Positions 1 through 64,000 are shown, counted from the stretch's first letter. The stretch is DNA of 64,000 bases from Akkermansia muciniphila (GCA_945900775.1 CAMDJP010000003.1:1-64000), one strand, 5' to 3'. The notes: a model not told the origin generated them from the sequence alone. Made by a program: numbers and translations.

Positions 1-180
1 GACCTCAGCCAGGAAGCTCGCCAAGCCAAGTACGCGGAATTCGGCAAGACCCGCCAAGAGTTCATGGAAAAGCTCCTCACCGCCGAGCAGGCTGCCAAGA
101 TGAAGGAACTGCAGCCCAAGCGCGGCCCCGGCCGTCCCGGCGGCAAGCCTCCCGGTGGCAAGCCTCCCGAGAAGAAGTAA
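1..180 (+). CDS. C-terminal end of a Spy/LTxxQ-like secreted protein (partial)
   Basis: The frame is open from the first base of the window and ends in TAA at 178-180, leaving 59 residues. The visible part is charged and helical (QEARQAKYAEF, then KTRQEFMEKL), followed by LTAEQAAKMKEL, which resembles the LTxxQ signature of Spy/CpxP-like periplasmic proteins. It ends in a Gly/Pro/Lys-rich tail with the repeated unit PGGKP. The start and any signal peptide lie upstream of the window, so the family call is tentative. A strong terminator follows at once, so this gene ends its transcription unit. Confidence 0.55.
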   Translation, partial: DLSQEARQAKYAEFGKTRQEFMEKLLTAEQAAKMKELQPKRGPGRPGGKPPGGKPPEKK

Positions 181-208
181 TTTGCAGTCGGAGTTAGCGC
201 TCTAACCC

Positions 209-243
209 AAGGGGCGGCCGCAAGGCTGCCCCTTTTTCTTTTT
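209..243 (+). terminator. Rho-independent terminator after the partial gene
   Basis: The stem GGGGCGGCC (211-219) pairs with GGCTGCCCC (224-232), with one G-T wobble, around a GCAA tetraloop. The run CCTTTTTCTTTTT follows directly. Confidence 0.85.
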
Positions 244-290
244 GCTGGAGAGAAGCTGGTCTTGAAAAGCAAAATGTAACCGCGGAACCC

Positions 291-324
291 GCCGGACGGG
301 AAGTACAGGGCTCTTCCCGCCGGC
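291..324. other. Strong stem-loop of unknown role
   Basis: GCCGG-A-CGGGAAG (291-303) can pair with CTTCCCG-CCGGC (313-324): 12 base pairs with one bulged A and a nine-base loop. No T-run follows, so it is not a standard terminator. It lies about 100 bases before the DUF1080 gene start and could sit in its leader or be a spare repeat. Nothing else recognisable is seen between 244 and 425. Confidence 0.4.
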
Positions 325-425
325 TCGAATTTCATCCACTTCTCGATGTTCGTGAAGTGTCGGCACTTCTTGGCTTGGCTTCCAGTTGAAAGGCCTTTAG
401 TTTTCGCGCGTCCATTAACGCAACT

Positions 426-1190
426 ATGAACTCAAACAAGTTCCTCGCCATCGTCGCCGCGCTCGCGGCGCTCTCCACCACGACCGCCCCCGCCGCTGAG
501 CAGAACCAACCGCCGAAAGGTTTCACCGCGCTCTTCAACGGCAAGGATCTGAAAGGCTGGCGCGGCGGCGGCACCTTCGACCATCGCAAGCTGCTGGCCA
601 TGACGCCGGAAGCGCGCGCCGAGCAAATCAAGAAGTGGACCGCTGCCGACCAAAAGGGTTCGCTGCTGGAAGCCAGTACCAAGCAATCAGGCAAGGCCCA
701 CTGGTATGTCGAGGGCGACGACTTGGTGAACGACGGCTTCGGCGCTTACGCGACGACGGAAAAGGATTACGGCGACTTTGAGTTGCTGCTCGAATACAAA
801 ACGGTGGCCAAGGCTGACAGCGGCATTTACCTGCGCGGCGTGCCGCAGGTGCAGATTTGGGATTACACAGAAGAAGCCAAGTTCAAGCTCGGCGCGAACA
901 AAGGCTCCGGCGGTCTCTGGAACAATTCAGCGGGCGCAGCGGGCAAAGATCCGCTCGTGCTGGCCGACAAGCCCTTTGGCGAGTGGAACCGGTTTCGCAT
1001 CACGATGATCGGCGAGAAAGTGACCATCTACCTCAACGAGAAGCTCGTTGTGGACAACGCCAAGTTGGAGAACTTCTACGATCGCAAGGTGAGCGTGCCG
1101 GAGAAGGGTCCCATCCAGCTCCAGACCCACGGCGGCGAAATCCGCTGGCGCAATGTGTTCGTCCGCGAAATCAAGAACGGCGGAAAATAA
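426..1190 (+). CDS. Secreted DUF1080 (3-keto-disaccharide hydrolase-like) protein
   Basis: This 254-residue protein starts with a Sec signal peptide (MNSNKFLAIVAALAALS, cleavage after about APAAE). One DUF1080 concanavalin-like jelly-roll domain follows. The typical entry motif FTALFNGKDLKGW is at about residues 34-46, and YGDFELLLEYK, SGIYLRG and GPIQLQTHGGEIRWRNV are also present. Family members act on glycosides, and some are known 3-keto-disaccharide hydrolases; the substrate here is unknown. An insert near residues 50-90 (rich in KLLAMTPEARAEQIKKW-type sequence) is absent from the downstream paralogue. A second DUF1080 gene follows after 23 bases, so the two are probably co-transcribed. 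No clear Shine-Dalgarno is seen before the ATG. Confidence 0.9.
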   Translation: MNSNKFLAIVAALAALSTTTAPAAEQNQPPKGFTALFNGKDLKGWRGGGTFDHRKLLAMTPEARAEQIKKWTAADQKGSLLEASTKQSGKAHWYVEGDDLVNDGFGAYATTEKDYGDFELLLEYKTVAKADSGIYLRGVPQVQIWDYTEEAKFKLGANKGSGGLWNNSAGAAGKDPLVLADKPFGEWNRFRITMIGEKVTIYLNEKLVVDNAKLENFYDRKVSVPEKGPIQLQTHGGEIRWRNVFVREIKNGGK

Positions 1191-1213
1191 TAACACCCAA
1201 CCTCGATACTGAT

Positions 1214-1855
1214 ATGAAACTGACGCATTTCCTTATCCCCGTGCTGCTCGCAGCCTTCACCGCAACGGCCGCCGACAAGGATGGCTTCACCCCTGTTTTT
1301 AACGGCAAGGATTTCACCGGCTGGGCTGGCCCGGTTGAAAACTACGAGGTGAAGGAAGGCGCCGTCGCCTGCAAAGCCGGCAAGGGCGGCACCATCTACA
1401 CGAAGGAAGAGTACGGCGACTTCGTCGTGCGGCTCGAGTTCAAGGTGCCTGCCGGCGGCAACAATGGCCTGGCCATCCGTTATCCCGGCAAGGGCGACAC
1501 CGCCTACGTCGGTATGTGCGAACTGCAGGTGCTCGATGATTCGGCGCCCAAGTACGCCAAGCTCGACCCGCGCCAGTACCACGGCTCGGCCTACGGAATG
1601 GCGGCCCCGAAGCGAGGCCACCAAAAGCCGGTTGGCGAATGGAACACCCAGGAAGTCACCGTGAAAGGATCCAGCATCAAGGTCGTTCTCAATGGTACGA
1701 CCATCCTCGACACCGATCTGAGCAAAGTGGATCCGGCGACCTTCATGGGAAAATCCAAGCACCCCGGTCTCGCGCTGACGAAGGGCCACTTTGGTTTCGC
1801 CGGACACGGCGACGCTGTGCAGTTCCGGAATATCTCCATCAAGCGGCTGGACTAA
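1214..1855 (+). CDS. Secreted DUF1080 protein, second of a tandem pair
   Basis: This protein has 213 residues and starts at ATG 1214, where a normal signal peptide begins (MKLTHFLIPVLLAAFTATAA). The same frame is open upstream to 857, but that stretch is an out-of-frame reading of the preceding gene. The single DUF1080 domain begins with FTPVFNGKDFTGW and has YGDFVVRLEFKVP, NGLAIRYPG and a closing HFGFAGHGDAVQFRNISIKRL. It is shorter than its neighbour, which it follows by 23 bases. The two DUF1080 proteins differ enough to act on different linkages. A bidirectional terminator lies just beyond the stop. Confidence 0.9.
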   Translation: MKLTHFLIPVLLAAFTATAADKDGFTPVFNGKDFTGWAGPVENYEVKEGAVACKAGKGGTIYTKEEYGDFVVRLEFKVPAGGNNGLAIRYPGKGDTAYVGMCELQVLDDSAPKYAKLDPRQYHGSAYGMAAPKRGHQKPVGEWNTQEVTVKGSSIKVVLNGTTILDTDLSKVDPATFMGKSKHPGLALTKGHFGFAGHGDAVQFRNISIKRLD

Positions 1856-1882
1856 ACAGATTTCGCTCCAATTGCAAAAAGC

Positions 1883-1914
1883 AAACAGGCCGGCAATGCC
1901 GGCCTGTTTTGTTT
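1883..1914. terminator. Bidirectional terminator between the DUF1080 pair and ndk
   Basis: A perfect 12-bp stem, AAACAGGCCGGC (1883-1894) with GCCGGCCTGTTT (1898-1909), closes a three-base AAT loop. TTTTGTTTTT follows on the plus strand. On the minus strand the stem runs into GCTTTTTGC, so it can serve both converging units. Confidence 0.85.
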
Positions 1915-1936
1915 TTCGCTGGGACGATTTCCGCCG

Positions 1937-2356
1937 TTACCAGTTGAAGACTTCCTCGGACTTGAAGAAGCGCTTGATCTCGACCTCAGCGTTCGCCACC
2001 GAATCGGAGGCGTGGGCGATATTGCGCATGTTTTCCGTGCCGAAATCGCCGCGAATGGTCCCTTTGGCCGCCTTCTTCGAATCGGTCGGCCCGAGCATTT
2101 CGCGAATGCGCGCCACGGCGTCCGGCCCCTGCAGAATCAGCGCGACTACCGGTGTGGACTGCATGAACGCGACGATGTCCGGGTAGAACGGTCGCTCCAC
2201 GAGGTGTGAGTAATGTTCGCGCAGCACGTCAGAGCTCAGGCGCAGCATCTTGGCCCCGCAAATCTGAAGGCCGGCCTCTTCAAACCGCGCCATCACCGAG
2301 CCGACGCGCTTGTCGGCGAGGCAGTCGGGTTTCAATAAAATCAAGGTCCGCTCCAT
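1937..2356 (-). CDS. ndk: Nucleoside diphosphate kinase
   Basis: Ndk moves the gamma phosphate between nucleoside triphosphates and diphosphates through a phosphohistidine. The 139-residue product starts at ATG 2356 (MERTLILLKPD), the usual beginning of the family; an upstream TTG at 2380 would add eight unusual residues. Lys9 (LLKPD), the phosphohistidine His115 in NIAHASDS and the RGDFG segment are all present, so the enzyme looks complete. It follows trpE by 69 bases on the same strand and probably shares a transcript with hisI-trpE. The bases before the ATG are C-rich and give no Shine-Dalgarno. Confidence 0.95.
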   Translation of the reverse strand: MERTLILLKPDCLADKRVGSVMARFEEAGLQICGAKMLRLSSDVLREHYSHLVERPFYPDIVAFMQSTPVVALILQGPDAVARIREMLGPTDSKKAAKGTIRGDFGTENMRNIAHASDSVANAEVEIKRFFKSEEVFNW

Positions 2357-2425
2357 AAAAGGGGGGGTCTTTATAGCCAAGAAACCGGGGCCGGTGCAAC
2401 AAGGAACTTCGGGCGGGGATTGACC

Positions 2426-3973
2426 TCAGTCTCGGCGGGCAAAGCTTTCCGCGAGCGCGACGGCCTTGAGCATTGCCTTGGCTTTGTTCACCGTCTCTTG
2501 AAATTCCGCTTCCGGATCAGAGTCGTTCACCCAGCCACCGCCCGCTTGTACGTAGGCCTTGCCGTCCTTGATGAGCGCGGAGCGGATGGTGATGCAGCAG
2601 TCGAGATTACCGCTGAAGCTGAAGTAACCCACGCAGCCGCCGTACGGTCCGCGAGAGGACTGTTCCATTTCGCTGATGATTTGCATGGCGCGAATCTTCG
2701 GCGCGCCGGAAAGCGTCCCGGCGGGGAACGTCGCGCGCATCAGGTCATACGGCGTATGTTTCGCCGAAAGCTTCCCTTCAACCTGGCTGACGATGTGCAT
2801 CACGTGGCTATAACGCTCGATGGTCATCAGGTCCTTCACCTGCACGCTGCCGTAGTCGCAGACGCGACCGAGGTCGTTGCGCGCGAGGTCCACGAGCATC
2901 ACATGCTCGGCGCGTTCCTTTGGATCGGCGAGTAACTCCTTCTCGAGAGCGAGATCCTCCGACTCCGTCGCGCCGCGCTTGCGCGTGCCGGCGATGGGCC
3001 GAATCTCCACCTGCCGCTCCTCGCAACGCACGTGTATCTCCGGCGAGGCGCCAACGAGCGCGAAGCCCTCCAACTCGAGCAGGAAGAGATAGGGCGAGGG
3101 GTTGATGGAACGCACGGCACGGTAGATGTCCAACGGCGAGGCCTTCACCGGCGTGCTGAAGCGCTGCGAGCCGACGACCTGAATGATGTCGCCAGCGCGG
3201 ATATATTCCTTCGCCTTGAGCACATTCGCCAGGAACTGCTCCTTCGTCGTGTTGCTCTCGAATGGCGCCTCGGGCACCGGCCCGCCGAGCGTCACCGGCA
3301 CGTGATCCGTCGGTTGCTCCAGCAGGGAGACGAGACGGTCAATCTCGCTCACCGCGTTCTCGTAGGCTTCGGCCGGAGTGGCGAAGTCGTCGAGGCAGGC
3401 GTTGACGAGGATGGTGATGGTCTGCGCCACGCGGTCGAACACGAGCAGTTCGTCCGCGATGAGGAAGTACATCACCGGCGTGCCCAGCTCGTCCTTCTGA
3501 GGACGCGGCACAATCGGCTCCACGTCGTGGATGAACTCGTACCCGATGAACCCGACCGCGCCGCCGGTGAACCGCGGCAGGCCCGGCAATGTCACGGCTT
3601 TGTAGCGCGCTAGCACCTTCTCGACGACCTCGAGGCCGTCCTTCACACAATTCTCGCACGGCTCCTTGCCGGGAGCGGGGATTGCGAATTTCTCGACCCC
3701 CTTCCCGTTCTGGATCAGCTCGATGCGGTTGCCGGTCTGCTTGATCACCGCGCGCGGATTGCAGCCAACGAACGAGTAACGGCCGATGTGCTCCCCGCCC
3801 TCGACGCTCTCGAACAGGAACGCCTCGCCCTGTCCGCGAATCTTTTTGTAAGCCGAGAGCGGCGTCTCCAAATCAGCGAGGATGCGGCGCGTCACCGGGA
3901 TGAGATTCCCCTGCGCGGTCAGTTTCACGAACTCCTCTTGTGGCGGATAATACAGAGACATGGCTTGCGTCAT
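2426..3973 (-). CDS. trpE: Anthranilate synthase component I
   Basis: TrpE makes anthranilate from chorismate, using ammonia supplied by TrpG, at the first step of tryptophan synthesis. The 515-residue product has the N-terminal regulatory domain ([17 protein letters not shown], matching the tryptophan-binding LLES region) and the chorismate-binding domain with [30 protein letters not shown] and [11 protein letters not shown]. The start is taken at ATG 3973, which overlaps the hisI stop as ATGA, so translation is probably coupled. The frame is open further upstream to 4081, but that part only reads hisI out of frame. ATG 3961 (MSLYYPP) is an alternative. No trpG gene is in the window. Confidence 0.93.
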
Positions 3974-4356
3974 TTCTTCCCGTAGATCTGTTCCGGCGTC
4001 TCCAGTTGCGGCTCCGTGACCTTCTCGCGCGCACCCTCCGTCACGCTGCGGAAGAAGCAACTCTTGTAACCCTCGTGACACGCCGCGCCCGTCTGCTCCA
4101 CTTGGATGAGTAACGTATCACCGTCGCAATCGAACGCCACATTCTTCACCAACTGCACGTGACCGCTCGACTCGCCCTTCATCCAGAACTTCTGGCGCGA
4201 CCGACTCCAGAAATGCGTCTTACCCGTAGCGATTGTCGTCTCAAGCGACGCGCGATTCATCCACGCCATCATCAACACGCGCCCCGTGGACTGCTCCTGC
4301 ACGATGGCCGGGATCAAGCCATCCGGGTTAAACTTCAACTTCTCGTAGAAAGACAT
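3970..4356 (-). CDS. hisI: Phosphoribosyl-AMP cyclohydrolase
   Basis: HisI opens the adenine ring of phosphoribosyl-AMP in the third step of histidine synthesis, using a bound zinc ion. The 128-residue protein is a stand-alone HisI without a HisE pyrophosphohydrolase domain. It carries RVLMMAWMN, the HFWSRSR segment, the metal-binding FDCDGDTLL (Cys77 and the aspartates) and [12 protein letters not shown] (Cys93, Cys100). It is the first gene of a minus-strand unit with trpE, which it overlaps by four bases, and ndk. hisF lies 2 kb away in a separate unit. Confidence 0.95.
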
Positions 4357-4619
4357 GAGTCAGAGCTAACCACAGCCTCGCCGACGCCTCAAAGCCATTT
4401 TGCTGACTCCAGGAAAAGCTGACGGATCGTGCGCATCTGTTAACATGAATTGACCAAGCCTAAAGTCGTTCTGGCGAGGTTCCATGAATAGTTTCGCGAC
4501 CGATGGCCTCTTCCTCAAAAGCCAATGTGGGTGCAAGGAAGAATCTGCTTTGTCTTCTGCGCTTCTTTGCCCGGAACTCAGCGGTTGCCAGCAATCCAAA
4601 CCTTCCCCAATCTCTCGGC

Positions 4620-5696
4620 GTGAAAAGCCGTTTTCTTGCCTCGCTGTTGGTTGCTCTCGCCATTGCGGTCCCGCTCCGCGCATGGGATTACGAGGGCCAT
4701 CGCACGGTCAATCAGCTCGCGCTGGCGTCGTTGCCGACGAATTTCCCCGCCGCCCTCCGCGACGCCGCAGCACAGGAGCGCGTGGCTTTTCTCGCGGGCG
4801 AGCCGGATCGCTGGCGCAATACGATAGACAAGCCGCTGCGCCATCTCAACGGTTTGGATCACTACTTCGACATGGAATACCTCGCGGATTACTACGGTAT
4901 GACTGCCACGAATCTCAGTCCATTTCGCTACGAGTTCACCGCGCAGATGGCTGCCGTGCGCGCGAAGTCGCCAGAGAAGTTCCCCGCTGACGAGAAGGAC
5001 AACGACCGCATCAAATACCTGCCCGGCTTTCTGCCGTGGGCCATCATGGAGAACTACGCGAAGCTCAAGTCCGGCTTCAGCTACCTGAAGGTGTATGAGG
5101 AGATGGGTGCGCCCGAGGAAGTCGCCGAGGCGCGGCGGAACATACTCTACGTCATGGGCACGATGGGCCATTACGTGGGCGACGCCACCCAACCGCTGCA
5201 CACGACGAAGCATTTCAACGGCTGGGCAGGTCCGAACCCCAAAGGCTACGGTACGAATAAGACTTTCCACTCGTGGATTGATGGCGGCTACCTCCGTAAG
5301 GTTGGCGGGCTGAAGAATGCCGAGCTGCACGCGAAGTTGCGGCCCGCTGCTCTGCTCGCGCTCGACGGCGTGCCGGTCCGCGATGCCGAGGAAGTCTTCA
5401 AGCTGGTGATGCGCTTCATCAGCGAGCAGCACAAGCTCGTGGAACCGCTCTACGAGATGAACAAGGACGGTCGCCTCTCCGGCACCGGTGAAAAGGGCAT
5501 GGAGGGCTTCCCAGTGTTGACCAAGCAAATCACTGTTGCCGCGCAACTGCTCGGCGACATCTGGCTCACCGCCTACCAGAGCGCGCCCGTGGATAACTTC
5601 CTCAAGAACCAGCTCGCGACGCGCAAGCTCCAAGCCGAGGCGAAAGAGGGCAAGACCGACCCAAAATCGAAGTCGAAGAAAAAATCGGAGAAGTGA
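4620..5696 (+). CDS. Secreted S1/P1-type zinc nuclease
   Basis: The best start is GTG 4620, giving 358 residues and a signal peptide (KSRFLASLLVALAIAVPLRA) that would be cut just before Trp22. In S1/P1 nucleases the mature N-terminal Trp binds zinc, so WDYEGHR at 22-28 fits exactly. The open frame to 4503 would bury the signal. HLNGLDHYFD, MGHYVGDATQPLHTT and FHSWIDGGYL are the expected zinc-site histidine and aspartate segments. The family cuts single-stranded DNA and RNA, here outside the cytoplasm, perhaps for phosphate or nucleotide scavenging. The C terminus is a Lys-rich tail (PKSKSKKKSEK) not needed by the fold. No Shine-Dalgarno is visible. Confidence 0.85.
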   Translation: MKSRFLASLLVALAIAVPLRAWDYEGHRTVNQLALASLPTNFPAALRDAAAQERVAFLAGEPDRWRNTIDKPLRHLNGLDHYFDMEYLADYYGMTATNLSPFRYEFTAQMAAVRAKSPEKFPADEKDNDRIKYLPGFLPWAIMENYAKLKSGFSYLKVYEEMGAPEEVAEARRNILYVMGTMGHYVGDATQPLHTTKHFNGWAGPNPKGYGTNKTFHSWIDGGYLRKVGGLKNAELHAKLRPAALLALDGVPVRDAEEVFKLVMRFISEQHKLVEPLYEMNKDGRLSGTGEKGMEGFPVLTKQITVAAQLLGDIWLTAYQSAPVDNFLKNQLATRKLQAEAKEGKTDPKSKSKKKSEK

Positions 5697-5904
5697 AACG
5701 TGAGGGAGTTAAAGGTGTCCTGGGTTGCAATCCTCAACCCTTCTCACTTTGAAGAGCGACCACCACAACTCAGCAATCGTCCAGCCCTAGCAATCGTTCA
5801 AAAGCTTTTTCAGGTATCATCCTTGCCGCTCACACCACACTCCTCCAGCCACTGAAAGTAGCGAGGAACCACTAACAGCCAGCAAAGGAAATCGGAGTTG
5901 GTAC

Positions 5905-5941
5905 AAGCCCGTTCTATATATGCATGGAGCGGGTCTTTTTG
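5905..5941 (+). terminator. Probable terminator after the nuclease gene
   Basis: GCCCGTTC (5907-5914) pairs with GAGCGGGT (5927-5934) over eight base pairs with two G-T wobbles, followed by CTTTTTG. It lies 210 bases after the nuclease stop. A smaller hairpin, GGGTTG/CAACCC, sits at 5722-5740. I see no convincing gene between 5697 and 5973. Confidence 0.5.
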
Positions 5942-5973
5942 TTTCGGGAAACGCGGCGAGGAGTGGCGACGGG

Positions 5974-6342
5974 TTAATCTGACTTCGGCAAAAATGTGAA
6001 CGCCACCGCTGCAAGAATGCAGGCGAAGGCAGCGAGGTGGTTCCAGCGGAGGTTCTCACTGAGGTAGGTCAGCGCGAATCCCCCGAAGATGGTGAGGGTG
6101 ATTACTTCCTCGAGAATCTTCAGTTCCACAGGCGAGTAGGCACCGTGACCTCAGCGCTTAGCTGGTACCATCAGGTAATATTCGAAGAGGGCGATGCCCC
6201 AACTCGCCAAGACGACGGACTAGAGCGGCAGATGCTTGAACTTGAGATGCTCTTACGACGCGAAAGTCATGAAGACGTTCGATGCGATGAGCAGGAGGAC
6301 AGGCGTGAACCGCGCATCGGCGAGCGAGGACATGGCGTTCAT
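5974..6342 (-). pseudogene. Decayed DUF486 (DMT-type small membrane) gene with three in-frame stops
   Basis: Reading 123 codons from ATG 6342 to TAA 5974 gives a recognisable DUF486/DMT-family membrane protein. VLLLIASNVFMTFA is followed by HLKFKHLPL, VLASWGIALFEYYLMVPA, LKILEEVITLTIFGGFALTYL and LRWNHLAAFACILAAVAFTFL. The frame is never lost, but it is interrupted by TAA at 6253-6255 (codon 30), TAG at 6220-6222 (codon 41) and TGA at 6151-6153 (codon 64). The first two fall where the family normally has Trp-Tyr and Leu-Trp. The ATG overlaps the hisF stop as ATGA, so it was once translationally coupled to hisF. Length and order are otherwise normal for the family. Confidence 0.85.
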
Positions 6343-7115
6343 GTGAATCGGACCGGGATGCCTTTGGCGGCGAGATGGCGTTTCACATCGGCGACAGTGA
6401 AGGTGCCGAAATGAAAGATGCTCGCGGCGAGTACGGCGTCGGCGCGGCCTGCAAGAAGTACGTCGGCCATGTGTTCGAGACTACCTGCGCCGCCGCTGGC
6501 GACGACGGGGACACCCACCGCTTGGCTAACACGACGGGTGATTTCGAGATCGAAGCCAGCCTTCGTGCCGTCGGCGTCGATGGAGTTGAGCACAATCTCA
6601 CCCGCGCCGAGTTGGACAGCTTTCACCGCCCATTCCACGGCGTCGAAACCAGTGGGCTCGCGTCCGCCTTTGGCGAAGACTTCCCAGCGGTCGGGCGCGA
6701 CTTTCTTGGCGTCGATAGAGACAACGATGCATTGACTGCCGAACTTCTCGGCGCCAGCGCGGATGAGGTCGGGCGTGGCGAGGGCAGAGGAGTTGATGCT
6801 GGTCTTGTCCGCACCGGCCTTGAGCATCGTGTGCATGTCCTCCACGGTGCGGATGCCGCCGCCGACGGTGAGCGGCATGAAACATTCGTCAGCGACGCGT
6901 TCGATGGTCTCGACCATCGTGGCCCGGCCATGGGCACTGGCGGTGATGTCGAAGAAGACCATCTCATCAGCACCCTGCTCGTTGTAACGGAGGGCGAGCT
7001 CGACGGGATCGCCCACATTGCGCAACTCGCCGGCCTCGGCGCGGCCGAACTGCACGCCACGGGTGACCTGACCACCGTGGACGTCGAGGCACGGGATGAC
7101 GCGTTTTGCTAGCAT
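6339..7115 (-). CDS. hisF: Imidazole glycerol phosphate synthase, cyclase subunit
   Basis: HisF is the (beta/alpha)8 cyclase half of the HisF-HisH synthase. It turns PRFAR and ammonia into imidazole glycerol phosphate and AICAR. The 258-residue protein starts [12 protein letters not shown], with the catalytic acid Asp11. The second catalytic acid is in VVSIDAKK (Asp135, equivalent to E. coli Asp130). The phosphate-binding loops [11 protein letters not shown] and [13 protein letters not shown] are intact. No hisH is nearby. The stop overlaps the start of the decayed DUF486 gene, so hisF was formerly followed by a coupled membrane-protein gene. Confidence 0.96.
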
Positions 7116-7187
7116 AACAACAAGGCGAGCATCTTAAATGGCGGGGATGCCCCTGCGCAACGGGGTTTTCGGGTCATGTGCTGGAAA

Positions 7188-7216
7188 CAAAAAACCGGCG
7201 GCTGGCCGCCGCCGGT
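7188..7216 (-). terminator. Terminator for the small DNA-binding-type gene
   Basis: On the minus strand ACCGGCGGC pairs with GCCGCCGGT (arms 7208-7216 and 7194-7202) around a five-base loop. Six T residues follow, then GTTT. It lies 22 bases beyond the stop at 7238. Confidence 0.85.
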
Positions 7217-7237
7217 CTTGCGAAAATTAGGCGCCGA

Positions 7238-7603
7238 TTACTTGGCCAAGATGAACTTGCCGCCATCGGCTTTCTTGAACGTCTTGCCGGTATAAAGCAG
7301 GACGTTAATCGAGTTCATCGGATTTTTGGTGGCAAACTTATAACCGGTCTTCTTGATGGCTTCGAGAATCTCGGGCTTGGTGAGTGCCTTGCGGCTGATG
7401 ACTTGGGTCGCGGCCTCCTTGAGTGACATCTTGTTCTTCGCACGCTTGCGACTCGGTGCGGCTGGGGCGCGCATGATGGCCTCGGGAGCGCCGGCGAGGG
7501 TCTTGTTGATCTGGACCAACCGAGCTTCAATCTCGACCTTCTCTTTCAGGATCGAGTTGCGGAGTTGTGCGTATTGGTGGAGAGCGTCACTTTTAATAGC
7601 CAT
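7238..7603 (-). CDS. Small basic protein with a winged-helix (HARE-HTH-like) C-terminal domain
   Basis: The 121-residue product starts at ATG 7603 (MAIKSDALHQY); the frame runs further up but through the divergent promoter region. Residues 1-45 form a charged coiled-coil-like helix, followed by a basic linker (APSRKRAKNK). The C terminus, ALTKPEILEAIKKTGYKF then SINVLLYTGKTFKKADGGKFIL, reads like a small winged helix of the HARE-HTH or H-NS-linked type. It may be a nucleoid-associated or regulatory protein. A 33-bp palindrome lies 58 bases upstream in the gap shared with the LpoB-like operon, which would suit autoregulation. Family assignment is by pattern only. Confidence 0.7.
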   Translation of the reverse strand: MAIKSDALHQYAQLRNSILKEKVEIEARLVQINKTLAGAPEAIMRAPAAPSRKRAKNKMSLKEAATQVISRKALTKPEILEAIKKTGYKFATKNPMNSINVLLYTGKTFKKADGGKFILAK

Positions 7604-7660
7604 AAGAAAGTTCTGATTAATCTTAGTATAAAAAACAGGCAAGCATATTATTGTCTCCCG

Positions 7661-7693
7661 TTTACAGCGAACCAATGATTGGCACGCTGTGAA
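7661..7693. promoter_or_regulatory. 33-bp imperfect palindrome, candidate operator
   Basis: The left arm TTTACAGCGAACCAAT (7661-7676) and the right arm ATTGGCACGCTGTGAA (7678-7693) are inverted copies matching at 13 of 16 positions around G7677. No T-run follows. It sits midway between the divergent starts at 7603 and 7793, so it could control both. Confidence 0.55.
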
Positions 7694-7792
7694 TGTCCAG
7701 TTTCCGCTGGCGTCAAATCCCTGCGTGACGTACGGTGTCCACACGAAAACAGACCCGAATTGCGCCGGGGAGCGCGCATCGAAAGGAAGATT

Positions 7793-8419
7793 ATGACTCG
7801 AGCCAATTATTTAACTGTCATCGCGGCCGCACTGCTGGCTCTGTTTGTTGCTGGCTGCGGAACCACAGGGTTGAACCCGCAGGGCGCCAATGTCACTGAG
7901 ATGAAGGCCGATGAGCGCGGCTTCGTAGCTGGCACCGGCATCGAGTCTCAGGACCTAGTGGCGGTAGCCGATAAAATGGCTCGGAGCATTCTCGCCACAC
8001 CGCAGATTGCCAATGCCCAGGGCAAGCCGAGCATCGTGCTTGAGCCGATTGTCAACGAGACGCGGTTCCCGATTAACAAGGAGATTTTCCTCACGCGCAT
8101 CCGCGTGACGCTGAGCACCAAGGCCGGGGGCAAAGTGATCTTCCTCGCGCGCGACCGAATGGATGCGCTGGAGAAGGAGCGCGACCTAAAACAGACCGGC
8201 AAGGTCACCGGCGGCACGCCCAACGCGCCGGTGGAGTTCAAGGGGGCAGATTTCATACTCACTGGCAAGCTGCAGAGCATTTCTACCCGAAGCAATAAAG
8301 GTTCGAGCGACTACGTCCTTTACACCTTCCAGCTCCTCGACCCGCGTACGAGCGCGATTCTGTGGGAGGACTTCGCAGAGATTAAGAAACAAGGGCAGAG
8401 CGACGCGGTCTATCGCTGA
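7793..8419 (+). CDS. LpoB-like outer-membrane lipoprotein
   Basis: The 208-residue protein starts at ATG 7793, preceded by AAAGGAAG at good spacing. The signal peptide ends in the lipobox VAGC, with Cys22 as the lipidated residue. The body matches the LpoB (COG3417) pattern: ADKMARSILATPQI, PSIVLEPIVNETRFPI, FLTRIRVTLS, a GADFILTGKLQSI strand and FQLLDPRTSAILWEDFAEIKK. LpoB proteins activate class A penicillin-binding proteins in E. coli; that role is inferred here. It heads a four-gene plus-strand unit with COG3014-like and YcfL-like genes, an arrangement seen next to lpoB in other bacteria. Confidence 0.85.
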   Translation: MTRANYLTVIAAALLALFVAGCGTTGLNPQGANVTEMKADERGFVAGTGIESQDLVAVADKMARSILATPQIANAQGKPSIVLEPIVNETRFPINKEIFLTRIRVTLSTKAGGKVIFLARDRMDALEKERDLKQTGKVTGGTPNAPVEFKGADFILTGKLQSISTRSNKGSSDYVLYTFQLLDPRTSAILWEDFAEIKKQGQSDAVYR

Positions 8420-8436
8420 GCACCGCGCTCGTGGCC

Positions 8437-9582
8437 ATGAACAAGGTCTGCCAGCTCGCTGGGGTCGCGCTGCTCGCGGCCGGTTGTGCGGCGCCGGAAA
8501 TCAAGAAGGCGCCGGTGGCCAGCAATGACTTGGTCGAGGAGGGCAAGAAGCTCATCTCCGGCGCGGCGGAAAAAGACAAGATTCTCTGGCGCTACCGTGT
8601 GGCGCTGGTGGCGCTGAAGGCGGGGCGCTTTGACGAAGCCCGCCAACTTCTCGACGAATGCCTCCCAACCGTTGGTGCGATCCTCACCGCCGACGAACGA
8701 ACGCTCAAGGCCCGCAGCCTCTTCGGCAACGAGGCGCACAAGATCTACGTGGGAGAACCGTACGAGCAGGCGATGGCTTATTTCTATCGCGGCCTGATTT
8801 ACTGGATGGACGGCGAACCGGACAACGCCCGTGCCTGTTACAAGAGCGCGCAGCTGATCGATGGCGACGCGAAGGACAAGGCTTTCGCCAGCGACTTCGT
8901 GCTGCTCGATTACCTCGATGGCTTCGTCACGGCGAAGCTGCTCGGTGATGGCAGCGACATGCTCCGCCGTGCGCGTGTCTCTGCCAAGACCAACGCGTTG
9001 CCCGACTACGACCGCGTAGCGAACGTGATGGTCTTTCTCCAGTTCGGTTTCGGCCCACTCAAGCACGGCGGCGGCAAGTATGGTGAACGGCTGCAATATC
9101 ACGCCGGCCATTCGGCTGTCCGCGCAGCCAGTCTCAAGATCGGTGAACAGACAATGCAGGTGCAGGCATTCGATGACCTGTCTTTCCAAGCCACCACGCG
9201 CGGGGGGCGTTTGATGGACGATATCCTCGCGGACAAGGGAACGTTGAAAAAGCCGCTCGACGCGATCGCGACCGTCGCGCCCGCAGTGGGTGTAGTCTTG
9301 GCCGGACCGAAAGAGACGCGCGGCGCCGCCCTGCCGCTCATCGGCGCGGGGATTGCCGCTGGGGCCATCAGTAACAGCGCCGAGGCGATGGCCGATACGC
9401 GCACGTGGAATAACCTCCCGCAACACCTCGCCTTCGCCGCGTTCCGGTTGCCGCCGGGACCGCATTCCATCACTGTCGAATTCCTTGATGGTGCGGGGAA
9501 GCCCTTGCCGAAACTCTCGCGTGCGCTCACCTTCGATGTGCGGGCCGGCCGCGACACCGTAATGCTCATCGCCGATCAATGA
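8437..9582 (+). CDS. COG3014-like lipoprotein with TPR-like region
   Basis: This protein of about 381 residues begins with MNKVCQLAGVALLAAGC, a short lipoprotein signal with lipidated Cys17; GTG 8431 is an alternative start. The N-terminal half has helical repeats of TPR type (RYRVALVALKAGRFDEARQLLD, then EQAMAYFYRGLIYWMDGEPDNARACYKSA). The C-terminal half is beta-rich (AFAAFRLPPGPHSITVEFLD). The arrangement matches the COG3014 family of uncharacterised lipoproteins that neighbour lpoB and ycfL. It starts 17 bases after the LpoB-like stop, and its own stop overlaps the next start as ATGA. Its molecular role is unknown. Confidence 0.8.
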   Translation: MNKVCQLAGVALLAAGCAAPEIKKAPVASNDLVEEGKKLISGAAEKDKILWRYRVALVALKAGRFDEARQLLDECLPTVGAILTADERTLKARSLFGNEAHKIYVGEPYEQAMAYFYRGLIYWMDGEPDNARACYKSAQLIDGDAKDKAFASDFVLLDYLDGFVTAKLLGDGSDMLRRARVSAKTNALPDYDRVANVMVFLQFGFGPLKHGGGKYGERLQYHAGHSAVRAASLKIGEQTMQVQAFDDLSFQATTRGGRLMDDILADKGTLKKPLDAIATVAPAVGVVLAGPKETRGAALPLIGAGIAAGAISNSAEAMADTRTWNNLPQHLAFAAFRLPPGPHSITVEFLDGAGKPLPKLSRALTFDVRAGRDTVMLIADQ

Positions 9583-10001
9583 AACCAACCACCATGAAAA
9601 CCAAGTTCCTCGTTACCCTCACGTTCGTCATCGCTCTGCTCGCTGGTTGTGTCGGTGGCGCGTATCCGCCCGTCAACACTTCCCGATACGACACTGAGAA
9701 CCGCGAGAAGTTCGTGCTACTCGACAGCCTCACTCAGACCGCGGTCACCTGCACTGGTTTGCAGGAGCGCCGGTTGGCCGACGGCCGGCTTGAGGTAAGC
9801 GCGAACGTGCGCAACCGTGAGAACAAGCGCATCCAAGTCCAGATTAACTGCGTTTTCAAGGATGCCACTGGTTTCTCTGCCGGTGACGAGACGCCGTTTC
9901 AGACGCTCATCCTCACCGAGAACGCGCAGGAGACCGCCACCTTCACCTCGCTCAACGACAAGGCTCAGCGCTACACCGTGCGCATCCGGCTCGCCCGCTG
10001 A
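9579..10001 (+). CDS. YcfL-like (DUF1425) lipoprotein
   Basis: The 140-residue product starts at ATG 9579, overlapping the previous stop; ATG 9594 would give a shorter signal (MKTKFLVTLTFVIALLAGC). Both end in the lipobox LAGC. After Gly/Pro-rich sequence there is a single beta-sandwich-like domain with GLQERRLADGRLEVSANVRNR and IQVQINCVFKD, as in YcfL/DUF1425. The family is linked to lpoB by gene order but has no firm function. Position and overlap indicate translational coupling with the COG3014-like gene. Confidence 0.8.
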   Translation: MKPTTMKTKFLVTLTFVIALLAGCVGGAYPPVNTSRYDTENREKFVLLDSLTQTAVTCTGLQERRLADGRLEVSANVRNRENKRIQVQINCVFKDATGFSAGDETPFQTLILTENAQETATFTSLNDKAQRYTVRIRLAR

Positions 10002-10019
10002 GCGAGTCTGCGGCGCGTG

Positions 10020-10712
10020 ATGAAACGGCTCGCCCAACTCAGCCTCGCTTTCACCGCACTTGCGGCCCTCGCGGCGCCACCGGAAGGGCTGCCGGTGTCG
10101 AAACAAATTCCCGTTTTCACCGTTCCTGCGCCGACTGTGCCGAAGGAGCCCTTTATTTACACTGACAAGCCCGCGCTGATTCTCGCGCCACTCGTGAATT
10201 CGAGCGCGGTGCGGGCTGTCGCGGAGCGTTTCCAGACTACGTACGCGAAACTCGGCCTGCCACGCTTGCTCATCCGTGTCAATCCAGCCGCACGCACATT
10301 GGCGAATCGGAGCGCTCCGGAACGCGGCGGTGTAACGGAAGTGGAAGAGAACTTGGCTGCGTCGCGCGAGTTGACGGCTCTTTTAACAAAGGCATTCCAG
10401 CAAACGGGCGCGCGCGTTATGGAGCGTGAGACCAGTGCCGAGCCCGCGGAGATTGTCATCGAAGTGCTCGCGGCGCAGCGGCGGATAATCGTGCGGGAAC
10501 TGTCAGGCGACCGTGAGCATCTTGTCCCGGAGCTGCAGTTGGCGGCGGTACGGCTGGCCGATGGCCGTTTGCTGGCGCAGGCGAATGCTCGCGAATTGTT
10601 CGGCACGGATGTCGAAGCGGCGCGTCTGCTGCGCCACTTCAAGTTGGCTGAACTGGCGGAAGCCGTCGCGTTGCGGTTGATGGAAGAGTTGGCTGCAGCG
10701 AAGCAGCCCTAG
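10020..10712 (+). CDS. Exported protein of unknown function, last gene of the LpoB-like operon
   Basis: The protein has 230 residues from ATG 10020; GTG 10017 is possible. A short signal peptide (MMKRLAQLSLAFTALAALA) lacks a lipobox, so it is probably periplasmic. The body alternates strands and helices (PALILAPLVNSSAVRAVAERF, LTALLTKAFQQTGARVMERE, AEIVIEVLAAQRRIIVREL, VRLADGRLLAQANARELFG) in an order that recalls the LpoB/CsgG fold, though I cannot assign it. It lies 18 bases after the YcfL-like gene. Its TAG stop and the stop of the converging menG gene share the same CTAG at 10709-10712. Confidence 0.75.
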   Translation: MKRLAQLSLAFTALAALAAPPEGLPVSKQIPVFTVPAPTVPKEPFIYTDKPALILAPLVNSSAVRAVAERFQTTYAKLGLPRLLIRVNPAARTLANRSAPERGGVTEVEENLAASRELTALLTKAFQQTGARVMERETSAEPAEIVIEVLAAQRRIIVRELSGDREHLVPELQLAAVRLADGRLLAQANARELFGTDVEAARLLRHFKLAELAEAVALRLMEELAAAKQP

Positions 10713-11428
10713 AGCGCCTTGTCGGCGTAGTTGAGACTCATCACGCCGCCGAGCAGGTTTGTCACGCGCACGTTCGCGCAGCCCAGCTCGCGCAAGACCG
10801 CCGACACTCCTTCCTGTCCAGGGTAGTGCTGGAGCGATTCGAGGATGTAGGCGTAGGCCGCGGCGTCGCCGCAAAAGAGGCGTCCGAAGATTGGCACGGC
10901 AAAGCGGAGGTAACCGAAGTAGAGAGAACGCCAGAGGCGGTTCGGAGGTTTGCCGAAATCGAGGATGACGATGCGTCCGCCGGGGCGCACCACACGGTGC
11001 ATCTCGCGCAGGCCGCCGGCGAAATCAGCGAGGTTCCGCAGCCCGTAGCTCATGGTCACGATGTCGAAGTGCGCGTCGGGGAAGGGTATCTTCAACGCAT
11101 CGCCGTGGAGGAACTCGATTTTTCCGGGGTCGCCGGACGATTTGCGTTGCTTCGCCACCGCCAGCATTTCTTCGCTGAAATCGAGGCCGGTGACTTCGGC
11201 GCCCGTGCGGGCGAGTGCGAAACCGACGTCGCCGGTGCCACAGCAGAGGTCGATGGCGCGCAGGCCGATCCGGGCGCCGGCGAAACGCACGAGCCGGCGT
11301 TTCCACAGGCGGTGCAGGCCGAAGCTCTGCAGGTCGTTGATGAGGTCGTAACGCGGGGCGATGCGGGCGAAAAGGGTGTGGACCTTCGCCGCGCGCGTGG
11401 CATCGGAGGCGTAATAAGCGTTGCCCAT
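10709..11428 (-). CDS. ubiE: Demethylmenaquinone/ubiquinone C-methyltransferase
   Basis: This SAM-dependent methyltransferase adds the ring methyl in menaquinone or ubiquinone synthesis. The 239-residue protein has the family opening VHTLFARIAPRYDLIND (residues 16-32), SAM motif I AIDLCCGTGDVGF (58-70), VTGLDFSEEML, FPDAHFDIVTMSYGLRN and the C-terminal GVMSLNYADKAL. All family hallmarks are present. As other ubiquinone genes are not seen and PVC bacteria mainly use menaquinone, menG may be the better name. It is convergent with the LpoB operon and divergent from topB. Confidence 0.93.
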   Translation of the reverse strand: MGNAYYASDATRAAKVHTLFARIAPRYDLINDLQSFGLHRLWKRRLVRFAGARIGLRAIDLCCGTGDVGFALARTGAEVTGLDFSEEMLAVAKQRKSSGDPGKIEFLHGDALKIPFPDAHFDIVTMSYGLRNLADFAGGLREMHRVVRPGGRIVILDFGKPPNRLWRSLYFGYLRFAVPIFGRLFCGDAAAYAYILESLQHYPGQEGVSAVLRELGCANVRVTNLLGGVMSLNYADKAL

Positions 11429-11611
11429 CCCCCGGAGTATTGCGGAAAGAGGCGCGCACGGAAATATTGAAGTGAAGGGAGGCTGCCGCCGTCTTTCGTG
11501 CAGGTTTTCGGGTCACGAAATGACCCCTTGCATCCGCGGGTTGTTTTACGGTTTATCAAAAAGACGGTTGCAAATGAAATCACGGCGGCGTTACAAGCTG
11601 CCGTTACGCCT

Positions 11612-14431
11612 ATGGGTAAGGCCCTCATTATCGCCGAGAAACCGTCCGTCGCCGCCGACATCGCCAAAGCGCTTGGCGGTTTCAAGAAGCATGATGACTA
11701 CCAAGAGAGCGACCAGTTCGTGGTCGCCTCGGCGGTCGGTCATCTCGTGGAGATTGCATGCCCGAAAGAGTTCGAAGCGAAGAAGGGCAAGTGGTCGCTC
11801 GCTAACCTGCCGGTGATCCCGCCGCATTTTGACCTGAACCCAATTGAGCGCAGCGCCTCAAAACTGCGGACGCTGCAAAAACTAATCAAGCGGAAGGACG
11901 TGGACGCGCTCATCAATGCCTGCGACGCCGGCCGCGAGGGGGAGTTGATTTTCCGTAACGTCGTTCGATACACGAAAGCGAAGCAGCCGATCCAGCGCCT
12001 CTGGCTGCAGTCCATGACGCCTGCGTCGATCCGAAGCGGATTCGAGAAGTTGCTGAGCGACGAATCGAAGCGGCCGCTCGCGGATGCCGCCACCTGCCGC
12101 AGCGAAGCCGATTGGATCGTGGGCATCAACGGGACGCGCGCGATGACGGCCTTCAACTCGAAAGGCGGCGGCTTCAACAAGACCACGGTCGGTCGCGTGC
12201 AGACGCCGACGCTCACTCTGTTGGTGGAGCGCGAGGAGAAGATTCGCAAATTCGTCCCGCGCGGTTACTGGGAACTCCACGCGAATTTCCAATGCGCCTC
12301 TGGCGAGTACGCCGGTCGCTGGTTCGATGAGAAGTTTGAGCGGCCTTCGGGCAAGGAAGCCGATGAAGCATTGCGCGCCGAGCGCATCTGGGACCAAACG
12401 AAGGCCGAGGCGATTCGCGCCAAGTGCCTCGGCAAACCCGGCATCGTCACCGAAGAGAGCAAGCCCTCCACGTCGCTTTCGCCGTTGCTCTTCGACCTGA
12501 CGAGCCTGCAGCGCGACGCAAACCGTCGCTTTGGTTTCTCGGCCAAGAACACCCTGTCCATCGCGCAGGCCCTCTACGAGAGGCACAAGGTGCTCACATA
12601 TCCGCGCACCGATTCGCGGTTTTTGCCGGAGGATTATCTGGGTACGGTGAAGGATGCCCTCGAGTCGATGGTCGGCACGGATTACGCGGGCTTCGCGTCC
12701 ACGGTGTTGCGTCAAGGCTGGGTCCGGCCAAACAAGCGCGTTTTCAACAACGCGAAAGTGAGCGACCACTTCGCAATCGTCCCGACCAACGTTGAGCCAA
12801 AGAATCTCAGCGACGCGGAGCGGAAGATTTACGACATGGTCACGCGCCGCTTCCTCGCGGTCTTCTATCCGGCGGCGGAATTCCTTGTCACCACACGCAT
12901 CACCCGCGTCGAGACCGAACCGTTCAAGAGTGACGGCAAGGTGCTGATGAAGCCCGGTTGGCTGGAGGTTTACGGGAAGGAAGCCGACGAGGGAGAAGGC
13001 GAAGGGAAAACGCTCGTAGCCGTCCAGCCGATCGAACGCGTGCAGACGCGCGAAATCGAAGCGCGCGGAACGCAGACCAAGCCGCCGCCGCGCTACAACG
13101 AAGCGACGCTGCTCGGCGCAATGGAAGGCGCGGGCAAGATGGTCGAGGACGAGGAATTCCGCGAGGCGATGAGCGAGCGCGGTCTCGGTACGCCAGCCAC
13201 GCGCGCGGCGATTATCGAAGGTTTGATTGGTGAGGAATATATTCATCGGACCGGCAACGAGCTGCAGGCGACGGCCAAGGCGTTCATGTTGCTGGCGCTG
13301 TTGCGTGGTCTCGGCGTAGAGGAATTGACGAAACCCGAGCTGACCGGCGGCTGGGAATTCAAGCTGCGCGAGATGGAGCAGGGCCGCCTTTCGCGTCCGG
13401 AGTTCATGGCTGAGATCGCCGAGATGACGCGGCATATCGTGGGCCGCACGAAGGCGTTTCAAGGCGATGAAGTGCCCGGCGATTTTGGGGATCTATCGGT
13501 GCCGTGTCCAAAATGCGGCGGCACGCTGAAGGAAAACTACCGACGGTTCCAGTGCCAGAAATGTGAGTTCAGTCTGCCGAAATTTCTGGCAGGTCGCTTG
13601 ATGGAAGCGGAGGAGACCGAGCGGCTCGTCTCGGAGAAGCAGATCGGTCCGCTGCAAGGGTTCCGTAGCAAGAAGGGTTTCCCATTCGCCTCCGTGCTCA
13701 AGCTCGACGCCGAGAACAAGCTCGTCTTCGACTTCGGCGAAGAGAAAAAAGACGAGGCCGGCGGCGCGTTAGCGGTCGATTTCACGGGCAAAGTGCCGAT
13801 CGGAAAATGTCCGAAGTGTAGCGCAGGCGTCTTCGATAACGTCATGAACTACGTCTGCGAAAAGGCCGTGGGCGCCGAGAAGACCTGCGATTTTCGGACC
13901 GGCGCAATCATTCTGCAGCAGCCAATCAGCCCCGAACAAATCGTCAAGCTGCTCACGACACGGAAGACCGATCTGCTCGATAAGTTCGTCTCCAAACGCA
14001 CCGGTCGCACCTTCAAGGCGTTTCTCGCGCTCGATAAGGAAAACAAGGTCTCGTTCGAGTTTGAAAAGCGCGAACCACGTGCCGGCGGGGCGCGCAAGGC
14101 TCGAGAGGCGCAGCCGAAGATTGATTTCACAGGGCTGCAGCCGTTCGGCAAGTGCCCCGTCTGCCGAGGCAATGTCTTCGAGACGGAAAAGGATTACCTC
14201 TGCGAGAAGACACAGGCCGACAAGCGCGCGTGCAAGTTCAAGACTGGCAAAGTCGTCTGCCAGCGGCCGATCGAGCCCGAGCAGGTGCTCAAACTCCTGG
14301 GCGCTAGCCGCACGGATCTGCTCGAGAATTTCATCTCCAAACGTGGCAAACCGTTCAGCGCGCATCTCGCCATCGGCACCGATGGCAAGGAGAAGGGGCG
14401 CGTCATTTTCAAGTTCGCCGACAGCGATTAG
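11612..14431 (+). CDS. topB: Type IA DNA topoisomerase, topoisomerase III-like, with C-terminal zinc/repeat tail
   Basis: The enzyme relaxes or decatenates DNA through a transient 5-prime phosphotyrosine. The 939-residue product starts at ATG 11612 with the TOPRIM opening KALIIAEKPSVA typical of topoisomerase III; the open frame upstream has no support. The second TOPRIM motif is ACDAGREGELI, and the catalytic Tyr330 lies in LTYPRTDSRF. After the core (to about residue 620) come three CxxC-type clusters (PCPKCGGTL, KCPKCSAG, KCPVCRGN) alternating with three copies of a topoisomerase C-terminal repeat (such as KTDLLDKFVSKRTGRTFKAFL and RTDLLENFISKRGKPFSAHL). The two later clusters keep four Cys each. 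xerC follows after 21 bases. Confidence 0.92.
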   Translation: MGKALIIAEKPSVAADIAKALGGFKKHDDYQESDQFVVASAVGHLVEIACPKEFEAKKGKWSLANLPVIPPHFDLNPIERSASKLRTLQKLIKRKDVDALINACDAGREGELIFRNVVRYTKAKQPIQRLWLQSMTPASIRSGFEKLLSDESKRPLADAATCRSEADWIVGINGTRAMTAFNSKGGGFNKTTVGRVQTPTLTLLVEREEKIRKFVPRGYWELHANFQCASGEYAGRWFDEKFERPSGKEADEALRAERIWDQTKAEAIRAKCLGKPGIVTEESKPSTSLSPLLFDLTSLQRDANRRFGFSAKNTLSIAQALYERHKVLTYPRTDSRFLPEDYLGTVKDALESMVGTDYAGFASTVLRQGWVRPNKRVFNNAKVSDHFAIVPTNVEPKNLSDAERKIYDMVTRRFLAVFYPAAEFLVTTRITRVETEPFKSDGKVLMKPGWLEVYGKEADEGEGEGKTLVAVQPIERVQTREIEARGTQTKPPPRYNEATLLGAMEGAGKMVEDEEFREAMSERGLGTPATRAAIIEGLIGEEYIHRTGNELQATAKAFMLLALLRGLGVEELTKPELTGGWEFKLREMEQGRLSRPEFMAEIAEMTRHIVGRTKAFQGDEVPGDFGDLSVPCPKCGGTLKENYRRFQCQKCEFSLPKFLAGRLMEAEETERLVSEKQIGPLQGFRSKKGFPFASVLKLDAENKLVFDFGEEKKDEAGGALAVDFTGKVPIGKCPKCSAGVFDNVMNYVCEKAVGAEKTCDFRTGAIILQQPISPEQIVKLLTTRKTDLLDKFVSKRTGRTFKAFLALDKENKVSFEFEKREPRAGGARKAREAQPKIDFTGLQPFGKCPVCRGNVFETEKDYLCEKTQADKRACKFKTGKVVCQRPIEPEQVLKLLGASRTDLLENFISKRGKPFSAHLAIGTDGKEKGRVIFKFADSD

Positions 14432-14452
14432 TCACGATTCGCGGAGCCGACG

Positions 14453-15412
14453 ATGGCCGACACCTCCCTCAACACCGGGTCGCCGGATGCGTGGGTGGAG
14501 GAGTTTCTCAAACACCTTGCGACCGACCGCGGCGCTTCGGTTCATACGCAGCGTAACTACGGACACGCGCTGACGGAGTTTGCCGCGTGGCACGCGGCGG
14601 AGCGCAACGGGTTGCCGGTCTGGCCGCAATTGCAGCGCGATGACTTCCGCATTTACCTTCGTTTCCTCGGCCGACGTGGTTTGAGCCGCGCAGGGACGAG
14701 GCTTCGGTTTTCTGCATTGCGCACGTTCTACAAGTTCCATGTGCGCCGTGGTCGGCTAGAACACGTGCCGATCAAAGATTTGATTCTGCCGAAACTTGCC
14801 AAGCACCTGCCGCAGTTCCTCACCGTACAGCAGATGAACGATTTGCTAGCCGCACCGTTCAAGGAGCTCGAGTTGCGTCGCAAGGCGGCCGCGGTCGAGT
14901 TCGATGCCTCGGACTATGTGCGAGACGCCGCGATTTTGGAGGTCATTTACTCCTGCGGCCTGCGCATCAGCGAACTGTGTGGTTTGTGCGTGGAGGATAT
15001 CGACTGGGAACAGCAGCTCGTGCGTGTGCGCGGCAAGGGAAAGAAGGAGCGTCAAGTGCCCATCGGTGGACCGGCACTCGACGCCATCCGGACCTACTGG
15101 AAGATGTTGCCCGAGCTACCCGGTTCAGTGATGCCGGTTTTTTACGGTGCGACGAACCGCCTCGATTCCGTAGCACCGCGTGTCATCCAGGCGCGGTTGA
15201 AGCATTATCTCGCGACCGCCGGACTTGATCCGAAGCTCACGCCACACAAGTTGCGTCATAGTTACGCCACCCATTTGCTTGATGCCGGTGCCGACCTGCG
15301 AAGCGTGCAGGAGCTGCTCGGGCACGCAAATCTTGCCACCACGCAAATTTACACGCACCTCACCACCGAGCGGCTCAAGCGCGCCTATGACGCGGCGCAT
15401 CCGCGCGCCTAG
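14453..15412 (+). CDS. xerC: Tyrosine recombinase XerC
   Basis: XerC resolves chromosome dimers at dif. The 319-residue protein has the N-terminal SAM-like core-binding domain (FLKHLATDRGASVHTQRNYG) and the catalytic domain with the full set of residues: Arg171 in CGLRISEL, Lys195 in RGKGKKER, His265 and Arg268 in HKLRHSYATHLL, His291 in ELLGHANLATTQ and nucleophile Tyr300 in IYTH. The closing AAHPRA is typical of XerC. About 15 extra residues lie near 138-155. It follows topB closely and precedes an FtsB-like gene, a DNA-processing and division neighbourhood. Confidence 0.92.
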   Translation: MADTSLNTGSPDAWVEEFLKHLATDRGASVHTQRNYGHALTEFAAWHAAERNGLPVWPQLQRDDFRIYLRFLGRRGLSRAGTRLRFSALRTFYKFHVRRGRLEHVPIKDLILPKLAKHLPQFLTVQQMNDLLAAPFKELELRRKAAAVEFDASDYVRDAAILEVIYSCGLRISELCGLCVEDIDWEQQLVRVRGKGKKERQVPIGGPALDAIRTYWKMLPELPGSVMPVFYGATNRLDSVAPRVIQARLKHYLATAGLDPKLTPHKLRHSYATHLLDAGADLRSVQELLGHANLATTQIYTHLTTERLKRAYDAAHPRA

Positions 15413-15474
15413 CGGCGGGGTGATTTGCGATTTGCTTCGCCGGCACCTTTCTGCTATCCCGTCTGGGTAGGGAG

Positions 15475-15798
15475 ATGAGCGATTCCGAGAAAGTCGATTT
15501 AGGTATTTGGTCCAAACTGACCAAGGCTGTCATTGCATTGATTCTTGTGGCCGTTGTCGTCGGGGTGGCTATCTGGTATTTGCCGCTCATCAACCAGAAT
15601 GAGCGGATGCGTCAGGAATTGCATCGGCTCGCCACGGAGGTCAAGCGGGAGGAGGATCTCTCTCGGCAGATGAAGTCCACCACCGATGCGCTGCGCAATG
15701 ATCCGCGCACGGTCGAGCGCCTTGCCCGCGAAAAACTCGGCTACGCCAAGCCGGGTGAGACGATTATCCGCTTCCAAAATCCGCCTGTCGTGCCGTGA
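15475..15798 (+). CDS. FtsB/DivIC-like septum formation initiator
   Basis: The 107-residue protein has a short cytoplasmic N terminus, one membrane segment (AVIALILVAVVVGVAIWYL, about residues 19-37), a coiled coil (NQNERMRQELHRLATEVKREEDL) and the FtsB-like ending DPRTVERLAREKLGYAKPGETIIRF. This is the DivIC/FtsB plan, which bridges FtsL and FtsQ in the divisome. GGGTAGGGAG directly before the ATG gives a purine-rich ribosome site, though closer than usual. It sits between xerC and a cysteine desulfurase gene. Confidence 0.88.
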   Translation: MSDSEKVDLGIWSKLTKAVIALILVAVVVGVAIWYLPLINQNERMRQELHRLATEVKREEDLSRQMKSTTDALRNDPRTVERLAREKLGYAKPGETIIRFQNPPVVP

Positions 15799-15917
15799 GT
15801 GGTCGACATCTTTTGCCCCTTCCCATCCGCCGAGAAAACGTTTGCGTTTGAGTGCGTATTGCGGCTTAAATTGCCCCTTGCGCTCTGGCCGCAGCGTGTG
15901 TCGGCCAATCCAGCAAA

Positions 15918-17132
15918 ATGAGTCAGCGGAAGATTTATTATTTCGACAACAACGCCACTACGCGGGTCGCGCCCGAGGTGGTTGAGGTGCTGTTGCCGTT
16001 CCTCACGGAGCATTGGGGCAACCCTTCCAGCGCGTATCGTTTTGGCAGCGACGTGGCCCGCCACATGGAAGTGGCGCGGGAGAAGTGTGCCGCGCTCATC
16101 AATGCCGATCCGCGCGAGATTATCTTCACCAGCTGCGGCACCGAGAGCAACAACACCGCAATCCACAGCGCGCTCGTCACCCAGCCGGCCAAACGTCATA
16201 TCCTCACCACCGCCGTCGAGCACTCGGCGAACATCAAGTTCTGCCAGACGCTCGCGAAGAGGGGCAACGCGGTCACTTTCTTGCCGGTGGATTCGATGGG
16301 TGAGCTCGATGTACATCTGCTCGCCGAGTCCATCCGCCCCGACACCGCTATCGTCTCGGCGATTTACGCGAACAACGAGACCGGCGTGATTTTCCCGATC
16401 GAGGAGATCGCCGCGCTCTGCCGTGCCAAGGGCGTGCTTTTCCACACCGACGCGGTGCAAACGCCTGGCAAACTAAAGCTCGATGTGAAGTCGCTGGGCG
16501 TGGATTCCCTCTCGCTCTCCGCTCACAAGCTTCATGCGCCGAAGGGCGTCGGCTTGCTCTACGCCCGAAAAAATACGCCCTACCAGCCGTATCTCGTCGG
16601 CGGTGGACAGGAACGCGGTCGGCGCGGCGGCACGGAGAACGTCGCGAACATTGTTGCCTTCGGCCGTGCGGCCGACTTGGCTCTGGCCACGTTGAACGAC
16701 GAGAACACCCGTGTGCGCGCCCTGCGCGACCGGTTGGAGGAGACGCTGATCAGGTCCATCTCCGGTACCGTGCGGAACGGCAGCAAAGAACCGCGCCTTC
16801 CGAATACCGCGAATCTTTCCTTCGACGGCATCGAGGCCGAGGCGGTCTTGCTCTTGCTGGATCAGGCCGGTATCTGCGCCTCCAGCGGCAGCGCCTGCAC
16901 CACCGGCTCGCTTGAGCCGTCGTATGTGCTCACGGCGATGGGCCTCAGTTCCGCGCGCGCCCGCAGCTCGGTCCGCTTCAGCCTCGGCATCTATAACACG
17001 GCCGAGGAGGTGGATCATTTGCTTAAGGAACTGCCGCCCATCATCGCCAAACTCCGAGCTATGTCGCCTGCCGAGCGCGAAGCGAAGGTCGCCGCCCACC
17101 GTGGCGTCCCGAAGCCAGCGTTATTTAGCTAG
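15918..17132 (+). CDS. nifS: Cysteine desulfurase (NifS/IscS family)
   Basis: This PLP enzyme removes sulfur from cysteine for iron-sulfur clusters and thiolated cofactors. The 404-residue protein opens with YYFDNNATTRV. It has the PLP-binding lysine Lys204 in LSAHKLHAPKG, the EHSAN segment (His102) and the catalytic Cys327 in SSGSACTTGS, the class I loop of NifS/IscS. The length and the SSGSAC loop favour NifS/IscS over SufS. No iscU, iscA or suf genes lie nearby. The start ATG 15918 has little Shine-Dalgarno support. Confidence 0.93.
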   Translation: MSQRKIYYFDNNATTRVAPEVVEVLLPFLTEHWGNPSSAYRFGSDVARHMEVAREKCAALINADPREIIFTSCGTESNNTAIHSALVTQPAKRHILTTAVEHSANIKFCQTLAKRGNAVTFLPVDSMGELDVHLLAESIRPDTAIVSAIYANNETGVIFPIEEIAALCRAKGVLFHTDAVQTPGKLKLDVKSLGVDSLSLSAHKLHAPKGVGLLYARKNTPYQPYLVGGGQERGRRGGTENVANIVAFGRAADLALATLNDENTRVRALRDRLEETLIRSISGTVRNGSKEPRLPNTANLSFDGIEAEAVLLLLDQAGICASSGSACTTGSLEPSYVLTAMGLSSARARSSVRFSLGIYNTAEEVDHLLKELPPIIAKLRAMSPAEREAKVAAHRGVPKPALFS

Positions 17133-17199
17133 GAAGAAGAGTGTAACCCGATTAAAGTTTGCCACGTCTCTACTCCCCAGTCCCAACAAAAGACTATCT

Positions 17200-18609
17200 A
17201 TGAAAATCCTCCTCGCCATAATCGCCGCCGCCACCGTCGGCTCCGCCGCCACGTACCTCGTGGTCAAGAAAGCTGAGCCGGCCAAGCAGACCGAGACCCG
17301 CTCCCCCGAGATGCCGAAGGGCAAGGTAAAGCCGGAGCGAACGTTGCTTACGGGCAAGGCCAAGGCCGCACGGGGCGAGACAACCGAACCGAAGCCTGCG
17401 GCAGTAGCCCCCGCTGGCCTTTCCGCTGAGGAGATCATCGAAGAACTGATCCAGTTTAAGCCCGCCGCCGAGAAGAGCCGCAATGCCTCGACGCGCCGCC
17501 TCATTCACCGCTTTGAGAGCCTGAATGACATGGGACCAGCCGCGCTGCCGGCCATCGAGGCGTTCCTTGCCAAGAACAAGGACGTCGAGTTCCAACGCGA
17601 AGGCGGCCCCAGCAACGAGGGCGACCGTGGTCGGGATCGGGGTGGTGACCGCGGCGGTCCGCCGCCGTGGGCTGCGATGTTTGGGGGTGCCAGCCGGATG
17701 CCGGATGCCGATTCCCTCTACCCAGCGTCGCTTCGCCTCGGCCTCTTTGAGGTCGCGCGCCAGATCGGCGGCACAGAGGCCGAAGAAATCCTCGCTGACG
17801 TGCTGAGCCAGACCGCGCGAGGCATCGAGGTGGCTCATCTCGCACGTGTCCTCGACGAGATGGCACCTGGCAAGTATCGCGATCGGATTCTGGCCGCGGC
17901 CAGGGAGCTCCTGTCCAACCCGCCACCGGCGGGCGAAAATCCATCCCGCCTTGACGAGATGGGGCGCCAATATCTCTTCTCGCTGCTTTCGAAATATCAG
18001 GATAAGAGCTTCGCAGACAAGGCGCAGGAGATGCTCGTCAGCGCCGACGGTCGCGTGAATAACTCTGCGCTGAACTATCTCACCGAGACCCTCAAGGATC
18101 AGTCGCTGCCGCTCCTCTACAAGGTTTACAAGGACCCGACCATCACCAATAATCTCGCCAAGGTTCCGGTCATCTCCGCGGCGCTCAACTATGTCGGTCA
18201 GCATCCGCAGGCGGATGCGATGTTCAAGGAAATCATGCTCGATGAGAAAAACGCGGCCGGCCGCTGGATGGTCGTCGGCAGCCTGACGCGTGGGGATAAT
18301 CTAACACCTGAGACCATCAAGGCCCGCCAGCAACTGCTCACCTCGATGAAACCCGACATCAAGGATGAACGCATGACCGGAATGATGGACCGCGTGAATC
18401 AGGAACTGGAACGCCGCCTCGACCCGAATGCCCCGCCGCGAGAAGGCGGCGGTTTGGGCAGCCTCATCTTTGGCGGTCGAGGTGGTGGTCCTCCCGGCGA
18501 AGGAAACGAGTCAGGTGGTGGACGCAGCAATCGCGACTCCGGAACCACCGGTCAGAAAGGCCCTCAAAAAGGGAGTCCGAAAGGTGGCCAGAACGGCGAT
18601 AAGAACTGA
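17200..18609 (+). CDS. Membrane-anchored HEAT-like repeat protein with Gly-rich inserts
   Basis: The 469-residue protein begins at ATG 17200 with an uncleaved or weakly cleaved signal segment (MKILLAIIAAATVGSAATYLVV). A Lys/Pro-rich linker and several helical pairs of HEAT or armadillo type follow (MGPAALPAIEAFLAKN, YRDRILAAARELLSN, VNNSALNYLTETLKDQSLPLLYKVYK). A Gly/Arg/Asp-rich insert (GDRGRDRGGDRGG) interrupts it near residue 145, and the last 55 residues are Gly/Ser/Lys-rich and probably disordered. The family is not one I can name. It probably acts in the periplasm as a scaffold. A strong terminator follows. Confidence 0.75.
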   Translation: MKILLAIIAAATVGSAATYLVVKKAEPAKQTETRSPEMPKGKVKPERTLLTGKAKAARGETTEPKPAAVAPAGLSAEEIIEELIQFKPAAEKSRNASTRRLIHRFESLNDMGPAALPAIEAFLAKNKDVEFQREGGPSNEGDRGRDRGGDRGGPPPWAAMFGGASRMPDADSLYPASLRLGLFEVARQIGGTEAEEILADVLSQTARGIEVAHLARVLDEMAPGKYRDRILAAARELLSNPPPAGENPSRLDEMGRQYLFSLLSKYQDKSFADKAQEMLVSADGRVNNSALNYLTETLKDQSLPLLYKVYKDPTITNNLAKVPVISAALNYVGQHPQADAMFKEIMLDEKNAAGRWMVVGSLTRGDNLTPETIKARQQLLTSMKPDIKDERMTGMMDRVNQELERRLDPNAPPREGGGLGSLIFGGRGGGPPGEGNESGGGRSNRDSGTTGQKGPQKGSPKGGQNGDKN

Positions 18610-18638
18610 GCCCCTGTAGCTTTTCTCAGGATCACAAC

Positions 18639-18672
18639 GCGGGACGGGCCTTAAAGCCTGTCCCGCTTTTTT
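18639..18672 (+). terminator. Rho-independent terminator after the HEAT-like gene
   Basis: GCGGGACGGGC (18639-18649) pairs with GCCTGTCCCGC (18656-18666) with a single G-T wobble and a six-base loop, followed by six T residues. Confidence 0.9.
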
Positions 18673-18755
18673 CTGCAGGGTGTCGTGTAGAATGTCCGCA
18701 GACTTCTCCCCGTCAGCCTTCTGCGGTTTGACACGACGTGCATCTTCGGTAAGAT

Positions 18756-19778
18756 ATGCGCCCTTTGTTTATGAAGACCAGACCGCATATCGCAATCGTC
18801 GGCGCGACCGGTGCCGTGGGCGTCGAGATGATTAAGACGCTCGAGAAACGCAAATTTCCTGTCGGCCAACTCACGTTGCTCGCCTCATCCCGTTCCGTCG
18901 GCAAGAAGCTGAAGTTTCGAGGTAAGCCGGTCACTGTTCGTGAGCTGACGAAGGATTCCTTCGCCGGGATTGATATCGCGCTCTTCAGCGCTGGCGGCGA
19001 TATCTCTCGCAAGTTCGCGCCGGTCGCGGTGAAAGCCGGCTGCGTGGTGGTGGATAATTCGAGCGCGTTCCGGCAGGACGGCACCGTGCCTCTTGTTGTG
19101 CCCGAGATCAACGCCGCGGACATCCGTCGGCACAAGGGCATCATCGCCAATCCGAACTGCACCACAGCCATCACGCTGATGGCGCTTTACCCCCTGCACC
19201 GGCGCTTCGGCGTGAAGCGCATCTTCGCCTCGAGCTACCAGGCCGTCTCCGGCACCGGCGCAAAGGCCATCGAGGAATTGGAGCGACAGGTCAAGCAGGT
19301 CGTGAAGGGCCAGCCCGTGACGAAAGAGGTCTACCCGCACCAGATCGCTTTCAACGTGTTACCGCACGTGGACTCATTCCTGCCAACCGGTTACACCAAG
19401 GAAGAGATGAAGATGGAAAACGAGGGCCGGAAGATCATGCACCACCCAAGGTTCCGCGCCAGTGTCACCTGCGTGCGCGTGCCGGTGTACCGAGCCCATT
19501 CGGTGGCCGTCAGCGCGGAATTCCTAAAGCCGATTAGCGTGAAGGCCGCGCTCGCGGTGCTGCGCAAGGCTCCCGGCCTCGACGTGGTGGACAACCCCGC
19601 GGCGAAGGAATATCCACTGCCGCTCTATGTGGCCGAGAAATACAACTGCCAAGTCGGCCGCATCCGCAAAGATTGCGCGCTGGATAACGGTCTCTGCTTC
19701 TGGGTCGCCGGCGATCAACTCCTCAAGGGTGCTGCACTCAACGCCGTGCAGATCGCGGAGGAACTGCTGAAGTTCTGA
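18756..19778 (+). CDS. asd: Aspartate-semialdehyde dehydrogenase
   Basis: Asd reduces aspartyl phosphate to the semialdehyde shared by lysine, diaminopimelate, threonine and methionine synthesis. The 340-residue product shows the NADP-binding HIAIVGATGAVG, VVDNSSAFR, the catalytic Cys135 in NPNCTT, SYQAVSGTGAKAI, and the substrate-binding CVRVPVYRAHS. Start ATG 18756 follows GGTAAG; ATG 18771 (MKTRPHIAIVG) would begin at the usual family position and is equally possible. It is monocistronic, lying between two terminators. Confidence 0.95.
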   Translation: MRPLFMKTRPHIAIVGATGAVGVEMIKTLEKRKFPVGQLTLLASSRSVGKKLKFRGKPVTVRELTKDSFAGIDIALFSAGGDISRKFAPVAVKAGCVVVDNSSAFRQDGTVPLVVPEINAADIRRHKGIIANPNCTTAITLMALYPLHRRFGVKRIFASSYQAVSGTGAKAIEELERQVKQVVKGQPVTKEVYPHQIAFNVLPHVDSFLPTGYTKEEMKMENEGRKIMHHPRFRASVTCVRVPVYRAHSVAVSAEFLKPISVKAALAVLRKAPGLDVVDNPAAKEYPLPLYVAEKYNCQVGRIRKDCALDNGLCFWVAGDQLLKGAALNAVQIAEELLKF

Positions 19779-19812
19779 CAGGCGGAATCGGACCGGCTCG
19801 TAGAAATTAAAA

Positions 19813-19837
19813 TGCCGCGTGGAGTCACGCGGCACTT
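19813..19837 (+). terminator. Possible terminator after asd
   Basis: TGCCGCGTG (19813-19821) and CACGCGGCA (19826-19834) form a perfect 9-bp stem with a GAGT loop, followed by only CTTT. The stem is strong but the T-run is weak. Confidence 0.5.
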
Positions 19838-19882
19838 TGGTTTCAAAGGAATGAGGTGGGCCAGCAAATTTCGTCGAGGCAC

Positions 19883-20164
19883 CTATCGTGATATTCCCGA
19901 GTTGGTACTATTTAACCGGAGCCGGTGCATTACAGCCCAAGCTTGATAATTTGCGATTTGAGTCGAAAGGACGTTCGTGCGTTCCGTAAGTGCACTGGGT
20001 TGCCGAATGGGAGTTCCGCGGAGTGAAACGCGCCTCAGAACGGAATTCGTGGATGAACTACCCGATTTAGAGCCATTGCCGGCAGACTGGCTGAAGGCTC
20101 GGTCGGTTGGAAGGATTATCCCACCCAAGCACAAAACCACTATAAGTGAGAGTCTTGCGTTCAT
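19883..20164 (-). CDS. Small secreted protein, unknown
   Basis: The 93-residue frame begins with a convincing signal peptide (MNARLSLIVVLCLGGIILP, with probable cleavage after RAFSQ). A short Ser/Gly-rich and then Arg/Thr-rich mature part follows (NVLSTQIANYQAWAVMHRL near the end). No family is recognised. Support comes from the signal peptide and from a TTGACA box with a weak -10 placed so that the transcript would begin almost at the ATG. It lies in a relatively AT-rich gap after asd and is divergent from the glycosyltransferase gene. It could still be a chance frame. Confidence 0.4.
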   Translation of the reverse strand: MNARLSLIVVLCLGGIILPTDRAFSQSAGNGSKSGSSSTNSVLRRVSLRGTPIRQPSALTERTNVLSTQIANYQAWAVMHRLRLNSTNSGISR

Positions 20165-20171
20165 AGAAGCG

Positions 20172-20199
20172 AACTTATGCCGAATAAATGAATTGTCAA
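20172..20199 (-). promoter_or_regulatory. Candidate promoter for the small secreted protein
   Basis: On the minus strand TTGACA (20199-20194) is followed by 16 bases and TAAGTT (20177-20172). Only seven bases separate the -10 box from ATG 20164, implying a leaderless message. The -10 match is weak. Confidence 0.35.
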
Positions 20200-20222
20200 T
20201 GGGCTTTTATTCAGATTATTTT
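20193..20222 (+). promoter_or_regulatory. Candidate promoter for the ArnT-like gene
   Basis: TTGTCA (20193-20198), an 18-base AT-rich spacer and TATTTT (20217-20222) stand about 80 bases before the GTG start at 20305. The -35 box overlaps the TTGACA of the opposite strand. Confidence 0.4.
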
Positions 20223-20304
20223 GAGGCAGAAATTCACACAAACAGGGCACCTATTGCCTTTAAAACGCTGGTTTTGTCAGCAGCCCTGATATACAAAGCC
20301 GCTC

Positions 20305-22044
20305 GTGTCAGTTTCCGACGCCGCAAACATCCGATCCAACCGACTTGTTTTTGCGTTGGCGGTGCTCATTTTCTTCGGCCTTCTTGGGACTCGTTCGCTG
20401 AATGAGCCGGACGAAGGCCGTTACGGCGAGATTGCCCGCGAAATGGCGGTGAGCGGCGACTGGCTCGTCCCCCGTATCTGGTATGTGCCGCACCTCGACA
20501 AGCCGCCGATGACCTACTGGCTTGTCGCGCTCTCTATCAAAGCGTTCGGCGTCAACGAATGGGCCATCCGGCTGCCGTTGGCGTTGGCTGGATTGAGCGG
20601 CGTGTTAGCGGCGTTTCTTCTCGCGCGCAGCATGGCCGGCGACCGTCCGGCACGCTGGACGGTTCTTATCCTCAGCACTTCGCTTCTCTACTTCGCGATG
20701 GCGCGGATGTTGACCACCGACATCTTTCTCGCCCAGTTCATTGTGTGGGCCGGCTATTTCTTCTGGCGCAGTTGGCAAACCTTGGACAATTGGGATTCTG
20801 CCGATGTGCGAGCCAATCTCCTCAAACAATTTCTCGGTTGGCAACTTGCGATGTGGGTGGCGTTGGCCGGCGGTTTCCTCACCAAAGGCCCCGTCGCGCT
20901 CGCGATTCCATTCGCGGCGATTACTGCGCTCACAGTTTTCCGTCGAAAGGAATGTCGCCGCTGGAAACTGCAACTCCTTGGCGCGGCGGTTGGTATTCCC
21001 ATCTTTTGCCTTCTGGCGTTGCCGTGGTTCCTGCTCGTGTTCCAGAATGTCCCGCAGGCTTTCGACTTTATGGTGCGCGACCGTTTCGCGGGCCATGCGC
21101 TCGGCACCACGGTGAAGAACCGTGGCGGGCCGCTGCTCTACTTCGTGCCGATTCTCGTGATTGGTTTTCTGCCGTGGACATCATTGCTCGGCTGGCTTTG
21201 GCGACGCAGTCACTGGCGTGCGCTTAGTGACCGTCAAAAGGACGGGTGGCTTTTTCTCACCGCTTGGATCGCGTTTACCTTCCTCCTCTTTTCGCTGAAT
21301 CGCTCGAAACTCCCGGCCTACATCGTGCCACTTTTTCCACCGTTGGCAGTACTGGTCGCATGTCGCTGGTTCGGGACGGAGGAATCATCCACCGAGAAAT
21401 CCGCGCCGACTGGGATGTGGCGAATGGTGTTACTATCGCCGCTGGTGATGCTCGTCGCCGTGCCACTCGCTTATCACTTTGTGTTCAAAGTTGCCGACCA
21501 GTCGCGGTTCTGGTTGCAGATTGCCATCGCGACCACGGTGTTCGCCGTCCTGCTCAAACTTAGTGCCACGTGGTCGCTGCACCGTTGTCAGCGATGGGCG
21601 GTCGGTTTGGCAGTGATTGCCCTACTTGTCATCATCGCAGGCGTGCCACGTATCGAGACGCATCTACGAAGCAACCAGACGCTGAAGCCGCTCGGCGCGC
21701 TGCTCCGCGCGGAATGGCGGCCGGGTGATGCGATTGTCGCATGGGGCCAACTCCCGCAAGGTCTGCCGCTGGCAGCGCATCCGATCATTAACGCCACGAA
21801 CAGGCCCTACCTCGGCGGCATCCCCTTCAATCGCCTTCCGTACGAATTCCCCGGCAACCGCGAGCGCCTCGGCGACCTCGTGCTGCCAGACCAAGACGCC
21901 TTCACAGCGTTGCTGAACGGCGAGCGGCGGGTATTCGTCGTCGGCTTCCAAGGCACGTTCAATTCGATCCGGCCCGGCGTGACGAACAGCGAGCTAAAAC
22001 TGATTGAGCGCGTTGGACGCTGGGAGTTTTTTTCGAATCGCTGA
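20305..22044 (+). CDS. ArnT/PMT-type integral membrane glycosyltransferase
   Basis: The 579-residue protein starts at GTG 20305. It is a multi-span membrane enzyme of the GT-C fold. The first membrane segment (VFALAVLIFFGLLG) is followed by the catalytic-loop motif NEPDEGRYGEIAREM, with the acidic pair of ArnT/PMT enzymes, and then LDKPPMTYWLVALS, ARMLTTDIFLAQF and many hydrophobic segments. FSLNRSKLPAYIVPLFPPLAVL near residue 335 is also typical. Such enzymes move a sugar from a polyprenyl phosphate carrier to lipid A, a protein or another acceptor on the outer face of the inner membrane; the acceptor here is unknown. An epimerase gene follows after 41 bases. Confidence 0.85.
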   Translation: MSVSDAANIRSNRLVFALAVLIFFGLLGTRSLNEPDEGRYGEIAREMAVSGDWLVPRIWYVPHLDKPPMTYWLVALSIKAFGVNEWAIRLPLALAGLSGVLAAFLLARSMAGDRPARWTVLILSTSLLYFAMARMLTTDIFLAQFIVWAGYFFWRSWQTLDNWDSADVRANLLKQFLGWQLAMWVALAGGFLTKGPVALAIPFAAITALTVFRRKECRRWKLQLLGAAVGIPIFCLLALPWFLLVFQNVPQAFDFMVRDRFAGHALGTTVKNRGGPLLYFVPILVIGFLPWTSLLGWLWRRSHWRALSDRQKDGWLFLTAWIAFTFLLFSLNRSKLPAYIVPLFPPLAVLVACRWFGTEESSTEKSAPTGMWRMVLLSPLVMLVAVPLAYHFVFKVADQSRFWLQIAIATTVFAVLLKLSATWSLHRCQRWAVGLAVIALLVIIAGVPRIETHLRSNQTLKPLGALLRAEWRPGDAIVAWGQLPQGLPLAAHPIINATNRPYLGGIPFNRLPYEFPGNRERLGDLVLPDQDAFTALLNGERRVFVVGFQGTFNSIRPGVTNSELKLIERVGRWEFFSNR

Positions 22045-22085
22045 CTTGCCCTGGGCATTGACTGGGCCAATGTTTCCCTGAGTAC

Positions 22086-22988
22086 ATGAAAATTCTCGTC
22101 ACCGGCTCGCATGGCTTAGTCGGCTCGGCATTGCTGCCCGCGCTGATGGCTGATGGTCATCGAGTCTTACGGCTACTTCGTAGCGCCACGCCAGGTACGG
22201 ACGAAATTCTCTGGAACCCCGACGCGAATCAGATCGATGCCGCGGCATTGGAAGGACTCGATGTCGTCGTGCACCTCGCCGGCGAGAATATTGCCGGTCA
22301 GTGGACGGTGGCGAAGAAGGCGCGCATTCGCGAGAGTCGAGTCGCCGGCACCCGCCTGCTGTGTGAAACGCTCTCTAAATTAGACCGGCCACCGCATGCG
22401 CTAATCGTCGCCTCTGCAATCGGCTTCTACGGCAACCGCGGTGACGAGAAGCTGACGGAAGAAAGCGCGATGGGAAGCGGGTTCCTCCCCGAAGTGGTGC
22501 GCGACTGGGAAGCCGCTGCGCAACCGGCCCGTGAACACGGCATCCGCGTCGTCCAGCTACGGTTTGGAATAATCCTGAGCGCGCACGGTGGTGCGTTGAC
22601 CAAGATGCTGCCCCCCTTTCGTTTCGGCTTGGGTGGCCGCGTCGGCAATGGACAACAGTGGTGGAGCTGGATTTCGATTGAGGACGTGGTAGGTACGATT
22701 TGCTTTTCGCTATCGAATGAAACTCTCGATGGCCCAGTGAATACAGTGTCACCCAATCCGGTGACCAATGCTGAGTTCACGCGAATCCTCGGGGGTGTAT
22801 TGTGCCGGCCGGTGATTTTCCCAATGCCAGCGGTTGTCGCTCGATTGGTGCTGGGCCAAATGGCGGAGGAACTGCTCTTAGCCAGCGCGTGTGTAGAGCC
22901 AGCGCAACTGCGAAGGGCTGGCTTCCAATTCAAGAAACCGAATCTCGAAGTGGGGTTACGAAGCTTGCTTGCTCCAAGCGTGCCGTAG
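22086..22988 (+). CDS. TIGR01777-family NAD-dependent epimerase-like protein
   Basis: The 300-residue protein belongs to the atypical short-chain dehydrogenases of the YfcH/SDR39U1 type. The Rossmann motif is MKILVTGSHGLVGSAL. It also has VVHLAGENIAGQWT, KARIRESRVAGTRLL, SAIGFYGNRGDEKLTE and WWSWISIEDVVGTI, all family signatures. The C-terminal DUF1731-like stretch is present (PAVVARLVLGQMAEELLLASACVEPAQLRRAGF). The true substrate of this family is not established. It lies 41 bases after the glycosyltransferase and probably shares its transcript. Confidence 0.9.
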   Translation: MKILVTGSHGLVGSALLPALMADGHRVLRLLRSATPGTDEILWNPDANQIDAAALEGLDVVVHLAGENIAGQWTVAKKARIRESRVAGTRLLCETLSKLDRPPHALIVASAIGFYGNRGDEKLTEESAMGSGFLPEVVRDWEAAAQPAREHGIRVVQLRFGIILSAHGGALTKMLPPFRFGLGGRVGNGQQWWSWISIEDVVGTICFSLSNETLDGPVNTVSPNPVTNAEFTRILGGVLCRPVIFPMPAVVARLVLGQMAEELLLASACVEPAQLRRAGFQFKKPNLEVGLRSLLAPSVP

Positions 22989-23245
22989 CGTGAGATGATT
23001 AATTGAACGCCCTCGGTTGCTCGCAAGTTGTTACAGGAGGAAACGCAGCTCACCGTGGAGTCACACCCAACGCACACGGAACTTCTCCTCGAACCAGAGG
23101 AGGTCGGCGCGACACTTTGCTCCCTTCCTACCGCCCGGCTACTGGACTACTCCAGTAGATTGATTTGATGCAGATTCATGACGAAGGCGTCCACAGCTTC
23201 AATTCGTCATAAAAATCACTAGAGGGATGATTTTAAGAGGGAAAG
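22989..23245. other. Gap of 257 bases without a supported gene
   Basis: A perfect 8-bp hairpin, CTACTGGA (23139-23146) with TCCAGTAG (23151-23158), lies near the middle, without a T-run. A short minus-strand frame reads ADLLWFEEKFRVRWV before a stop, which looks coding in composition but matches nothing I know. It may be a gene relic. Confidence 0.3.
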
Positions 23246-23322
23246 TGGTGCGCGAGGCGGGAATCGAACCCACAACCTTCGGCTTCGGAGACCGACACTC
23301 TATCCAATTGAGCTACTCGCGC
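23246..23322 (-). tRNA. tRNA-Arg (anticodon CCG)
   Basis: The 77-base minus-strand gene folds as a complete cloverleaf: acceptor GCGCGAG/CTCGCGC, D stem GCTC/AGAG, anticodon stem TCGGT/GCCGA with loop CTCCGAA (anticodon CCG), and T stem GTGGG/CCCGC around TTCGATT. The discriminator is A and CCA is encoded. Confidence 0.95.
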
Positions 23323-23385
23323 ACGAATCTCACGGCAGCGTACCAGCAATTTCCGGTGCGGCAATAGTTTGTTGCCCGGACCGCC

Positions 23386-25092
23386 TCACTTCGTCGTGCC
23401 GTTCACGCGCCTGATCTCGCGTAAGTCATCCGCCGACAGCACCACCGCACCAATCGACGGATCCTCCACCACCACCGCGCCGTTGCGCATCGTGATGGCC
23501 TTGGCGTGCAGCAACGCACCCGAAGGAAGTGCCACGCGGAGCAGCACGCCGGCGGGCGGCATTCGCGGCACATCGCGCAGAGAGACCGCCAACACCTCCG
23601 GCAGTGCATAGGCCTGTAGACCGAAGAGCACCGAGCTCACGGTCACACGGCCTCCCTCGATACCCTTGAACTCGCCATCCACGAAGTCGCCGTTGGCCAG
23701 CAGGACGCCTTTGCGGCCCGCAGGAATCTTCTCCACCGTGCGCGAGGTGAGCGGTTGAAGATACAGGCGCGCGACATTCACAAGCGAGAGCGACGGCGGC
23801 GAGTGCGCGGAGCCGAAGCGGATCGCGGTGTCGTCGGCGGTCTGGATCGGTGCGGGCAGGAGCGAACCACCCCACGTCAGTACGCCCGCCGCCTGGATTT
23901 CGCCGTCATCATCGCCGGCGGGAATCACTCGGTGGAACGGCGGCGGCGGCACGCCCGGGAAAAGTTGGCTGGACGGGATCAACGCTTTCGGGGTCGACGG
24001 GCTGCTCCAGGACAGTCGCGCCGTGCAACCGCCCTGCCGGTTCATCGTCTCCATTCGCACCTCGTAACGCTTGCCTACCTCGAGCGCCAGGCTGCCGGTC
24101 AATTCGCCACGCGGCACGGCGAACAGCTCATTCAGGAGCGGTTTGCCGTTCACCCAAAGCCGCACTCCTTCATCTGACTCAACGTGGAAAGTGTAGGTCT
24201 CGGAATGTTTCGTCTCGAGCTGGCCGGTCCAGCGTACGCTGTAATCTTCCGCCGCCACGTCTGCTGCCGGCGAGTTGGTCCACGCGAAATTCACCACCGG
24301 ATCCACGCGTACCACGGCGTCGCCGAAAAAGAAGCGGCTCTTGAAGTAGGTCGCGAGAAGGCCATTCAGTGCGCCGAGCTTCGCCGCAGGCAAATCGGGC
24401 GGACTGGCTGGATACAACTGGCTCCGTGGCACGATGCTCTTAGCGAAACCCGGGCCGCTCCAGAAGAGCCGCACGCGTGCGTTGCCCACGTTATCGAAAT
24501 ATTCCACACGCAGGTCGTAGCGCCGCGCCGCTTCGAGTCGCACCACACCATTCGTTTCGCCCGACTCCTGCTTCTGCCATTTCTCGAGCTTGAGATCGTT
24601 CCCGAGTTGCATTCGCCCGCCGTCATCGGTCGCCAGCCAGAATGTGTAGAGACCACCGACCGGCGCCTCGATCTGGCCGCTCCAGCGGACGGTGAAATAA
24701 TCCCGTGGAAGATCGAATACCGGCTCGCGCGCGCCCCAGTTGAAATCAATCGCTTCATCCACGCGATAGATGGCTCGACCGGAAAAGTTCGGTCGCTCGT
24801 AGTAGGCACCGACCAGCCCCGTGCCACGGCCCGCATTCGGGAACTTCGCCGTGAGCAACGGATGATTCTCGGGCAGCTCAAACGTCGCCGAGAGCAGGTT
24901 CGTCAGTGCCACGCGCACTGCGGCGCCTTTCACAGGAATCACCTCCACCACACCGGGGGGCACTAGGCGTACCAAGCCGCTGTGCGTCTGACCATCAAGC
25001 GTGCGAACGGTGCCCGCCTCCACGTCGAGCAGACAGAAAAGGAGAAGCACGAGGCACAGCCAACGCGCGCGCGGCGGGAAGCTCGGTTTCAT
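23386..25092 (-). CDS. Exported double-PA14-domain protein, last gene of the MoxR operon
   Basis: The 568-residue protein has a signal peptide (RWLCLVLLLFCLLDVEA). A short beta module (26-75, GTVRTLDGQTHSGLV) comes first, then two PA14 domains. The first (about 91-232) has GLVGAYYERPNFSG, YFTVRWSGQIEAP and FWLATDDGGRM. The second (about 240-385) has GLLATYFKSRFFFGD, YSVRWTGQLETK and VESDEGVRLWVNG. PA14 domains bind carbohydrate. A C-terminal module (403-568, beginning GVLTWGG) is clearly homologous to residues 97-262 of the upstream coiled-coil protein, as is the N-terminal module. Its ATG overlaps the preceding stop as ATGA. Probable role: a secreted glycan-binding component. Confidence 0.85.
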   Translation of the reverse strand: MKPSFPPRARWLCLVLLLFCLLDVEAGTVRTLDGQTHSGLVRLVPPGVVEVIPVKGAAVRVALTNLLSATFELPENHPLLTAKFPNAGRGTGLVGAYYERPNFSGRAIYRVDEAIDFNWGAREPVFDLPRDYFTVRWSGQIEAPVGGLYTFWLATDDGGRMQLGNDLKLEKWQKQESGETNGVVRLEAARRYDLRVEYFDNVGNARVRLFWSGPGFAKSIVPRSQLYPASPPDLPAAKLGALNGLLATYFKSRFFFGDAVVRVDPVVNFAWTNSPAADVAAEDYSVRWTGQLETKHSETYTFHVESDEGVRLWVNGKPLLNELFAVPRGELTGSLALEVGKRYEVRMETMNRQGGCTARLSWSSPSTPKALIPSSQLFPGVPPPPFHRVIPAGDDDGEIQAAGVLTWGGSLLPAPIQTADDTAIRFGSAHSPPSLSLVNVARLYLQPLTSRTVEKIPAGRKGVLLANGDFVDGEFKGIEGGRVTVSSVLFGLQAYALPEVLAVSLRDVPRMPPAGVLLRVALPSGALLHAKAITMRNGAVVVEDPSIGAVVLSADDLREIRRVNGTTK

Positions 25093-27140
25093 TTCGGGAG
25101 ACCGCCGGCGGACTGCTCCGCGAGGGTTCTCTCCAAGCTCATCTTCTCGACTTGCCCACGTTCCGCCAGAAGTTTTTCCTCGTTGAAAAGAGTCCGCTTG
25201 AGGTTCACCTCAGCCTCGGCCTTGATAAAGGCCGCTCGAGACAGGTGCATGGCATTGTAAGCGGCGTTCTTCTCGGTCAACGCCTTCTCGGCGGCAAGGA
25301 GCGCCTCTGTCGCGGCCTTCTCGAGAGCAGCCTTGGCCGTGTCCCACTCCTTGAGTTTCGCCTGCAACTCGGTCAGCAGCTTCTCACCGTCGGCAATGAC
25401 CTTGGTCCGCTTCATCTCAGCGAGCATCACGTCTGCATTCGCTTTATTTTGCACGCTCACGATTTCTCCGGCAATCTTCTCAATGGTAGTGACCCACCCT
25501 GCTAAAATTTTGGCGCAGCTTCCTTCTTCGGTTTTGAACCGCATCAGCATCGTGGACAGTTCCTTAATGCGTGCATCGGCCAAGACCCGCACCCCCTGCA
25601 TCGAGGCTAGGGATTTTGTGGCAGCAGCCGACACGACTTTCGCCTCCTCCCGTTTGGCCGCGTTCTCGGGCTTTTTTTCGGCCTCCTTGGCATTGGGAAG
25701 TCGGTTGATCTTGTTGAGGTCTACGAGGATGGCCACGATCTCTTTGTGCGTGGCGACATCCTGATCTGCCTTGATGAGTTTCTTCCGCGCCTCCTCTAGG
25801 AGCTCGCTGTGCTGTGCAACCGATTTCTTCGAGACGGCGAGCAGCTTCTCGGCAATCTCCTTCTGCACGCTCGCGCTCTTGAGCCGATCCATCGCTGCCT
25901 TTAGAGCTATCTCGCCAGATAGGCGCTGCGCCTTGATAGCTGACTCGGCAACCGCGTGATCAAGTTTCGTCTTGGCCGTGGCTCTCTCCAACTCGGTCTT
26001 CATCACGACGCCCCTGTTGGCTTTGTCTTTAGCTGCGCCGCTGAGGAGGTCCGACTTATGACGCAACTCGATATTTGTCTTGTCCTTGGCTAGGACGTTG
26101 GTCCCGGCCTGCTTAACCGCCGCCAAGGCAACCCTAGAAAATTCCTCGGCGATGACCAGATTGCGCTGGGCGTTTGTGAGCGAGAGGCTCCTCTCCGCAG
26201 CTTTCTTGGAGGCGGCACGTGCCTGGGCAAACAATTGAGTCCGGGCTCGCCAGCGCAAAGCATGATACGAGGCAATTTTGGTGATTAGATTCTCCTGCTG
26301 CGCAGCTCGTTGGCGATCGATCTCGGTCAACATCTCCCACGCAGCCCACGCGGCAGCGAGGCGGTTGGTGGTTTTACCGAAGGAAATCTCCTCAAGTTTC
26401 GCGACTGGCAAACGCAAATCACGTAGGAATGGATCGACGAGGATCAGGGTGTCAGCTTCAGCGCGGAGGTCGCGGGCAAACAGCGCGGAACCATCCCGCA
26501 GACGAACCTCGAACTGCTCCCCCGCGAGCGCAGGTTTTTGCAGCACCACAGCGGTGGCCTCACGGTTCATCTCGAATTTTCGTTCACCAAAAAGGACAGA
26601 GGTCAACTTGATCGAACCGTTCTCGATGGACTTGAGTTTGCCCTCAACAAAATCTCCGGTCACAAGCAGCACACCGGACCGACCGGAGCGCAATGTATTG
26701 GCGCGGTAAGGCGTGATCGGTTGGAAAAAAATGGCAGCCGTGTTCGCCGTGGTCAAAGTGAAGCCAGCGGGCGACTCAGCAAGGCGCACGACGGAGTCAT
26801 CCATCTCGACTACCCCACCGACAAAGAACGCGCCGCCCCATGTCAGGACACCTATCGGCACGGTGCCGTGAGGAACGGCGTTCGTGATCGCAAATGCGAC
26901 CGGCGAATTGGTGGCGGGCGCAACCGGAACGATGGGCGAGGACGCGTCGAACAGGGCCTGCTTCAGTTGCGCGAGCGGGACTGTTTCGATTTTACCTTGC
27001 GGTGTGACAACGCGAATCGACCCACCCACAATCGCAATCTGTCCCTCGATAATTTGATCGGTGCGCGTGCGAACGGAACCAGCCTCTGCCACGAGCGTCC
27101 ATCCCAGTACGGAGAGCAGAATGAGTCGAGAGCGGTGCAT
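25089..27140 (-). CDS. Exported coiled-coil protein sharing modules with the PA14 protein
   Basis: The 683-residue product starts with a signal peptide (MHRSRLILLSVLGWTLVAEA). Residues 20-65 (GSVRTRTDQIIEGQI) and 97-262 (GVLTWGGAFF, RSGRSGVLLVTGDFVEGKLKS, VRLRDGSALFARDL) match the two flanking modules of the downstream PA14 protein. The remaining 420 residues are long Ala/Lys/Glu-rich helices predicted to form coiled coils (such as ERATAKTKLDHAVAESAIKA). No enzyme motif is seen. It ends by overlapping the PA14 gene start and begins 12 bases after the toroid gene. A structural or adaptor role in the envelope is likely. Confidence 0.8.
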   Translation of the reverse strand: MHRSRLILLSVLGWTLVAEAGSVRTRTDQIIEGQIAIVGGSIRVVTPQGKIETVPLAQLKQALFDASSPIVPVAPATNSPVAFAITNAVPHGTVPIGVLTWGGAFFVGGVVEMDDSVVRLAESPAGFTLTTANTAAIFFQPITPYRANTLRSGRSGVLLVTGDFVEGKLKSIENGSIKLTSVLFGERKFEMNREATAVVLQKPALAGEQFEVRLRDGSALFARDLRAEADTLILVDPFLRDLRLPVAKLEEISFGKTTNRLAAAWAAWEMLTEIDRQRAAQQENLITKIASYHALRWRARTQLFAQARAASKKAAERSLSLTNAQRNLVIAEEFSRVALAAVKQAGTNVLAKDKTNIELRHKSDLLSGAAKDKANRGVVMKTELERATAKTKLDHAVAESAIKAQRLSGEIALKAAMDRLKSASVQKEIAEKLLAVSKKSVAQHSELLEEARKKLIKADQDVATHKEIVAILVDLNKINRLPNAKEAEKKPENAAKREEAKVVSAAATKSLASMQGVRVLADARIKELSTMLMRFKTEEGSCAKILAGWVTTIEKIAGEIVSVQNKANADVMLAEMKRTKVIADGEKLLTELQAKLKEWDTAKAALEKAATEALLAAEKALTEKNAAYNAMHLSRAAFIKAEAEVNLKRTLFNEEKLLAERGQVEKMSLERTLAEQSAGGLPK

Positions 27141-27152
27141 CCGGCGGTAGGA

Positions 27153-28193
27153 TTATCGCTGGTAAAGCGGAAGATAATGATAAGGCATCGCGAGGACCAT
27201 CGTGAAGACAGCGGTGGCGTATACCGGTCCGACACTCCCGCGGCCCGCCGATCCCCAGAAGTAGTTTTCGCCGTCTTTCTTCGCAGACTTGATCAATCTA
27301 TCCTTCATCTCCGCGTACCATTTCTCCCACGTCTGACCACCAATCATGTACTGCGCGGGCGCGGCGTAGAAGCTGCCGTACACGTACCATTCCTGATCCT
27401 CGCGGTTGTTCTTGTTGAGATACTCGGAACCAGCCTTCACCTGGGGGTCCTCGTAGAGGCCGCAGACCTGCAGCGAATAAATCGCCGCCGACGTTCGCGC
27501 GAAACCAGGGCCGCCGCCGGGTTGGTATCCGAAGCCGCCGCTGCTGGGATGGTAGCAGGCCTTCACGTACTTCACCGCGTCATCAATTGTCTTTTGCGGC
27601 ACTTCGATGCCGGAGTTCTTCGCGGCGCGCAACGCCACGACTTGCAGCACGGTCACGGACATATCGGCATCCTTGGCGATTGGGCGGTAACGCCAACCGC
27701 CCTCGTCGTTCTGACTGCTGATGATGAGCTTGATGGCGCGGTCGAGCTTCTGGCGAATGACCGGCGAACGGGTCTGCCCGTACAACTCGGCGAGCGCAAT
27801 GGTCGCGATGCCGTGGGCATACATGTACTGACCGCTGGGGCGCTGGCCGTAAATCCCCTCGGTGGTCATCTGATCGAGGAGATACTGCAATCCGGCAGCG
27901 ACCTGCTTGCCATACTCACCTTCACCGGGCAGATGACCGGCGGATTGAAAAGCCATCAACGTGTAAGCCGTGATGGCGACCGGGTGCGCCTGCTCCTCGC
28001 CGCTGATGGCCCAAGAGCCGTTGGCTTTTTGATTTGCAGCGAGCCACTTGAGAGAGCCTTTGATGACCGCTTCCGTCTTTTCATCCACCACCACCGTGTC
28101 GCGCTTGGCAGCGGGACCGGCGCCGGGTGCGGCAATCGAAAGAGTCGCAAACACCCCGCAAAACGCGGCAGCGAGAGGGAACAACCCAGACAT
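27153..28193 (-). CDS. Exported prenyltransferase/squalene-cyclase-like alpha/alpha-toroid protein
   Basis: The protein has 346 residues from ATG 28193, which has GGAAGTGAAG just upstream; GTG 28202, overlapping the previous stop as GTGA, is an alternative. A signal peptide (SGLFPLAAAFCGVFATLSIA) is followed by repeated QW-like helical hairpins: LKWLAANQKANGSWAI, LQYLLDQMTTEGIYGQ, IKLIISSQNDEGGWRY, VKYVKACYHPSSGGFGY. The repeats define the alpha/alpha toroid of squalene cyclases and alpha-macroglobulin-type proteins. I see no DxDD catalytic acid motif, so a binding or scaffolding role is more likely than cyclisation. Confidence 0.85.
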   Translation of the reverse strand: MSGLFPLAAAFCGVFATLSIAAPGAGPAAKRDTVVVDEKTEAVIKGSLKWLAANQKANGSWAISGEEQAHPVAITAYTLMAFQSAGHLPGEGEYGKQVAAGLQYLLDQMTTEGIYGQRPSGQYMYAHGIATIALAELYGQTRSPVIRQKLDRAIKLIISSQNDEGGWRYRPIAKDADMSVTVLQVVALRAAKNSGIEVPQKTIDDAVKYVKACYHPSSGGFGYQPGGGPGFARTSAAIYSLQVCGLYEDPQVKAGSEYLNKNNREDQEWYVYGSFYAAPAQYMIGGQTWEKWYAEMKDRLIKSAKKDGENYFWGSAGRGSVGPVYATAVFTMVLAMPYHYLPLYQR

Positions 28194-28198
28194 AAACT

Positions 28199-31100
28199 TC
28201 ACTTCCGATTGCCCGAGTCGGACAGGTTGCGAAGGAATTGCTCGACCAGCGGGCCGTATTCCTCGGGATACTTTTCACCCTGCGACTGGAGAATCGCGTT
28301 GCGATCGCGCTTGGGCAGGCTGATGAAGGTGGACTGGCCTTTCACGTTGCGGCGCGGCCCATCTGCACCACCCGAACCAGCCCAGTTACCGATGTCGCCA
28401 GTACCCTTCGGCGCCGGCTCACCTTGACCGGGCTGTTTGCCGGGCTGTTGACCCTGACCTTGGCCTTGACCCTGCCCCGGCTGCTGACCTTGGCCGGGTT
28501 GTTGGCCTTGACCGGGTTGTTGGCCAGGCTGCTGACCTTGACCCTGAGCCAATTCCGGGGTGCCGACTCCACTTTGAGCGAGAGCGAGAGCGGCAGCGGC
28601 CTGAGCCAACGCCTGCTGCGCGGCAGCGGCATTCGCCTGCGCGGGCATCGGGGCGTTCGCGGCGGCTTGCGCGGCGGCATTCGCGAGCGCTTGCTGCGCC
28701 TGCTGAACAGCCTGCTGCGCGGCGGCGGGCAGCTGCTGCGCACCGGCGGCAAGCGGGCTGACAAGATTGGCGGCGTTCTCAAGCGGCTGTGCGGCGGGCG
28801 TGGCGCTCATTGCGGCCAACTGCTGCGCCATCTGCACGGCCTCGGCTTGCATCTTACCAAGCTGCGGCAATGACGGTGGGGCTTCACCCTTGCCCTCGCC
28901 TTTGCCCTCGCCTTTGCCCTCACCTTTGCCCTCACCTTTGCCCTCACCTTTGCCCTCACCTTTGCCTTCGCCTTCGCCTTTGTCCTGCGGTTTCTCACCG
29001 GCGGGTTGAGCGGCTTCGATGCCCTTCTGTGCTTTCTTCATGCTCTCAATCGCGCCCGGAATGTTGTTCTCAGCGAGTTGCTTTGCCGCTTCTGCAGCGG
29101 CTTGTTTCGCCTCCTGAACAGGCGCTTCGGCCGGTGCATTCTTGGCAACTTCCCCGAGGGCCTTGGCAATCTGCTGCTGCTTCTCGATCAACTGCTCGGC
29201 AAGACCCGCCTGCGGCTCGAGCTTGGCCAGGGCCTGATTGAGTTCCTGCTGAGCCTGATCAATCGCGGCGGCCGCGGCGGCGATCGCTTTCTGATCGTTG
29301 CTCGGCGGTTCACCCAGTTCGGCGGCGAGCTGGGCGGCCTGCTGATCCACGGCTTTTTTGGCGGCCTGCAAATCGGCAATCGCTTGCGCCTGTGGCTCAC
29401 GAGCGGCTTGGGCGTTGGGCTTGTCGAGCTGGCCCTTGGCGGCTTCCATGTTCTTCTTGGCATTTTCAAGAGCGTTGGCGGCAGCCTCAGGGGCGTTGGC
29501 TTTCATCGCCTCAGCTTTGGTGTCGGCGGTCTCCTTGCTGAGATCGTTCTGAGCCTTGGCGTTGGCAGCATTCTCCTTGGCCATTTCCTTCGCGTTGGCC
29601 TCGGGCTTGGCAGCGTTTTCAGGCTTACCAGCATTCTCTGGTTTGGCGCCATTCTCAGGCTTGCCTGGATTGTTTTCGGGCTTGGGAGAATTCTCGGGCT
29701 TAGCGGCGTTCTCTGGTTTGCCAGCGTTGTTCTCGGGCTTGGCCGTGTCGGCCGCCTTCTGCTTCTCAGCGGTCTTGGCGGTGTCCATCTGCACCTTCTG
29801 CTGGTCCTCGATGAGCTTGCTGATTTTCTGGCCGAGTTCCTTGAGCTTGGCCACCTCTTCCTTGGCCTTTTCCATCTGGGCAATCTGCTGACCGAGTTGC
29901 TGGTCGGCTTTGTTGAGAGCGTCAATGGCGGCCTGCTGGGCTTCGGGGGAATTTTTCGCCTCGGCGAGCTTATCCTCGGACTTCTTCATCTGCTTGGCAG
30001 CCTCGGCGATCGACTCGGCGGCCTCGGGTGCCGTCTCGGCGGCCTGCTTCTGCGCATCCTGCGTCTGGGCCTTGGTCTCAGCCTGCTTGGGGGCCTGCTC
30101 TTTGAGGGCGGAATCCTTGGTCTCAGGCTTGTCGTTCTTCTCGGCCTTGGCGGCGTCTTCCTTGATCTTCTTCTCGGCCTCAATCAACTCGCGGACTTGC
30201 TTCTGCAGCTCCTTGGCAGCGGCAATCTTGTCCTTGGGTTTCTCGGTCTGCATCTTGGCGAGCTGTTCCTGCAGCGACCTCTTGGCCTCTTCCATCTTGG
30301 CGAGGGCCTGCTGCTGCTTCTCGGGGGCGACGGCGGTCTTCTGCCGCACCTCGGTGGTCTTATCGGCGATAGCAGCCCGAGCTTCCTGCTGCTTATCGGT
30401 GGCGGTCTTGAGATCCTCGGAAGCCTTCGGAGCGACAGTCTGTACGTCCTCGCGAATGGAATCGGTACGGTCCACGAGATCGCCCTGCTTCTTCTCGGCA
30501 TCGACGGTGTCGGTGGTCTTTTCAATGTTCTTGGTCTGCTCCATCAACTGCTTCTGGTCAACCATGGCCTTTTCTAGGTCACGGAGCGCCTGTCGGATAA
30601 TCTCGTCCTTATCGCGGGCGGCCGCGAGCAGCTTGGAGAGGTCGAGCATCAGGTCACGGGCCTTCTTCTCGTTGCCGGCGGCGGAGAGAAGATTCTGCTG
30701 CTTGAGGTCGCCGGTAGCGGAATCCATCGTGGGCAGGAAGCGGCCTTCAGCGGATTTCTGCAACGCGAGACGCGGACGGACTTCGATGTTCGGGTCCACT
30801 TCTTTGGAAAGTTTCTCGAGCTTCGCGATGAGAATCTTCGCTTCGTCACCGAGGGAACCCTGCTCGGATTCCTGAAGCTGCATAGAGATTTTGTAGGACT
30901 CGGTGTAGCGGCCGGCACCGGCGCGAGTGGTGGCCTCGAGGCCAACGCCTTCCTTGAGGTTCGCGTTCTGGCGGACGGCGAGGGCGGCGAAACGGAGCGA
31001 GAGCTGCTGCAGCACCTGTTGGCGTTGGTATTCAAGGAGAAGTTGGCGGAGCTGGACAACGATGCCTTTTTGACCCGTAAAGGCATCCACGATGCGGCGG

Positions 31101-31411
31101 TTCACGGTGCCGGCATCCTTGTCGTTGCGCGCGTCGCGGAGCAACTCGACAACGCGTTGAATCTCCTTCTCAGAAAGTTTGCCGAGGACGCCGCGGATGG
31201 CCTTGAGAATCTCGACGTCGTCGCCGGTGAGACCGTTGCGCTCGTACTCCTCGATGACGCTCGAGAGCAGCTTGTTCACGCGGTCGGTGGTGGTGCGAAT
31301 CTGCTCCTGCTTGACCTCCTGCTGGAGCAGGCGGTCCGAGGGGGTCTCGACCGGCACGGCGAACGCCATCGGGGCGAGCGCGAGGAGCATTGCGAGCATC
31401 AGTTTATTCAT
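28199..31411 (-). CDS. Giant low-complexity coiled-coil envelope protein of the MoxR operon
   Basis: The start is ATG 31411, preceded by AGGCAAT, giving 1070 residues with a signal peptide (MNKLMLAMLLALAPMAFA). Residues 20-400 are long charged helices (VIEEYERNGLTGDDVEILKA, IRQALRDLEKAMVDQKQLME). They are followed by Lys/Glu/Ala coiled coil, a run of Pro-Glu-Asn/Lys units (GKPENAGKPENAA-type), more Gln/Ala helices, seven tandem GEGK units, an Ala-rich stretch and a Gly-Gln-Pro tract (GQGQQPGQ). The last 60 residues are ordinary (TFISLPKRDRNAILQSQGEKYPEEYGP). Similar proteins often follow DUF4175-type genes. Its role may be structural. An upstream gap of 125 bases leaves room for an internal promoter. 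Confidence 0.8.
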   Translation of the reverse strand: MNKLMLAMLLALAPMAFAVPVETPSDRLLQQEVKQEQIRTTTDRVNKLLSSVIEEYERNGLTGDDVEILKAIRGVLGKLSEKEIQRVVELLRDARNDKDAGTVNRRIVDAFTGQKGIVVQLRQLLLEYQRQQVLQQLSLRFAALAVRQNANLKEGVGLEATTRAGAGRYTESYKISMQLQESEQGSLGDEAKILIAKLEKLSKEVDPNIEVRPRLALQKSAEGRFLPTMDSATGDLKQQNLLSAAGNEKKARDLMLDLSKLLAAARDKDEIIRQALRDLEKAMVDQKQLMEQTKNIEKTTDTVDAEKKQGDLVDRTDSIREDVQTVAPKASEDLKTATDKQQEARAAIADKTTEVRQKTAVAPEKQQQALAKMEEAKRSLQEQLAKMQTEKPKDKIAAAKELQKQVRELIEAEKKIKEDAAKAEKNDKPETKDSALKEQAPKQAETKAQTQDAQKQAAETAPEAAESIAEAAKQMKKSEDKLAEAKNSPEAQQAAIDALNKADQQLGQQIAQMEKAKEEVAKLKELGQKISKLIEDQQKVQMDTAKTAEKQKAADTAKPENNAGKPENAAKPENSPKPENNPGKPENGAKPENAGKPENAAKPEANAKEMAKENAANAKAQNDLSKETADTKAEAMKANAPEAAANALENAKKNMEAAKGQLDKPNAQAAREPQAQAIADLQAAKKAVDQQAAQLAAELGEPPSNDQKAIAAAAAAIDQAQQELNQALAKLEPQAGLAEQLIEKQQQIAKALGEVAKNAPAEAPVQEAKQAAAEAAKQLAENNIPGAIESMKKAQKGIEAAQPAGEKPQDKGEGEGKGEGKGEGKGEGKGEGKGEGKGEGKGEAPPSLPQLGKMQAEAVQMAQQLAAMSATPAAQPLENAANLVSPLAAGAQQLPAAAQQAVQQAQQALANAAAQAAANAPMPAQANAAAAQQALAQAAAALALAQSGVGTPELAQGQGQQPGQQPGQGQQPGQGQQPGQGQGQGQGQQPGKQPGQGEPAPKGTGDIGNWAGSGGADGPRRNVKGQSTFISLPKRDRNAILQSQGEKYPEEYGPLVEQFLRNLSDSGNRK
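28421..28550 (-). repeat. Gly-Gln-Pro coding repeat tract
   Basis: Imperfect short units (minus strand, coding GQGQQPGQ-type residues) repeat about twelve times inside the 1070-residue protein. Unit lengths vary between 6 and 15 bases, so the tract could change length by slippage. Confidence 0.7.
28882..28983 (-). repeat. 12-bp tandem repeat coding GEGK units
   Basis: On the plus strand the unit CTTTGCCCTCAC recurs about eight times with single-base variants (CTTTGCCCTCGC, CTTTGCCTTCGC). The central copies are identical. It encodes seven GEGK units in the large coiled-coil protein. There are no spacers, so it is not a CRISPR. Confidence 0.9.
29600..29742 (-). repeat. Pro-Glu-Asn/Lys coding repeat tract
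   Basis: The minus strand encodes about eight KPEN units separated by one to three residues (NAG, NAA, NSP, NPG, GA). At DNA level the units are 12 to 18 bases and diverged, unlike the nearly identical GEGK units. Confidence 0.7.
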
Positions 31412-31536
31412 ATTGCCTGACCTTTGTTTGGTGCGGTTGTGTTCCAACGACTGCTTTAAAAACCGGATTGCAGGTGAAAAGTAGCAAAAGCCCTCCGCAC
31501 ACGCAATGAATTAGACGCCCTTTCGACGGGTGCCTC

Positions 31537-33210
31537 CTACTTTTGTTCAGCCTTTTCGCGGATCAACGTTCCGAGCCGCTGGTTCAGCTTTTCCTGGTCG
31601 CTGGCCACGTCGCTGATGCTGCCCAAGAAATCGCCGGCGCGGTTCAGCAAGTCAGCGCGTTTCTCCGCATCGCTCACCACTTTGGCGGTGAAACGAGCGC
31701 TGACCCCCACACCGGGACCGGTCACGTCGTTGTTGTCCTCCACCTCGATCCAGTAATCGATGGAACTACCCTCGGGCGGAAGCGGACTGAGCTTGCCCAC
31801 GTTCCATTCGTAGCGGTTGCGAACGACGCGATCGGGTCGGCCGGTGTCGAGCGGGAACGACTTCGCCGCAGCGCCATCCACCGAATAGGCGAGGCGGACT
31901 TTGGTAACAGCGAAATCATCCAGCGCCTCAAAAGCCATCAGCAGGCGCGCACGCTGGGTGATGAGGTCTTCTTTGCGATCGGGATAGGTGATGCGCACGG
32001 TCGGCGCCTTGTCAGGTAGCAGGTCCACGCGATAGACCGCCTCATCCTTAGAGGTGATGCCCTGCTTGTCCACGAGATGGATGCTGAACCCGTTGAACTC
32101 CTCCTTCGGCACAGGAATCTCGGTCGTCAGATCGCGCGCGTTAGCGGCAATCTTCATCGCCAATTTGTTTGTGGTGGTCGTGCCGAAAAGCCAGACCTCC
32201 GCCTGCGTCACTTCCTTGCTCGGCGTCACCTTCAACTTCAGCACGCTGCCGGCGAGTAGGGTCAGGTCGCCCAGAGAACGCTTCACCGAACCGAGCTCGG
32301 TGTACTTCGGAAAATCCTGCACCGCTTCGATGGCAGCGATGCTCGGCCGCGGTACCACCTCGACCTTCGTGGACTGGCTCTGACCGTCGTTCAGCTTCAC
32401 GATGAAGGTGAACGATTCGGTCACCGACTCGAGTGTACGGACGAAACGGACCTCGTTCGTGCGCCCCATCGGATACTCCATCGTTCGACCCGAGGCGTAC
32501 TTCACGAGGAGCTTACCGTCTTTCGGTACCAAACCGCGCGCGGTGGCTTCGATGGTCACCGATTCGCTCGTCGGCACAATCCGGTCCCCACCCACGAGCT
32601 GCACGCGGGTCTTGCGCGGTACCGACGTGTCCTGCGAAAGGAAGGCGCGCTTGAGCAAATCGTGTGCATCGTCGCCGAGCGAGCGATAGCTGTAGGCGCC
32701 GGCGCCGATGAAAACCAGAGCGGCGAGAGCGAGCTTCACGAAACGAAGGGCGTTGATCACGTCGCCGAACTGAATCGGCCGCGCCATCTGCTCGGTCTCG
32801 CGCACCAACTCCGTTACCAGCACCGGCGAGGCGCCAGCGGGAATCGCGCGCGGCTGCGTGAGCTGGAGCGCGGCAATCAGGCGCGAACGGAACTGCGGCA
32901 GCGCGCGCTCGACAAGCAGCGCCACCGCATTGTCATCCGGGCGGCGGAGAATGGGCGTGAGAACGTCCCGGAAAAGAACGTAGGCAAGGGCACTCGCATT
33001 CAGCGCGAGCAACGCGGCGCGTGCGGTCAGAGGAAGGTCGAGCAGCCAATCGGCGAGCATCCCCCCTGCAAGCAGGCCCGTGACAAGAATGATCGCAATC
33101 GACACGCCGCTGCCGGCGGTGACCGTCAGCAGCTTCGTGCGAACGCCGGCGAGCTTCTCGTGCAGCAGTGCGCTGGGCGCGATGGATTGGTTGGCAGTGT
33201 CGGTGCTCAT
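31537..33210 (-). CDS. DUF4175-like membrane protein
   Basis: The start is ATG 33210 (MSTDTANQS), overlapping the upstream stop as ATGA; the frame continues ten codons further up without support. The 557-residue protein has two N-terminal membrane segments (GVSIAIILVTGLLAGGMLA, LTARAALLALNASALAYVLF) and a third near residue 160 (LALAALVFIGAGAYSY). A large extracytoplasmic beta-rich region follows, with Ig-like sheets (RKTRVQLVGGDRIVPTSESVTIEATA, PTVRITYPDRKEDLI, SIDYWIEVEDNNDVTGPG). This layout matches the DUF4175 type seen after BatA genes. A C-terminal helix is charged. Function unknown; it probably links the inner-membrane part of the system to its exported partners. Confidence 0.75.
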   Translation of the reverse strand: MSTDTANQSIAPSALLHEKLAGVRTKLLTVTAGSGVSIAIILVTGLLAGGMLADWLLDLPLTARAALLALNASALAYVLFRDVLTPILRRPDDNAVALLVERALPQFRSRLIAALQLTQPRAIPAGASPVLVTELVRETEQMARPIQFGDVINALRFVKLALAALVFIGAGAYSYRSLGDDAHDLLKRAFLSQDTSVPRKTRVQLVGGDRIVPTSESVTIEATARGLVPKDGKLLVKYASGRTMEYPMGRTNEVRFVRTLESVTESFTFIVKLNDGQSQSTKVEVVPRPSIAAIEAVQDFPKYTELGSVKRSLGDLTLLAGSVLKLKVTPSKEVTQAEVWLFGTTTTNKLAMKIAANARDLTTEIPVPKEEFNGFSIHLVDKQGITSKDEAVYRVDLLPDKAPTVRITYPDRKEDLITQRARLLMAFEALDDFAVTKVRLAYSVDGAAAKSFPLDTGRPDRVVRNRYEWNVGKLSPLPPEGSSIDYWIEVEDNNDVTGPGVGVSARFTAKVVSDAEKRADLLNRAGDFLGSISDVASDQEKLNQRLGTLIREKAEQK

Positions 33211-35687
33211 TTCAGGTACGACACTTTGCGGAGGATCCATTCACTGGTCACGACCAGAAGAATCAGCAGGAAGTAGAGCGGTGAGGACCACAGCTCGACT
33301 TCGAGCTTGGAACGGACCCGCTCGGTCTTCTCCCCGACGAGAGCGGGCAGTCGGTGCAAATCCTCCTCGCGCAAGAAGGCGCCGCCGGTCGCCGCGGCGA
33401 GATCGCGCAGGAGCGGCGCGTTCATCGCCGTCTCACCCAGCTCAAACTTCGGCTCGGTCACGTTGAAGTCGAGTCGAGTCTCGGGATCCTGCTCGACATG
33501 AAATTTGTAGAAGCCCGCCGCCGGCGCAATGAACTCGCCGCGGTAGATGCCCGGCTGCTCAGGCACCGGCTTGAGCTGCACCTCGGCGGTCTCTTCGGTG
33601 CCGCGCTGCACGTACAACCCTTTCACCACGGGCTCCTGCACCGGCTCGAAACCGACCGAGTAGAGTCGCGCGTAGATGCCGACTCGTTCCCCGGTGACGA
33701 AGTTCTGCCGGTCGGCGGAGAGTTGCGTGCGCTTGCTCGCGCCCATCAGCCGCTGGAGCGCCATCCGCTGCGAGACCTGCCCCCAGAGCGCGGTGTAATA
33801 CTCGTCGCCCACGTTCTTGCGCCAGCGCCATGTGTTGTCCGTGCCGATGTAGAGGACCTGGCCGAGGCCATACTGCTGCTGCGCAACGACGGGCATCTTC
33901 CCGAAACGCGTCTCCTTCGCCGGATCGGGATCCACGAGCAACACCTCAGCCGCCGGCTTCGCGCGTGTGACCCGCGCCACCCAATATACGGGCGGCAGCT
34001 TGCGCCAGAGCGCGAGATTCTCATCGTCCTTATCAGAGAGGCGAAGCATCGAGCTATCCTTGCCGCGACCGGTCAACTCGAGCCGGATCGGCTTGTCATA
34101 AATACCCTCGCCATTGGCCGCCGCGCTGAGCGTGGAATCAAACTCGACCGGCAGCAGGCGCTCGAGGACGGTGCTGCGGTAGGCGTGTGGGGAGAAGCGA
34201 CGACCCGCGACCATCACGAACGCGCCGCCGAAGCGCGAGACGAACTCGTTCAGGTTCTCGAGTTGCTGATTGGTGAGCCCCTTCGGGTCCACGTCGCCGA
34301 AGAGAATCACGTCGTACTTGAAGAGTTCTTCCTTCCGCGTCGGGAACGATTCGAGATAGGGCGAATCCTCGCCGCGCGCGATAGTCGGGTCGCCCTCAAT
34401 GAGCAGCGTCTTCAGCTCGATGCGGCGATCGCGCATGAACATGGCCTGCAGATAGCGGAACTCCCAGCGCGGCGACTGCTCCACCAGCAGCACCTTGATC
34501 TTCGCGTCGATCACACGGATGTGGTGCGTCCGGCTGTTGTTGTCCTTGACCGTCTCGTCAGCACGCGCCTCGATCGATGTAGTGAGGTCAAATTCACCAA
34601 TCTTGTCCGGCGTGAAACGGAGCGTGACGAGTTGCTCGCCGTCACCAGCGAAGTTCACCGGCACCTCGGCCACCGACGTCTCGCCGAGCTTCAATTGTAT
34701 CTTTGCCGATTCGCCCGCCAAACCCTGCGAACGAACGCGTACTTTCACTTCCACCTCGTCACGGACGAAGCTGATCTCGGGCGCAAAAATGTTGGCGACG
34801 ATGATATCGCGCGGCGCGGTGATGCCGATGCCATAGATGAAGAGGGGCACCCCGACCTCGCGCAATTGCGCGGCGACGTCGCGCGGCTGGCTGCCGAGAT
34901 TGTTCGCGCCGTCGGTGGCAACCACGATACCGGCGAGCGGTTGGCCACGCTTGCGCTGGAGCACCTCGCGCAGAGCATCACCCATCGCCGTGCCGGGGCT
35001 AGGCGCCTCGAGCTTGTCCACCCAGAGGAAATCCTGCGGCTTCGCCTTGCGGCGCTTGTTCGGCTCCACCTCCGGCTCGCCTTCCTTCACAGGCGCTTGG
35101 CCGGCCTTCTCGCGTGGCAACTCGATGACACGCTGGCCGAAGCTGAACGGCACGAGATCGAACTGCTCGTCGAGCCGCGGCAATAGGTCGAGCTGTTCGT
35201 TGCGGAACGCAGCCTTCGCGAGGTCGATCCGCATGCTCTGGTTAAATTCATCCGTGCGGCCAGCTGGAAGGTTTTGGGAAAGACCGTTGGTCGCGCCGAG
35301 TGCACCACGGACGAGGGCGGCCCGTTTAAGATCATCCACGTTCACGCGCGGGTCGCGAATCTGCATGCTCGAGCTGCCGTCCACGAGAATCAGCAGCGAA
35401 CGACGAATGCTGCCCTCGACGGTGAAGGCCAGCACCGGGCGTAGCAACAGCACGAGCAGCAGCGCAAGGAAAACACCGCGCAGTGTAACTAGCGCCGCCT
35501 TGCGCGCGGGCGTGAGGCTCTCGGGCACGAGCCGGTAGCTCCACCAGGTGAGCGCGGCGAGGAGGAGCGCGGCCAGCACCAGCCAGCCGGGCGCGATCCC
35601 GCCACCGTGGAAGGCGACCGAAGTGCCGGCAATCTCCGCCGCCGCATCGACCTTCACACCGAGGAGTTTGAGGAGTAATTCCGTCAT
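33207..35687 (-). CDS. VWA-domain membrane protein with glutamine-amidotransferase-like fold
   Basis: The protein has 826 residues from ATG 35687. Two membrane segments (GWLVLAALLLAALTWWSY and VTLRGVFLALLLVLLLRPVLAF) precede a von Willebrand factor A domain with the MIDAS motif LVDGSSSM, TDGANNLG and IFIYGIG-like strands. A periplasmic beta domain follows. A class I glutamine-amidotransferase-like module comes next (about 410-640: VLLVEQSPRWEFRYLQ, YDVILFGDVDPKGLTNQQ, FVSRFGGAFVMVAG). A last membrane segment (PLYFLLILLVVTSEWILRK) closes it. The gene follows the BatA-type gene by ten bases. Such proteins accompany MoxR ATPases and are thought to be substrates or effectors. Confidence 0.85.
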   Translation of the reverse strand: MTELLLKLLGVKVDAAAEIAGTSVAFHGGGIAPGWLVLAALLLAALTWWSYRLVPESLTPARKAALVTLRGVFLALLLVLLLRPVLAFTVEGSIRRSLLILVDGSSSMQIRDPRVNVDDLKRAALVRGALGATNGLSQNLPAGRTDEFNQSMRIDLAKAAFRNEQLDLLPRLDEQFDLVPFSFGQRVIELPREKAGQAPVKEGEPEVEPNKRRKAKPQDFLWVDKLEAPSPGTAMGDALREVLQRKRGQPLAGIVVATDGANNLGSQPRDVAAQLREVGVPLFIYGIGITAPRDIIVANIFAPEISFVRDEVEVKVRVRSQGLAGESAKIQLKLGETSVAEVPVNFAGDGEQLVTLRFTPDKIGEFDLTTSIEARADETVKDNNSRTHHIRVIDAKIKVLLVEQSPRWEFRYLQAMFMRDRRIELKTLLIEGDPTIARGEDSPYLESFPTRKEELFKYDVILFGDVDPKGLTNQQLENLNEFVSRFGGAFVMVAGRRFSPHAYRSTVLERLLPVEFDSTLSAAANGEGIYDKPIRLELTGRGKDSSMLRLSDKDDENLALWRKLPPVYWVARVTRAKPAAEVLLVDPDPAKETRFGKMPVVAQQQYGLGQVLYIGTDNTWRWRKNVGDEYYTALWGQVSQRMALQRLMGASKRTQLSADRQNFVTGERVGIYARLYSVGFEPVQEPVVKGLYVQRGTEETAEVQLKPVPEQPGIYRGEFIAPAAGFYKFHVEQDPETRLDFNVTEPKFELGETAMNAPLLRDLAAATGGAFLREEDLHRLPALVGEKTERVRSKLEVELWSSPLYFLLILLVVTSEWILRKVSYLK

Positions 35688-35697
35688 CGCGTGCAAC

Positions 35698-37875
35698 TCA
35701 TTTTTGCCGACTGAACCACTGTGCCAACCAGGTCTCGACAGCCGCTAACGCCAGCACTAGCAGCGCCAGCGGCAGCCAGAATTCCGTGCCCACGCGCTCT
35801 TTTTCGACCAAATCGCGGAATGAAAGTGAGGGCGACCAGTCGTATACGCTCGCGGCGGTCTTGAGCTTCTCTTTGTCTTCCACCGCCAGTTCGGCAAGGT
35901 CTGACTCACGCGGGTCGGGCTGCGCCGCGAAGCGAATCACCACCGGTGGATCGTTCACCGTCGCCTCGTAAGCACCGCCGGAATCGGTGCTGGCAAAGCG
36001 GAACGTCGGCACGCCATTCGCCAGCTCGATACGGCGCAACTCGCGGGTGGCAGTCGACTGCGCGGGACCCGTGACCTGCGCGTCGCGGCCGATGAGATCG
36101 AGGCTGACTTGCCGCGTGAATTCCTGACCGACGGGCACGTTCAATCCTTCGTCCTGCCGCTGCACGAGCGATCCAAGAGTGCGCTGTACAAGCGCGAGAA
36201 AGGCCGGCCGCACGGGCAGGTCGTTCCACGCCGTGTCCGCCGTGCTACTGAAGAGGAAAACGCGGCCGAGGCCCCACGCGCGTTCCATCACGGCCGGACC
36301 GCCGTCGGCGTAGCGCAAGACGGTGCGCGCCGGGCCGGCGTCCGTCGCGGCGGGTTTCTGGTTTGCGGCAGCGGGCTCGAGCTTGAACGCGCGGTAGAAC
36401 CGCGCCGAGGCGAGCGTACCAGCCCCGGGATTGTTCCAAAGCGCGGTGACGGGATGCTCGTAGTTGCGCGTCTGCAGCGTGACGAACTTCTCTTCCTGGT
36501 CAGCGTTGCCTTCAGCCGGACCGAGAGCGGCGGGCAACAGCGCGTGGCGCGTGAACAGCACGTCGTTGTAGAAGCCGACGTTCACCTTCGCGCCGGGGAA
36601 AACCATCAGGCCGCCGCCGCGCTTGAGGTATTGCTCGAGCGCCTTGACGGTGGCTTCGGGGAAATCAGCCACGTTAGCGAGAATGACGGCGTCGAAATCA
36701 TCCAGTCGCGTGGTGGAGAGCTCCATTGCGGAGATGGTCGTGGTCTTGACGAAATAATTCTCGCGGTCGAGCGATGCGACCGGCACGAGTGCATGACCAA
36801 GAATGAACGTCTCGCTGTCCCGCGGCTCCGTGCCCGGTTCGCCGTCCACGAGCAGCACGCGCGCTTCGCGGATAGCGCGGCAGACGACCGTGCGCTTATT
36901 GTCGGCCAGCAGACGATCGTCCGGAATGCGCGCGGTGACGGGATAAAAACCCTCGGCGCGGAGCTTGCCGAAGAGCGAAACGCCAATCGTCTCCCCCGGG
37001 CGCAGGAGCGGCACGGTGATTTCATCGCCGGAAGGCTCGCTACCGACGCCGAGCGTCACGCGGACGTTCTTGGCCTCTTCCTTGCCGAAGTTGGTCACCT
37101 GCACCTCGAAGCGGATTGGGCGGTTCACCGGCGTGAGTCCGCCCGCGACGGTAAGCCCGCTGATGCCGAGATTGCCCTCTTCCTTCGCGCCGACGAGCAG
37201 GATGTGACTCTTGATTTCGGACTTCGTCTGCTCGAGCGATTTCTGAATGTCACCGAGCTGCCGCCAACCGGCAGCCTGCCCGTCGGTGACGAGGTAGATC
37301 TCCTTGCGCAGCGCAGCGCGGCCCTTGAGCGTCTCGATTGCTTTTTGGATGGCCGGAGCCAGGTCGCTCGCGCGGTCGGAAAGTTTCGCTTCGCGGATGT
37401 TTTTGCGGGCGAAGTTGAGGTCGAAGGTCGGCTCGGGAATCAGCCCTTGTGCAATATCCGAGGCGAGCAGCACCGCAGTTGCAGAACCGGCGGGCAGCGC
37501 ATCAATCGCCTGCTCGGCGGCCTTGCGGGCCTTGTCGAAGCGCGTCTCGGCGCCGTCGCTCACACCCATACTAAATGAGTTGTCGAGCAGCAGCACGCCG
37601 GTGACCTTGGTCTGGCCGAAGAGGTCGGTCGTGCTGGACTTCATCGCCGGACGCGAAAGGGCGAGCGCGAGCAGAGCGAGGATGAGGCAACGGAGAGCGA
37701 GCAGGATGAGATCCTCGATCCTCATACGGCGCTGGTTCTGGTCCACGCTGGCCTTGATGAAGCGCATCGCCCCCCAGACCACACGCTGGAATTTACGCCG
37801 GTTCAGCAGGTGGATGATGATCGGCACCGCCACCGCCGCCGCGCCCGCCAGCAATAATGGATTGAGAAAGCCCAT
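35698..37875 (-). CDS. BatA-type VWA membrane protein
   Basis: The 725-residue protein begins with the BatA N-terminal signature FLNPLLLAGAAAVAVPIIIHLLNRRK, with the phrase split by the first membrane helix. A second helix follows (LILLALRCLILALLALALSRP). The VWA domain starts at LLLDNSFSMG with a complete MIDAS (DxSxS) and EIYLVTDGQAAGW. A CARDB-like beta domain and an amidotransferase-like module with DAVILANVADFPEATVKALEQ and GGGLMVFPG are next. The C-terminal helix is FWLPLALLVLALAAVETWLAQW. It starts three bases after the DUF58 stop. Confidence 0.9.
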   Translation of the reverse strand: MGFLNPLLLAGAAAVAVPIIIHLLNRRKFQRVVWGAMRFIKASVDQNQRRMRIEDLILLALRCLILALLALALSRPAMKSSTTDLFGQTKVTGVLLLDNSFSMGVSDGAETRFDKARKAAEQAIDALPAGSATAVLLASDIAQGLIPEPTFDLNFARKNIREAKLSDRASDLAPAIQKAIETLKGRAALRKEIYLVTDGQAAGWRQLGDIQKSLEQTKSEIKSHILLVGAKEEGNLGISGLTVAGGLTPVNRPIRFEVQVTNFGKEEAKNVRVTLGVGSEPSGDEITVPLLRPGETIGVSLFGKLRAEGFYPVTARIPDDRLLADNKRTVVCRAIREARVLLVDGEPGTEPRDSETFILGHALVPVASLDRENYFVKTTTISAMELSTTRLDDFDAVILANVADFPEATVKALEQYLKRGGGLMVFPGAKVNVGFYNDVLFTRHALLPAALGPAEGNADQEEKFVTLQTRNYEHPVTALWNNPGAGTLASARFYRAFKLEPAAANQKPAATDAGPARTVLRYADGGPAVMERAWGLGRVFLFSSTADTAWNDLPVRPAFLALVQRTLGSLVQRQDEGLNVPVGQEFTRQVSLDLIGRDAQVTGPAQSTATRELRRIELANGVPTFRFASTDSGGAYEATVNDPPVVIRFAAQPDPRESDLAELAVEDKEKLKTAASVYDWSPSLSFRDLVEKERVGTEFWLPLALLVLALAAVETWLAQWFSRQK

Positions 37876-37878
37876 GGC

Positions 37879-38784
37879 TCAGCGGGTGGTGGTCTTGAGA
37901 CGGAAGGCGAGGTAGCTGCTCAGCATCTCTTGCAGCGGTTGGGCTGTGTTCACCATCACGTAATGGACGTGGTTCTTCTCGCAACCCTCGCGCAAGCGGG
38001 TGCGGAAGGCCTCGAATTCGCGCAGGTAACTCTTCCGGATCTCCTGGGGGCGAGTGAGAATTTTCGGAATGCCCTCGAGCCCTTCGAATTCGACAAGCCC
38101 CTTGAATGGAAACTCGAACTCGTCCGGATCGAGCGTGTGAAAAAGAACCACCTCGTGGCCGGCGAAGCGCAAGTGCTGGATGCCCTCGAGCACCTTCTCT
38201 TCGTCGTCGAACAAATCGCTGATGACAATGATGATGCCCTTGCGACGCACGACGCGAGCGATGTCGTGCAGCACGCCGGCGATGTTCGTCTGCGCCGTTG
38301 GCGCGAAGGCGGCGAGCCGCTGCATCACGGTGTGAATGGTCGCGCGGTTGTCGCTGCGCGGGGCATAGTCCCGCATCGCTTGGTCGAAGATACCGACGGC
38401 GGCGGCGTCGCGCTGATGTAGGATGAGGTAGGCGAGGCAGGCGGCAAGCATCTTGCCGTACTGAAACTTGGTGAGCCGGCCGGAGCCGTACTGCATCGAC
38501 TCGGAACCGTCGAGCAGGATGTTGGAGACGTAGTTGGTCTCCTGCTCGTATTGCTTGATGAAATAGCGGTCGGTGCGCGCCTGCACCTTCCAGTCGATGT
38601 GACGCGTGTCGTCACCCGGCGCGTACTCGCGATGCTGGGCAAACTCGATGGCGAAGCCGCGATAAGGCGACTTGTGCTCCCCAGCCATATAGCCCTCGAC
38701 CACGTAACGAGCCTGCAAGCCAAGTGCCTCGGCCCGCTGAATCGTCAGCGGGTCGAGCAACGAATCAATGGTCTGCTTGTCCAT
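37879..38784 (-). CDS. DUF58-domain protein, MoxR partner
   Basis: The 301-residue protein has the DUF58 core YAPGDDTRHIDWKVQARTDRYFIKQYEQE (shown split: YAPGDDTRHIDWK, then DRYFIKQYEQE) and a VWA-like fold around it (ILLDGSESMQYG, IIIVISDLFDDEEKVLEGI). DUF58 proteins are encoded next to moxR across bacteria and are thought to work with the ATPase on VWA clients. No membrane helix is evident, so it is probably cytoplasmic. It lies 60 bases after moxR and three bases before the BatA-type gene. Confidence 0.92.
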   Translation of the reverse strand: MDKQTIDSLLDPLTIQRAEALGLQARYVVEGYMAGEHKSPYRGFAIEFAQHREYAPGDDTRHIDWKVQARTDRYFIKQYEQETNYVSNILLDGSESMQYGSGRLTKFQYGKMLAACLAYLILHQRDAAAVGIFDQAMRDYAPRSDNRATIHTVMQRLAAFAPTAQTNIAGVLHDIARVVRRKGIIIVISDLFDDEEKVLEGIQHLRFAGHEVVLFHTLDPDEFEFPFKGLVEFEGLEGIPKILTRPQEIRKSYLREFEAFRTRLREGCEKNHVHYVMVNTAQPLQEMLSSYLAFRLKTTTR

Positions 38785-38844
38785 CCCTGTTCAAGTGGCC
38801 TGCCCCGACCGCAGCAATCACGCGCGGACGGGACGGATGCAGAC

Positions 38845-39885
<1,041 letters not shown>

Positions 39886-39918
39886 CACTTTGTTTTCGCT
39901 GAGTCCAAACAGTTCACA

Positions 39919-39939
39919 TTCCAGAAACGCTTTCTGAAA
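39919..39939. promoter_or_regulatory. 21-bp inverted repeat upstream of moxR
   Basis: TTCCAGAAA (39919-39927) and TTTCTGAAA (39931-39939) are inverted copies with one mismatch and a three-base spacer. The repeat lies 34 bases before the moxR ATG, where an operator could sit. I see no convincing sigma-70 boxes beside it. Confidence 0.4.
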
Positions 39940-39995
39940 CGTCAGGGATGGACGGCGAACGGTTCCAAATTATTCGTGCGATGGGAAGAACTTTT

Positions 39996-40166
39996 TTAGC
40001 GAACCGTGGCCCCACTCGCTTTCCCGGGGATGCCAGCCGTTGCGGTGAGCTTCTCTTGCCCGCATGTCCACACCTCGAATAGCACCGGCACAGGCACTGC
40101 GCCGCAGAAGACAACCGCGCAAACGGAAACCGCGACCAGCATCAAAAAGAACCCCCACTTCATCAT
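39996..40166 (-). CDS. Possible 56-residue membrane or secreted peptide before moxR
   Basis: From ATG 40166 the frame reads MMKWGFFLMLVAVSVCAVVF, a clean hydrophobic signal or membrane segment, then about 36 residues with few charges. There is no Shine-Dalgarno. It sits in the 438-base gap between moxR and the divergent helicase gene, the rest of which (40167-40323) holds nothing I can identify. If real, it would be co-oriented with the MoxR operon. Confidence 0.25.
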   Translation of the reverse strand: MMKWGFFLMLVAVSVCAVVFCGAVPVPVLFEVWTCGQEKLTATAGIPGKASGATVR

Positions 40167-40323
40167 CAGAAATCGCCGCAAAGCCTCCTGCCACTGGCCA
40201 ACGAGAAGGAATACAGCGAAACACGCGGCAGAGAAACACGAGGTTACCTCTGAAGTTAGTCAAAGAATAGCTCTCGCACAGTCGTGGTTCTCTGATAGGC
40301 TCGCCAAGTCGTTTCGACACAGC

Positions 40324-42339
40324 ATGACACCCAAACTGTTCTCCGAACTCGGTCTTTCGCCCGAGATAATCAAGGCCATCGATAAGCTCGGCTTCGAGCA
40401 AGCTGCACCGATTCAAGGGGCGGCCATCCCCGTTTTGCTTGCCGGCAAAGATGTCGTCGGTCAGTCCCAGACGGGCTCCGGGAAGACCGCCGCATTCGCC
40501 ATCCCCGCCATCGAGAAGACCGACCCGAACGACCGCGCCGTACAGGTGCTCATCCTCTGCCCCACGCGCGAACTCGCCGTGCAGGTAGCCGAGGAGGTCC
40601 ACAAACTCGCGATTTTCAAGCGCGGCATCCAGGCTTTGCCGATCTACGGCGGCCAATCTTACGACCGCCAGCTCTACGGTCTTCGCCAAGGCGCGCAGAT
40701 TGTCATCGGCACGCCCGGCCGCGTCATGGATCACATGCGGCGCGGCACGCTCCGCCTCGACAAGCTGAAGATGGTCATCCTCGACGAAGCCGACGTGATG
40801 TTGAACATGGGTTTCCGCGAGGACATCGAGTTCATCCTGCAGAGCACGCCCGCCTCCCGCCAGACGGTCTTCTTCTCCGCCACAATGCCGCGGCCAATTC
40901 GGGAGCTAATTGAAAAATACGCGAAAACGCCGGAGAACGTCCGCATCGAGCAGCAGGCGATGACCGTCCCGACAGTCGAGCAAATCTATTTCGAGGTGGA
41001 CCGCCGCTGGAAGGTGGACGCGCTCATCCGACTCATCGACATCCACGACCTCAAGCTCGCCATCATCTTCTGCAACACCAAACGAATGGTGGATGACCTC
41101 GTCGAGCAACTGAACACGCAGGGTTATTCCGCCGAAGGTCTGCACGGCGATCTGAGCCAAGCCCAGCGCGACCGCGTGATGAACAAGTTCCGCAAGGCCG
41201 GCCTCGAGTTCCTCGTCGCCACGGACGTCGCCGCGCGCGGCATCGACGTGGACGACATCCAAGCCGTCTTCAACTATGATCTGCCCTACGATCCGGAGGA
41301 TTACGTCCACCGCATCGGCCGCACCGGCCGCGCGGGCCGCAGTGGCATGGCCTTCTCGTTCGTCGCGGGCCGCGAGCTGTTTCAAATCCGCCACATCGAG
41401 CGCTTCACCAACATGCGTATCCAGCGCGGGCGCGTTCCCTCAGTCGAGGAAGTGGACGAGGCGCGCGCCAACGTTCTTCTCAACAAGGTACGCGCGACGC
41501 TGCAAGCCGGCGAGTTCGAGCGCCAGGACCACGCCGTCGAGCGCCTGCTTGAGGAAGGCTTCGACAGTACCGATGTCATCTCCGCGCTGCTGCACCTGCT
41601 GCAAGGCGACGAATCCAACGCATCACAACCGCCCGCAAAGACCGACGCGCGTGAACACCCGCAACGCCCCGAGCGAACCGCTCCGCTGCATACCGCCTCC
41701 TCTGCGCCGGTTGCGCCTAAACAACCATTGCGCGCCACTGCGAAAACCGTCGCACCACGCCCAGCATCGGCTGAACCCAAATCCTTCAAGACCGCAAAGA
41801 CCGCCGCGCCCATCGCTGCCGCGCCTCTGATTAAATCGTCTGTTATTCCCATCTCCATCTCCAGCGGACCGTCTGCGCCCATGAGCGAGCCCGCCATTTC
41901 GCCTCTACCTCGGATGGTAAAAGTTCCGTTGCCCAAGAAATCTGTTCGCGCTGCACTCGACAGTCCCGGCGCTCGCCAACCGGTCCGCCGCGATTACGAC
42001 GAATACGAAGATCAACCGCGCGAGCGTCCCCAACACACCAAAGCTGAACACGGCAAGTCGGTCCCAAACCTCATCCCGCAGCGTCCCGCCAGCCGCCGCA
42101 CGCCCGAACAGATGACACGTCTCTGGTTAAGCGTGGGGGATGAGCATAGCGTCACCTCGGGCGATATCGTCGGTTGCATTCTCGGCGAAACCGGTCTGCC
42201 GACGCAAACCGTCGGGACCGTGGACATTCGTGAGCGGCACACTTTCGTGGACGTGGCGGCGGAGTCCGTCAACGCCATCATCTCCAAACTCAAACGCACC
42301 GTCATCCGCGGTCACCGCTTGAAGATCAAACCCGCGTGA
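40324..42339 (+). CDS. deaD: DEAD-box RNA helicase with DbpA-type RNA-binding domain
   Basis: The 671-residue protein starts at ATG 40324 (MTPKLFSELGLSPEII); the frame stays open upstream to 40006 without coding support. All helicase motifs are present: Q motif, SQTGSGKT, PTRELA, GTPGR, DEAD, SAT, ARGIDVDD and HRIGRTGRAGRSG. After a disordered Pro/Lys-rich linker (about 450-595) comes a DbpA/CsdA RNA-binding domain (LSVGDEHSVTSGDIVGCILG to RGHRLKIKP). This is the DeaD/CsdA plan, used in ribosome assembly and RNA decay. Its TGA overlaps the GTG of the ABC-F gene. Confidence 0.93.
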   Translation: MTPKLFSELGLSPEIIKAIDKLGFEQAAPIQGAAIPVLLAGKDVVGQSQTGSGKTAAFAIPAIEKTDPNDRAVQVLILCPTRELAVQVAEEVHKLAIFKRGIQALPIYGGQSYDRQLYGLRQGAQIVIGTPGRVMDHMRRGTLRLDKLKMVILDEADVMLNMGFREDIEFILQSTPASRQTVFFSATMPRPIRELIEKYAKTPENVRIEQQAMTVPTVEQIYFEVDRRWKVDALIRLIDIHDLKLAIIFCNTKRMVDDLVEQLNTQGYSAEGLHGDLSQAQRDRVMNKFRKAGLEFLVATDVAARGIDVDDIQAVFNYDLPYDPEDYVHRIGRTGRAGRSGMAFSFVAGRELFQIRHIERFTNMRIQRGRVPSVEEVDEARANVLLNKVRATLQAGEFERQDHAVERLLEEGFDSTDVISALLHLLQGDESNASQPPAKTDAREHPQRPERTAPLHTASSAPVAPKQPLRATAKTVAPRPASAEPKSFKTAKTAAPIAAAPLIKSSVIPISISSGPSAPMSEPAISPLPRMVKVPLPKKSVRAALDSPGARQPVRRDYDEYEDQPRERPQHTKAEHGKSVPNLIPQRPASRRTPEQMTRLWLSVGDEHSVTSGDIVGCILGETGLPTQTVGTVDIRERHTFVDVAAESVNAIISKLKRTVIRGHRLKIKPA

Positions 42340-44231
42340 GCGATTCCGCCCCGGCCCTCCTGACCGCCTCGGACCTCGTCGTCGCCTTCAACGACCGCGT
42401 CGTGCTCGATAGCGCCACCTTCGCGTTACATGAAGGTGATCGCGTCGGCCTCGTCGGCCGCAATGGCGCGGGCAAATCCACTTTCCTCAAAGTCCTCGCC
42501 GGCCAACGCACGCCAGACAGCGGCACCGTCGCTGCGCGCCGCGGTCTCGTCGTGAGCTACCTGTCGCAGGAATTCACGTTGGACACGGAAAATAACGTCC
42601 TCAAAAACATCCGCGACGGCGCGCGGCACGTGCTCGATCTCATCGCAGAGTTTGAGTCGCTGCCCGCCGCATCGAAGCGCCACGAGGAGTTGGAGGAACG
42701 TATCGCACATCTCGATGGCTGGAATCTCGACAACCGGATCGAGACCGCGATGTCGCACCTCAACACGCCGCCTGGCGACCGCGACATCCTCTCGCTCTCC
42801 GGCGGCGAGAAACGCCGGGTCGCGATGTGCCGCGCGCTCGTCGCCCAGCCCGACCTGCTCATCCTCGACGAACCGACGAACCACCTCGACCCCGAGTCCA
42901 TCGAATGGGTCGCGGAGTTTCTGGAAAACTTCGGTGGCGCATTTCTGGTCGTCACGCACGACCGCTGGTTCCTCGACCGCGTCACGAAACTGACCGCCGA
43001 GTTGGTCGACGGCCGTTTCTATTCCTACGAAGGCGGCTACACCGAATATCTTCTCGCCAAGGCCGAGCGGCAGCGTGCCGAGACGGTCGTCGAGCATAAG
43101 CGGCAAATGTTTCTCGATAAGGAACTCGCGTGGGTGCGCAAAGGCCCGCGCGCGCAGCGAACCAAGTCGAAGGATCGTTTCGAGCGCTACTACGCAGTCG
43201 CTGCCGAGTCTGGGCCAGTCATCGAGGAAGACGTGGATCTCGTCATTCCGCCGCCGCCGCCGCTCGGCAACCGCGTCGTAGAATTGAACAATCTCGCCAT
43301 CGAACTAGGCGGGCGCACGCTCTTCCGTAACTTCTCACACACATTCGAGAACGGCCATCGCATCGGCGTTGCTGGACGCAACGGCGTGGGCAAAACCAGT
43401 TTGCTCAAAGCTATCATCGGCGAGCTTTCACCCAGCGACGGCACGGTGAAAATCGGCCAGCTCACGAAGTTCAACTATGTAGACCAATCGCGCTTGCAAC
43501 TACGGGAGGAACGCACGGTGCTCGACGAGGTGAGCGACGGTACCGAGTTCGTTATCTGGGGCAACGGCAAGCTCTCGCTGCGTTCCTATTTGAAGCGCTT
43601 TCTCTTCACAGACGATCGCATCAATCTGCAGGTGAAACATCTCTCCGGCGGCGAACGCAGTCGGCTTCTGCTCGCGCGGATTCTCAAGCAAGGCGGCAAC
43701 TTCCTCATCCTCGACGAGCCGACGAACGATCTCGACCTAAACACGCTGCGCGTGCTCGAGGAAGCTCTCATCGCGTTCCCCGGCGTCGTGCTCGTCGTGA
43801 GCCACGACCGCTATTTCCTGAACCGCGTCTGCACCGGCATCTTCGCTTTCGAGGACGACGAGCGCATCAGTTACAGTGTCGGCAACTACGATTATTACCT
43901 GGAGAAAAAACAACGCGCCGCCGCTCCGACGCGCGAAGTCTCGGCCGGTTGGACTGCAAAAAACGCCGGCTCCACGCCTGCTAAGTCAGGAAGCAAAGGT
44001 CGCAAACTCACTTTCAAGGAAACCCGCGAACTCGAAGGCATCGAGCCCGAGATTCTAAAGGTGGAACAGGAAATTGGGCGCATCGAAAACCTGTTCGCCG
44101 ATCCGGAGTTCCACAAAACCCATTCCGCACAGACCAACGGCCTGCTCGCTGAACTAGCCGCACACAAAGCGAACCTGAACCGGCTCTTCGCTCGGTGGAC
44201 AGAGCTGGAGGCCATCAAGGCCGGAACCTGA
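42336..44231 (+). CDS. uup: ABC-F family ATPase (Uup-like)
   Basis: The protein has 631 residues from GTG 42336, which overlaps the helicase stop as GTGA. Two ABC ATPase domains carry Walker A GRNGAGKST and GRNGVGKTS, signatures LSGGEKRRV and LSGGERSRL, and Walker B LLILDEPTNHLD and FLILDEPTNDLD. A linker with a charged helix lies between them, and a C-terminal coiled coil (LKVEQEIGRIENLF onwards) favours Uup over EttA. ABC-F proteins act on ribosomes or DNA and have no membrane domain. Overlap with the DEAD-box gene suggests joint work in ribosome or RNA handling. Confidence 0.9.
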   Translation: MSDSAPALLTASDLVVAFNDRVVLDSATFALHEGDRVGLVGRNGAGKSTFLKVLAGQRTPDSGTVAARRGLVVSYLSQEFTLDTENNVLKNIRDGARHVLDLIAEFESLPAASKRHEELEERIAHLDGWNLDNRIETAMSHLNTPPGDRDILSLSGGEKRRVAMCRALVAQPDLLILDEPTNHLDPESIEWVAEFLENFGGAFLVVTHDRWFLDRVTKLTAELVDGRFYSYEGGYTEYLLAKAERQRAETVVEHKRQMFLDKELAWVRKGPRAQRTKSKDRFERYYAVAAESGPVIEEDVDLVIPPPPPLGNRVVELNNLAIELGGRTLFRNFSHTFENGHRIGVAGRNGVGKTSLLKAIIGELSPSDGTVKIGQLTKFNYVDQSRLQLREERTVLDEVSDGTEFVIWGNGKLSLRSYLKRFLFTDDRINLQVKHLSGGERSRLLLARILKQGGNFLILDEPTNDLDLNTLRVLEEALIAFPGVVLVVSHDRYFLNRVCTGIFAFEDDERISYSVGNYDYYLEKKQRAAAPTREVSAGWTAKNAGSTPAKSGSKGRKLTFKETRELEGIEPEILKVEQEIGRIENLFADPEFHKTHSAQTNGLLAELAAHKANLNRLFARWTELEAIKAGT

Positions 44232-44295
44232 CGGCGGCGAGCCCTGCCCGTTCTTAGTTCCAAATCCCGCGACAATCAGCTAGCGTGCGCGAATT

Positions 44296-45045
44296 ATGGA
44301 ATGGATTACCGACCCCCAAATCTGGATCAGCCTCTTCACGCTCACTTTGCTCGAGATTGTGCTGGGTATCGACAACCTCATCTTCATTTCCATCCTCAGC
44401 GGTAAGTTGCCGGCGGAGCAACAGGTCCGGGCGCGTAAGATTGGCCTTTCTCTCGCGCTCATCACTCGCGTTTTACTGCTCTGTTCACTGGCGTGGTTGG
44501 TATCGCTCGACAAGCCTTTCTGGCAGGCGCGCATCTTTAGTTGGGATCTGGCGGTGTCGGGTAAGGATTTGATTCTGTTGCTCGGCGGCTTGTTCCTCAT
44601 CGCCAAGAGCACAAAGGAAATCCACGAGAAGCTCGAGGGTGAAGATGGTTCTGTGACCAATCATCTCGCGCCGACGTTCACGAGTGTGATTATCCAAATC
44701 CTGCTCATCGACATCGTCTTCTCGCTCGACTCGGTGATCACCGCCGTGGGGATGGTGAAGCAAATCGGGGTGATGATCACCGCAGTGATTTTGGCGATGA
44801 TTGTGATGCTGTTGTTCGTGGAGCAAATCAGCCGTTTTGTGGACCGGCATCCGACGATTAAGATGCTGGCGTTATCGTTCTTGATTCTCATCGGGACGAT
44901 GCTCGTGGCCGAGGGATTCCATCAGCATGTGAACAAGGGTTACATCTACTTTGCGATGGCCTTCAGCGTGGGTGTGGAGATGCTGAACGTGAAGATGCGC
45001 GGCAAGAAGGCGACGAAAGTGGAACTGCACCAGCCTTACCGCTAG
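44296..45045 (+). CDS. TerC-family integral membrane protein
   Basis: The 249-residue protein has the TerC pattern: seven or so membrane segments, the first LFTLTLLEIVLGIDNLIFISIL holding the conserved Glu and GIDN motif, then LLLGGLFLIAKSTKEIHE, and the repeat half with IQILLIDIVFSLDSVITAVGM. TerC proteins are linked to metal (often manganese) export and to tellurite resistance. The short upstream gap (64 bases) has no yybP-ykoY manganese riboswitch. It converges on a DUF1501 gene 11 bases away. Confidence 0.9.
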   Translation: MEWITDPQIWISLFTLTLLEIVLGIDNLIFISILSGKLPAEQQVRARKIGLSLALITRVLLLCSLAWLVSLDKPFWQARIFSWDLAVSGKDLILLLGGLFLIAKSTKEIHEKLEGEDGSVTNHLAPTFTSVIIQILLIDIVFSLDSVITAVGMVKQIGVMITAVILAMIVMLLFVEQISRFVDRHPTIKMLALSFLILIGTMLVAEGFHQHVNKGYIYFAMAFSVGVEMLNVKMRGKKATKVELHQPYR

Positions 45046-45056
45046 GGCTCAGCGAG

Positions 45057-46412
45057 CTAAATCAGCTCCGCAATCGGCTGGCCCTTCGCGAGCACGGGAT
45101 TCGGCCGTCCGAGTGCGTCGTGGAAAATGCTGTCGGTGGGCACGCCGAGTTGGTGGTAGATAGTGGCGAGCACGTCGTTGAAGTGGACGGGGCGCTCCAG
45201 CGGCACGTCGCCGGCCTTCGTGCTTTCGCCGACGACCACACCGCGTTTCAAGCCGCCGCCCGCCAGCATCACGGTGAAAACTTTCTCCCAATGATCGCGC
45301 CCCGCCTGCGCGTTAATCATCGGCGTGCGGCCGAATTCGCCGAACATCGCCACAAGCGTCGTGTCCAACATGCCACGTTCGTCGAGGTCGTCGAGCAGCG
45401 CGCTCACCGCCATGTCCATCGGCGGCAGCAGCACGTTTTTCATCAGGTTGAAGTTGTCCACGTGCGTATCCCAATCCTGGCCGTGATGCTGCGTGAGCGT
45501 GTAGTTGACGAGCGTGAACGGCACGCCCGCCTGCGCGAGCCGACGTGCGAGCACGGTGTGCTGCCCCCACAGGTGATGTCCGTACCGTTCGCGCACGCGC
45601 AACGATTCCTTGCTGAGATCGAAGGCGCTCGCGGCCGCACCGCCCGCAAGCATCTCGCCGGCGTGACGATGGAACTTGTCCAGCCCCTCAATGTCGGCGC
45701 GAGGCGCAGAACCGTTGAGGGCACGGAGCAGCGTGAGCCGATCGGCGAGGCGCTGCTCGGGGAGTGAGCGATTCAAGTCGGGTGGACCCGTGAACGATTC
45801 ATCCGCGCGCACGGGCGGAAAGCCGGAATCCATCGGCTCGAACGCCGCGCCGAGTGGGCCGGCTGTCGCATAATGAACGCGATAACCCAGTTGACCCGAG
45901 TGTGGAATGGTGACGTAGGCCGGGAGCAGCGGCGCGCGTTTGCCATGCGCGCGCGCAATGACCGAGCCGATGGACGGATGAGCGGTGTTGCGGTTCTTGG
46001 CCTCCACCGACGCGTCGGGCAAATCCCAACCCGTGAGCGTCATGTGAATCGCCACCGGATGGCTCGGCGAATCCACGTAAGCGCTGCGGATGAGATTGAA
46101 CTTATGAGCGCGCTTGGCCAGCAACGGCAGGTGCTCGGCGAAATGCACGCCGGGGATACTCGTGGGGATGGAGCCGAACGTGCCGCGGTAGGCGGAGGGC
46201 GCGTCGGGCTTCGGATCGAAACTTTCGTAATGCGACAGACCACCCTGCAAGTAGATGACGATGGCCTGTTTCGCGGGCGCGTTGTGCTTGTTCGCCTGCT
46301 GCGCGTGGAGCAGCTTAGGCCAGAGCATCGCGCCAGCCAACGCACCACCGCTCTGCAACCAGCGCCGGCGCGTCAGCGTGGCGAACGAATCTGGTTGGCG
46401 TGCGGTGGCCAT
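45057..46412 (-). CDS. Tat-exported DUF1501 protein
   Basis: The 451-residue protein has a twin-arginine type signal (TLTRRRWLQSGGALAGAMLW). The DUF1501 fold is of the sulfatase/alkaline phosphatase type, with IVIYLQGGLSHYESFDPKP, FAEHLPLLAKRAHKFNLIRS, MFGEFGRTPMINAQAGRDHW and HFNDVLATIYHQLGV. The family is abundant in planctomycetes and verrucomicrobia and usually sits beside DUF1549/DUF1553 genes; here it stands alone. Substrate unknown. Confidence 0.88.
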   Translation of the reverse strand: MATARQPDSFATLTRRRWLQSGGALAGAMLWPKLLHAQQANKHNAPAKQAIVIYLQGGLSHYESFDPKPDAPSAYRGTFGSIPTSIPGVHFAEHLPLLAKRAHKFNLIRSAYVDSPSHPVAIHMTLTGWDLPDASVEAKNRNTAHPSIGSVIARAHGKRAPLLPAYVTIPHSGQLGYRVHYATAGPLGAAFEPMDSGFPPVRADESFTGPPDLNRSLPEQRLADRLTLLRALNGSAPRADIEGLDKFHRHAGEMLAGGAAASAFDLSKESLRVRERYGHHLWGQHTVLARRLAQAGVPFTLVNYTLTQHHGQDWDTHVDNFNLMKNVLLPPMDMAVSALLDDLDERGMLDTTLVAMFGEFGRTPMINAQAGRDHWEKVFTVMLAGGGLKRGVVVGESTKAGDVPLERPVHFNDVLATIYHQLGVPTDSIFHDALGRPNPVLAKGQPIAELI

Positions 46413-46560
46413 GACTGCGGGCAGGTCAGCTTTTTTCCTGAATTCGAAACAGCTCGTGCCCTAGCTTGTTTTGAAAAGTCACAAACATCGGGCTTTCGGT
46501 TTCTGACTGCACGGTGCTGCCACCGTATTCAAACCAAGCCAATCCGCTGCCGCGCGAAGT

Positions 46561-47487
<927 letters not shown>

Positions 47488-47559
47488 CCTTATTTAACCT
47501 TCAATTTAAGAGGGACACACACTTTTAGTCGGTCAACAATTACTCCAGCATCGAATACA

Positions 47560-47703
47560 CTAGGCGATAAGCGTCGGGTGAGGGTTTCCCACGGCGCCGT
47601 TGATTCGCTTCGGATTTTCCGAGTTCATCAAGGCGAAGCTACCGATTTTCATCCCACGCTGCGGCGCGAGGGCCTTAGACGACGGTTGATGCTCGTGGCT
47701 CAT
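47560..47703 (-). CDS. Possible 47-residue peptide
   Basis: The peptide begins MSHEHQPSSKALAPQRGMKI at ATG 47703, with AAAGGA seven bases upstream, a better ribosome site than many genes here. It has no signal peptide and no known motif. It lies in the 416-base gap between the desaturase and tRNA-Gly, in which I see nothing else besides GC-rich sequence with scattered open frames. It may be chance or a relic. Confidence 0.3.
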   Translation of the reverse strand: MSHEHQPSSKALAPQRGMKIGSFALMNSENPKRINGAVGNPHPTLIA

Positions 47704-47903
47704 TCCAGTTTCCTTTGCTTCCAATGGCTCCGTAATCAAATCCAAGGAGAGGTCGCCCGCTCGGACCCTTCCCGAAGGCGCCCGACTGGCTCGCCTCTCA
47801 AGCCATTCTATACTCATTTAGACGACCGTGCGAGCACGCCTACTCCATCAAACTGGCTCAAGGCGCCCCGCGGTTCAGGCGCAAACTGACGCTCCGGTGA
47901 AAT

Positions 47904-47980
47904 TGGAGCGAGCGAAGGGATTCGAACCCTCGACAATCACGTTGGCAACGTGATGCTCTACCAGGCTGAGCTACGCTCGC
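47904..47980 (-). tRNA. tRNA-Gly (anticodon GCC)
   Basis: The complete cloverleaf on the minus strand has acceptor GCGAGCG/CGCTCGC, D stem GCTC/GAGC, anticodon stem TCACG/CGTGA with loop TTGCCAA (anticodon GCC), and T stem GAGGG/CCCTT around TTCGAAT. The discriminator is T and CCA is encoded. Confidence 0.95.
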
Positions 47981-48051
47981 GACCGTAAAATCGGCAGGCA
48001 GAATAGGTCAGGGGCAGCGGATTGCAAGCCCTCTTTTTGCCGCGCGGATGC

Positions 48052-48348
48052 TCAGGCAAAATCATACACCGTCACCTTTTTCCAGAGCTTGCTGCACTGA
48101 GCGATGAACTCGAGGTGGAGTGGATGGGTCTGGTAGGTATCTTGCGCGGCCTTGTCGGTGAAAATGATGTTCAGCGCGACTTGATAGGTCTGCTCAACCA
48201 CCGGACGCGGGCTGCCGACCATCTTGCCGACGTGGAATTTCACCGTGCCGGGAATGGGTTCCAGATATTTCTGCGCGCCGGCAACGAGTTCACCGGCGGC
48301 GGCGGGATTGGCAGGGTCGGTCCAAAAGATGACAACGTGCGAAAACAT
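48052..48348 (-). CDS. Dabb (stress-responsive A/B barrel) domain protein
   Basis: The 98-residue protein is a single ferredoxin-like Dabb domain: MFSHVVIFWTDPANPAAAGE, LEPIPGTVKFHVGKMVG, YQVALNIIFTDKAAQDTYQTHPLHLEF and KKVTVYDF. Dabb proteins form dimeric barrels; roles range from stress proteins to olivetolic-acid-type cyclases, and none can be chosen here. It stands alone between tRNA-Gly and the response-regulator gene. Confidence 0.9.
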   Translation of the reverse strand: MFSHVVIFWTDPANPAAAGELVAGAQKYLEPIPGTVKFHVGKMVGSPRPVVEQTYQVALNIIFTDKAAQDTYQTHPLHLEFIAQCSKLWKKVTVYDFA

Positions 48349-48414
48349 AGCGGGCGGACGATACGGGCCTGACCGGTGGGGGGCAAAACAATTTTCAAAC
48401 GCGCGATCGGCGCC

Positions 48415-49773
48415 TCAGAGTTCCTCAATCTGATACTCGTGGAGCTTGCGATGGAGGGTGCGGCGGCTGATGCCGATCTTCGTGGCGGCCTGTGTACGGC
48501 TGCCATTGCATTCCCGCAGTGCGCGGATGATGAGCTGCTTCTCGGCGCTCTCGACGGTCATCGCGCCACGGATGGCCGGCCGGCCGACTGCCGTGCTGGA
48601 ATCGCCGCGGAGGTTCAGGGGTAAATCGCGCACCACGATGCTCTCGCCGCGGCACATCACCACCGCGCGCTCCACAGCCGTCTGCAACTCACGGACATTG
48701 CCCGGCCAGGCGTGCTCGGCGAGGGCGTCCACCGCATCCGGGGCGAAGCCAGCCACCTTCTTGCCATTGGCCTTGGCGAACTCGCGCAGGAAGGTCTGCG
48801 CCAAGAGAGGAATGTCGCCGGCGCGCTCGCGCAGCGGCGGCAGGTGAACCTCTACGACGCGCAGGCGAAAGAGCAAATCTTCGCGGAACGTGCCGGCCTT
48901 CACCAGTTCCTCGAGGTTCTTGTTTGTGGCAGCGATGAGGCGCACATCGGCGGTGAGCGTCTTGTTCGAACCGACGCGCTCGAAGGTGCGTTCGCCAAGG
49001 AAACGGAGCAGCTTCACCTGCAGCGTGGCGTTGATCTCGCCGATTTCGTCGAGGAAAAGCGTGCCGCCCTGGGCCTGTTCGAAGCGGCCGATGCGCCGCT
49101 CGTGCGCGCCGGTGAAGGCGCCCTTCTCATGGCCGAAGAGCTCGCTCTCGAGCAGCGTGGTCGAAAGCGCGGCGCAATGCACGGTGACAAGCGGGCGCTG
49201 CGCGCGCGGGCTGAGTTGGTGGATGGCTTTCGCGATGAGTTCCTTGCCGGTGCCGCTCTCGCCGAGCAGCAGCACGGTGGCGCGCGTGGGTGCGACCTGC
49301 TGGACGATCTCGAAGACCTCTTCCATCGCGGGCGACTGGCCGATGACATTCTCGAGACCGAACTTGGTCTCCAGCCGCTGACGCAATTCGCGGTTCTCGC
49401 TCTCGAGATTCTCGCGCCGCAACGCGCGCGCGATGCGCATCTCTAGCTCGTCAATCTGCAGGCGGCCCTTGGAAATGTAATCGTCGGCACCGTGCTTCAT
49501 CGCCTCGACAGCGATCTCCTCCGAGCCGTACGCGGTCATCAGGATGCAGATGGGCGGGCGCGGAAGCGATTTGGCGCGCGTGATGAGCTGCAGACCATCG
49601 TCACCCGGCATCCGCAGGTCGGTGAGCAGCACGGCGAAGTTCTCCTGCTCTATGAGCTGCAGCGCGGTGGCGGCGTCCTCGGCCACATAGACGTCGAAAC
49701 GGTCCTCAAGCGCGGCCCGCAAGCCGTCGCGCGTCGGCTTCTCGTCATCGGCGATGAGGAGCATCGGTTTCAT
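48415..49773 (-). CDS. NtrC-family sigma-54-dependent response regulator
   Basis: The 452-residue protein has three domains. A receiver holds phospho-acceptor Asp52 in LLTDLRMPGDDG and acidic pocket IADDE. An AAA+ domain has Walker A GESGTGKE (171-178), the sigma-54 contact loop GAFTGA (218-223), GGTLFLDEIGE and WPGNVREL. A Fis-type helix-turn-helix closes it (CNGSRTQAATKIGISRRTLHRKL). It would activate sigma-54 promoters when phosphorylated by the histidine kinase encoded three bases upstream. Its targets are unknown; a near-match to a -24/-12 promoter lies before corA in the same unit. Confidence 0.95.
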   Translation of the reverse strand: MKPMLLIADDEKPTRDGLRAALEDRFDVYVAEDAATALQLIEQENFAVLLTDLRMPGDDGLQLITRAKSLPRPPICILMTAYGSEEIAVEAMKHGADDYISKGRLQIDELEMRIARALRRENLESENRELRQRLETKFGLENVIGQSPAMEEVFEIVQQVAPTRATVLLLGESGTGKELIAKAIHQLSPRAQRPLVTVHCAALSTTLLESELFGHEKGAFTGAHERRIGRFEQAQGGTLFLDEIGEINATLQVKLLRFLGERTFERVGSNKTLTADVRLIAATNKNLEELVKAGTFREDLLFRLRVVEVHLPPLRERAGDIPLLAQTFLREFAKANGKKVAGFAPDAVDALAEHAWPGNVRELQTAVERAVVMCRGESIVVRDLPLNLRGDSSTAVGRPAIRGAMTVESAEKQLIIRALRECNGSRTQAATKIGISRRTLHRKLHEYQIEEL

Positions 49774-49776
49774 AAA

Positions 49777-51024
49777 TCAATCCCGGTGGTGCGATTCGAG
49801 CAGGAGCGGACGGCGCTCGTGGAGCGGGAGCCAGACGCGGAAGCAGCTTCCCTCGCCCACGCGGCTCTCCAGCTCGATGCGGCCGCCGTGCTCACGCACG
49901 ATGCGCTGCACAATCATCAGGCCGAGGCCCGAGCCCTTTTTCTTCGTCGTGTAGAACGGCTCGAAGATGCGGTTGAGCTGCTCCTGCGGAATCCCGCCGC
50001 CCGTGTCCGCGACGCTCATCCAGACATCCTGCGGCCCTTCACCGGTGGCGAGCGTGAGCGTGCCACCCTTGGTCATCGCCTGCATCGCGTTCTTGATGAG
50101 GTTGACGAGTACTTGCTTGATTTGCGCCGAGTCGATGAAGGCGCCGGGCAACTGTCGCGCGAACTGCTCTACGACGACGAGACCGCGGTTCTCCAGCTCG
50201 GGCCGGAGCAGCTCGAGCGTCTCGCGCACAAGGTCGTTGAGTGAACCGCTCTTGATCTGCGGCTTCGTGGGGCGAATAGCCTGGAGGAACTGGCTGACTA
50301 CATAATCGAGGCGCGTGATCTCGCCCTTCGCCACGCCGAGATAATTCTCCAGCCGCGCCACAATGTCGTCGGCATCCGCCCGTGCGGACGCAGAGCGGGC
50401 CTTCGACTTCACGCGAGCGGAAGCCGAGGCGTTGGACGGAGCGAACTGGCGCAGTTTCTTCAGCTCCCGTTCCATCAGTTGCAGATGGATGTGAAGGGCG
50501 TTAAGCGGATTGCCAATCTCGTGCGCGACGCTGGCGGCGAGCAAGGTGAGGGCTTGGATGCGTTCGCTCTCGATGGCCTCGAAGGTCTTTTGGCGCGCCT
50601 CGGTGGCGTCGTGCAGGATGATTGCCAGACCACTAGCGCCGACAGCCTCGGCGTCGAGCGGCGCGACATAGATGCGCAGAAAACGCGGGCGCGGATAATG
50701 CACCTCTGTCTCGTGGCGGCTCACCGCGCGACCCGTGGCAGCCACGAGCTGGGCCCAGTCCAACTCCGGCAGCAGGCGGGCGACGGGTTGACCCTCGGCG
50801 TCGTCCGGTTGCAAGCCGAGGAGCTGCGTGACGCCGTGGTTGAGCCAGACGACACGACCCTTGGCGTCCACGACCAGCACGCCGTCCTCAATGGTGTTGA
50901 AGAGGGTCTCGAGGAAGCCGCGCTCGCGGGCGAGGCGCTGCACGACGGTCTGCAGGCCGCCAGCATCGAGCCTGTCAATGCGGCCGAGAACCTTGTCGAG
51001 AAAACTGGATTTGCGGGCGGCCAT
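49777..51024 (-). CDS. PAS-domain sensor histidine kinase (NtrB-like)
   Basis: The protein has 415 residues from ATG 51024; ATG 51048 would overlap the corA stop. An N-terminal helix leads to a PAS domain (LFNTIEDGVLVVDAKGRVVWLN to ATEARQKTFEA, each part split by short loops). The HisKA domain has phosphorylatable His168 in ASVAHEIGNPLNAL. A basic Ser/Ala/Lys-rich insert (SASARVKSKARSASARAD) lies after it. The HATPase domain has QIKQVLVNLIKNAMQAM, VADTGGGIP, FEPFYTTKKKGSGLGL. There is no membrane segment, so it senses a cytoplasmic signal. It pairs with the NtrC-type regulator downstream. Confidence 0.93.
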   Translation of the reverse strand: MAARKSSFLDKVLGRIDRLDAGGLQTVVQRLARERGFLETLFNTIEDGVLVVDAKGRVVWLNHGVTQLLGLQPDDAEGQPVARLLPELDWAQLVAATGRAVSRHETEVHYPRPRFLRIYVAPLDAEAVGASGLAIILHDATEARQKTFEAIESERIQALTLLAASVAHEIGNPLNALHIHLQLMERELKKLRQFAPSNASASARVKSKARSASARADADDIVARLENYLGVAKGEITRLDYVVSQFLQAIRPTKPQIKSGSLNDLVRETLELLRPELENRGLVVVEQFARQLPGAFIDSAQIKQVLVNLIKNAMQAMTKGGTLTLATGEGPQDVWMSVADTGGGIPQEQLNRIFEPFYTTKKKGSGLGLMIVQRIVREHGGRIELESRVGEGSCFRVWLPLHERRPLLLESHHRD

Positions 51025-51038
51025 ACGGGCAGGGCAGC

Positions 51039-52037
51039 TCAGAACCACTTCTTGCGTTTGAAATACCAGTAGGTCAGCGCGGTGCTGACGATGGTAACCC
51101 CGATGACGACGGGGTAGGCGGCGGCTGGCTTAGTTTCGGGCATGTGCTGGAAGTTCATGCCGTACCAGGTGCCGAGAATCATCACCGGCATGGTGATCAC
51201 AGTGATGAGCGTGAGGAACTTGATCACTTCACCGGTCTGGTTGCTGGACATGTTGAGGTAGACCTGAAGAATCGCCGTGAGGGCGTCGAAGTAGCTCTGC
51301 GCGCGCTCGCCGATGTGGTTAATGCTGTCGTACACGTCGCGGTAATAAGGCACGAGATGGGAGCGGATGAGCTTGAACTCGCCCGCGGCGAAACGCCTGA
51401 GCACCTCACGCTGCGGGCCGATGATTTGCTTGAGGTGCAGCACCTCCTTCTTCACCTCGATGATTTTGTTGAGTGTCTTCGGGGTTGGATGCTGCAAAGC
51501 CTGCTGCTCCAGTTCGGCGATTTCCACCGAGAGCTCCTCCAGCGCCGGCTTGTAATTCTCCACCAGAGTGTCGAGGATGTTGTGGGCCACGCGATCGGGA
51601 GCGCGCGCGATATGGATGGTGCCCTTCTGCGAACGCTCCTCCACCTCCGCTACGCTGCGCATTGGCACGTCGTGGTAGGTCACTAGGAAGTTTTTCCCGA
51701 GGAAGAAATTCAGCTCCTTCGTGCCGAAGACACCGTCCTTGCGATTGTAGTCCACCGCATGAATCACCATGAAAAGGTACGGCACGAACTTGTCCTCATC
51801 CTTCGGCTCGTACTCCTCCACCTTCGGCGAAGGGCTGACCATCACACAATCCTCGATGGAGAGCGGATGAAAATGAAAAATATCCTCTAGAACCATTTTG
51901 GCCTCCTCGGGGGTTGGGCTCTCAAGATCCACCCAAAGAAAGAGATTCGTATCGCCCAACAAGGTCGGCATCAGAAACATGTCCAAGTTCTTGCTGTGCA
52001 ACCTGCCTTGTGTAGTAAAGGTGAGCGATCGAATCAT
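51039..52037 (-). CDS. corA: CorA-family magnesium/divalent cation channel
   Basis: The 332-residue protein has the large cytoplasmic CorA domain (KMVLEDIFHFHPLSIEDCVM, FLVTYHDVPMRSV, ADRVAHNILDTL-like helices, and the long stalk helix) and two C-terminal membrane helices joined by the selectivity motif YGMNF. The basic C terminus is KRKKWF. CorA pentamers admit magnesium or cobalt. It is the first gene of a unit with the histidine kinase and NtrC-type regulator, an unusual pairing that hints at control of, or by, divalent ions. Confidence 0.93.
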   Translation of the reverse strand: MIRSLTFTTQGRLHSKNLDMFLMPTLLGDTNLFLWVDLESPTPEEAKMVLEDIFHFHPLSIEDCVMVSPSPKVEEYEPKDEDKFVPYLFMVIHAVDYNRKDGVFGTKELNFFLGKNFLVTYHDVPMRSVAEVEERSQKGTIHIARAPDRVAHNILDTLVENYKPALEELSVEIAELEQQALQHPTPKTLNKIIEVKKEVLHLKQIIGPQREVLRRFAAGEFKLIRSHLVPYYRDVYDSINHIGERAQSYFDALTAILQVYLNMSSNQTGEVIKFLTLITVITMPVMILGTWYGMNFQHMPETKPAAAYPVVIGVTIVSTALTYWYFKRKKWF

Positions 52038-52063
52038 AATTTGAAGCGTTAAATCTCCCGCAA

Positions 52064-52086
52064 TAGAGTGCCAAATTGACGCTCTA
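52064..52086 (-). promoter_or_regulatory. Palindrome and near sigma-54 motif upstream of corA
   Basis: TAGAGTGCCAA (52064-52074) and TTGACGCTCTA (52076-52086) are inverted copies at 9 of 11 positions around A52075. On the minus strand the same stretch reads TTGGCACTCTATTGCGG, like a sigma-54 -24/-12 site, but GG and GC are nine bases apart rather than the required ten. It ends 27 bases before the corA ATG. Confidence 0.4.
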
Positions 52087-52264
52087 AACTAGCCTGATAA
52101 AGTCGCTGAGGCAAGAGTAGATTTGGCGCACTTTCGAATCAATATCTTTTCCAACGAAGGTCGTGGGGCAGAGAAGCCTTGACGGTCTTGTGCGTCGGGC
52201 GTTGAATGGCTCTCCATTTTAATCAGTCTGAAAACTGCACGGGTTCCTTGCCCACCTCACACAC

Positions 52265-53431
52265 ATGAAAACCTCCCAGTCACTCCTCGCCTCACTGCTC
52301 GTCGCCACACTCGTTCTTCCAGCCATCGCCGCCGATTCGCCGAAGAAGATGCTCCTCATCACCATCACCCAGGGTTTCCGCCACGGCTCGGTGACCACTG
52401 CTGAGCCGATCATCGCCCAAATCGGCAAAGAGAGCGGTCTGTTCAGCGTCGATTACGTCCGCCAACCGGATAACAAGCCGAACATCAACAAGCCGAAGGA
52501 GCCGACCAAGCCGGCTCAGTTCAAGGACGCCAAGGAAGAGGCGGCCTACAAGGCCGCGCTCGACAAGCACAAGGCGGACCTCGCGAAGTTCGAGGCCGAG
52601 TTGCCGAAGCTGCAGGCCGCGCAGAAGTCGTGGACCGGCACTTACGAGGCCGCACTCGGCAAGCTCACCGCCGAGAACTTGAAGCAATACGATATTCTCT
52701 TCTTCGCCAACACCACCGGCGCGGTCATCCCGAAAGGCGGCCCGCGTGAGGCGATTCTCGAATTCGTCAAATCGGGCAAGGCTTTCATCGGTGCGCACAG
52801 TGCGACCGATACCTTCGGCGATTTCCCCGGCTACGTGCAGATGATCAACGGTAACTTCGCCGGCCATCCGTGGGGTGCCGGCACCCTCTGTACATTCACC
52901 AACCACGATCCCACGCATCCCGCCGTGAAAATGTACCCAGCCGAGTTCCAGTGGAAGGACGAGATTTACCAGTACCGCTCATTCGACCCTGCCGCCGTGC
53001 GGGTCCTCCTCTCGCTTAACATGGCCAAGACCAATCCGAAGATGCCCTATCAGGTACCCGTCAGCTGGGTCCGCGAATACGGCACCGGCCGACTCTTCTA
53101 CACGAACCTCGGCCACAACGACGCCACGTGGAAAGATGCGACCTTCCAGAAACACCTGCTGAACGGCATCCGCTGGGCGCTCAAGCTCGAACAAGGTTCC
53201 GCCACGCCGAACCCCGAAGTGAGCGCACTGGAAAACGCGAAGTCCTACCTCGCCACCGCCGCCGCCGAGGCCAAGCGCGACGCCGCGCCGCTGCTCGAGA
53301 AACTCATCGCCAAGAAAGAAGATGGCGCGCTTCTCAAGCAGCTCAACGCCGACGCCGCCGAATTTCATAAGCTCAAGGACGTCGCCCGCGGCGCGCTGGC
53401 GGCCAAGGCCTTCGCCGCCGTCGAGAAGTAA
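52265..53431 (+). CDS. Secreted ThuA-domain protein
   Basis: The 388-residue protein has a Sec signal peptide (SLLASLLVATLVLPAIA). A ThuA domain of amidotransferase-like fold follows: KKMLLITITQGFRHGSV, YDILFFANTTGAVIP, FVKSGKAFIGAHSATDTF, NHDPTHPAVKMYP, LFYTNLGHNDATW. A charged Lys/Ala insert (about 80-120) splits the fold, and an Ala-rich helical tail of about 75 residues is added. ThuA of Agrobacterium works with the dehydrogenase ThuB on 3-keto-trehalose; the Gfo/Idh protein two genes on is a possible partner. A 227-base gap with the corA operon precedes it. Confidence 0.87.
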   Translation: MKTSQSLLASLLVATLVLPAIAADSPKKMLLITITQGFRHGSVTTAEPIIAQIGKESGLFSVDYVRQPDNKPNINKPKEPTKPAQFKDAKEEAAYKAALDKHKADLAKFEAELPKLQAAQKSWTGTYEAALGKLTAENLKQYDILFFANTTGAVIPKGGPREAILEFVKSGKAFIGAHSATDTFGDFPGYVQMINGNFAGHPWGAGTLCTFTNHDPTHPAVKMYPAEFQWKDEIYQYRSFDPAAVRVLLSLNMAKTNPKMPYQVPVSWVREYGTGRLFYTNLGHNDATWKDATFQKHLLNGIRWALKLEQGSATPNPEVSALENAKSYLATAAAEAKRDAAPLLEKLIAKKEDGALLKQLNADAAEFHKLKDVARGALAAKAFAAVEK

Positions 53432-53458
53432 TCCGCTAAACTCCACTAAACGACCGTG

Positions 53459-53590
53459 ATGAAAGCGCTTCTCCAAAAGCCCGCGCGCGTCCGCCTCATC
53501 GCCGCGTTTACCTCCTCGCTGCTGAGCGTCAGCAACCAGTTGCTCCGGGCGAGGCGCCAGCTGATCGAACGGCTTGCGCAATTCGACTGA
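53459..53590 (+). CDS. Possible 43-residue amphipathic peptide
   Basis: From ATG 53459 the frame reads MKALLQKPARVRLIAAF, then a leucine-rich helix ending in RQLIERLAQFD. It is basic and amphipathic. It fits the gap between the ThuA-like and Gfo/Idh genes (27 and 62 bases on either side) in the same direction. No family is known and no good Shine-Dalgarno is seen. Confidence 0.35.
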   Translation: MKALLQKPARVRLIAAFTSSLLSVSNQLLRARRQLIERLAQFD

Positions 53591-53652
53591 GACAAACGGC
53601 GAATGGTTTTTGTTCGAAAACGGCTTGGCGAAGCGTCAATAATACCGAACCT

Positions 53653-55035
53653 ATGAAGCAGTACGAAGCGTTTCCGATTACGGCTGACTTGAACCGGCGC
53701 GATTTCATCTACGGCGGATCAGTGGCCGCGCTGGTGGCGATCGTCGCCGCAAAGGAAGTCGCTGCGCAGGAAAAATCGAAGCCGGCCGAAGGCGAGGCCC
53801 AGAAGCCCGCCGGACCGCCAGTGAAGTGCGGTGTGATTGGTTGCGGCGTCTGGGGTCGCGACATCATCAACACGTTGCTCCGCCTGCCTAACGCCCACGT
53901 CACCGCCGTGTGCGATCATTACGAGGCCTTCCTCAACCGCGCCAAGTCGATTGCGCCCGACGCGAAGGGCTACGCCGACTTCAAGGAACTCCTCGCGGAC
54001 AAGAATGTGCAGGCTGTGCTCATCGCTACGCCCACGCACCAGCACCGCGCGATTGCCGAGGCCGCATTCAAGGCCGGCAAGCACGTCTATTGCGAGGCGC
54101 CCATCGCCCACACGGCCGAGGATGGCAAAGCCATCGCCACCGCCGCGAAGGCCGCGCCGCGTTCGAATTTCCAGACCGGCCTTCTGATGCGTTCGGAACC
54201 GCAGCGCCAGTTCTTGCTGCCGTTCATACGCTCCGGTGCCGCGGGCAAAAACATCAAGGCACGCGCACAGCGTCATAAGAAGGAGAGTTGGCGCCGCGCT
54301 GCCGCGAATCCCGAGCGCGAGAAGGAGTTGAACTGGCGTCTCGACCGCAATCTTTCCACCGGTCTCGTAGGCGAAATCGGCATCCAGCAGATTGACCTGC
54401 TGAGCTGGTTCCTCAACACGAAGCCGCTTTCTGTAACCGGCTTCGGCAGCGTAGTTTACTGGGCCGACGGGCGGGCCGTACCCGATTCCATCACGGCTAT
54501 CTTCGAGTATCCTGGCGGTGTACTGCTCACCTACGAGGCCACGCTCGGCAACTCGTTCGACGCCGATTACGAGATGCTCTACGGCACCGATGCGGCGGTG
54601 ATGGTGCGCCAAAACAAGGCGTGGATGTTCAAGGAGGCCGACTCGCCGCTGCTCGGCTGGGAGGTGTACGCGCGCAAGGACGACTTCTATAAGGAGACCG
54701 GCATCGCGCTCGTGGCCAACGCCACCAAGCTCGCCGCGTTGGGTGAAAAGCCCGCGGAAGAAGTACCGTTCACCAACACGCCGCTCTTCTACGCGCTCGA
54801 CGCCTTCCTCTACAACTCGCGGCTCATCGCGGGCGGTGTGGAGGATTTCATCGCGAACTTCGGCGACAGCGACGCGGCTGCGTTGCGCGACTACATCGCC
54901 GACTTCGCCAAGAACAAGATGCCCGCCGCCGGTTGGCAGGAAGGCTATGAGTCACTCGTCACCGTGCTCAAGGCCAACGAGGCCATCCTCACCGGCAAGA
55001 AACTCGCCTTCACCAAAGACCTTTTCGAAGTCTGA
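53653..55035 (+). CDS. Exported Gfo/Idh/MocA oxidoreductase with altered EKP motif
   Basis: The 460-residue protein has a twin-arginine-like start (LNRRDFIYGGSVAALVAIVAA). The NAD-binding Rossmann motif is VIGCGVWGRDI, followed by IATPTHQHR. The usual catalytic EKP lysine position reads CEAPIAHT, so the lysine is missing. The C-terminal alpha/beta domain has STGLVGEIGIQQIDLLSWFL and VYWADGRAVPDSITAIFEYPGG. Family members oxidise sugars, often at C3, outside the cytoplasm in this group. The neighbouring ThuA-like gene supports 3-keto-sugar chemistry; without the lysine the activity may differ. Confidence 0.88.
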   Translation: MKQYEAFPITADLNRRDFIYGGSVAALVAIVAAKEVAAQEKSKPAEGEAQKPAGPPVKCGVIGCGVWGRDIINTLLRLPNAHVTAVCDHYEAFLNRAKSIAPDAKGYADFKELLADKNVQAVLIATPTHQHRAIAEAAFKAGKHVYCEAPIAHTAEDGKAIATAAKAAPRSNFQTGLLMRSEPQRQFLLPFIRSGAAGKNIKARAQRHKKESWRRAAANPEREKELNWRLDRNLSTGLVGEIGIQQIDLLSWFLNTKPLSVTGFGSVVYWADGRAVPDSITAIFEYPGGVLLTYEATLGNSFDADYEMLYGTDAAVMVRQNKAWMFKEADSPLLGWEVYARKDDFYKETGIALVANATKLAALGEKPAEEVPFTNTPLFYALDAFLYNSRLIAGGVEDFIANFGDSDAAALRDYIADFAKNKMPAAGWQEGYESLVTVLKANEAILTGKKLAFTKDLFEV

Positions 55036-55056
55036 CCCACGAACCTGATTCCCATT

Positions 55057-55680
55057 ATGCGCCATCTCATCATCCTCTCACTCCTGCTCCCGGTTCTCCA
55101 CATCGCCGCGCGCGCCGAGGTCATTCGCTTCATGGCCCAGCCCGTCGGCAGCAAGATTCGCGTGGAAGGCACATCAAACATCCACGATTGGTTCATGGAA
55201 GGCGGGCTCATCGGCGGCTTCATCGAGGTGGACGAGAAATTCCCCGTGAAGGCCGACGCAAAGCCGACCCTCGGCAAGTTCCCCGCACGCGTCGATGTGC
55301 GCGTACCAATCCGCTCGCTCAACACGAGCGGTAAGGCGGCGATGAACACCGTCATGCAGGGCGCAATCAAGATGGAGAATCATCCCCTCATCAACTTCAA
55401 GGCCTCGGAGCTGGTGCTCAAGGAAGCGAAGGACGGAAAGCTCACCTTCGAAGCCCCTGGCACGCTCGCCGTCGCCGGCGTCGCGAAGAATCTACTCCTG
55501 CCCGTCACGATGGAGTACGCCGAAGGCGGCAAGCTGAAGTTCAAGGGTGAGGCGAAAGTGAAGATGACCGATTTCGGCATCAAGCCACCTTCGCCCGCAC
55601 TCGCGCTCGGCCTCATCAAGACCGACGACGAGGTGAAGATTACCTTCGAATGGTTCGCCGCCCGCGCCGCAGCGAAATAA
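55057..55680 (+). CDS. Secreted YceI-family protein
   Basis: The 207-residue protein has a signal peptide (HLIILSLLLPVLHIAARA) and a single YceI lipocalin-like barrel: IRVEGTSNIHDWFMEG, VRVPIRSLNTSGKAAMN, MENHPLINFKASEL, FEAPGTLAVAGVAKNLLLPV and VKMTDFGIKPPSPA. YceI proteins bind isoprenoid or other apolar ligands in the periplasm. It follows the Gfo/Idh gene by 21 bases and is probably co-transcribed. Confidence 0.92.
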   Translation: MRHLIILSLLLPVLHIAARAEVIRFMAQPVGSKIRVEGTSNIHDWFMEGGLIGGFIEVDEKFPVKADAKPTLGKFPARVDVRVPIRSLNTSGKAAMNTVMQGAIKMENHPLINFKASELVLKEAKDGKLTFEAPGTLAVAGVAKNLLLPVTMEYAEGGKLKFKGEAKVKMTDFGIKPPSPALALGLIKTDDEVKITFEWFAARAAAK

Positions 55681-55753
55681 TCTCGAGCGACCGCGACGTC
55701 CGGCGAATTAATTTCGCCTTGCGAGCCACAATGAACTCGTCGAGATTGCTCAG

Positions 55754-56665
55754 GTGAAGCCCCCGTTCCTCGCGCTTACGTTACTCATCGCCGTCGCGCT
55801 CCTCAGTGGCTGCCTCGATTTCGAACGCGAGACCGTCACCTACCACCATGACGCCAAGGGGGACACCCTCCGACTCTTTCTCGTGTATAACGGCATCTTC
55901 GGCGCCGACGGCCGCGATGGTCTTTCCGAACAGGAACAGGCGCAACTGGCCGAGATGCTCGCCGGCGACCGCGCCTTCTTCTTCAGCAACTGGATTTTCG
56001 AATACAACCGTGCCAGCCTCAAGAAGGAGCTCGAGAATCTCAATGACCCAGACCAGACCCGCGATAAGCCGAACGATCTTGTCGTGCGAGAGAAGAAATT
56101 CCTCGAGCTGTTGCTGGCCAACGTGCGCGTGGATAACGGCCCCTTCTTCTATGACGCCAACCATCGCCTGTGTGCCGCTCAGCGTGTGACCGTGCAGAAC
56201 GTCACCGACCTCCTCCGCGCGGCGAACGAGTTGATGCGCGCCGGGCTACGTCACAAAGCCGGGGCAGAGGGCACCGATGAGAACGAACGGCAAGTTATCC
56301 TCAAGTCGCTGGCGAACGAGGGCGCCTTCCTCCGCCTCACCGGCAACCGTTTCTCCCTCCGCTGGCCGCTCACCGGTGAGGATTTCGAGTCCTCCTTTGG
56401 GCGTGGCGACAATCAGCAGGCCAAGATTATCTTGGGTGAGTTCAATCGCCAAGGCGGCCATCTAGGGTGGGAGAAGGGCGAAATCTTCACCCACATCGGT
56501 GCTACAAACAACGCCCACACGACACTCACGCTGCCTGTCAGCGGAAAGCCCTACAAGCCCAACGCCGTCGCAGCCATCGCCCTGCGCGCGCAGCTTACGG
56601 TGTTGGAGAAGTTCGATGCGCCCGCGGCCGCCAAGGCCTTTGTCGCGACGGGTAAGGTGCCTTGA
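55754..56665 (+). CDS. Lipoprotein of unknown function
   Basis: This 303-residue protein starts at GTG 55754 with a lipoprotein signal ending in LLSGC (Cys20). The mature part is helical and charged (SEQEQAQLAEMLAGDRAFFF, LKKELENLNDPDQTRD, KFLELLLANVRVDNGPFFYD) and ends with an alternating segment (LTLPVSGKPYKPNAVAAI, then LEKFDAPAAAKAFVATG). I do not recognise a family. It follows the YceI gene by 73 bases, and its stop overlaps a possible TTG start of the next gene. Confidence 0.75.
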   Translation: MKPPFLALTLLIAVALLSGCLDFERETVTYHHDAKGDTLRLFLVYNGIFGADGRDGLSEQEQAQLAEMLAGDRAFFFSNWIFEYNRASLKKELENLNDPDQTRDKPNDLVVREKKFLELLLANVRVDNGPFFYDANHRLCAAQRVTVQNVTDLLRAANELMRAGLRHKAGAEGTDENERQVILKSLANEGAFLRLTGNRFSLRWPLTGEDFESSFGRGDNQQAKIILGEFNRQGGHLGWEKGEIFTHIGATNNAHTTLTLPVSGKPYKPNAVAAIALRAQLTVLEKFDAPAAAKAFVATGKVP

Positions 56666-56730
56666 GGTTAGCCCATCGCGGCAGCGCCTCGCGCCTTGCC
56701 TCCGCCTCCACCTTTCCGCAGGATGCGGCC

Positions 56731-57297
56731 GTGCAACCGCCCAGTTCCGAAGGCAAGCGAGCTAAGCTCCCCCACCAGAGCGGCTTCTTCAACGGCCTGC
56801 GCCGGCGCGGTCGGTTGCAGTATCTTAAACTGTTGCGCTCCCAAGGCGCACCGCAGCAAATCGCCCGCGGCTTCGCCATCGGCACGTGGGTCGAATTCAT
56901 CGTTTTCCCCACGCTCGGCGTCGCGTTCATATTGTTGTGGCCGCTGAACTGGCTGCTACGCGGCAACCTCGCTGCTTCTTTGGTCGCCTTCATGCTTTGG
57001 AAAATGGTGATATGGATTTTCATCTGGCCGAATATCCAACTCGGACACTGGCTGCTCGGCTCGCATCAAATCCTCGAGAAAACTACCAAAGCTCAGATGA
57101 AAGGCTGGGATGCCAAAATCGCTTTTTTGAAAGAGCAAGGAATAGCCTTCTTCGTCGGTAGCGCGCTGACGGGATTGATCGCGGCTATTCTGAGCTACTT
57201 CCTCGTGCTAGTCGCGCTCAAGGCCTATCACGACCGCCGCGAACGGCGGCGTCACGCGATGCTAGAAAAACGCCGCGAGCAACCCGTGCACAAATGA
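56731..57297 (+). CDS. DUF2062-like membrane protein
   Basis: The start GTG 56731 is preceded by GCAGGA with seven bases between, giving 188 residues; TTG 56662, overlapping the previous stop, would add 23 unsupported residues. The sequence LRSQGAPQQIARGFAIGTWVEF followed by hydrophobic segments (FPTLGVAFILLWPLNWLL, LVAFMLWKMVIWIFIWPN and ALTGLIAAILSYFLVLVALK) has the layout of DUF2062 proteins, which carry a short basic N terminus, one glycine-rich re-entrant stretch and two or three helices. The basic tail is RRERRRHAMLEKRRE. Role unknown. Confidence 0.75.
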   Translation: MQPPSSEGKRAKLPHQSGFFNGLRRRGRLQYLKLLRSQGAPQQIARGFAIGTWVEFIVFPTLGVAFILLWPLNWLLRGNLAASLVAFMLWKMVIWIFIWPNIQLGHWLLGSHQILEKTTKAQMKGWDAKIAFLKEQGIAFFVGSALTGLIAAILSYFLVLVALKAYHDRRERRRHAMLEKRREQPVHK

Positions 57298-57336
57298 GCA
57301 GAGCGCTCGCTGCGCTTTTCAAGAATCCCCAAAACT

Positions 57337-58761
57337 TCAGCCCGTAATCGGCTTGATCACCTTGCCGCCCACGTCGGTCAGACGGAAGTCGCGGCCGCTG
57401 TAACGGTAGGTGAGCTTCTCATGGTCGAGGCCCAGTTGGTGGAGAATCGTGGCATGGAAATCGTTCACGTGCACCTTGTCCACCGCCGCCTTGTGGCCGA
57501 TCTCGTCCGAGGCACCGTGGGTCACACCGCCCTTCACGCCACCGCCGACCATCCACGCCGTCATCGCGTGCGGGTTGTGGTCGCGACCGGGCTTGCCGCT
57601 CTTCTGCGCGACCGGCAGTCGGCCGAACTCGCCGGCCCAGATCACGAGCGTGTCCTTCAACATTCCGCGTTGCGCAAGATCTTCCAAGAGCGCCGCCACA
57701 GGTTGATCGCTCTCCAACGCAAAGCCGGTGTGGTTTCCAGCAATGTCGTTATGACCATCCCAGCTCTGCTGGTTCTCCATGCCGCCGGAATAAATCTGCA
57801 CGAAGCGCGTGCCACGCTCGACGAGCCGACGGGCGGTAAGACATTGCGCGGCAAAATGCGCGCAGTGCTTTTGGTCGAGGCCATAGAGCTTCTTGATATG
57901 CTCTGGCTCTTTCTCGAGATCAAGCGCTTCGGGCGCGGCGCTCTGCATCCGATAGGCCAGCTCAAAACTTTCGATGCGCGCCGCCAACTCGCTCTCCTGC
58001 GGATTCACCGCGAGCTGCACGCGGTTCAAATCAGCGAGCAGGTCGAGCTGCGCCCGCTGCTGAGCGGCGTTCATCTCTTTCGGCCGGTTTAGGTTATCAA
58101 TCGGGTCGCCCTGCGGTCGGAAATGCGTTCCTTGAAAGACACTCGGCAGGAAGCCCGCACCCCAGTTCGTTGCGTGGCCTTTGGGCAACCCGCGCCCGCG
58201 CGGATCGCTCATCACCACAAACGCCGGCAAGTTGCGACTGACCGATCCCAACCCGTACGTAGCCCACGAGCCCACGCACGGAAAGCCCATGCGCGGCAGA
58301 CCGCAGTTCATCATGAACAGCGCCGGCGAATGGTTGTTGGATTCGGTGTGCAGCGAGTGGATGAACGCCATCTTGTCGACGTGCCGCGCGAGATTTGGAA
58401 AGATGGACGAGACCCATTTGCCGCACTGGCCGTGCTGCGTGAACTCGAACGGACTCTTCATCAGCCCGCCGACCGCGTTGGCGAAGAAGCCGGTGAAGCG
58501 GTCGAAGCCTTCGAGCGCCTGGCCATCGCGTTTCGCCAGCTCGGGCTTGTAATCCCAAGTGTCCACCTGGCTCTGACCGCCGTTGACGAAGATCCAGATT
58601 ACCGCCTTCGCCTTAGCAACAAAGTGTGGCGCACGCGGCGCGAGCGGGTCGACCCCGGCGGCAAGGAGTCGTTCTTCTTGCAGCAGGGCGGCCAGCCCGA
58701 GTGCGCCTGCGCCCATGCCACAGCGCTGCAACAGTTGCCGACGATTCAATAGCTCATCCAT
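57337..58761 (-). CDS. DUF1501 protein paired with a DUF1549/DUF1553 gene
   Basis: The 474-residue protein has an Arg-rich N terminus (LLNRRQLLQRCGMGAGALGLAALL), an atypical Tat-like signal. Hallmarks of DUF1501 follow: VIWIFVNGGQSQVDTWDYKP, FIHSLHTESNNHSPALFMMN, VVMSDPRGRGLPKGHATNWG, VIWAGEFGRLPVAQ, GRDHNPHAMTAWMVGGG and the ending [23 protein letters not shown] (split here by one residue group at LDHEKL). It starts seven bases after the upstream cytochrome-type gene, the standard pair in planctomycetes and verrucomicrobia. Function is not established. Confidence 0.92.
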   Translation of the reverse strand: MDELLNRRQLLQRCGMGAGALGLAALLQEERLLAAGVDPLAPRAPHFVAKAKAVIWIFVNGGQSQVDTWDYKPELAKRDGQALEGFDRFTGFFANAVGGLMKSPFEFTQHGQCGKWVSSIFPNLARHVDKMAFIHSLHTESNNHSPALFMMNCGLPRMGFPCVGSWATYGLGSVSRNLPAFVVMSDPRGRGLPKGHATNWGAGFLPSVFQGTHFRPQGDPIDNLNRPKEMNAAQQRAQLDLLADLNRVQLAVNPQESELAARIESFELAYRMQSAAPEALDLEKEPEHIKKLYGLDQKHCAHFAAQCLTARRLVERGTRFVQIYSGGMENQQSWDGHNDIAGNHTGFALESDQPVAALLEDLAQRGMLKDTLVIWAGEFGRLPVAQKSGKPGRDHNPHAMTAWMVGGGVKGGVTHGASDEIGHKAAVDKVHVNDFHATILHQLGLDHEKLTYRYSGRDFRLTDVGGKVIKPITG

Positions 58762-58768
58762 AAATGGT

Positions 58769-61306
58769 TCACTGAACGTAAATAAATTCGTTCAGACCGA
58801 AAAGTACCTGACAAAAGTCCGTCGCCGCCAACAGCCGCGCGTCGGCTACGTTGCGACCAGCAGCTTTATACGATACCTCCTGCTGGGCGAGAAAGCGGTC
58901 GGCCTTCTCTCGCTCCAGTGCAGCTGGCGGACGGCTCAGCGTCGCCAAGTAAGCCTCCTCGGCGATTGCAACGTTGGAAATCAGCTTTGCTGCGAGAGCG
59001 GACGCTGCCTGCCGCACGTTCGAGCCGTTCATAAACAACAACGCCTGCGGTGCGATTACCGTCGCCGGGCGAGCGCCTTGTCCGACGAGCGGCTCCGGCG
59101 CATCGAAGAGCTGCATGCCAGGGATGAGCTTGCTGCGTTTGATGAAGAAATAAATGCTGCGTCGCTTGCTGGCCTCATTGAGCGTACCGGGACCGAACAT
59201 CACTCGGTCGAGCTGACCGCTGACGGCGAGCACGCTGTCGCGGATTGCCTCGGCTTCCAACCGCTGCTGAGCACGCCGCCAGTGCAGCGTGTTCTGCGGA
59301 TCCTTTGCCGACTTGGCGGCATCGAACTTCGCGTCCTGTTGGTACGCCGCGCTCATCAACATCAGCTTGTGCAGCGGTTTCAACCGCCAACCGTTCTTAA
59401 TGAGTTCGCTCGCAAGAAAATCCAGCAGCTCCGGATGCGTCGGCTTCTCACCCTGCGCCCCAAAGTCGCTCGGCGTGCCCACGAGACCGCGCCCGAAATG
59501 GTGTTGCCACATGCGATTCACTATCACACGTGCCAGTAGATGACCCGCGCCGTGTTCGGTGTCCGCCATCCAACCCGCCAACGCCGCGCGCCGGTGCGAA
59601 GTGAGCGCACCTGCCGGCGGGGGAGACTGCCACGACGTCTCCGTCTTGCCGCCGCGCATAAGCACTTGCAGGAAACCTTGCGTGGCGACTTCGGCTTTCT
59701 GGCTCACATCGCCACGCTTGAGGAAATGCGTCTCCTTATAGAAATGGGGGAAGCCGCGGTCGTCGGCGTGATGTTTCATCGGCTTCACACCTTCGCTCGT
59801 GGCCTGCACTTTGGTAGGCTTTGGCCGCGCCGCGAGGCTCTTCTGGACGGAATCATTCCGCTTCTTCCACTCGGCATCCTGCACTTTGAAAACTTCCAGC
59901 AGCTTCGCGCGCGATTTCTCGTCGAGCTTGTCGGGTGATCCGGTCTTTGTCAGCATAGCGAACAACGCTTCTTGCCCTTTCACAACGGCCGGCGCATTCG
60001 TAGCCCACTGCGTGAAGCGCGAGGGCAGTTGCTCGCGCTCGAACTTCGCCAGCGCCTCGGTGGACGGCGCGTGCTCTTTCTCCCATTTCGCCAGCGTGCC
60101 CTTCTGCTCCGCAGAATCGAGGTTCACCTCGATCTCGCTCCGGATGGTCGTGCTGAAAGTCGAAACCAGCCGATAATAATCCCGCACTGGGATGGGATCG
60201 AATTTGTGGTCGTGACAGCGCGCGCAACCGATGGTCATCCCGAGCATCGCCGTGCCGAGCGTGCCGGCCATATCATCCAGTTCGTCGTAGCGAGCGGATT
60301 CAAATTCTTTCTCTGTGAGCTGCGTGGGGAAAACTCCCGCACCAAGAAAACCCGTTGCCATTAACGCCAGCGGATTGCCCGGCGCCAATTCATCGCCGGC
60401 GACCTGCCATTTCACGAACTGATCGTATGGCATGTCGGCATTGAGCGCCTTGATGACGAAGTCGCGATAGTGATATGCGTGCGGCCGGTCATAGTCCTGC
60501 TCGAAGCCGTGGCTCTCGGCGAAGCGCGCCACGTCCAGCCAGTGCCGGCCCCAGCGCTCGCCGTAATGCGGCGAAGCAAGCAAACGATCCACCGCCTTTG
60601 CGTAGGCGTCAGGGGCGGTGTCCTTCACGAACGCCTCGACTTCTTCTGGCGTCGGCGGAAGCCCTATCAGATCCAGATGCACGCGGCGCAGCAAGGTATG
60701 CCGTTCGGCAGGTGCGTTGGGTGCCAGTTGCTTTGCTTCCAGCTGGCCGAGGATGAAGTGGTCAACATCGTTGCGCGGCCACGTCTTGTTTTTCACTGCG
60801 GGCAACGCAGTTTTCTTCAGCGGCTGGAATGACCAGAACTGGCGGTCTTGCTCGGTGACCGACCGCCCCGCCAGCATAACGCCTTTCGCGATGAGCGGTT
60901 GGTCGTATGGCGCGCCGAGATTAATCCACTCCGCGAGTGCAGCGATTTCCTTTTCCGGCAGCTTCGAAGCCTTCTTCGGCATCGCCGGCTTCTCGAGGTG
61001 GGCGACCATTCGATAAAGACGGCTTTTGGCCGCATCGCCGAGGACAATCACCAGGCCTTCTTCGCCACCCTTCAGCAACGCCTCACGGGAGGAGAGATCG
61101 AAGCCGCCTTTCACGCTCTCACCACCGTGGCATTTGAGGCAATGCGTGCGTAACGTTGGACCAGCCGAATCCTTGAACACCGCGAGCCCCTTGGCCATCC
61201 GCACGGCGTGATCGGACGACACGGCGGGTGCTGCGGCCAAGACCTTTCCAGAGAGGCAGACAAAGGCCATCAAAATCTGCAGCGTAGTTGGCCAGAGACG
61301 AAACAT
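58769..61306 (-). CDS. Planctomycete-type PSCyt1-DUF1549-DUF1553 protein
   Basis: The protein has 845 residues from ATG 61306 (GTG 61312 possible). A signal peptide (FRLWPTTLQILMAFVCLSG) is followed by a PSCyt1 cytochrome c domain with haem motif CLKCHGG (Cys56, Cys59, His60). A DUF1549 domain (VDHFILGQLEAKQLAPNAP, HLDLIGLPPTPEEVEAF, YGERWGRHWLDVARFAESHG) is next, then a DUF1553 domain (NRMWQHHFGRGLVGTPSDFG, RLKPLHKLMLMSAAYQQ, LLFMNGSNVRQAASALA). It precedes the DUF1501 gene by seven bases. These pairs are many per genome in PVC bacteria; a redox or polysaccharide-sulfate role has been proposed but is unproven. Confidence 0.94.
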   Translation of the reverse strand: MFRLWPTTLQILMAFVCLSGKVLAAAPAVSSDHAVRMAKGLAVFKDSAGPTLRTHCLKCHGGESVKGGFDLSSREALLKGGEEGLVIVLGDAAKSRLYRMVAHLEKPAMPKKASKLPEKEIAALAEWINLGAPYDQPLIAKGVMLAGRSVTEQDRQFWSFQPLKKTALPAVKNKTWPRNDVDHFILGQLEAKQLAPNAPAERHTLLRRVHLDLIGLPPTPEEVEAFVKDTAPDAYAKAVDRLLASPHYGERWGRHWLDVARFAESHGFEQDYDRPHAYHYRDFVIKALNADMPYDQFVKWQVAGDELAPGNPLALMATGFLGAGVFPTQLTEKEFESARYDELDDMAGTLGTAMLGMTIGCARCHDHKFDPIPVRDYYRLVSTFSTTIRSEIEVNLDSAEQKGTLAKWEKEHAPSTEALAKFEREQLPSRFTQWATNAPAVVKGQEALFAMLTKTGSPDKLDEKSRAKLLEVFKVQDAEWKKRNDSVQKSLAARPKPTKVQATSEGVKPMKHHADDRGFPHFYKETHFLKRGDVSQKAEVATQGFLQVLMRGGKTETSWQSPPPAGALTSHRRAALAGWMADTEHGAGHLLARVIVNRMWQHHFGRGLVGTPSDFGAQGEKPTHPELLDFLASELIKNGWRLKPLHKLMLMSAAYQQDAKFDAAKSAKDPQNTLHWRRAQQRLEAEAIRDSVLAVSGQLDRVMFGPGTLNEASKRRSIYFFIKRSKLIPGMQLFDAPEPLVGQGARPATVIAPQALLFMNGSNVRQAASALAAKLISNVAIAEEAYLATLSRPPAALEREKADRFLAQQEVSYKAAGRNVADARLLAATDFCQVLFGLNEFIYVQ

Positions 61307-61503
61307 TTCCACTAGTTTAGAGTGCCATGCTTATGACTCAATTCATTTCTATACGACATTTCAGTTTAACCAAAACCTGCCGGCGAGGTGAACATACTGT
61401 GAAGCAGTGCGGTGGCAACGGTCGGCGAGCTATGCGCGATCTAATTCAGCCAAATCGGGGGTGAAAAGAGCGTTTCGACCGCTGCAGCCCGATTGATGGC
61501 GCT

Positions 61504-61846
61504 TTATGCCAAAATTTCCTTCGGCACGTTTCCATGGACGTCGGTGAGGCGGAAGTCGCGACCGCCGAAACGGTAAGTCAGTTTCTCGTGATCGAGACCA
61601 AGCAAATGGAGGACCGTCGCGTAGAGATCCTAAATCTCGCACTTGTTCTCGACGGCGAAGTAACCGATCTGGGAAGAACGACGGGCCGAACAGACCGAAG
61701 TTCGTGCAGATGCTGACCATGCGCTTCGGTTGCGTAGCGGCGGGCGAGGCGCCGGCGAGACTTTCGAGCCGCGGCAATGCGAGCAATGCCGAGCCGGTAC
61801 GGAGGAAGTGGCGACGGGTTTGATTGATTGAATTCATCAGGTTCAA
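61504..61846 (-). pseudogene. Chimeric relic: DUF1552-type N terminus joined to DUF1501-type C terminus
   Basis: From 61846 to about 61670 the frame reads a Tat signal (INQTRRHFLRTGSALLALP), then KRMVSICTNFGLFGPSFFP, the start of a DUF1552 protein. From about 61669 to 61504, one base out of frame, the sequence reads GYFAVENKCEI, a stop, [20 protein letters not shown] and [20 protein letters not shown], the end of a DUF1501 protein. An internal deletion has joined two genes and later mutations added a stop (where His is usual) and a His-to-Tyr change. The frame open to 61430 beyond is not real. Confidence 0.8.
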
Positions 61847-61963
61847 CTTTACTCACTGTTTATTTTGCTGACCTCTGTTGCCATCCTTTTTTAAATCGAT
61901 GCGCTCAAACTGGAAGCGCACTTCAATATTGTCTTTCCGGCTTGGGTCGCTAACTTTCGCGCA

Positions 61964-63130
61964 ATGAACCAGAGATTCTTTCTCTCGCTGGGTGTCGCCT
62001 TGGTGACCGTGTCTGTGCAAGCAGCGGAGTCGGACCTGAAGCCAGCGCTGGCCGCGCTGAAAAAGGTCGGACCCGAGGGCCGTGGTAACGCCGAAGCGGC
62101 GAGCGCGTGGCAGACGCTTTCCAAGGCCGACGCGCACTCCATTCCCGTGTTGCTCGCTGCGATGGACGACGCCAACGACCTCGCTGTGAACTGGCTTCGC
62201 GCGGCGGTCGACACCATCGCCGACCGCGAGTTGAAGGCTGGCGGCAAGTTACCAATAGCGGCTTTGCATGCGTTCCTCGGCGGCACGCGACATCACCCGC
62301 GCGCGCGCCGACTTGCCTTTGAATTGATTGCGCGCGTTGAACCGGCCGAAGCAGACAAGCTCGTTCCCACCTTCGCCGATGATCCGAGCGTGGAGTTGCG
62401 GCGCGATGCGGTGCAACGTCTGCTCGAAACCGCCGATGCAGCACTCGCAACGAACAAAGTCGGCGCGACGAAAGGTTTCCGCGCCGCACTCAACGCCGCG
62501 CGCGACGAGGGGCAAATCAAGAAGGCCGCCGCGGAGTTGCGTAAGCTCGGCCAAGAAGTGGATCTCCCTCGCCACTTCGGTTTCCTAATGACGTGGAAGA
62601 TTATCGGCCCGTTCGACAACGCGAAGCTCGTCGGCTTCGACGCCGCTTATCCGCCGGAGAAGGAGGTCAATCTGGCCGCCGAACACGACGGCAAGGCCGG
62701 CAAGGTGCGCTGGTCGGACCTCGTCACGAAGGACGACTACGGCATGGTGAATTTCAACAAGCCGTTCGGCGACCTCAAGGGCGTGACTGGCTATGCGTTC
62801 ACCGAGTTCAACGCGGCGTCGGCGCGTCCGGCGGAGTTGCGCCTCGGCTGCAAGAACGGCTGGAAGATATGGTTCAACGGCAAGCTCCTCTTCGGCCGCG
62901 ACGAGTATCATCGCGGCTCGCGCATTGATCAATATCGACTACCGATCGAGCTGAAGGCGGGCAAGAACACGCTCCTCGTAAAGGCCTGCCAGAACGAGGA
63001 AGTGAAGGACTGGACGAAGGAATGGGAATTCCAGCTCCGCGTGTGCGACGCGACGGGCACCGCCATCCTCGCGAAGGACCGACCGGCCGCGCCCGCGAAG
63101 ACCGCGTTGAAAACCACCGCGCAAAACTGA
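61964..63130 (+). CDS. Exported HEAT-like and jelly-roll protein
   Basis: The 388-residue protein has a signal peptide (RFFLSLGVALVTVSVQA). The N-terminal half consists of HEAT-like helical pairs (ALAALKKVGPEGRGNAEAA, IPVLLAAMDDANDLAVNWLR, VELRRDAVQRLLETADAAL). The C-terminal half (about 205-370) is a beta-sandwich of carbohydrate-binding or jelly-roll type (MTWKIIGPFDNAKLVGFD, ELRLGCKNGWKIWFNGKLLF, LPIELKAGKNTLLVKACQ). Such domains commonly precede PQQ-propeller proteins in this group, as here, six bases apart from the next gene. It is divergent from the chimeric relic. Confidence 0.78.
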   Translation: MNQRFFLSLGVALVTVSVQAAESDLKPALAALKKVGPEGRGNAEAASAWQTLSKADAHSIPVLLAAMDDANDLAVNWLRAAVDTIADRELKAGGKLPIAALHAFLGGTRHHPRARRLAFELIARVEPAEADKLVPTFADDPSVELRRDAVQRLLETADAALATNKVGATKGFRAALNAARDEGQIKKAAAELRKLGQEVDLPRHFGFLMTWKIIGPFDNAKLVGFDAAYPPEKEVNLAAEHDGKAGKVRWSDLVTKDDYGMVNFNKPFGDLKGVTGYAFTEFNAASARPAELRLGCKNGWKIWFNGKLLFGRDEYHRGSRIDQYRLPIELKAGKNTLLVKACQNEEVKDWTKEWEFQLRVCDATGTAILAKDRPAAPAKTALKTTAQN

Positions 63131-63136
63131 GGTACT

Positions 63137-64000
63137 ATGAAGAAGCTTTTCGCAATCTCCCTCCTCGCAATCGCTGCGAACGCGCTCACCGCCGCCGACT
63201 GGCTGCAGTTCCGCGGACCCAACGGCACCGGCATCGCCGCTGAAACGAGTGCACCGACCAAACTCACCGAGCAGAGCGTCGTGTGGAAAATCCCCCTGCC
63301 GGGCCGCGGCCTTTCCAGCGCCATCGTCGTTGGCGAGCGCGTGTTCGTCACCGCGTCGAGCGGCGTGGAGCAGGATCGCCTGCACGTGCTCTGCTTCAGC
63401 GCGAAGGACGGCTCGAAGCTCTGGGAGCGCCAGTTCTGGGCCACCGGCCGCACGATGACGCACCACAAGACCGCGGGAGCCGCGCCCACGCCGTGCAGTG
63501 ACGGCAAACGCCTCTTCTGCATCTTCTCCTCGAACGACGTCGCCTGCCTCGACCTCGATGGGAACGTGCTCTGGCTGCGCGGCCTCGGACGCGATTATCC
63601 GAACGCGAGCAACAGCCTCGGCATGGCCTCCAGCCCCGTCATCGTGGGCGACACGCTCATCTGCCAGGTGGAAAACGACAGCGAATCATTCGCCGTCGGG
63701 CTCGACGCCACGACCGGCGCGAACCGCTGGAAACTCGATCGGCCGAAGATGGCGAACTGGACCTCGCCACTCATCCTACCGGGCGCAAGCGCCCTGGTCG
63801 TGCTGCAATCTGGTAAGGGCCTCAGCGCCATCGAACCGCGCACCGGCAAGGAGATGTGGTATTACACCGACGGCGCGGCAACGATCCCGTCGAGCACCTT
63901 CGCCAACGGCGTCTTCTACGCCGCGGCCAAGGGCATTACCGCACTCCGGCCCGCCGCCGGCAACCCGCATCCCGAGCAGCTCTGGCAGACCGCTCAGCTC
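63137..64000 (+). CDS. Exported PQQ-type beta-propeller protein (cut by window end)
   Basis: From ATG 63137 the frame stays open to the window edge, 288 codons. A signal peptide (MKKLFAISLLAIAANALTAA) is followed by the family opening DWLQFRGPNGTG and propeller blades with Trp-docking motifs (KDGSKLWERQFW, LDLDGNVLWLRG, TTGANRWKLDRP, RTGKEMWYYTDG). These proteins are PQQ-dehydrogenase-like propellers often lacking the cofactor, and may be scaffolds. It follows the HEAT/jelly-roll gene by six bases, so the two are co-transcribed. Confidence 0.88.
   Translation, partial: MKKLFAISLLAIAANALTAADWLQFRGPNGTGIAAETSAPTKLTEQSVVWKIPLPGRGLSSAIVVGERVFVTASSGVEQDRLHVLCFSAKDGSKLWERQFWATGRTMTHHKTAGAAPTPCSDGKRLFCIFSSNDVACLDLDGNVLWLRGLGRDYPNASNSLGMASSPVIVGDTLICQVENDSESFAVGLDATTGANRWKLDRPKMANWTSPLILPGASALVVLQSGKGLSAIEPRTGKEMWYYTDGAATIPSSTFANGVFYAAAKGITALRPAAGNPHPEQLWQTAQL

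Follow-up and report, generated by a model that had tools for sequence, protein, structure and literature searches.

Two adjacent genes on the minus strand of a 64,000-nucleotide stretch of Akkermansia muciniphila DNA (GCA_945900775.1 CAMDJP010000003.1:1-64000; hereafter the window) encode a protein with two PA14 domains, P0001, and a coiled-coil protein, P0002, which have two modules in common. How did two proteins that differ so much in their remaining parts come to share these modules, and what might the modules do? An earlier note on this DNA proposed an adjacent duplication followed by domain gain. Our analysis points to a different history for the pair, and the larger finding lies beyond it: an apparently undescribed repeat scaffold, tied to an operon that resembles the Bat (Bacteroides aerotolerance) operons and provided with an exchangeable slot for domains of sugar-binding type.

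The gene pair and its shared modules

The two genes encode the following features (residue numbers are those of each protein):

23386..25092, minus strand: P0001, 568 aa; signal peptide, N-module, two PA14 domains, C-terminal C-module
24880..25023, minus strand: P0001 N-module, residues 24-71; barrel-like unit 1
24406..24825, minus strand: P0001 PA14 domain 1, residues 90-229; Asp-Asp (D156-D157) at the place of the calcium motif
23956..24366, minus strand: P0001 PA14 domain 2, residues 243-379; Asp-Glu (D307-E308) at the motif
23407..23886, minus strand: P0001 C-module, residues 403-562; units 2-4
25089..27140, minus strand: P0002, 683 aa; signal peptide, N-module, C-module, long helical tail
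26949..27089, minus strand: P0002 N-module, residues 18-64; unit 1
26382..26852, minus strand: P0002 C-module, residues 97-253; units 2-4
25107..26360, minus strand: P0002 helical tail, residues 261-678; four long helices predicted by AlphaFold2

The genes overlap by 4 bases (ATGA, 25089-25092), and both proteins have an N-terminus of exported type, a hydrophobic segment in P0001 and a hydrophobic helix at residues 3-19 in P0002. Pfam finds PA14 (PF07691) in exactly two stretches of P0001, both between the modules, as had been read from the sequence (E 1.5e-51, 174.5 bits against a cut-off of 24). In P0002 it finds no PA14 and no convincing match to any other family. The earlier note placed a long coiled coil after the modules of P0002, between which no PA14 domain intervenes; the four long helices are predicted there, in a tail that has a pLDDT of ~50-83 along most of its length and lower values near residues 470-510. 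Between sister species P0001 is 86-88% identical and P0002 just 57-59% (L028:2820-6535, plus strand): the coiled-coil partner evolves much faster.

The likeness between the two proteins, which the earlier note had illustrated with short matching strings, extends beyond them. In BLASTP the C-modules align with 34% identity over residues 403-560 of P0001 and 97-252 of P0002 (85.9 bits, E 1e-21), and N-terminal residues 8-54 and 3-56, respectively, align with a pairwise E of 0.002. A single N-module profile matches both proteins, P0001 at residues 24-71 (E 4e-20) and P0002 at 18-64 (E 7e-19). The C-module profile, built from P0001 and P0002, matches, after iteration and at E <=1e-44, ~50 other proteins predicted in related genomes, and the N-module profile also matches upstream of most C-modules. 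The core of the C-module, GVLLxxGDFVxG and SVLFG, is strongly conserved across the order.

We cut the C-module profile into three units and compared these with one another and with the N-unit. The N-unit resembles units 2 (E 4e-5) and 4 (E 8e-6), and unit 2 resembles unit 3 (E 8e-7); five of the six unit-unit comparisons score above all 40 column-shuffled controls. Units 3 and 4 have no detectable direct likeness, 7 of 40 shuffles scoring as high. At the level of sequence profiles, these comparisons show that a single beta unit of ~50 residues is present four times, once in the N-module and three times in the C-module, with a domain slot in between.

Neither Pfam nor NCBIfam contains the module family, and searching the modules against Pfam and PDB profiles returned no convincing match; the relationships described below give this uncharacterised domain family a genomic context. 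Matches to PDB profiles of small barrels are weak (RimP, E 0.067; designed small barrels, E 0.002 and 0.24), and the AlphaFold2 models of P0001 and P0002, made from alignments of 5-7 sequences taken from the window and related loci, are poor (mean pLDDT 44 and 53, respectively). These low-confidence models have beta strands in the expected places, and a five-strand pattern is predicted in the N-module. This pattern and the weak PDB matches liken the unit to SH3/Sm-like small barrels, although no match is convincing over a whole module unit; a small SH3/Sm-like barrel may be taken as a weakly supported lead to its fold.

Operon, slot domains and a possible role

The pair is preceded on the minus strand by seven further genes, in the order P0009, P0008, P0007, P0006, P0005, P0004, P0003, P0002 and, last, P0001:

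27153..28202, minus strand: P0003, exported alpha-alpha toroid of squalene-cyclase/prenyltransferase/TED type, directly upstream of the module genes
28199..31411, minus strand: P0004, exported helical low-complexity protein
31537..33240, minus strand: P0005, DUF4175-like membrane protein
33207..35696, minus strand: P0006, membrane-anchored VWA protein
35698..37875, minus strand: P0007, BatA-type VWA membrane protein
37879..38784, minus strand: P0008, DUF58 protein
38845..39888, minus strand: P0009, MoxR-type AAA ATPase, first gene of the operon

From their order, strand and spacing, we infer that P0009-P0001 are co-transcribed. A tRNA-Arg gene (anticodon CCG; 23246-23322, minus strand) lies directly downstream of P0001. 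P0003, the toroid, has a further match, to the TED profile of macroglobulins. P0004 has long low-complexity stretches with GEGK, QPGQ and KPEN repeats; its place is conserved across the order and its length is variable.

Of 320 genomes examined in the order, 58 have the module. With P0003 orthologues taken as matches of E <=1e-99, well separated from the next ones at 1e-58, the toroid occurs in 52 of the 320, and all 52 have the module; only 6 of the remaining 268 genomes have a module and no toroid, several of them fragmentary or incomplete. Fisher's test gives p 1e-53 for this co-occurrence across the 320 genomes, a value that ignores relatedness and treats non-independent genomes as separate. 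In 36 of the 52 a module gene lies on the same strand <4 kb downstream of the toroid gene; in the other 16, where the two do not adjoin, there are contig breaks or the module is at another locus. The module tracks one operon, in tight partnership with the P0003 toroid gene. Searches of the class and of the phylum matched it in 30 of 384 and 3 of 388 genomes, respectively, and by these counts it is, within the phylum, nearly confined to the class Verrucomicrobiae. In family f53 the P0001 orthologue sits at another locus, away from the toroid. Its neighbours there are a bacterial alpha-2-macroglobulin of 2125 aa and another MoxR/DUF58 cluster (L083:10343-16720, minus strand).

The slot between units 1 and 2 differs in content among relatives. 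It is empty in P0002, in a 244-aa protein at locus L118 (L118:8604-9338) and in families f90 and f91; it holds one PA14 domain in the long proteins of f53 and in f61 and f41, two in P0001, f53, f25 and f38, and three in f51. In short partners in f51, f4 and f18 it holds a DUF1349-like domain, and proteins of other orders end in an NPCBM domain placed after the C-module. PA14, DUF1349 and NPCBM can all be assigned to carbohydrate-binding types; the Pfam cut-off is not reached by many DUF1349 matches and some NPCBM matches. That such domains are found lineage after lineage on a conserved exported component suggests a role at the cell-envelope glycan interface.

One group of relatives has tails of ~260-1000 residues behind the C-module, adjacent tailed and tail-less gene pairs are found in f1, f51 and f4, and the minimal form is the L118 protein, which has little beyond the modules. 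In the two sister genomes, immediately upstream of MoxR, lies a gene for a third module protein, whose insert is DUF1349-like (L027:8119-9987 and L029:8101-9486, both plus strand). No third module copy was found in the window's own genome, and the place upstream of MoxR holds a DEAD-box helicase on the opposite strand (40006-42339, plus strand). An 889-aa protein at L097:7638-10307 (plus strand) has two tandem C-modules and two DUF1349 matches.

The PDB structure closest to the PA14 dyad of P0001 is that of RsgI3 from Clostridium thermocellum (6qe7; E 7e-58, 287 residues aligned), whose PA14 dyad binds pectin (PMC4711584). Both proteins have a tandem PA14 pair, with one Asp-Asp motif per dyad. 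However, RsgI3 is a membrane anti-sigma factor, whereas the P0001 dyad sits between module units. RsgI factors carry a cytosolic anti-sigma domain and a transmembrane helix ahead of the sensor; P0001 has only an N-terminal hydrophobic segment and no anti-sigma domain in Pfam. PA14 calcium-dependent lectins of the Flo5/Epa type have a DcisD calcium motif (PMC6218569). In P0001 the Asp-Asp pair of this motif is kept in one of the two domains, PA14-1, the cis peptide and calcium binding being features that sequence does not reveal.

These observations can be brought together if P0001 and P0002 are exported adaptors of a MoxR/VWA (Bat-like) envelope machine. The repeat units, folded as small barrels, would dock on a conserved periplasmic partner from their own operon, for which the toroid P0003, the helical P0004 or both are the likeliest candidates. 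The earlier note suggested that the two proteins may dock on the same partner, and the conserved position of the module genes behind the toroid gene agrees with this. P0001 would present its PA14 dyad to envelope or environmental polysaccharide, the helical tail of P0002 would act as a spacer or bundling arm, and together the two would couple contact with glycan to the VWA proteins of the inner membrane and to the MoxR ATPase in the cytosol. Both the docking of the modules and the binding of glycan by the cassettes are inferences. The whole, namely an old exported pair with a four-unit scaffold, docking barrels, glycan-binding cassettes and the loss of PA14 from P0002 that is argued below, is our best explanation, and we rate its chances of holding in full as about even. 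A bolder extension is possible and distinctly more tentative: the repeat scaffold, nearly specific to Verrucomicrobiae, would be the terminal component of a Bat-like machine, an exchangeable socket in which PA14, DUF1349 or NPCBM tunes the glycan that is read or anchored, and duplication would have left glycan binding to P0001 and spanning or bundling to P0002.

Alternatively, the modules themselves might bind glycan or peptidoglycan, which would make P0001 and P0002 wall-binding or adhesive stalks and their link to the operon one of co-regulation. The recognisable slot and C-terminal domains, being of carbohydrate-binding type, agree with this, as does an L118 form that is little more than modules. 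Yet the module is found almost exactly where this one operon is, and the core of the C-module is strongly conserved throughout the order; both point to a specific protein partner rather than to generic wall binding, and we regard direct wall binding by the modules as rather unlikely.

History of the pair

Part of the proposal of adjacent duplication and domain gain stands: the two genes are paralogues, and their shared modules flank a variable domain. A recent duplication in the window's lineage, after which P0001 gained two PA14 domains, would agree with the adjacency and overlap of the genes and with the presence of both modules in each product, and PA14-free module proteins in other orders (L118, L109-L113) imply that PA14 was gained at some point. 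However, in the C-module tree P0001 groups with the 554-563 aa PA14-dyad proteins of f53 (support 94/95) and P0002 with the long post-toroid proteins of the same family (96/94), and several f53 genomes hold both types at separate loci (for example G186 at C6 and C65, G187 at C88 and C141, G177 at C90 and C14). Since P0001 and P0002 each have their own f53 orthologue, the duplication predates the split of families f1 and f53. A single clade of all modules of f1, the window's own genus, is likewise rejected (AU p 0.020).

The PA14 domains argue against a gain in P0001. In a PA14 tree whose outgroup consists of Chloroflexi and Pontiellaceae sequences that match in PA14 only, the first domains of P0001-type proteins group with the first domains of the f51 triads, and the second domains with the second/third (90/78 and 98/94). 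P0001-type PA14 domains as one clade, which would correspond to a separate origin of the dyad, are rejected (AU p 5e-5). This tree places a PA14 pair in the slot before the P0001 lineage parted from the three-PA14 proteins of f51. Orthologues of P0002 in f53 carry one shortened PA14, and this remnant and the shared PA14 ancestry fit a loss in P0002 better than a gain in P0001. Most likely, P0002 lost its PA14 domains, which corrects the direction of the domain change inferred for the pair; recent duplication with gain in P0001 is largely refuted and now very improbable.

The minimal forms in other orders suggest a first state without PA14, and with it a single earlier gain. An exchange of domains among paralogues could look like shared PA14 ancestry, and the deep branches of the module tree are weakly supported. 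A division of the family into two clean clades, with and without a helical tail and separated by one change, failed when more taxa were included, the P0001 clade adjoining tailed proteins.

Comparison with known MoxR/VWA systems

The operon resembles Bat operons in its MoxR ATPase, DUF58 protein, BatA-type double-anchor VWA protein and further exported proteins, the MoxR, DUF58 and BatA-type VWA genes occurring together. It differs from them in its DUF4175 protein, helical low-complexity protein, toroid and four-unit module proteins with PA14, DUF1349 or NPCBM, and P0001-P0009 have no Pfam match to BatD or to the TPR components (BatC, BatE). Clusters described as Bat also contain an SH3 domain and TPR proteins (PMC5700661), and the SH3 domain may be set beside the small-barrel reading of the modules as an analogy only. 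In Borrelia BB0173 the BatA-type VWA domain is exposed to the periplasm (PMC5700661). It has been written that "Bat function remains elusive" (PMC3557215).

With the MoxR-vWA ternary conflict systems (Kaur et al. 2020, PMC7159879) the operon shares a MoxR and VWA core, and it differs from them in having DUF4175, toroid and exported proteins and in lacking third components and effectors. It is scarcely credible that the pair belongs to such a signalling or defence-type system with P0001 as its recognition component: MoxR and VWA genes are present and P0009 has a sub-dominant bpMoxR match (E 7e-12), but P0009 fits AAA_3 far better (E 6e-63), Pfam finds no beta-propeller, iSTAND, FtsH or VMAP component and no effector domain in P0001-P0009, and PA14 is not mentioned in that paper.

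In the literature on MoxR with DUF4175, on MoxR/Bat operons and on PA14/NPCBM in Verrucomicrobia, we found no description of an operon of the P0001-P0009 type. Elsewhere in the window, the minus strand encodes a PSCyt1/PSCyt2/PSD1 cytochrome protein (58769-61312) and a DUF1501 protein (45057-46412); PSCyt genes of freshwater Verrucomicrobia have been noted as also carrying PA14 or NPCBM domains (PMC5615132).
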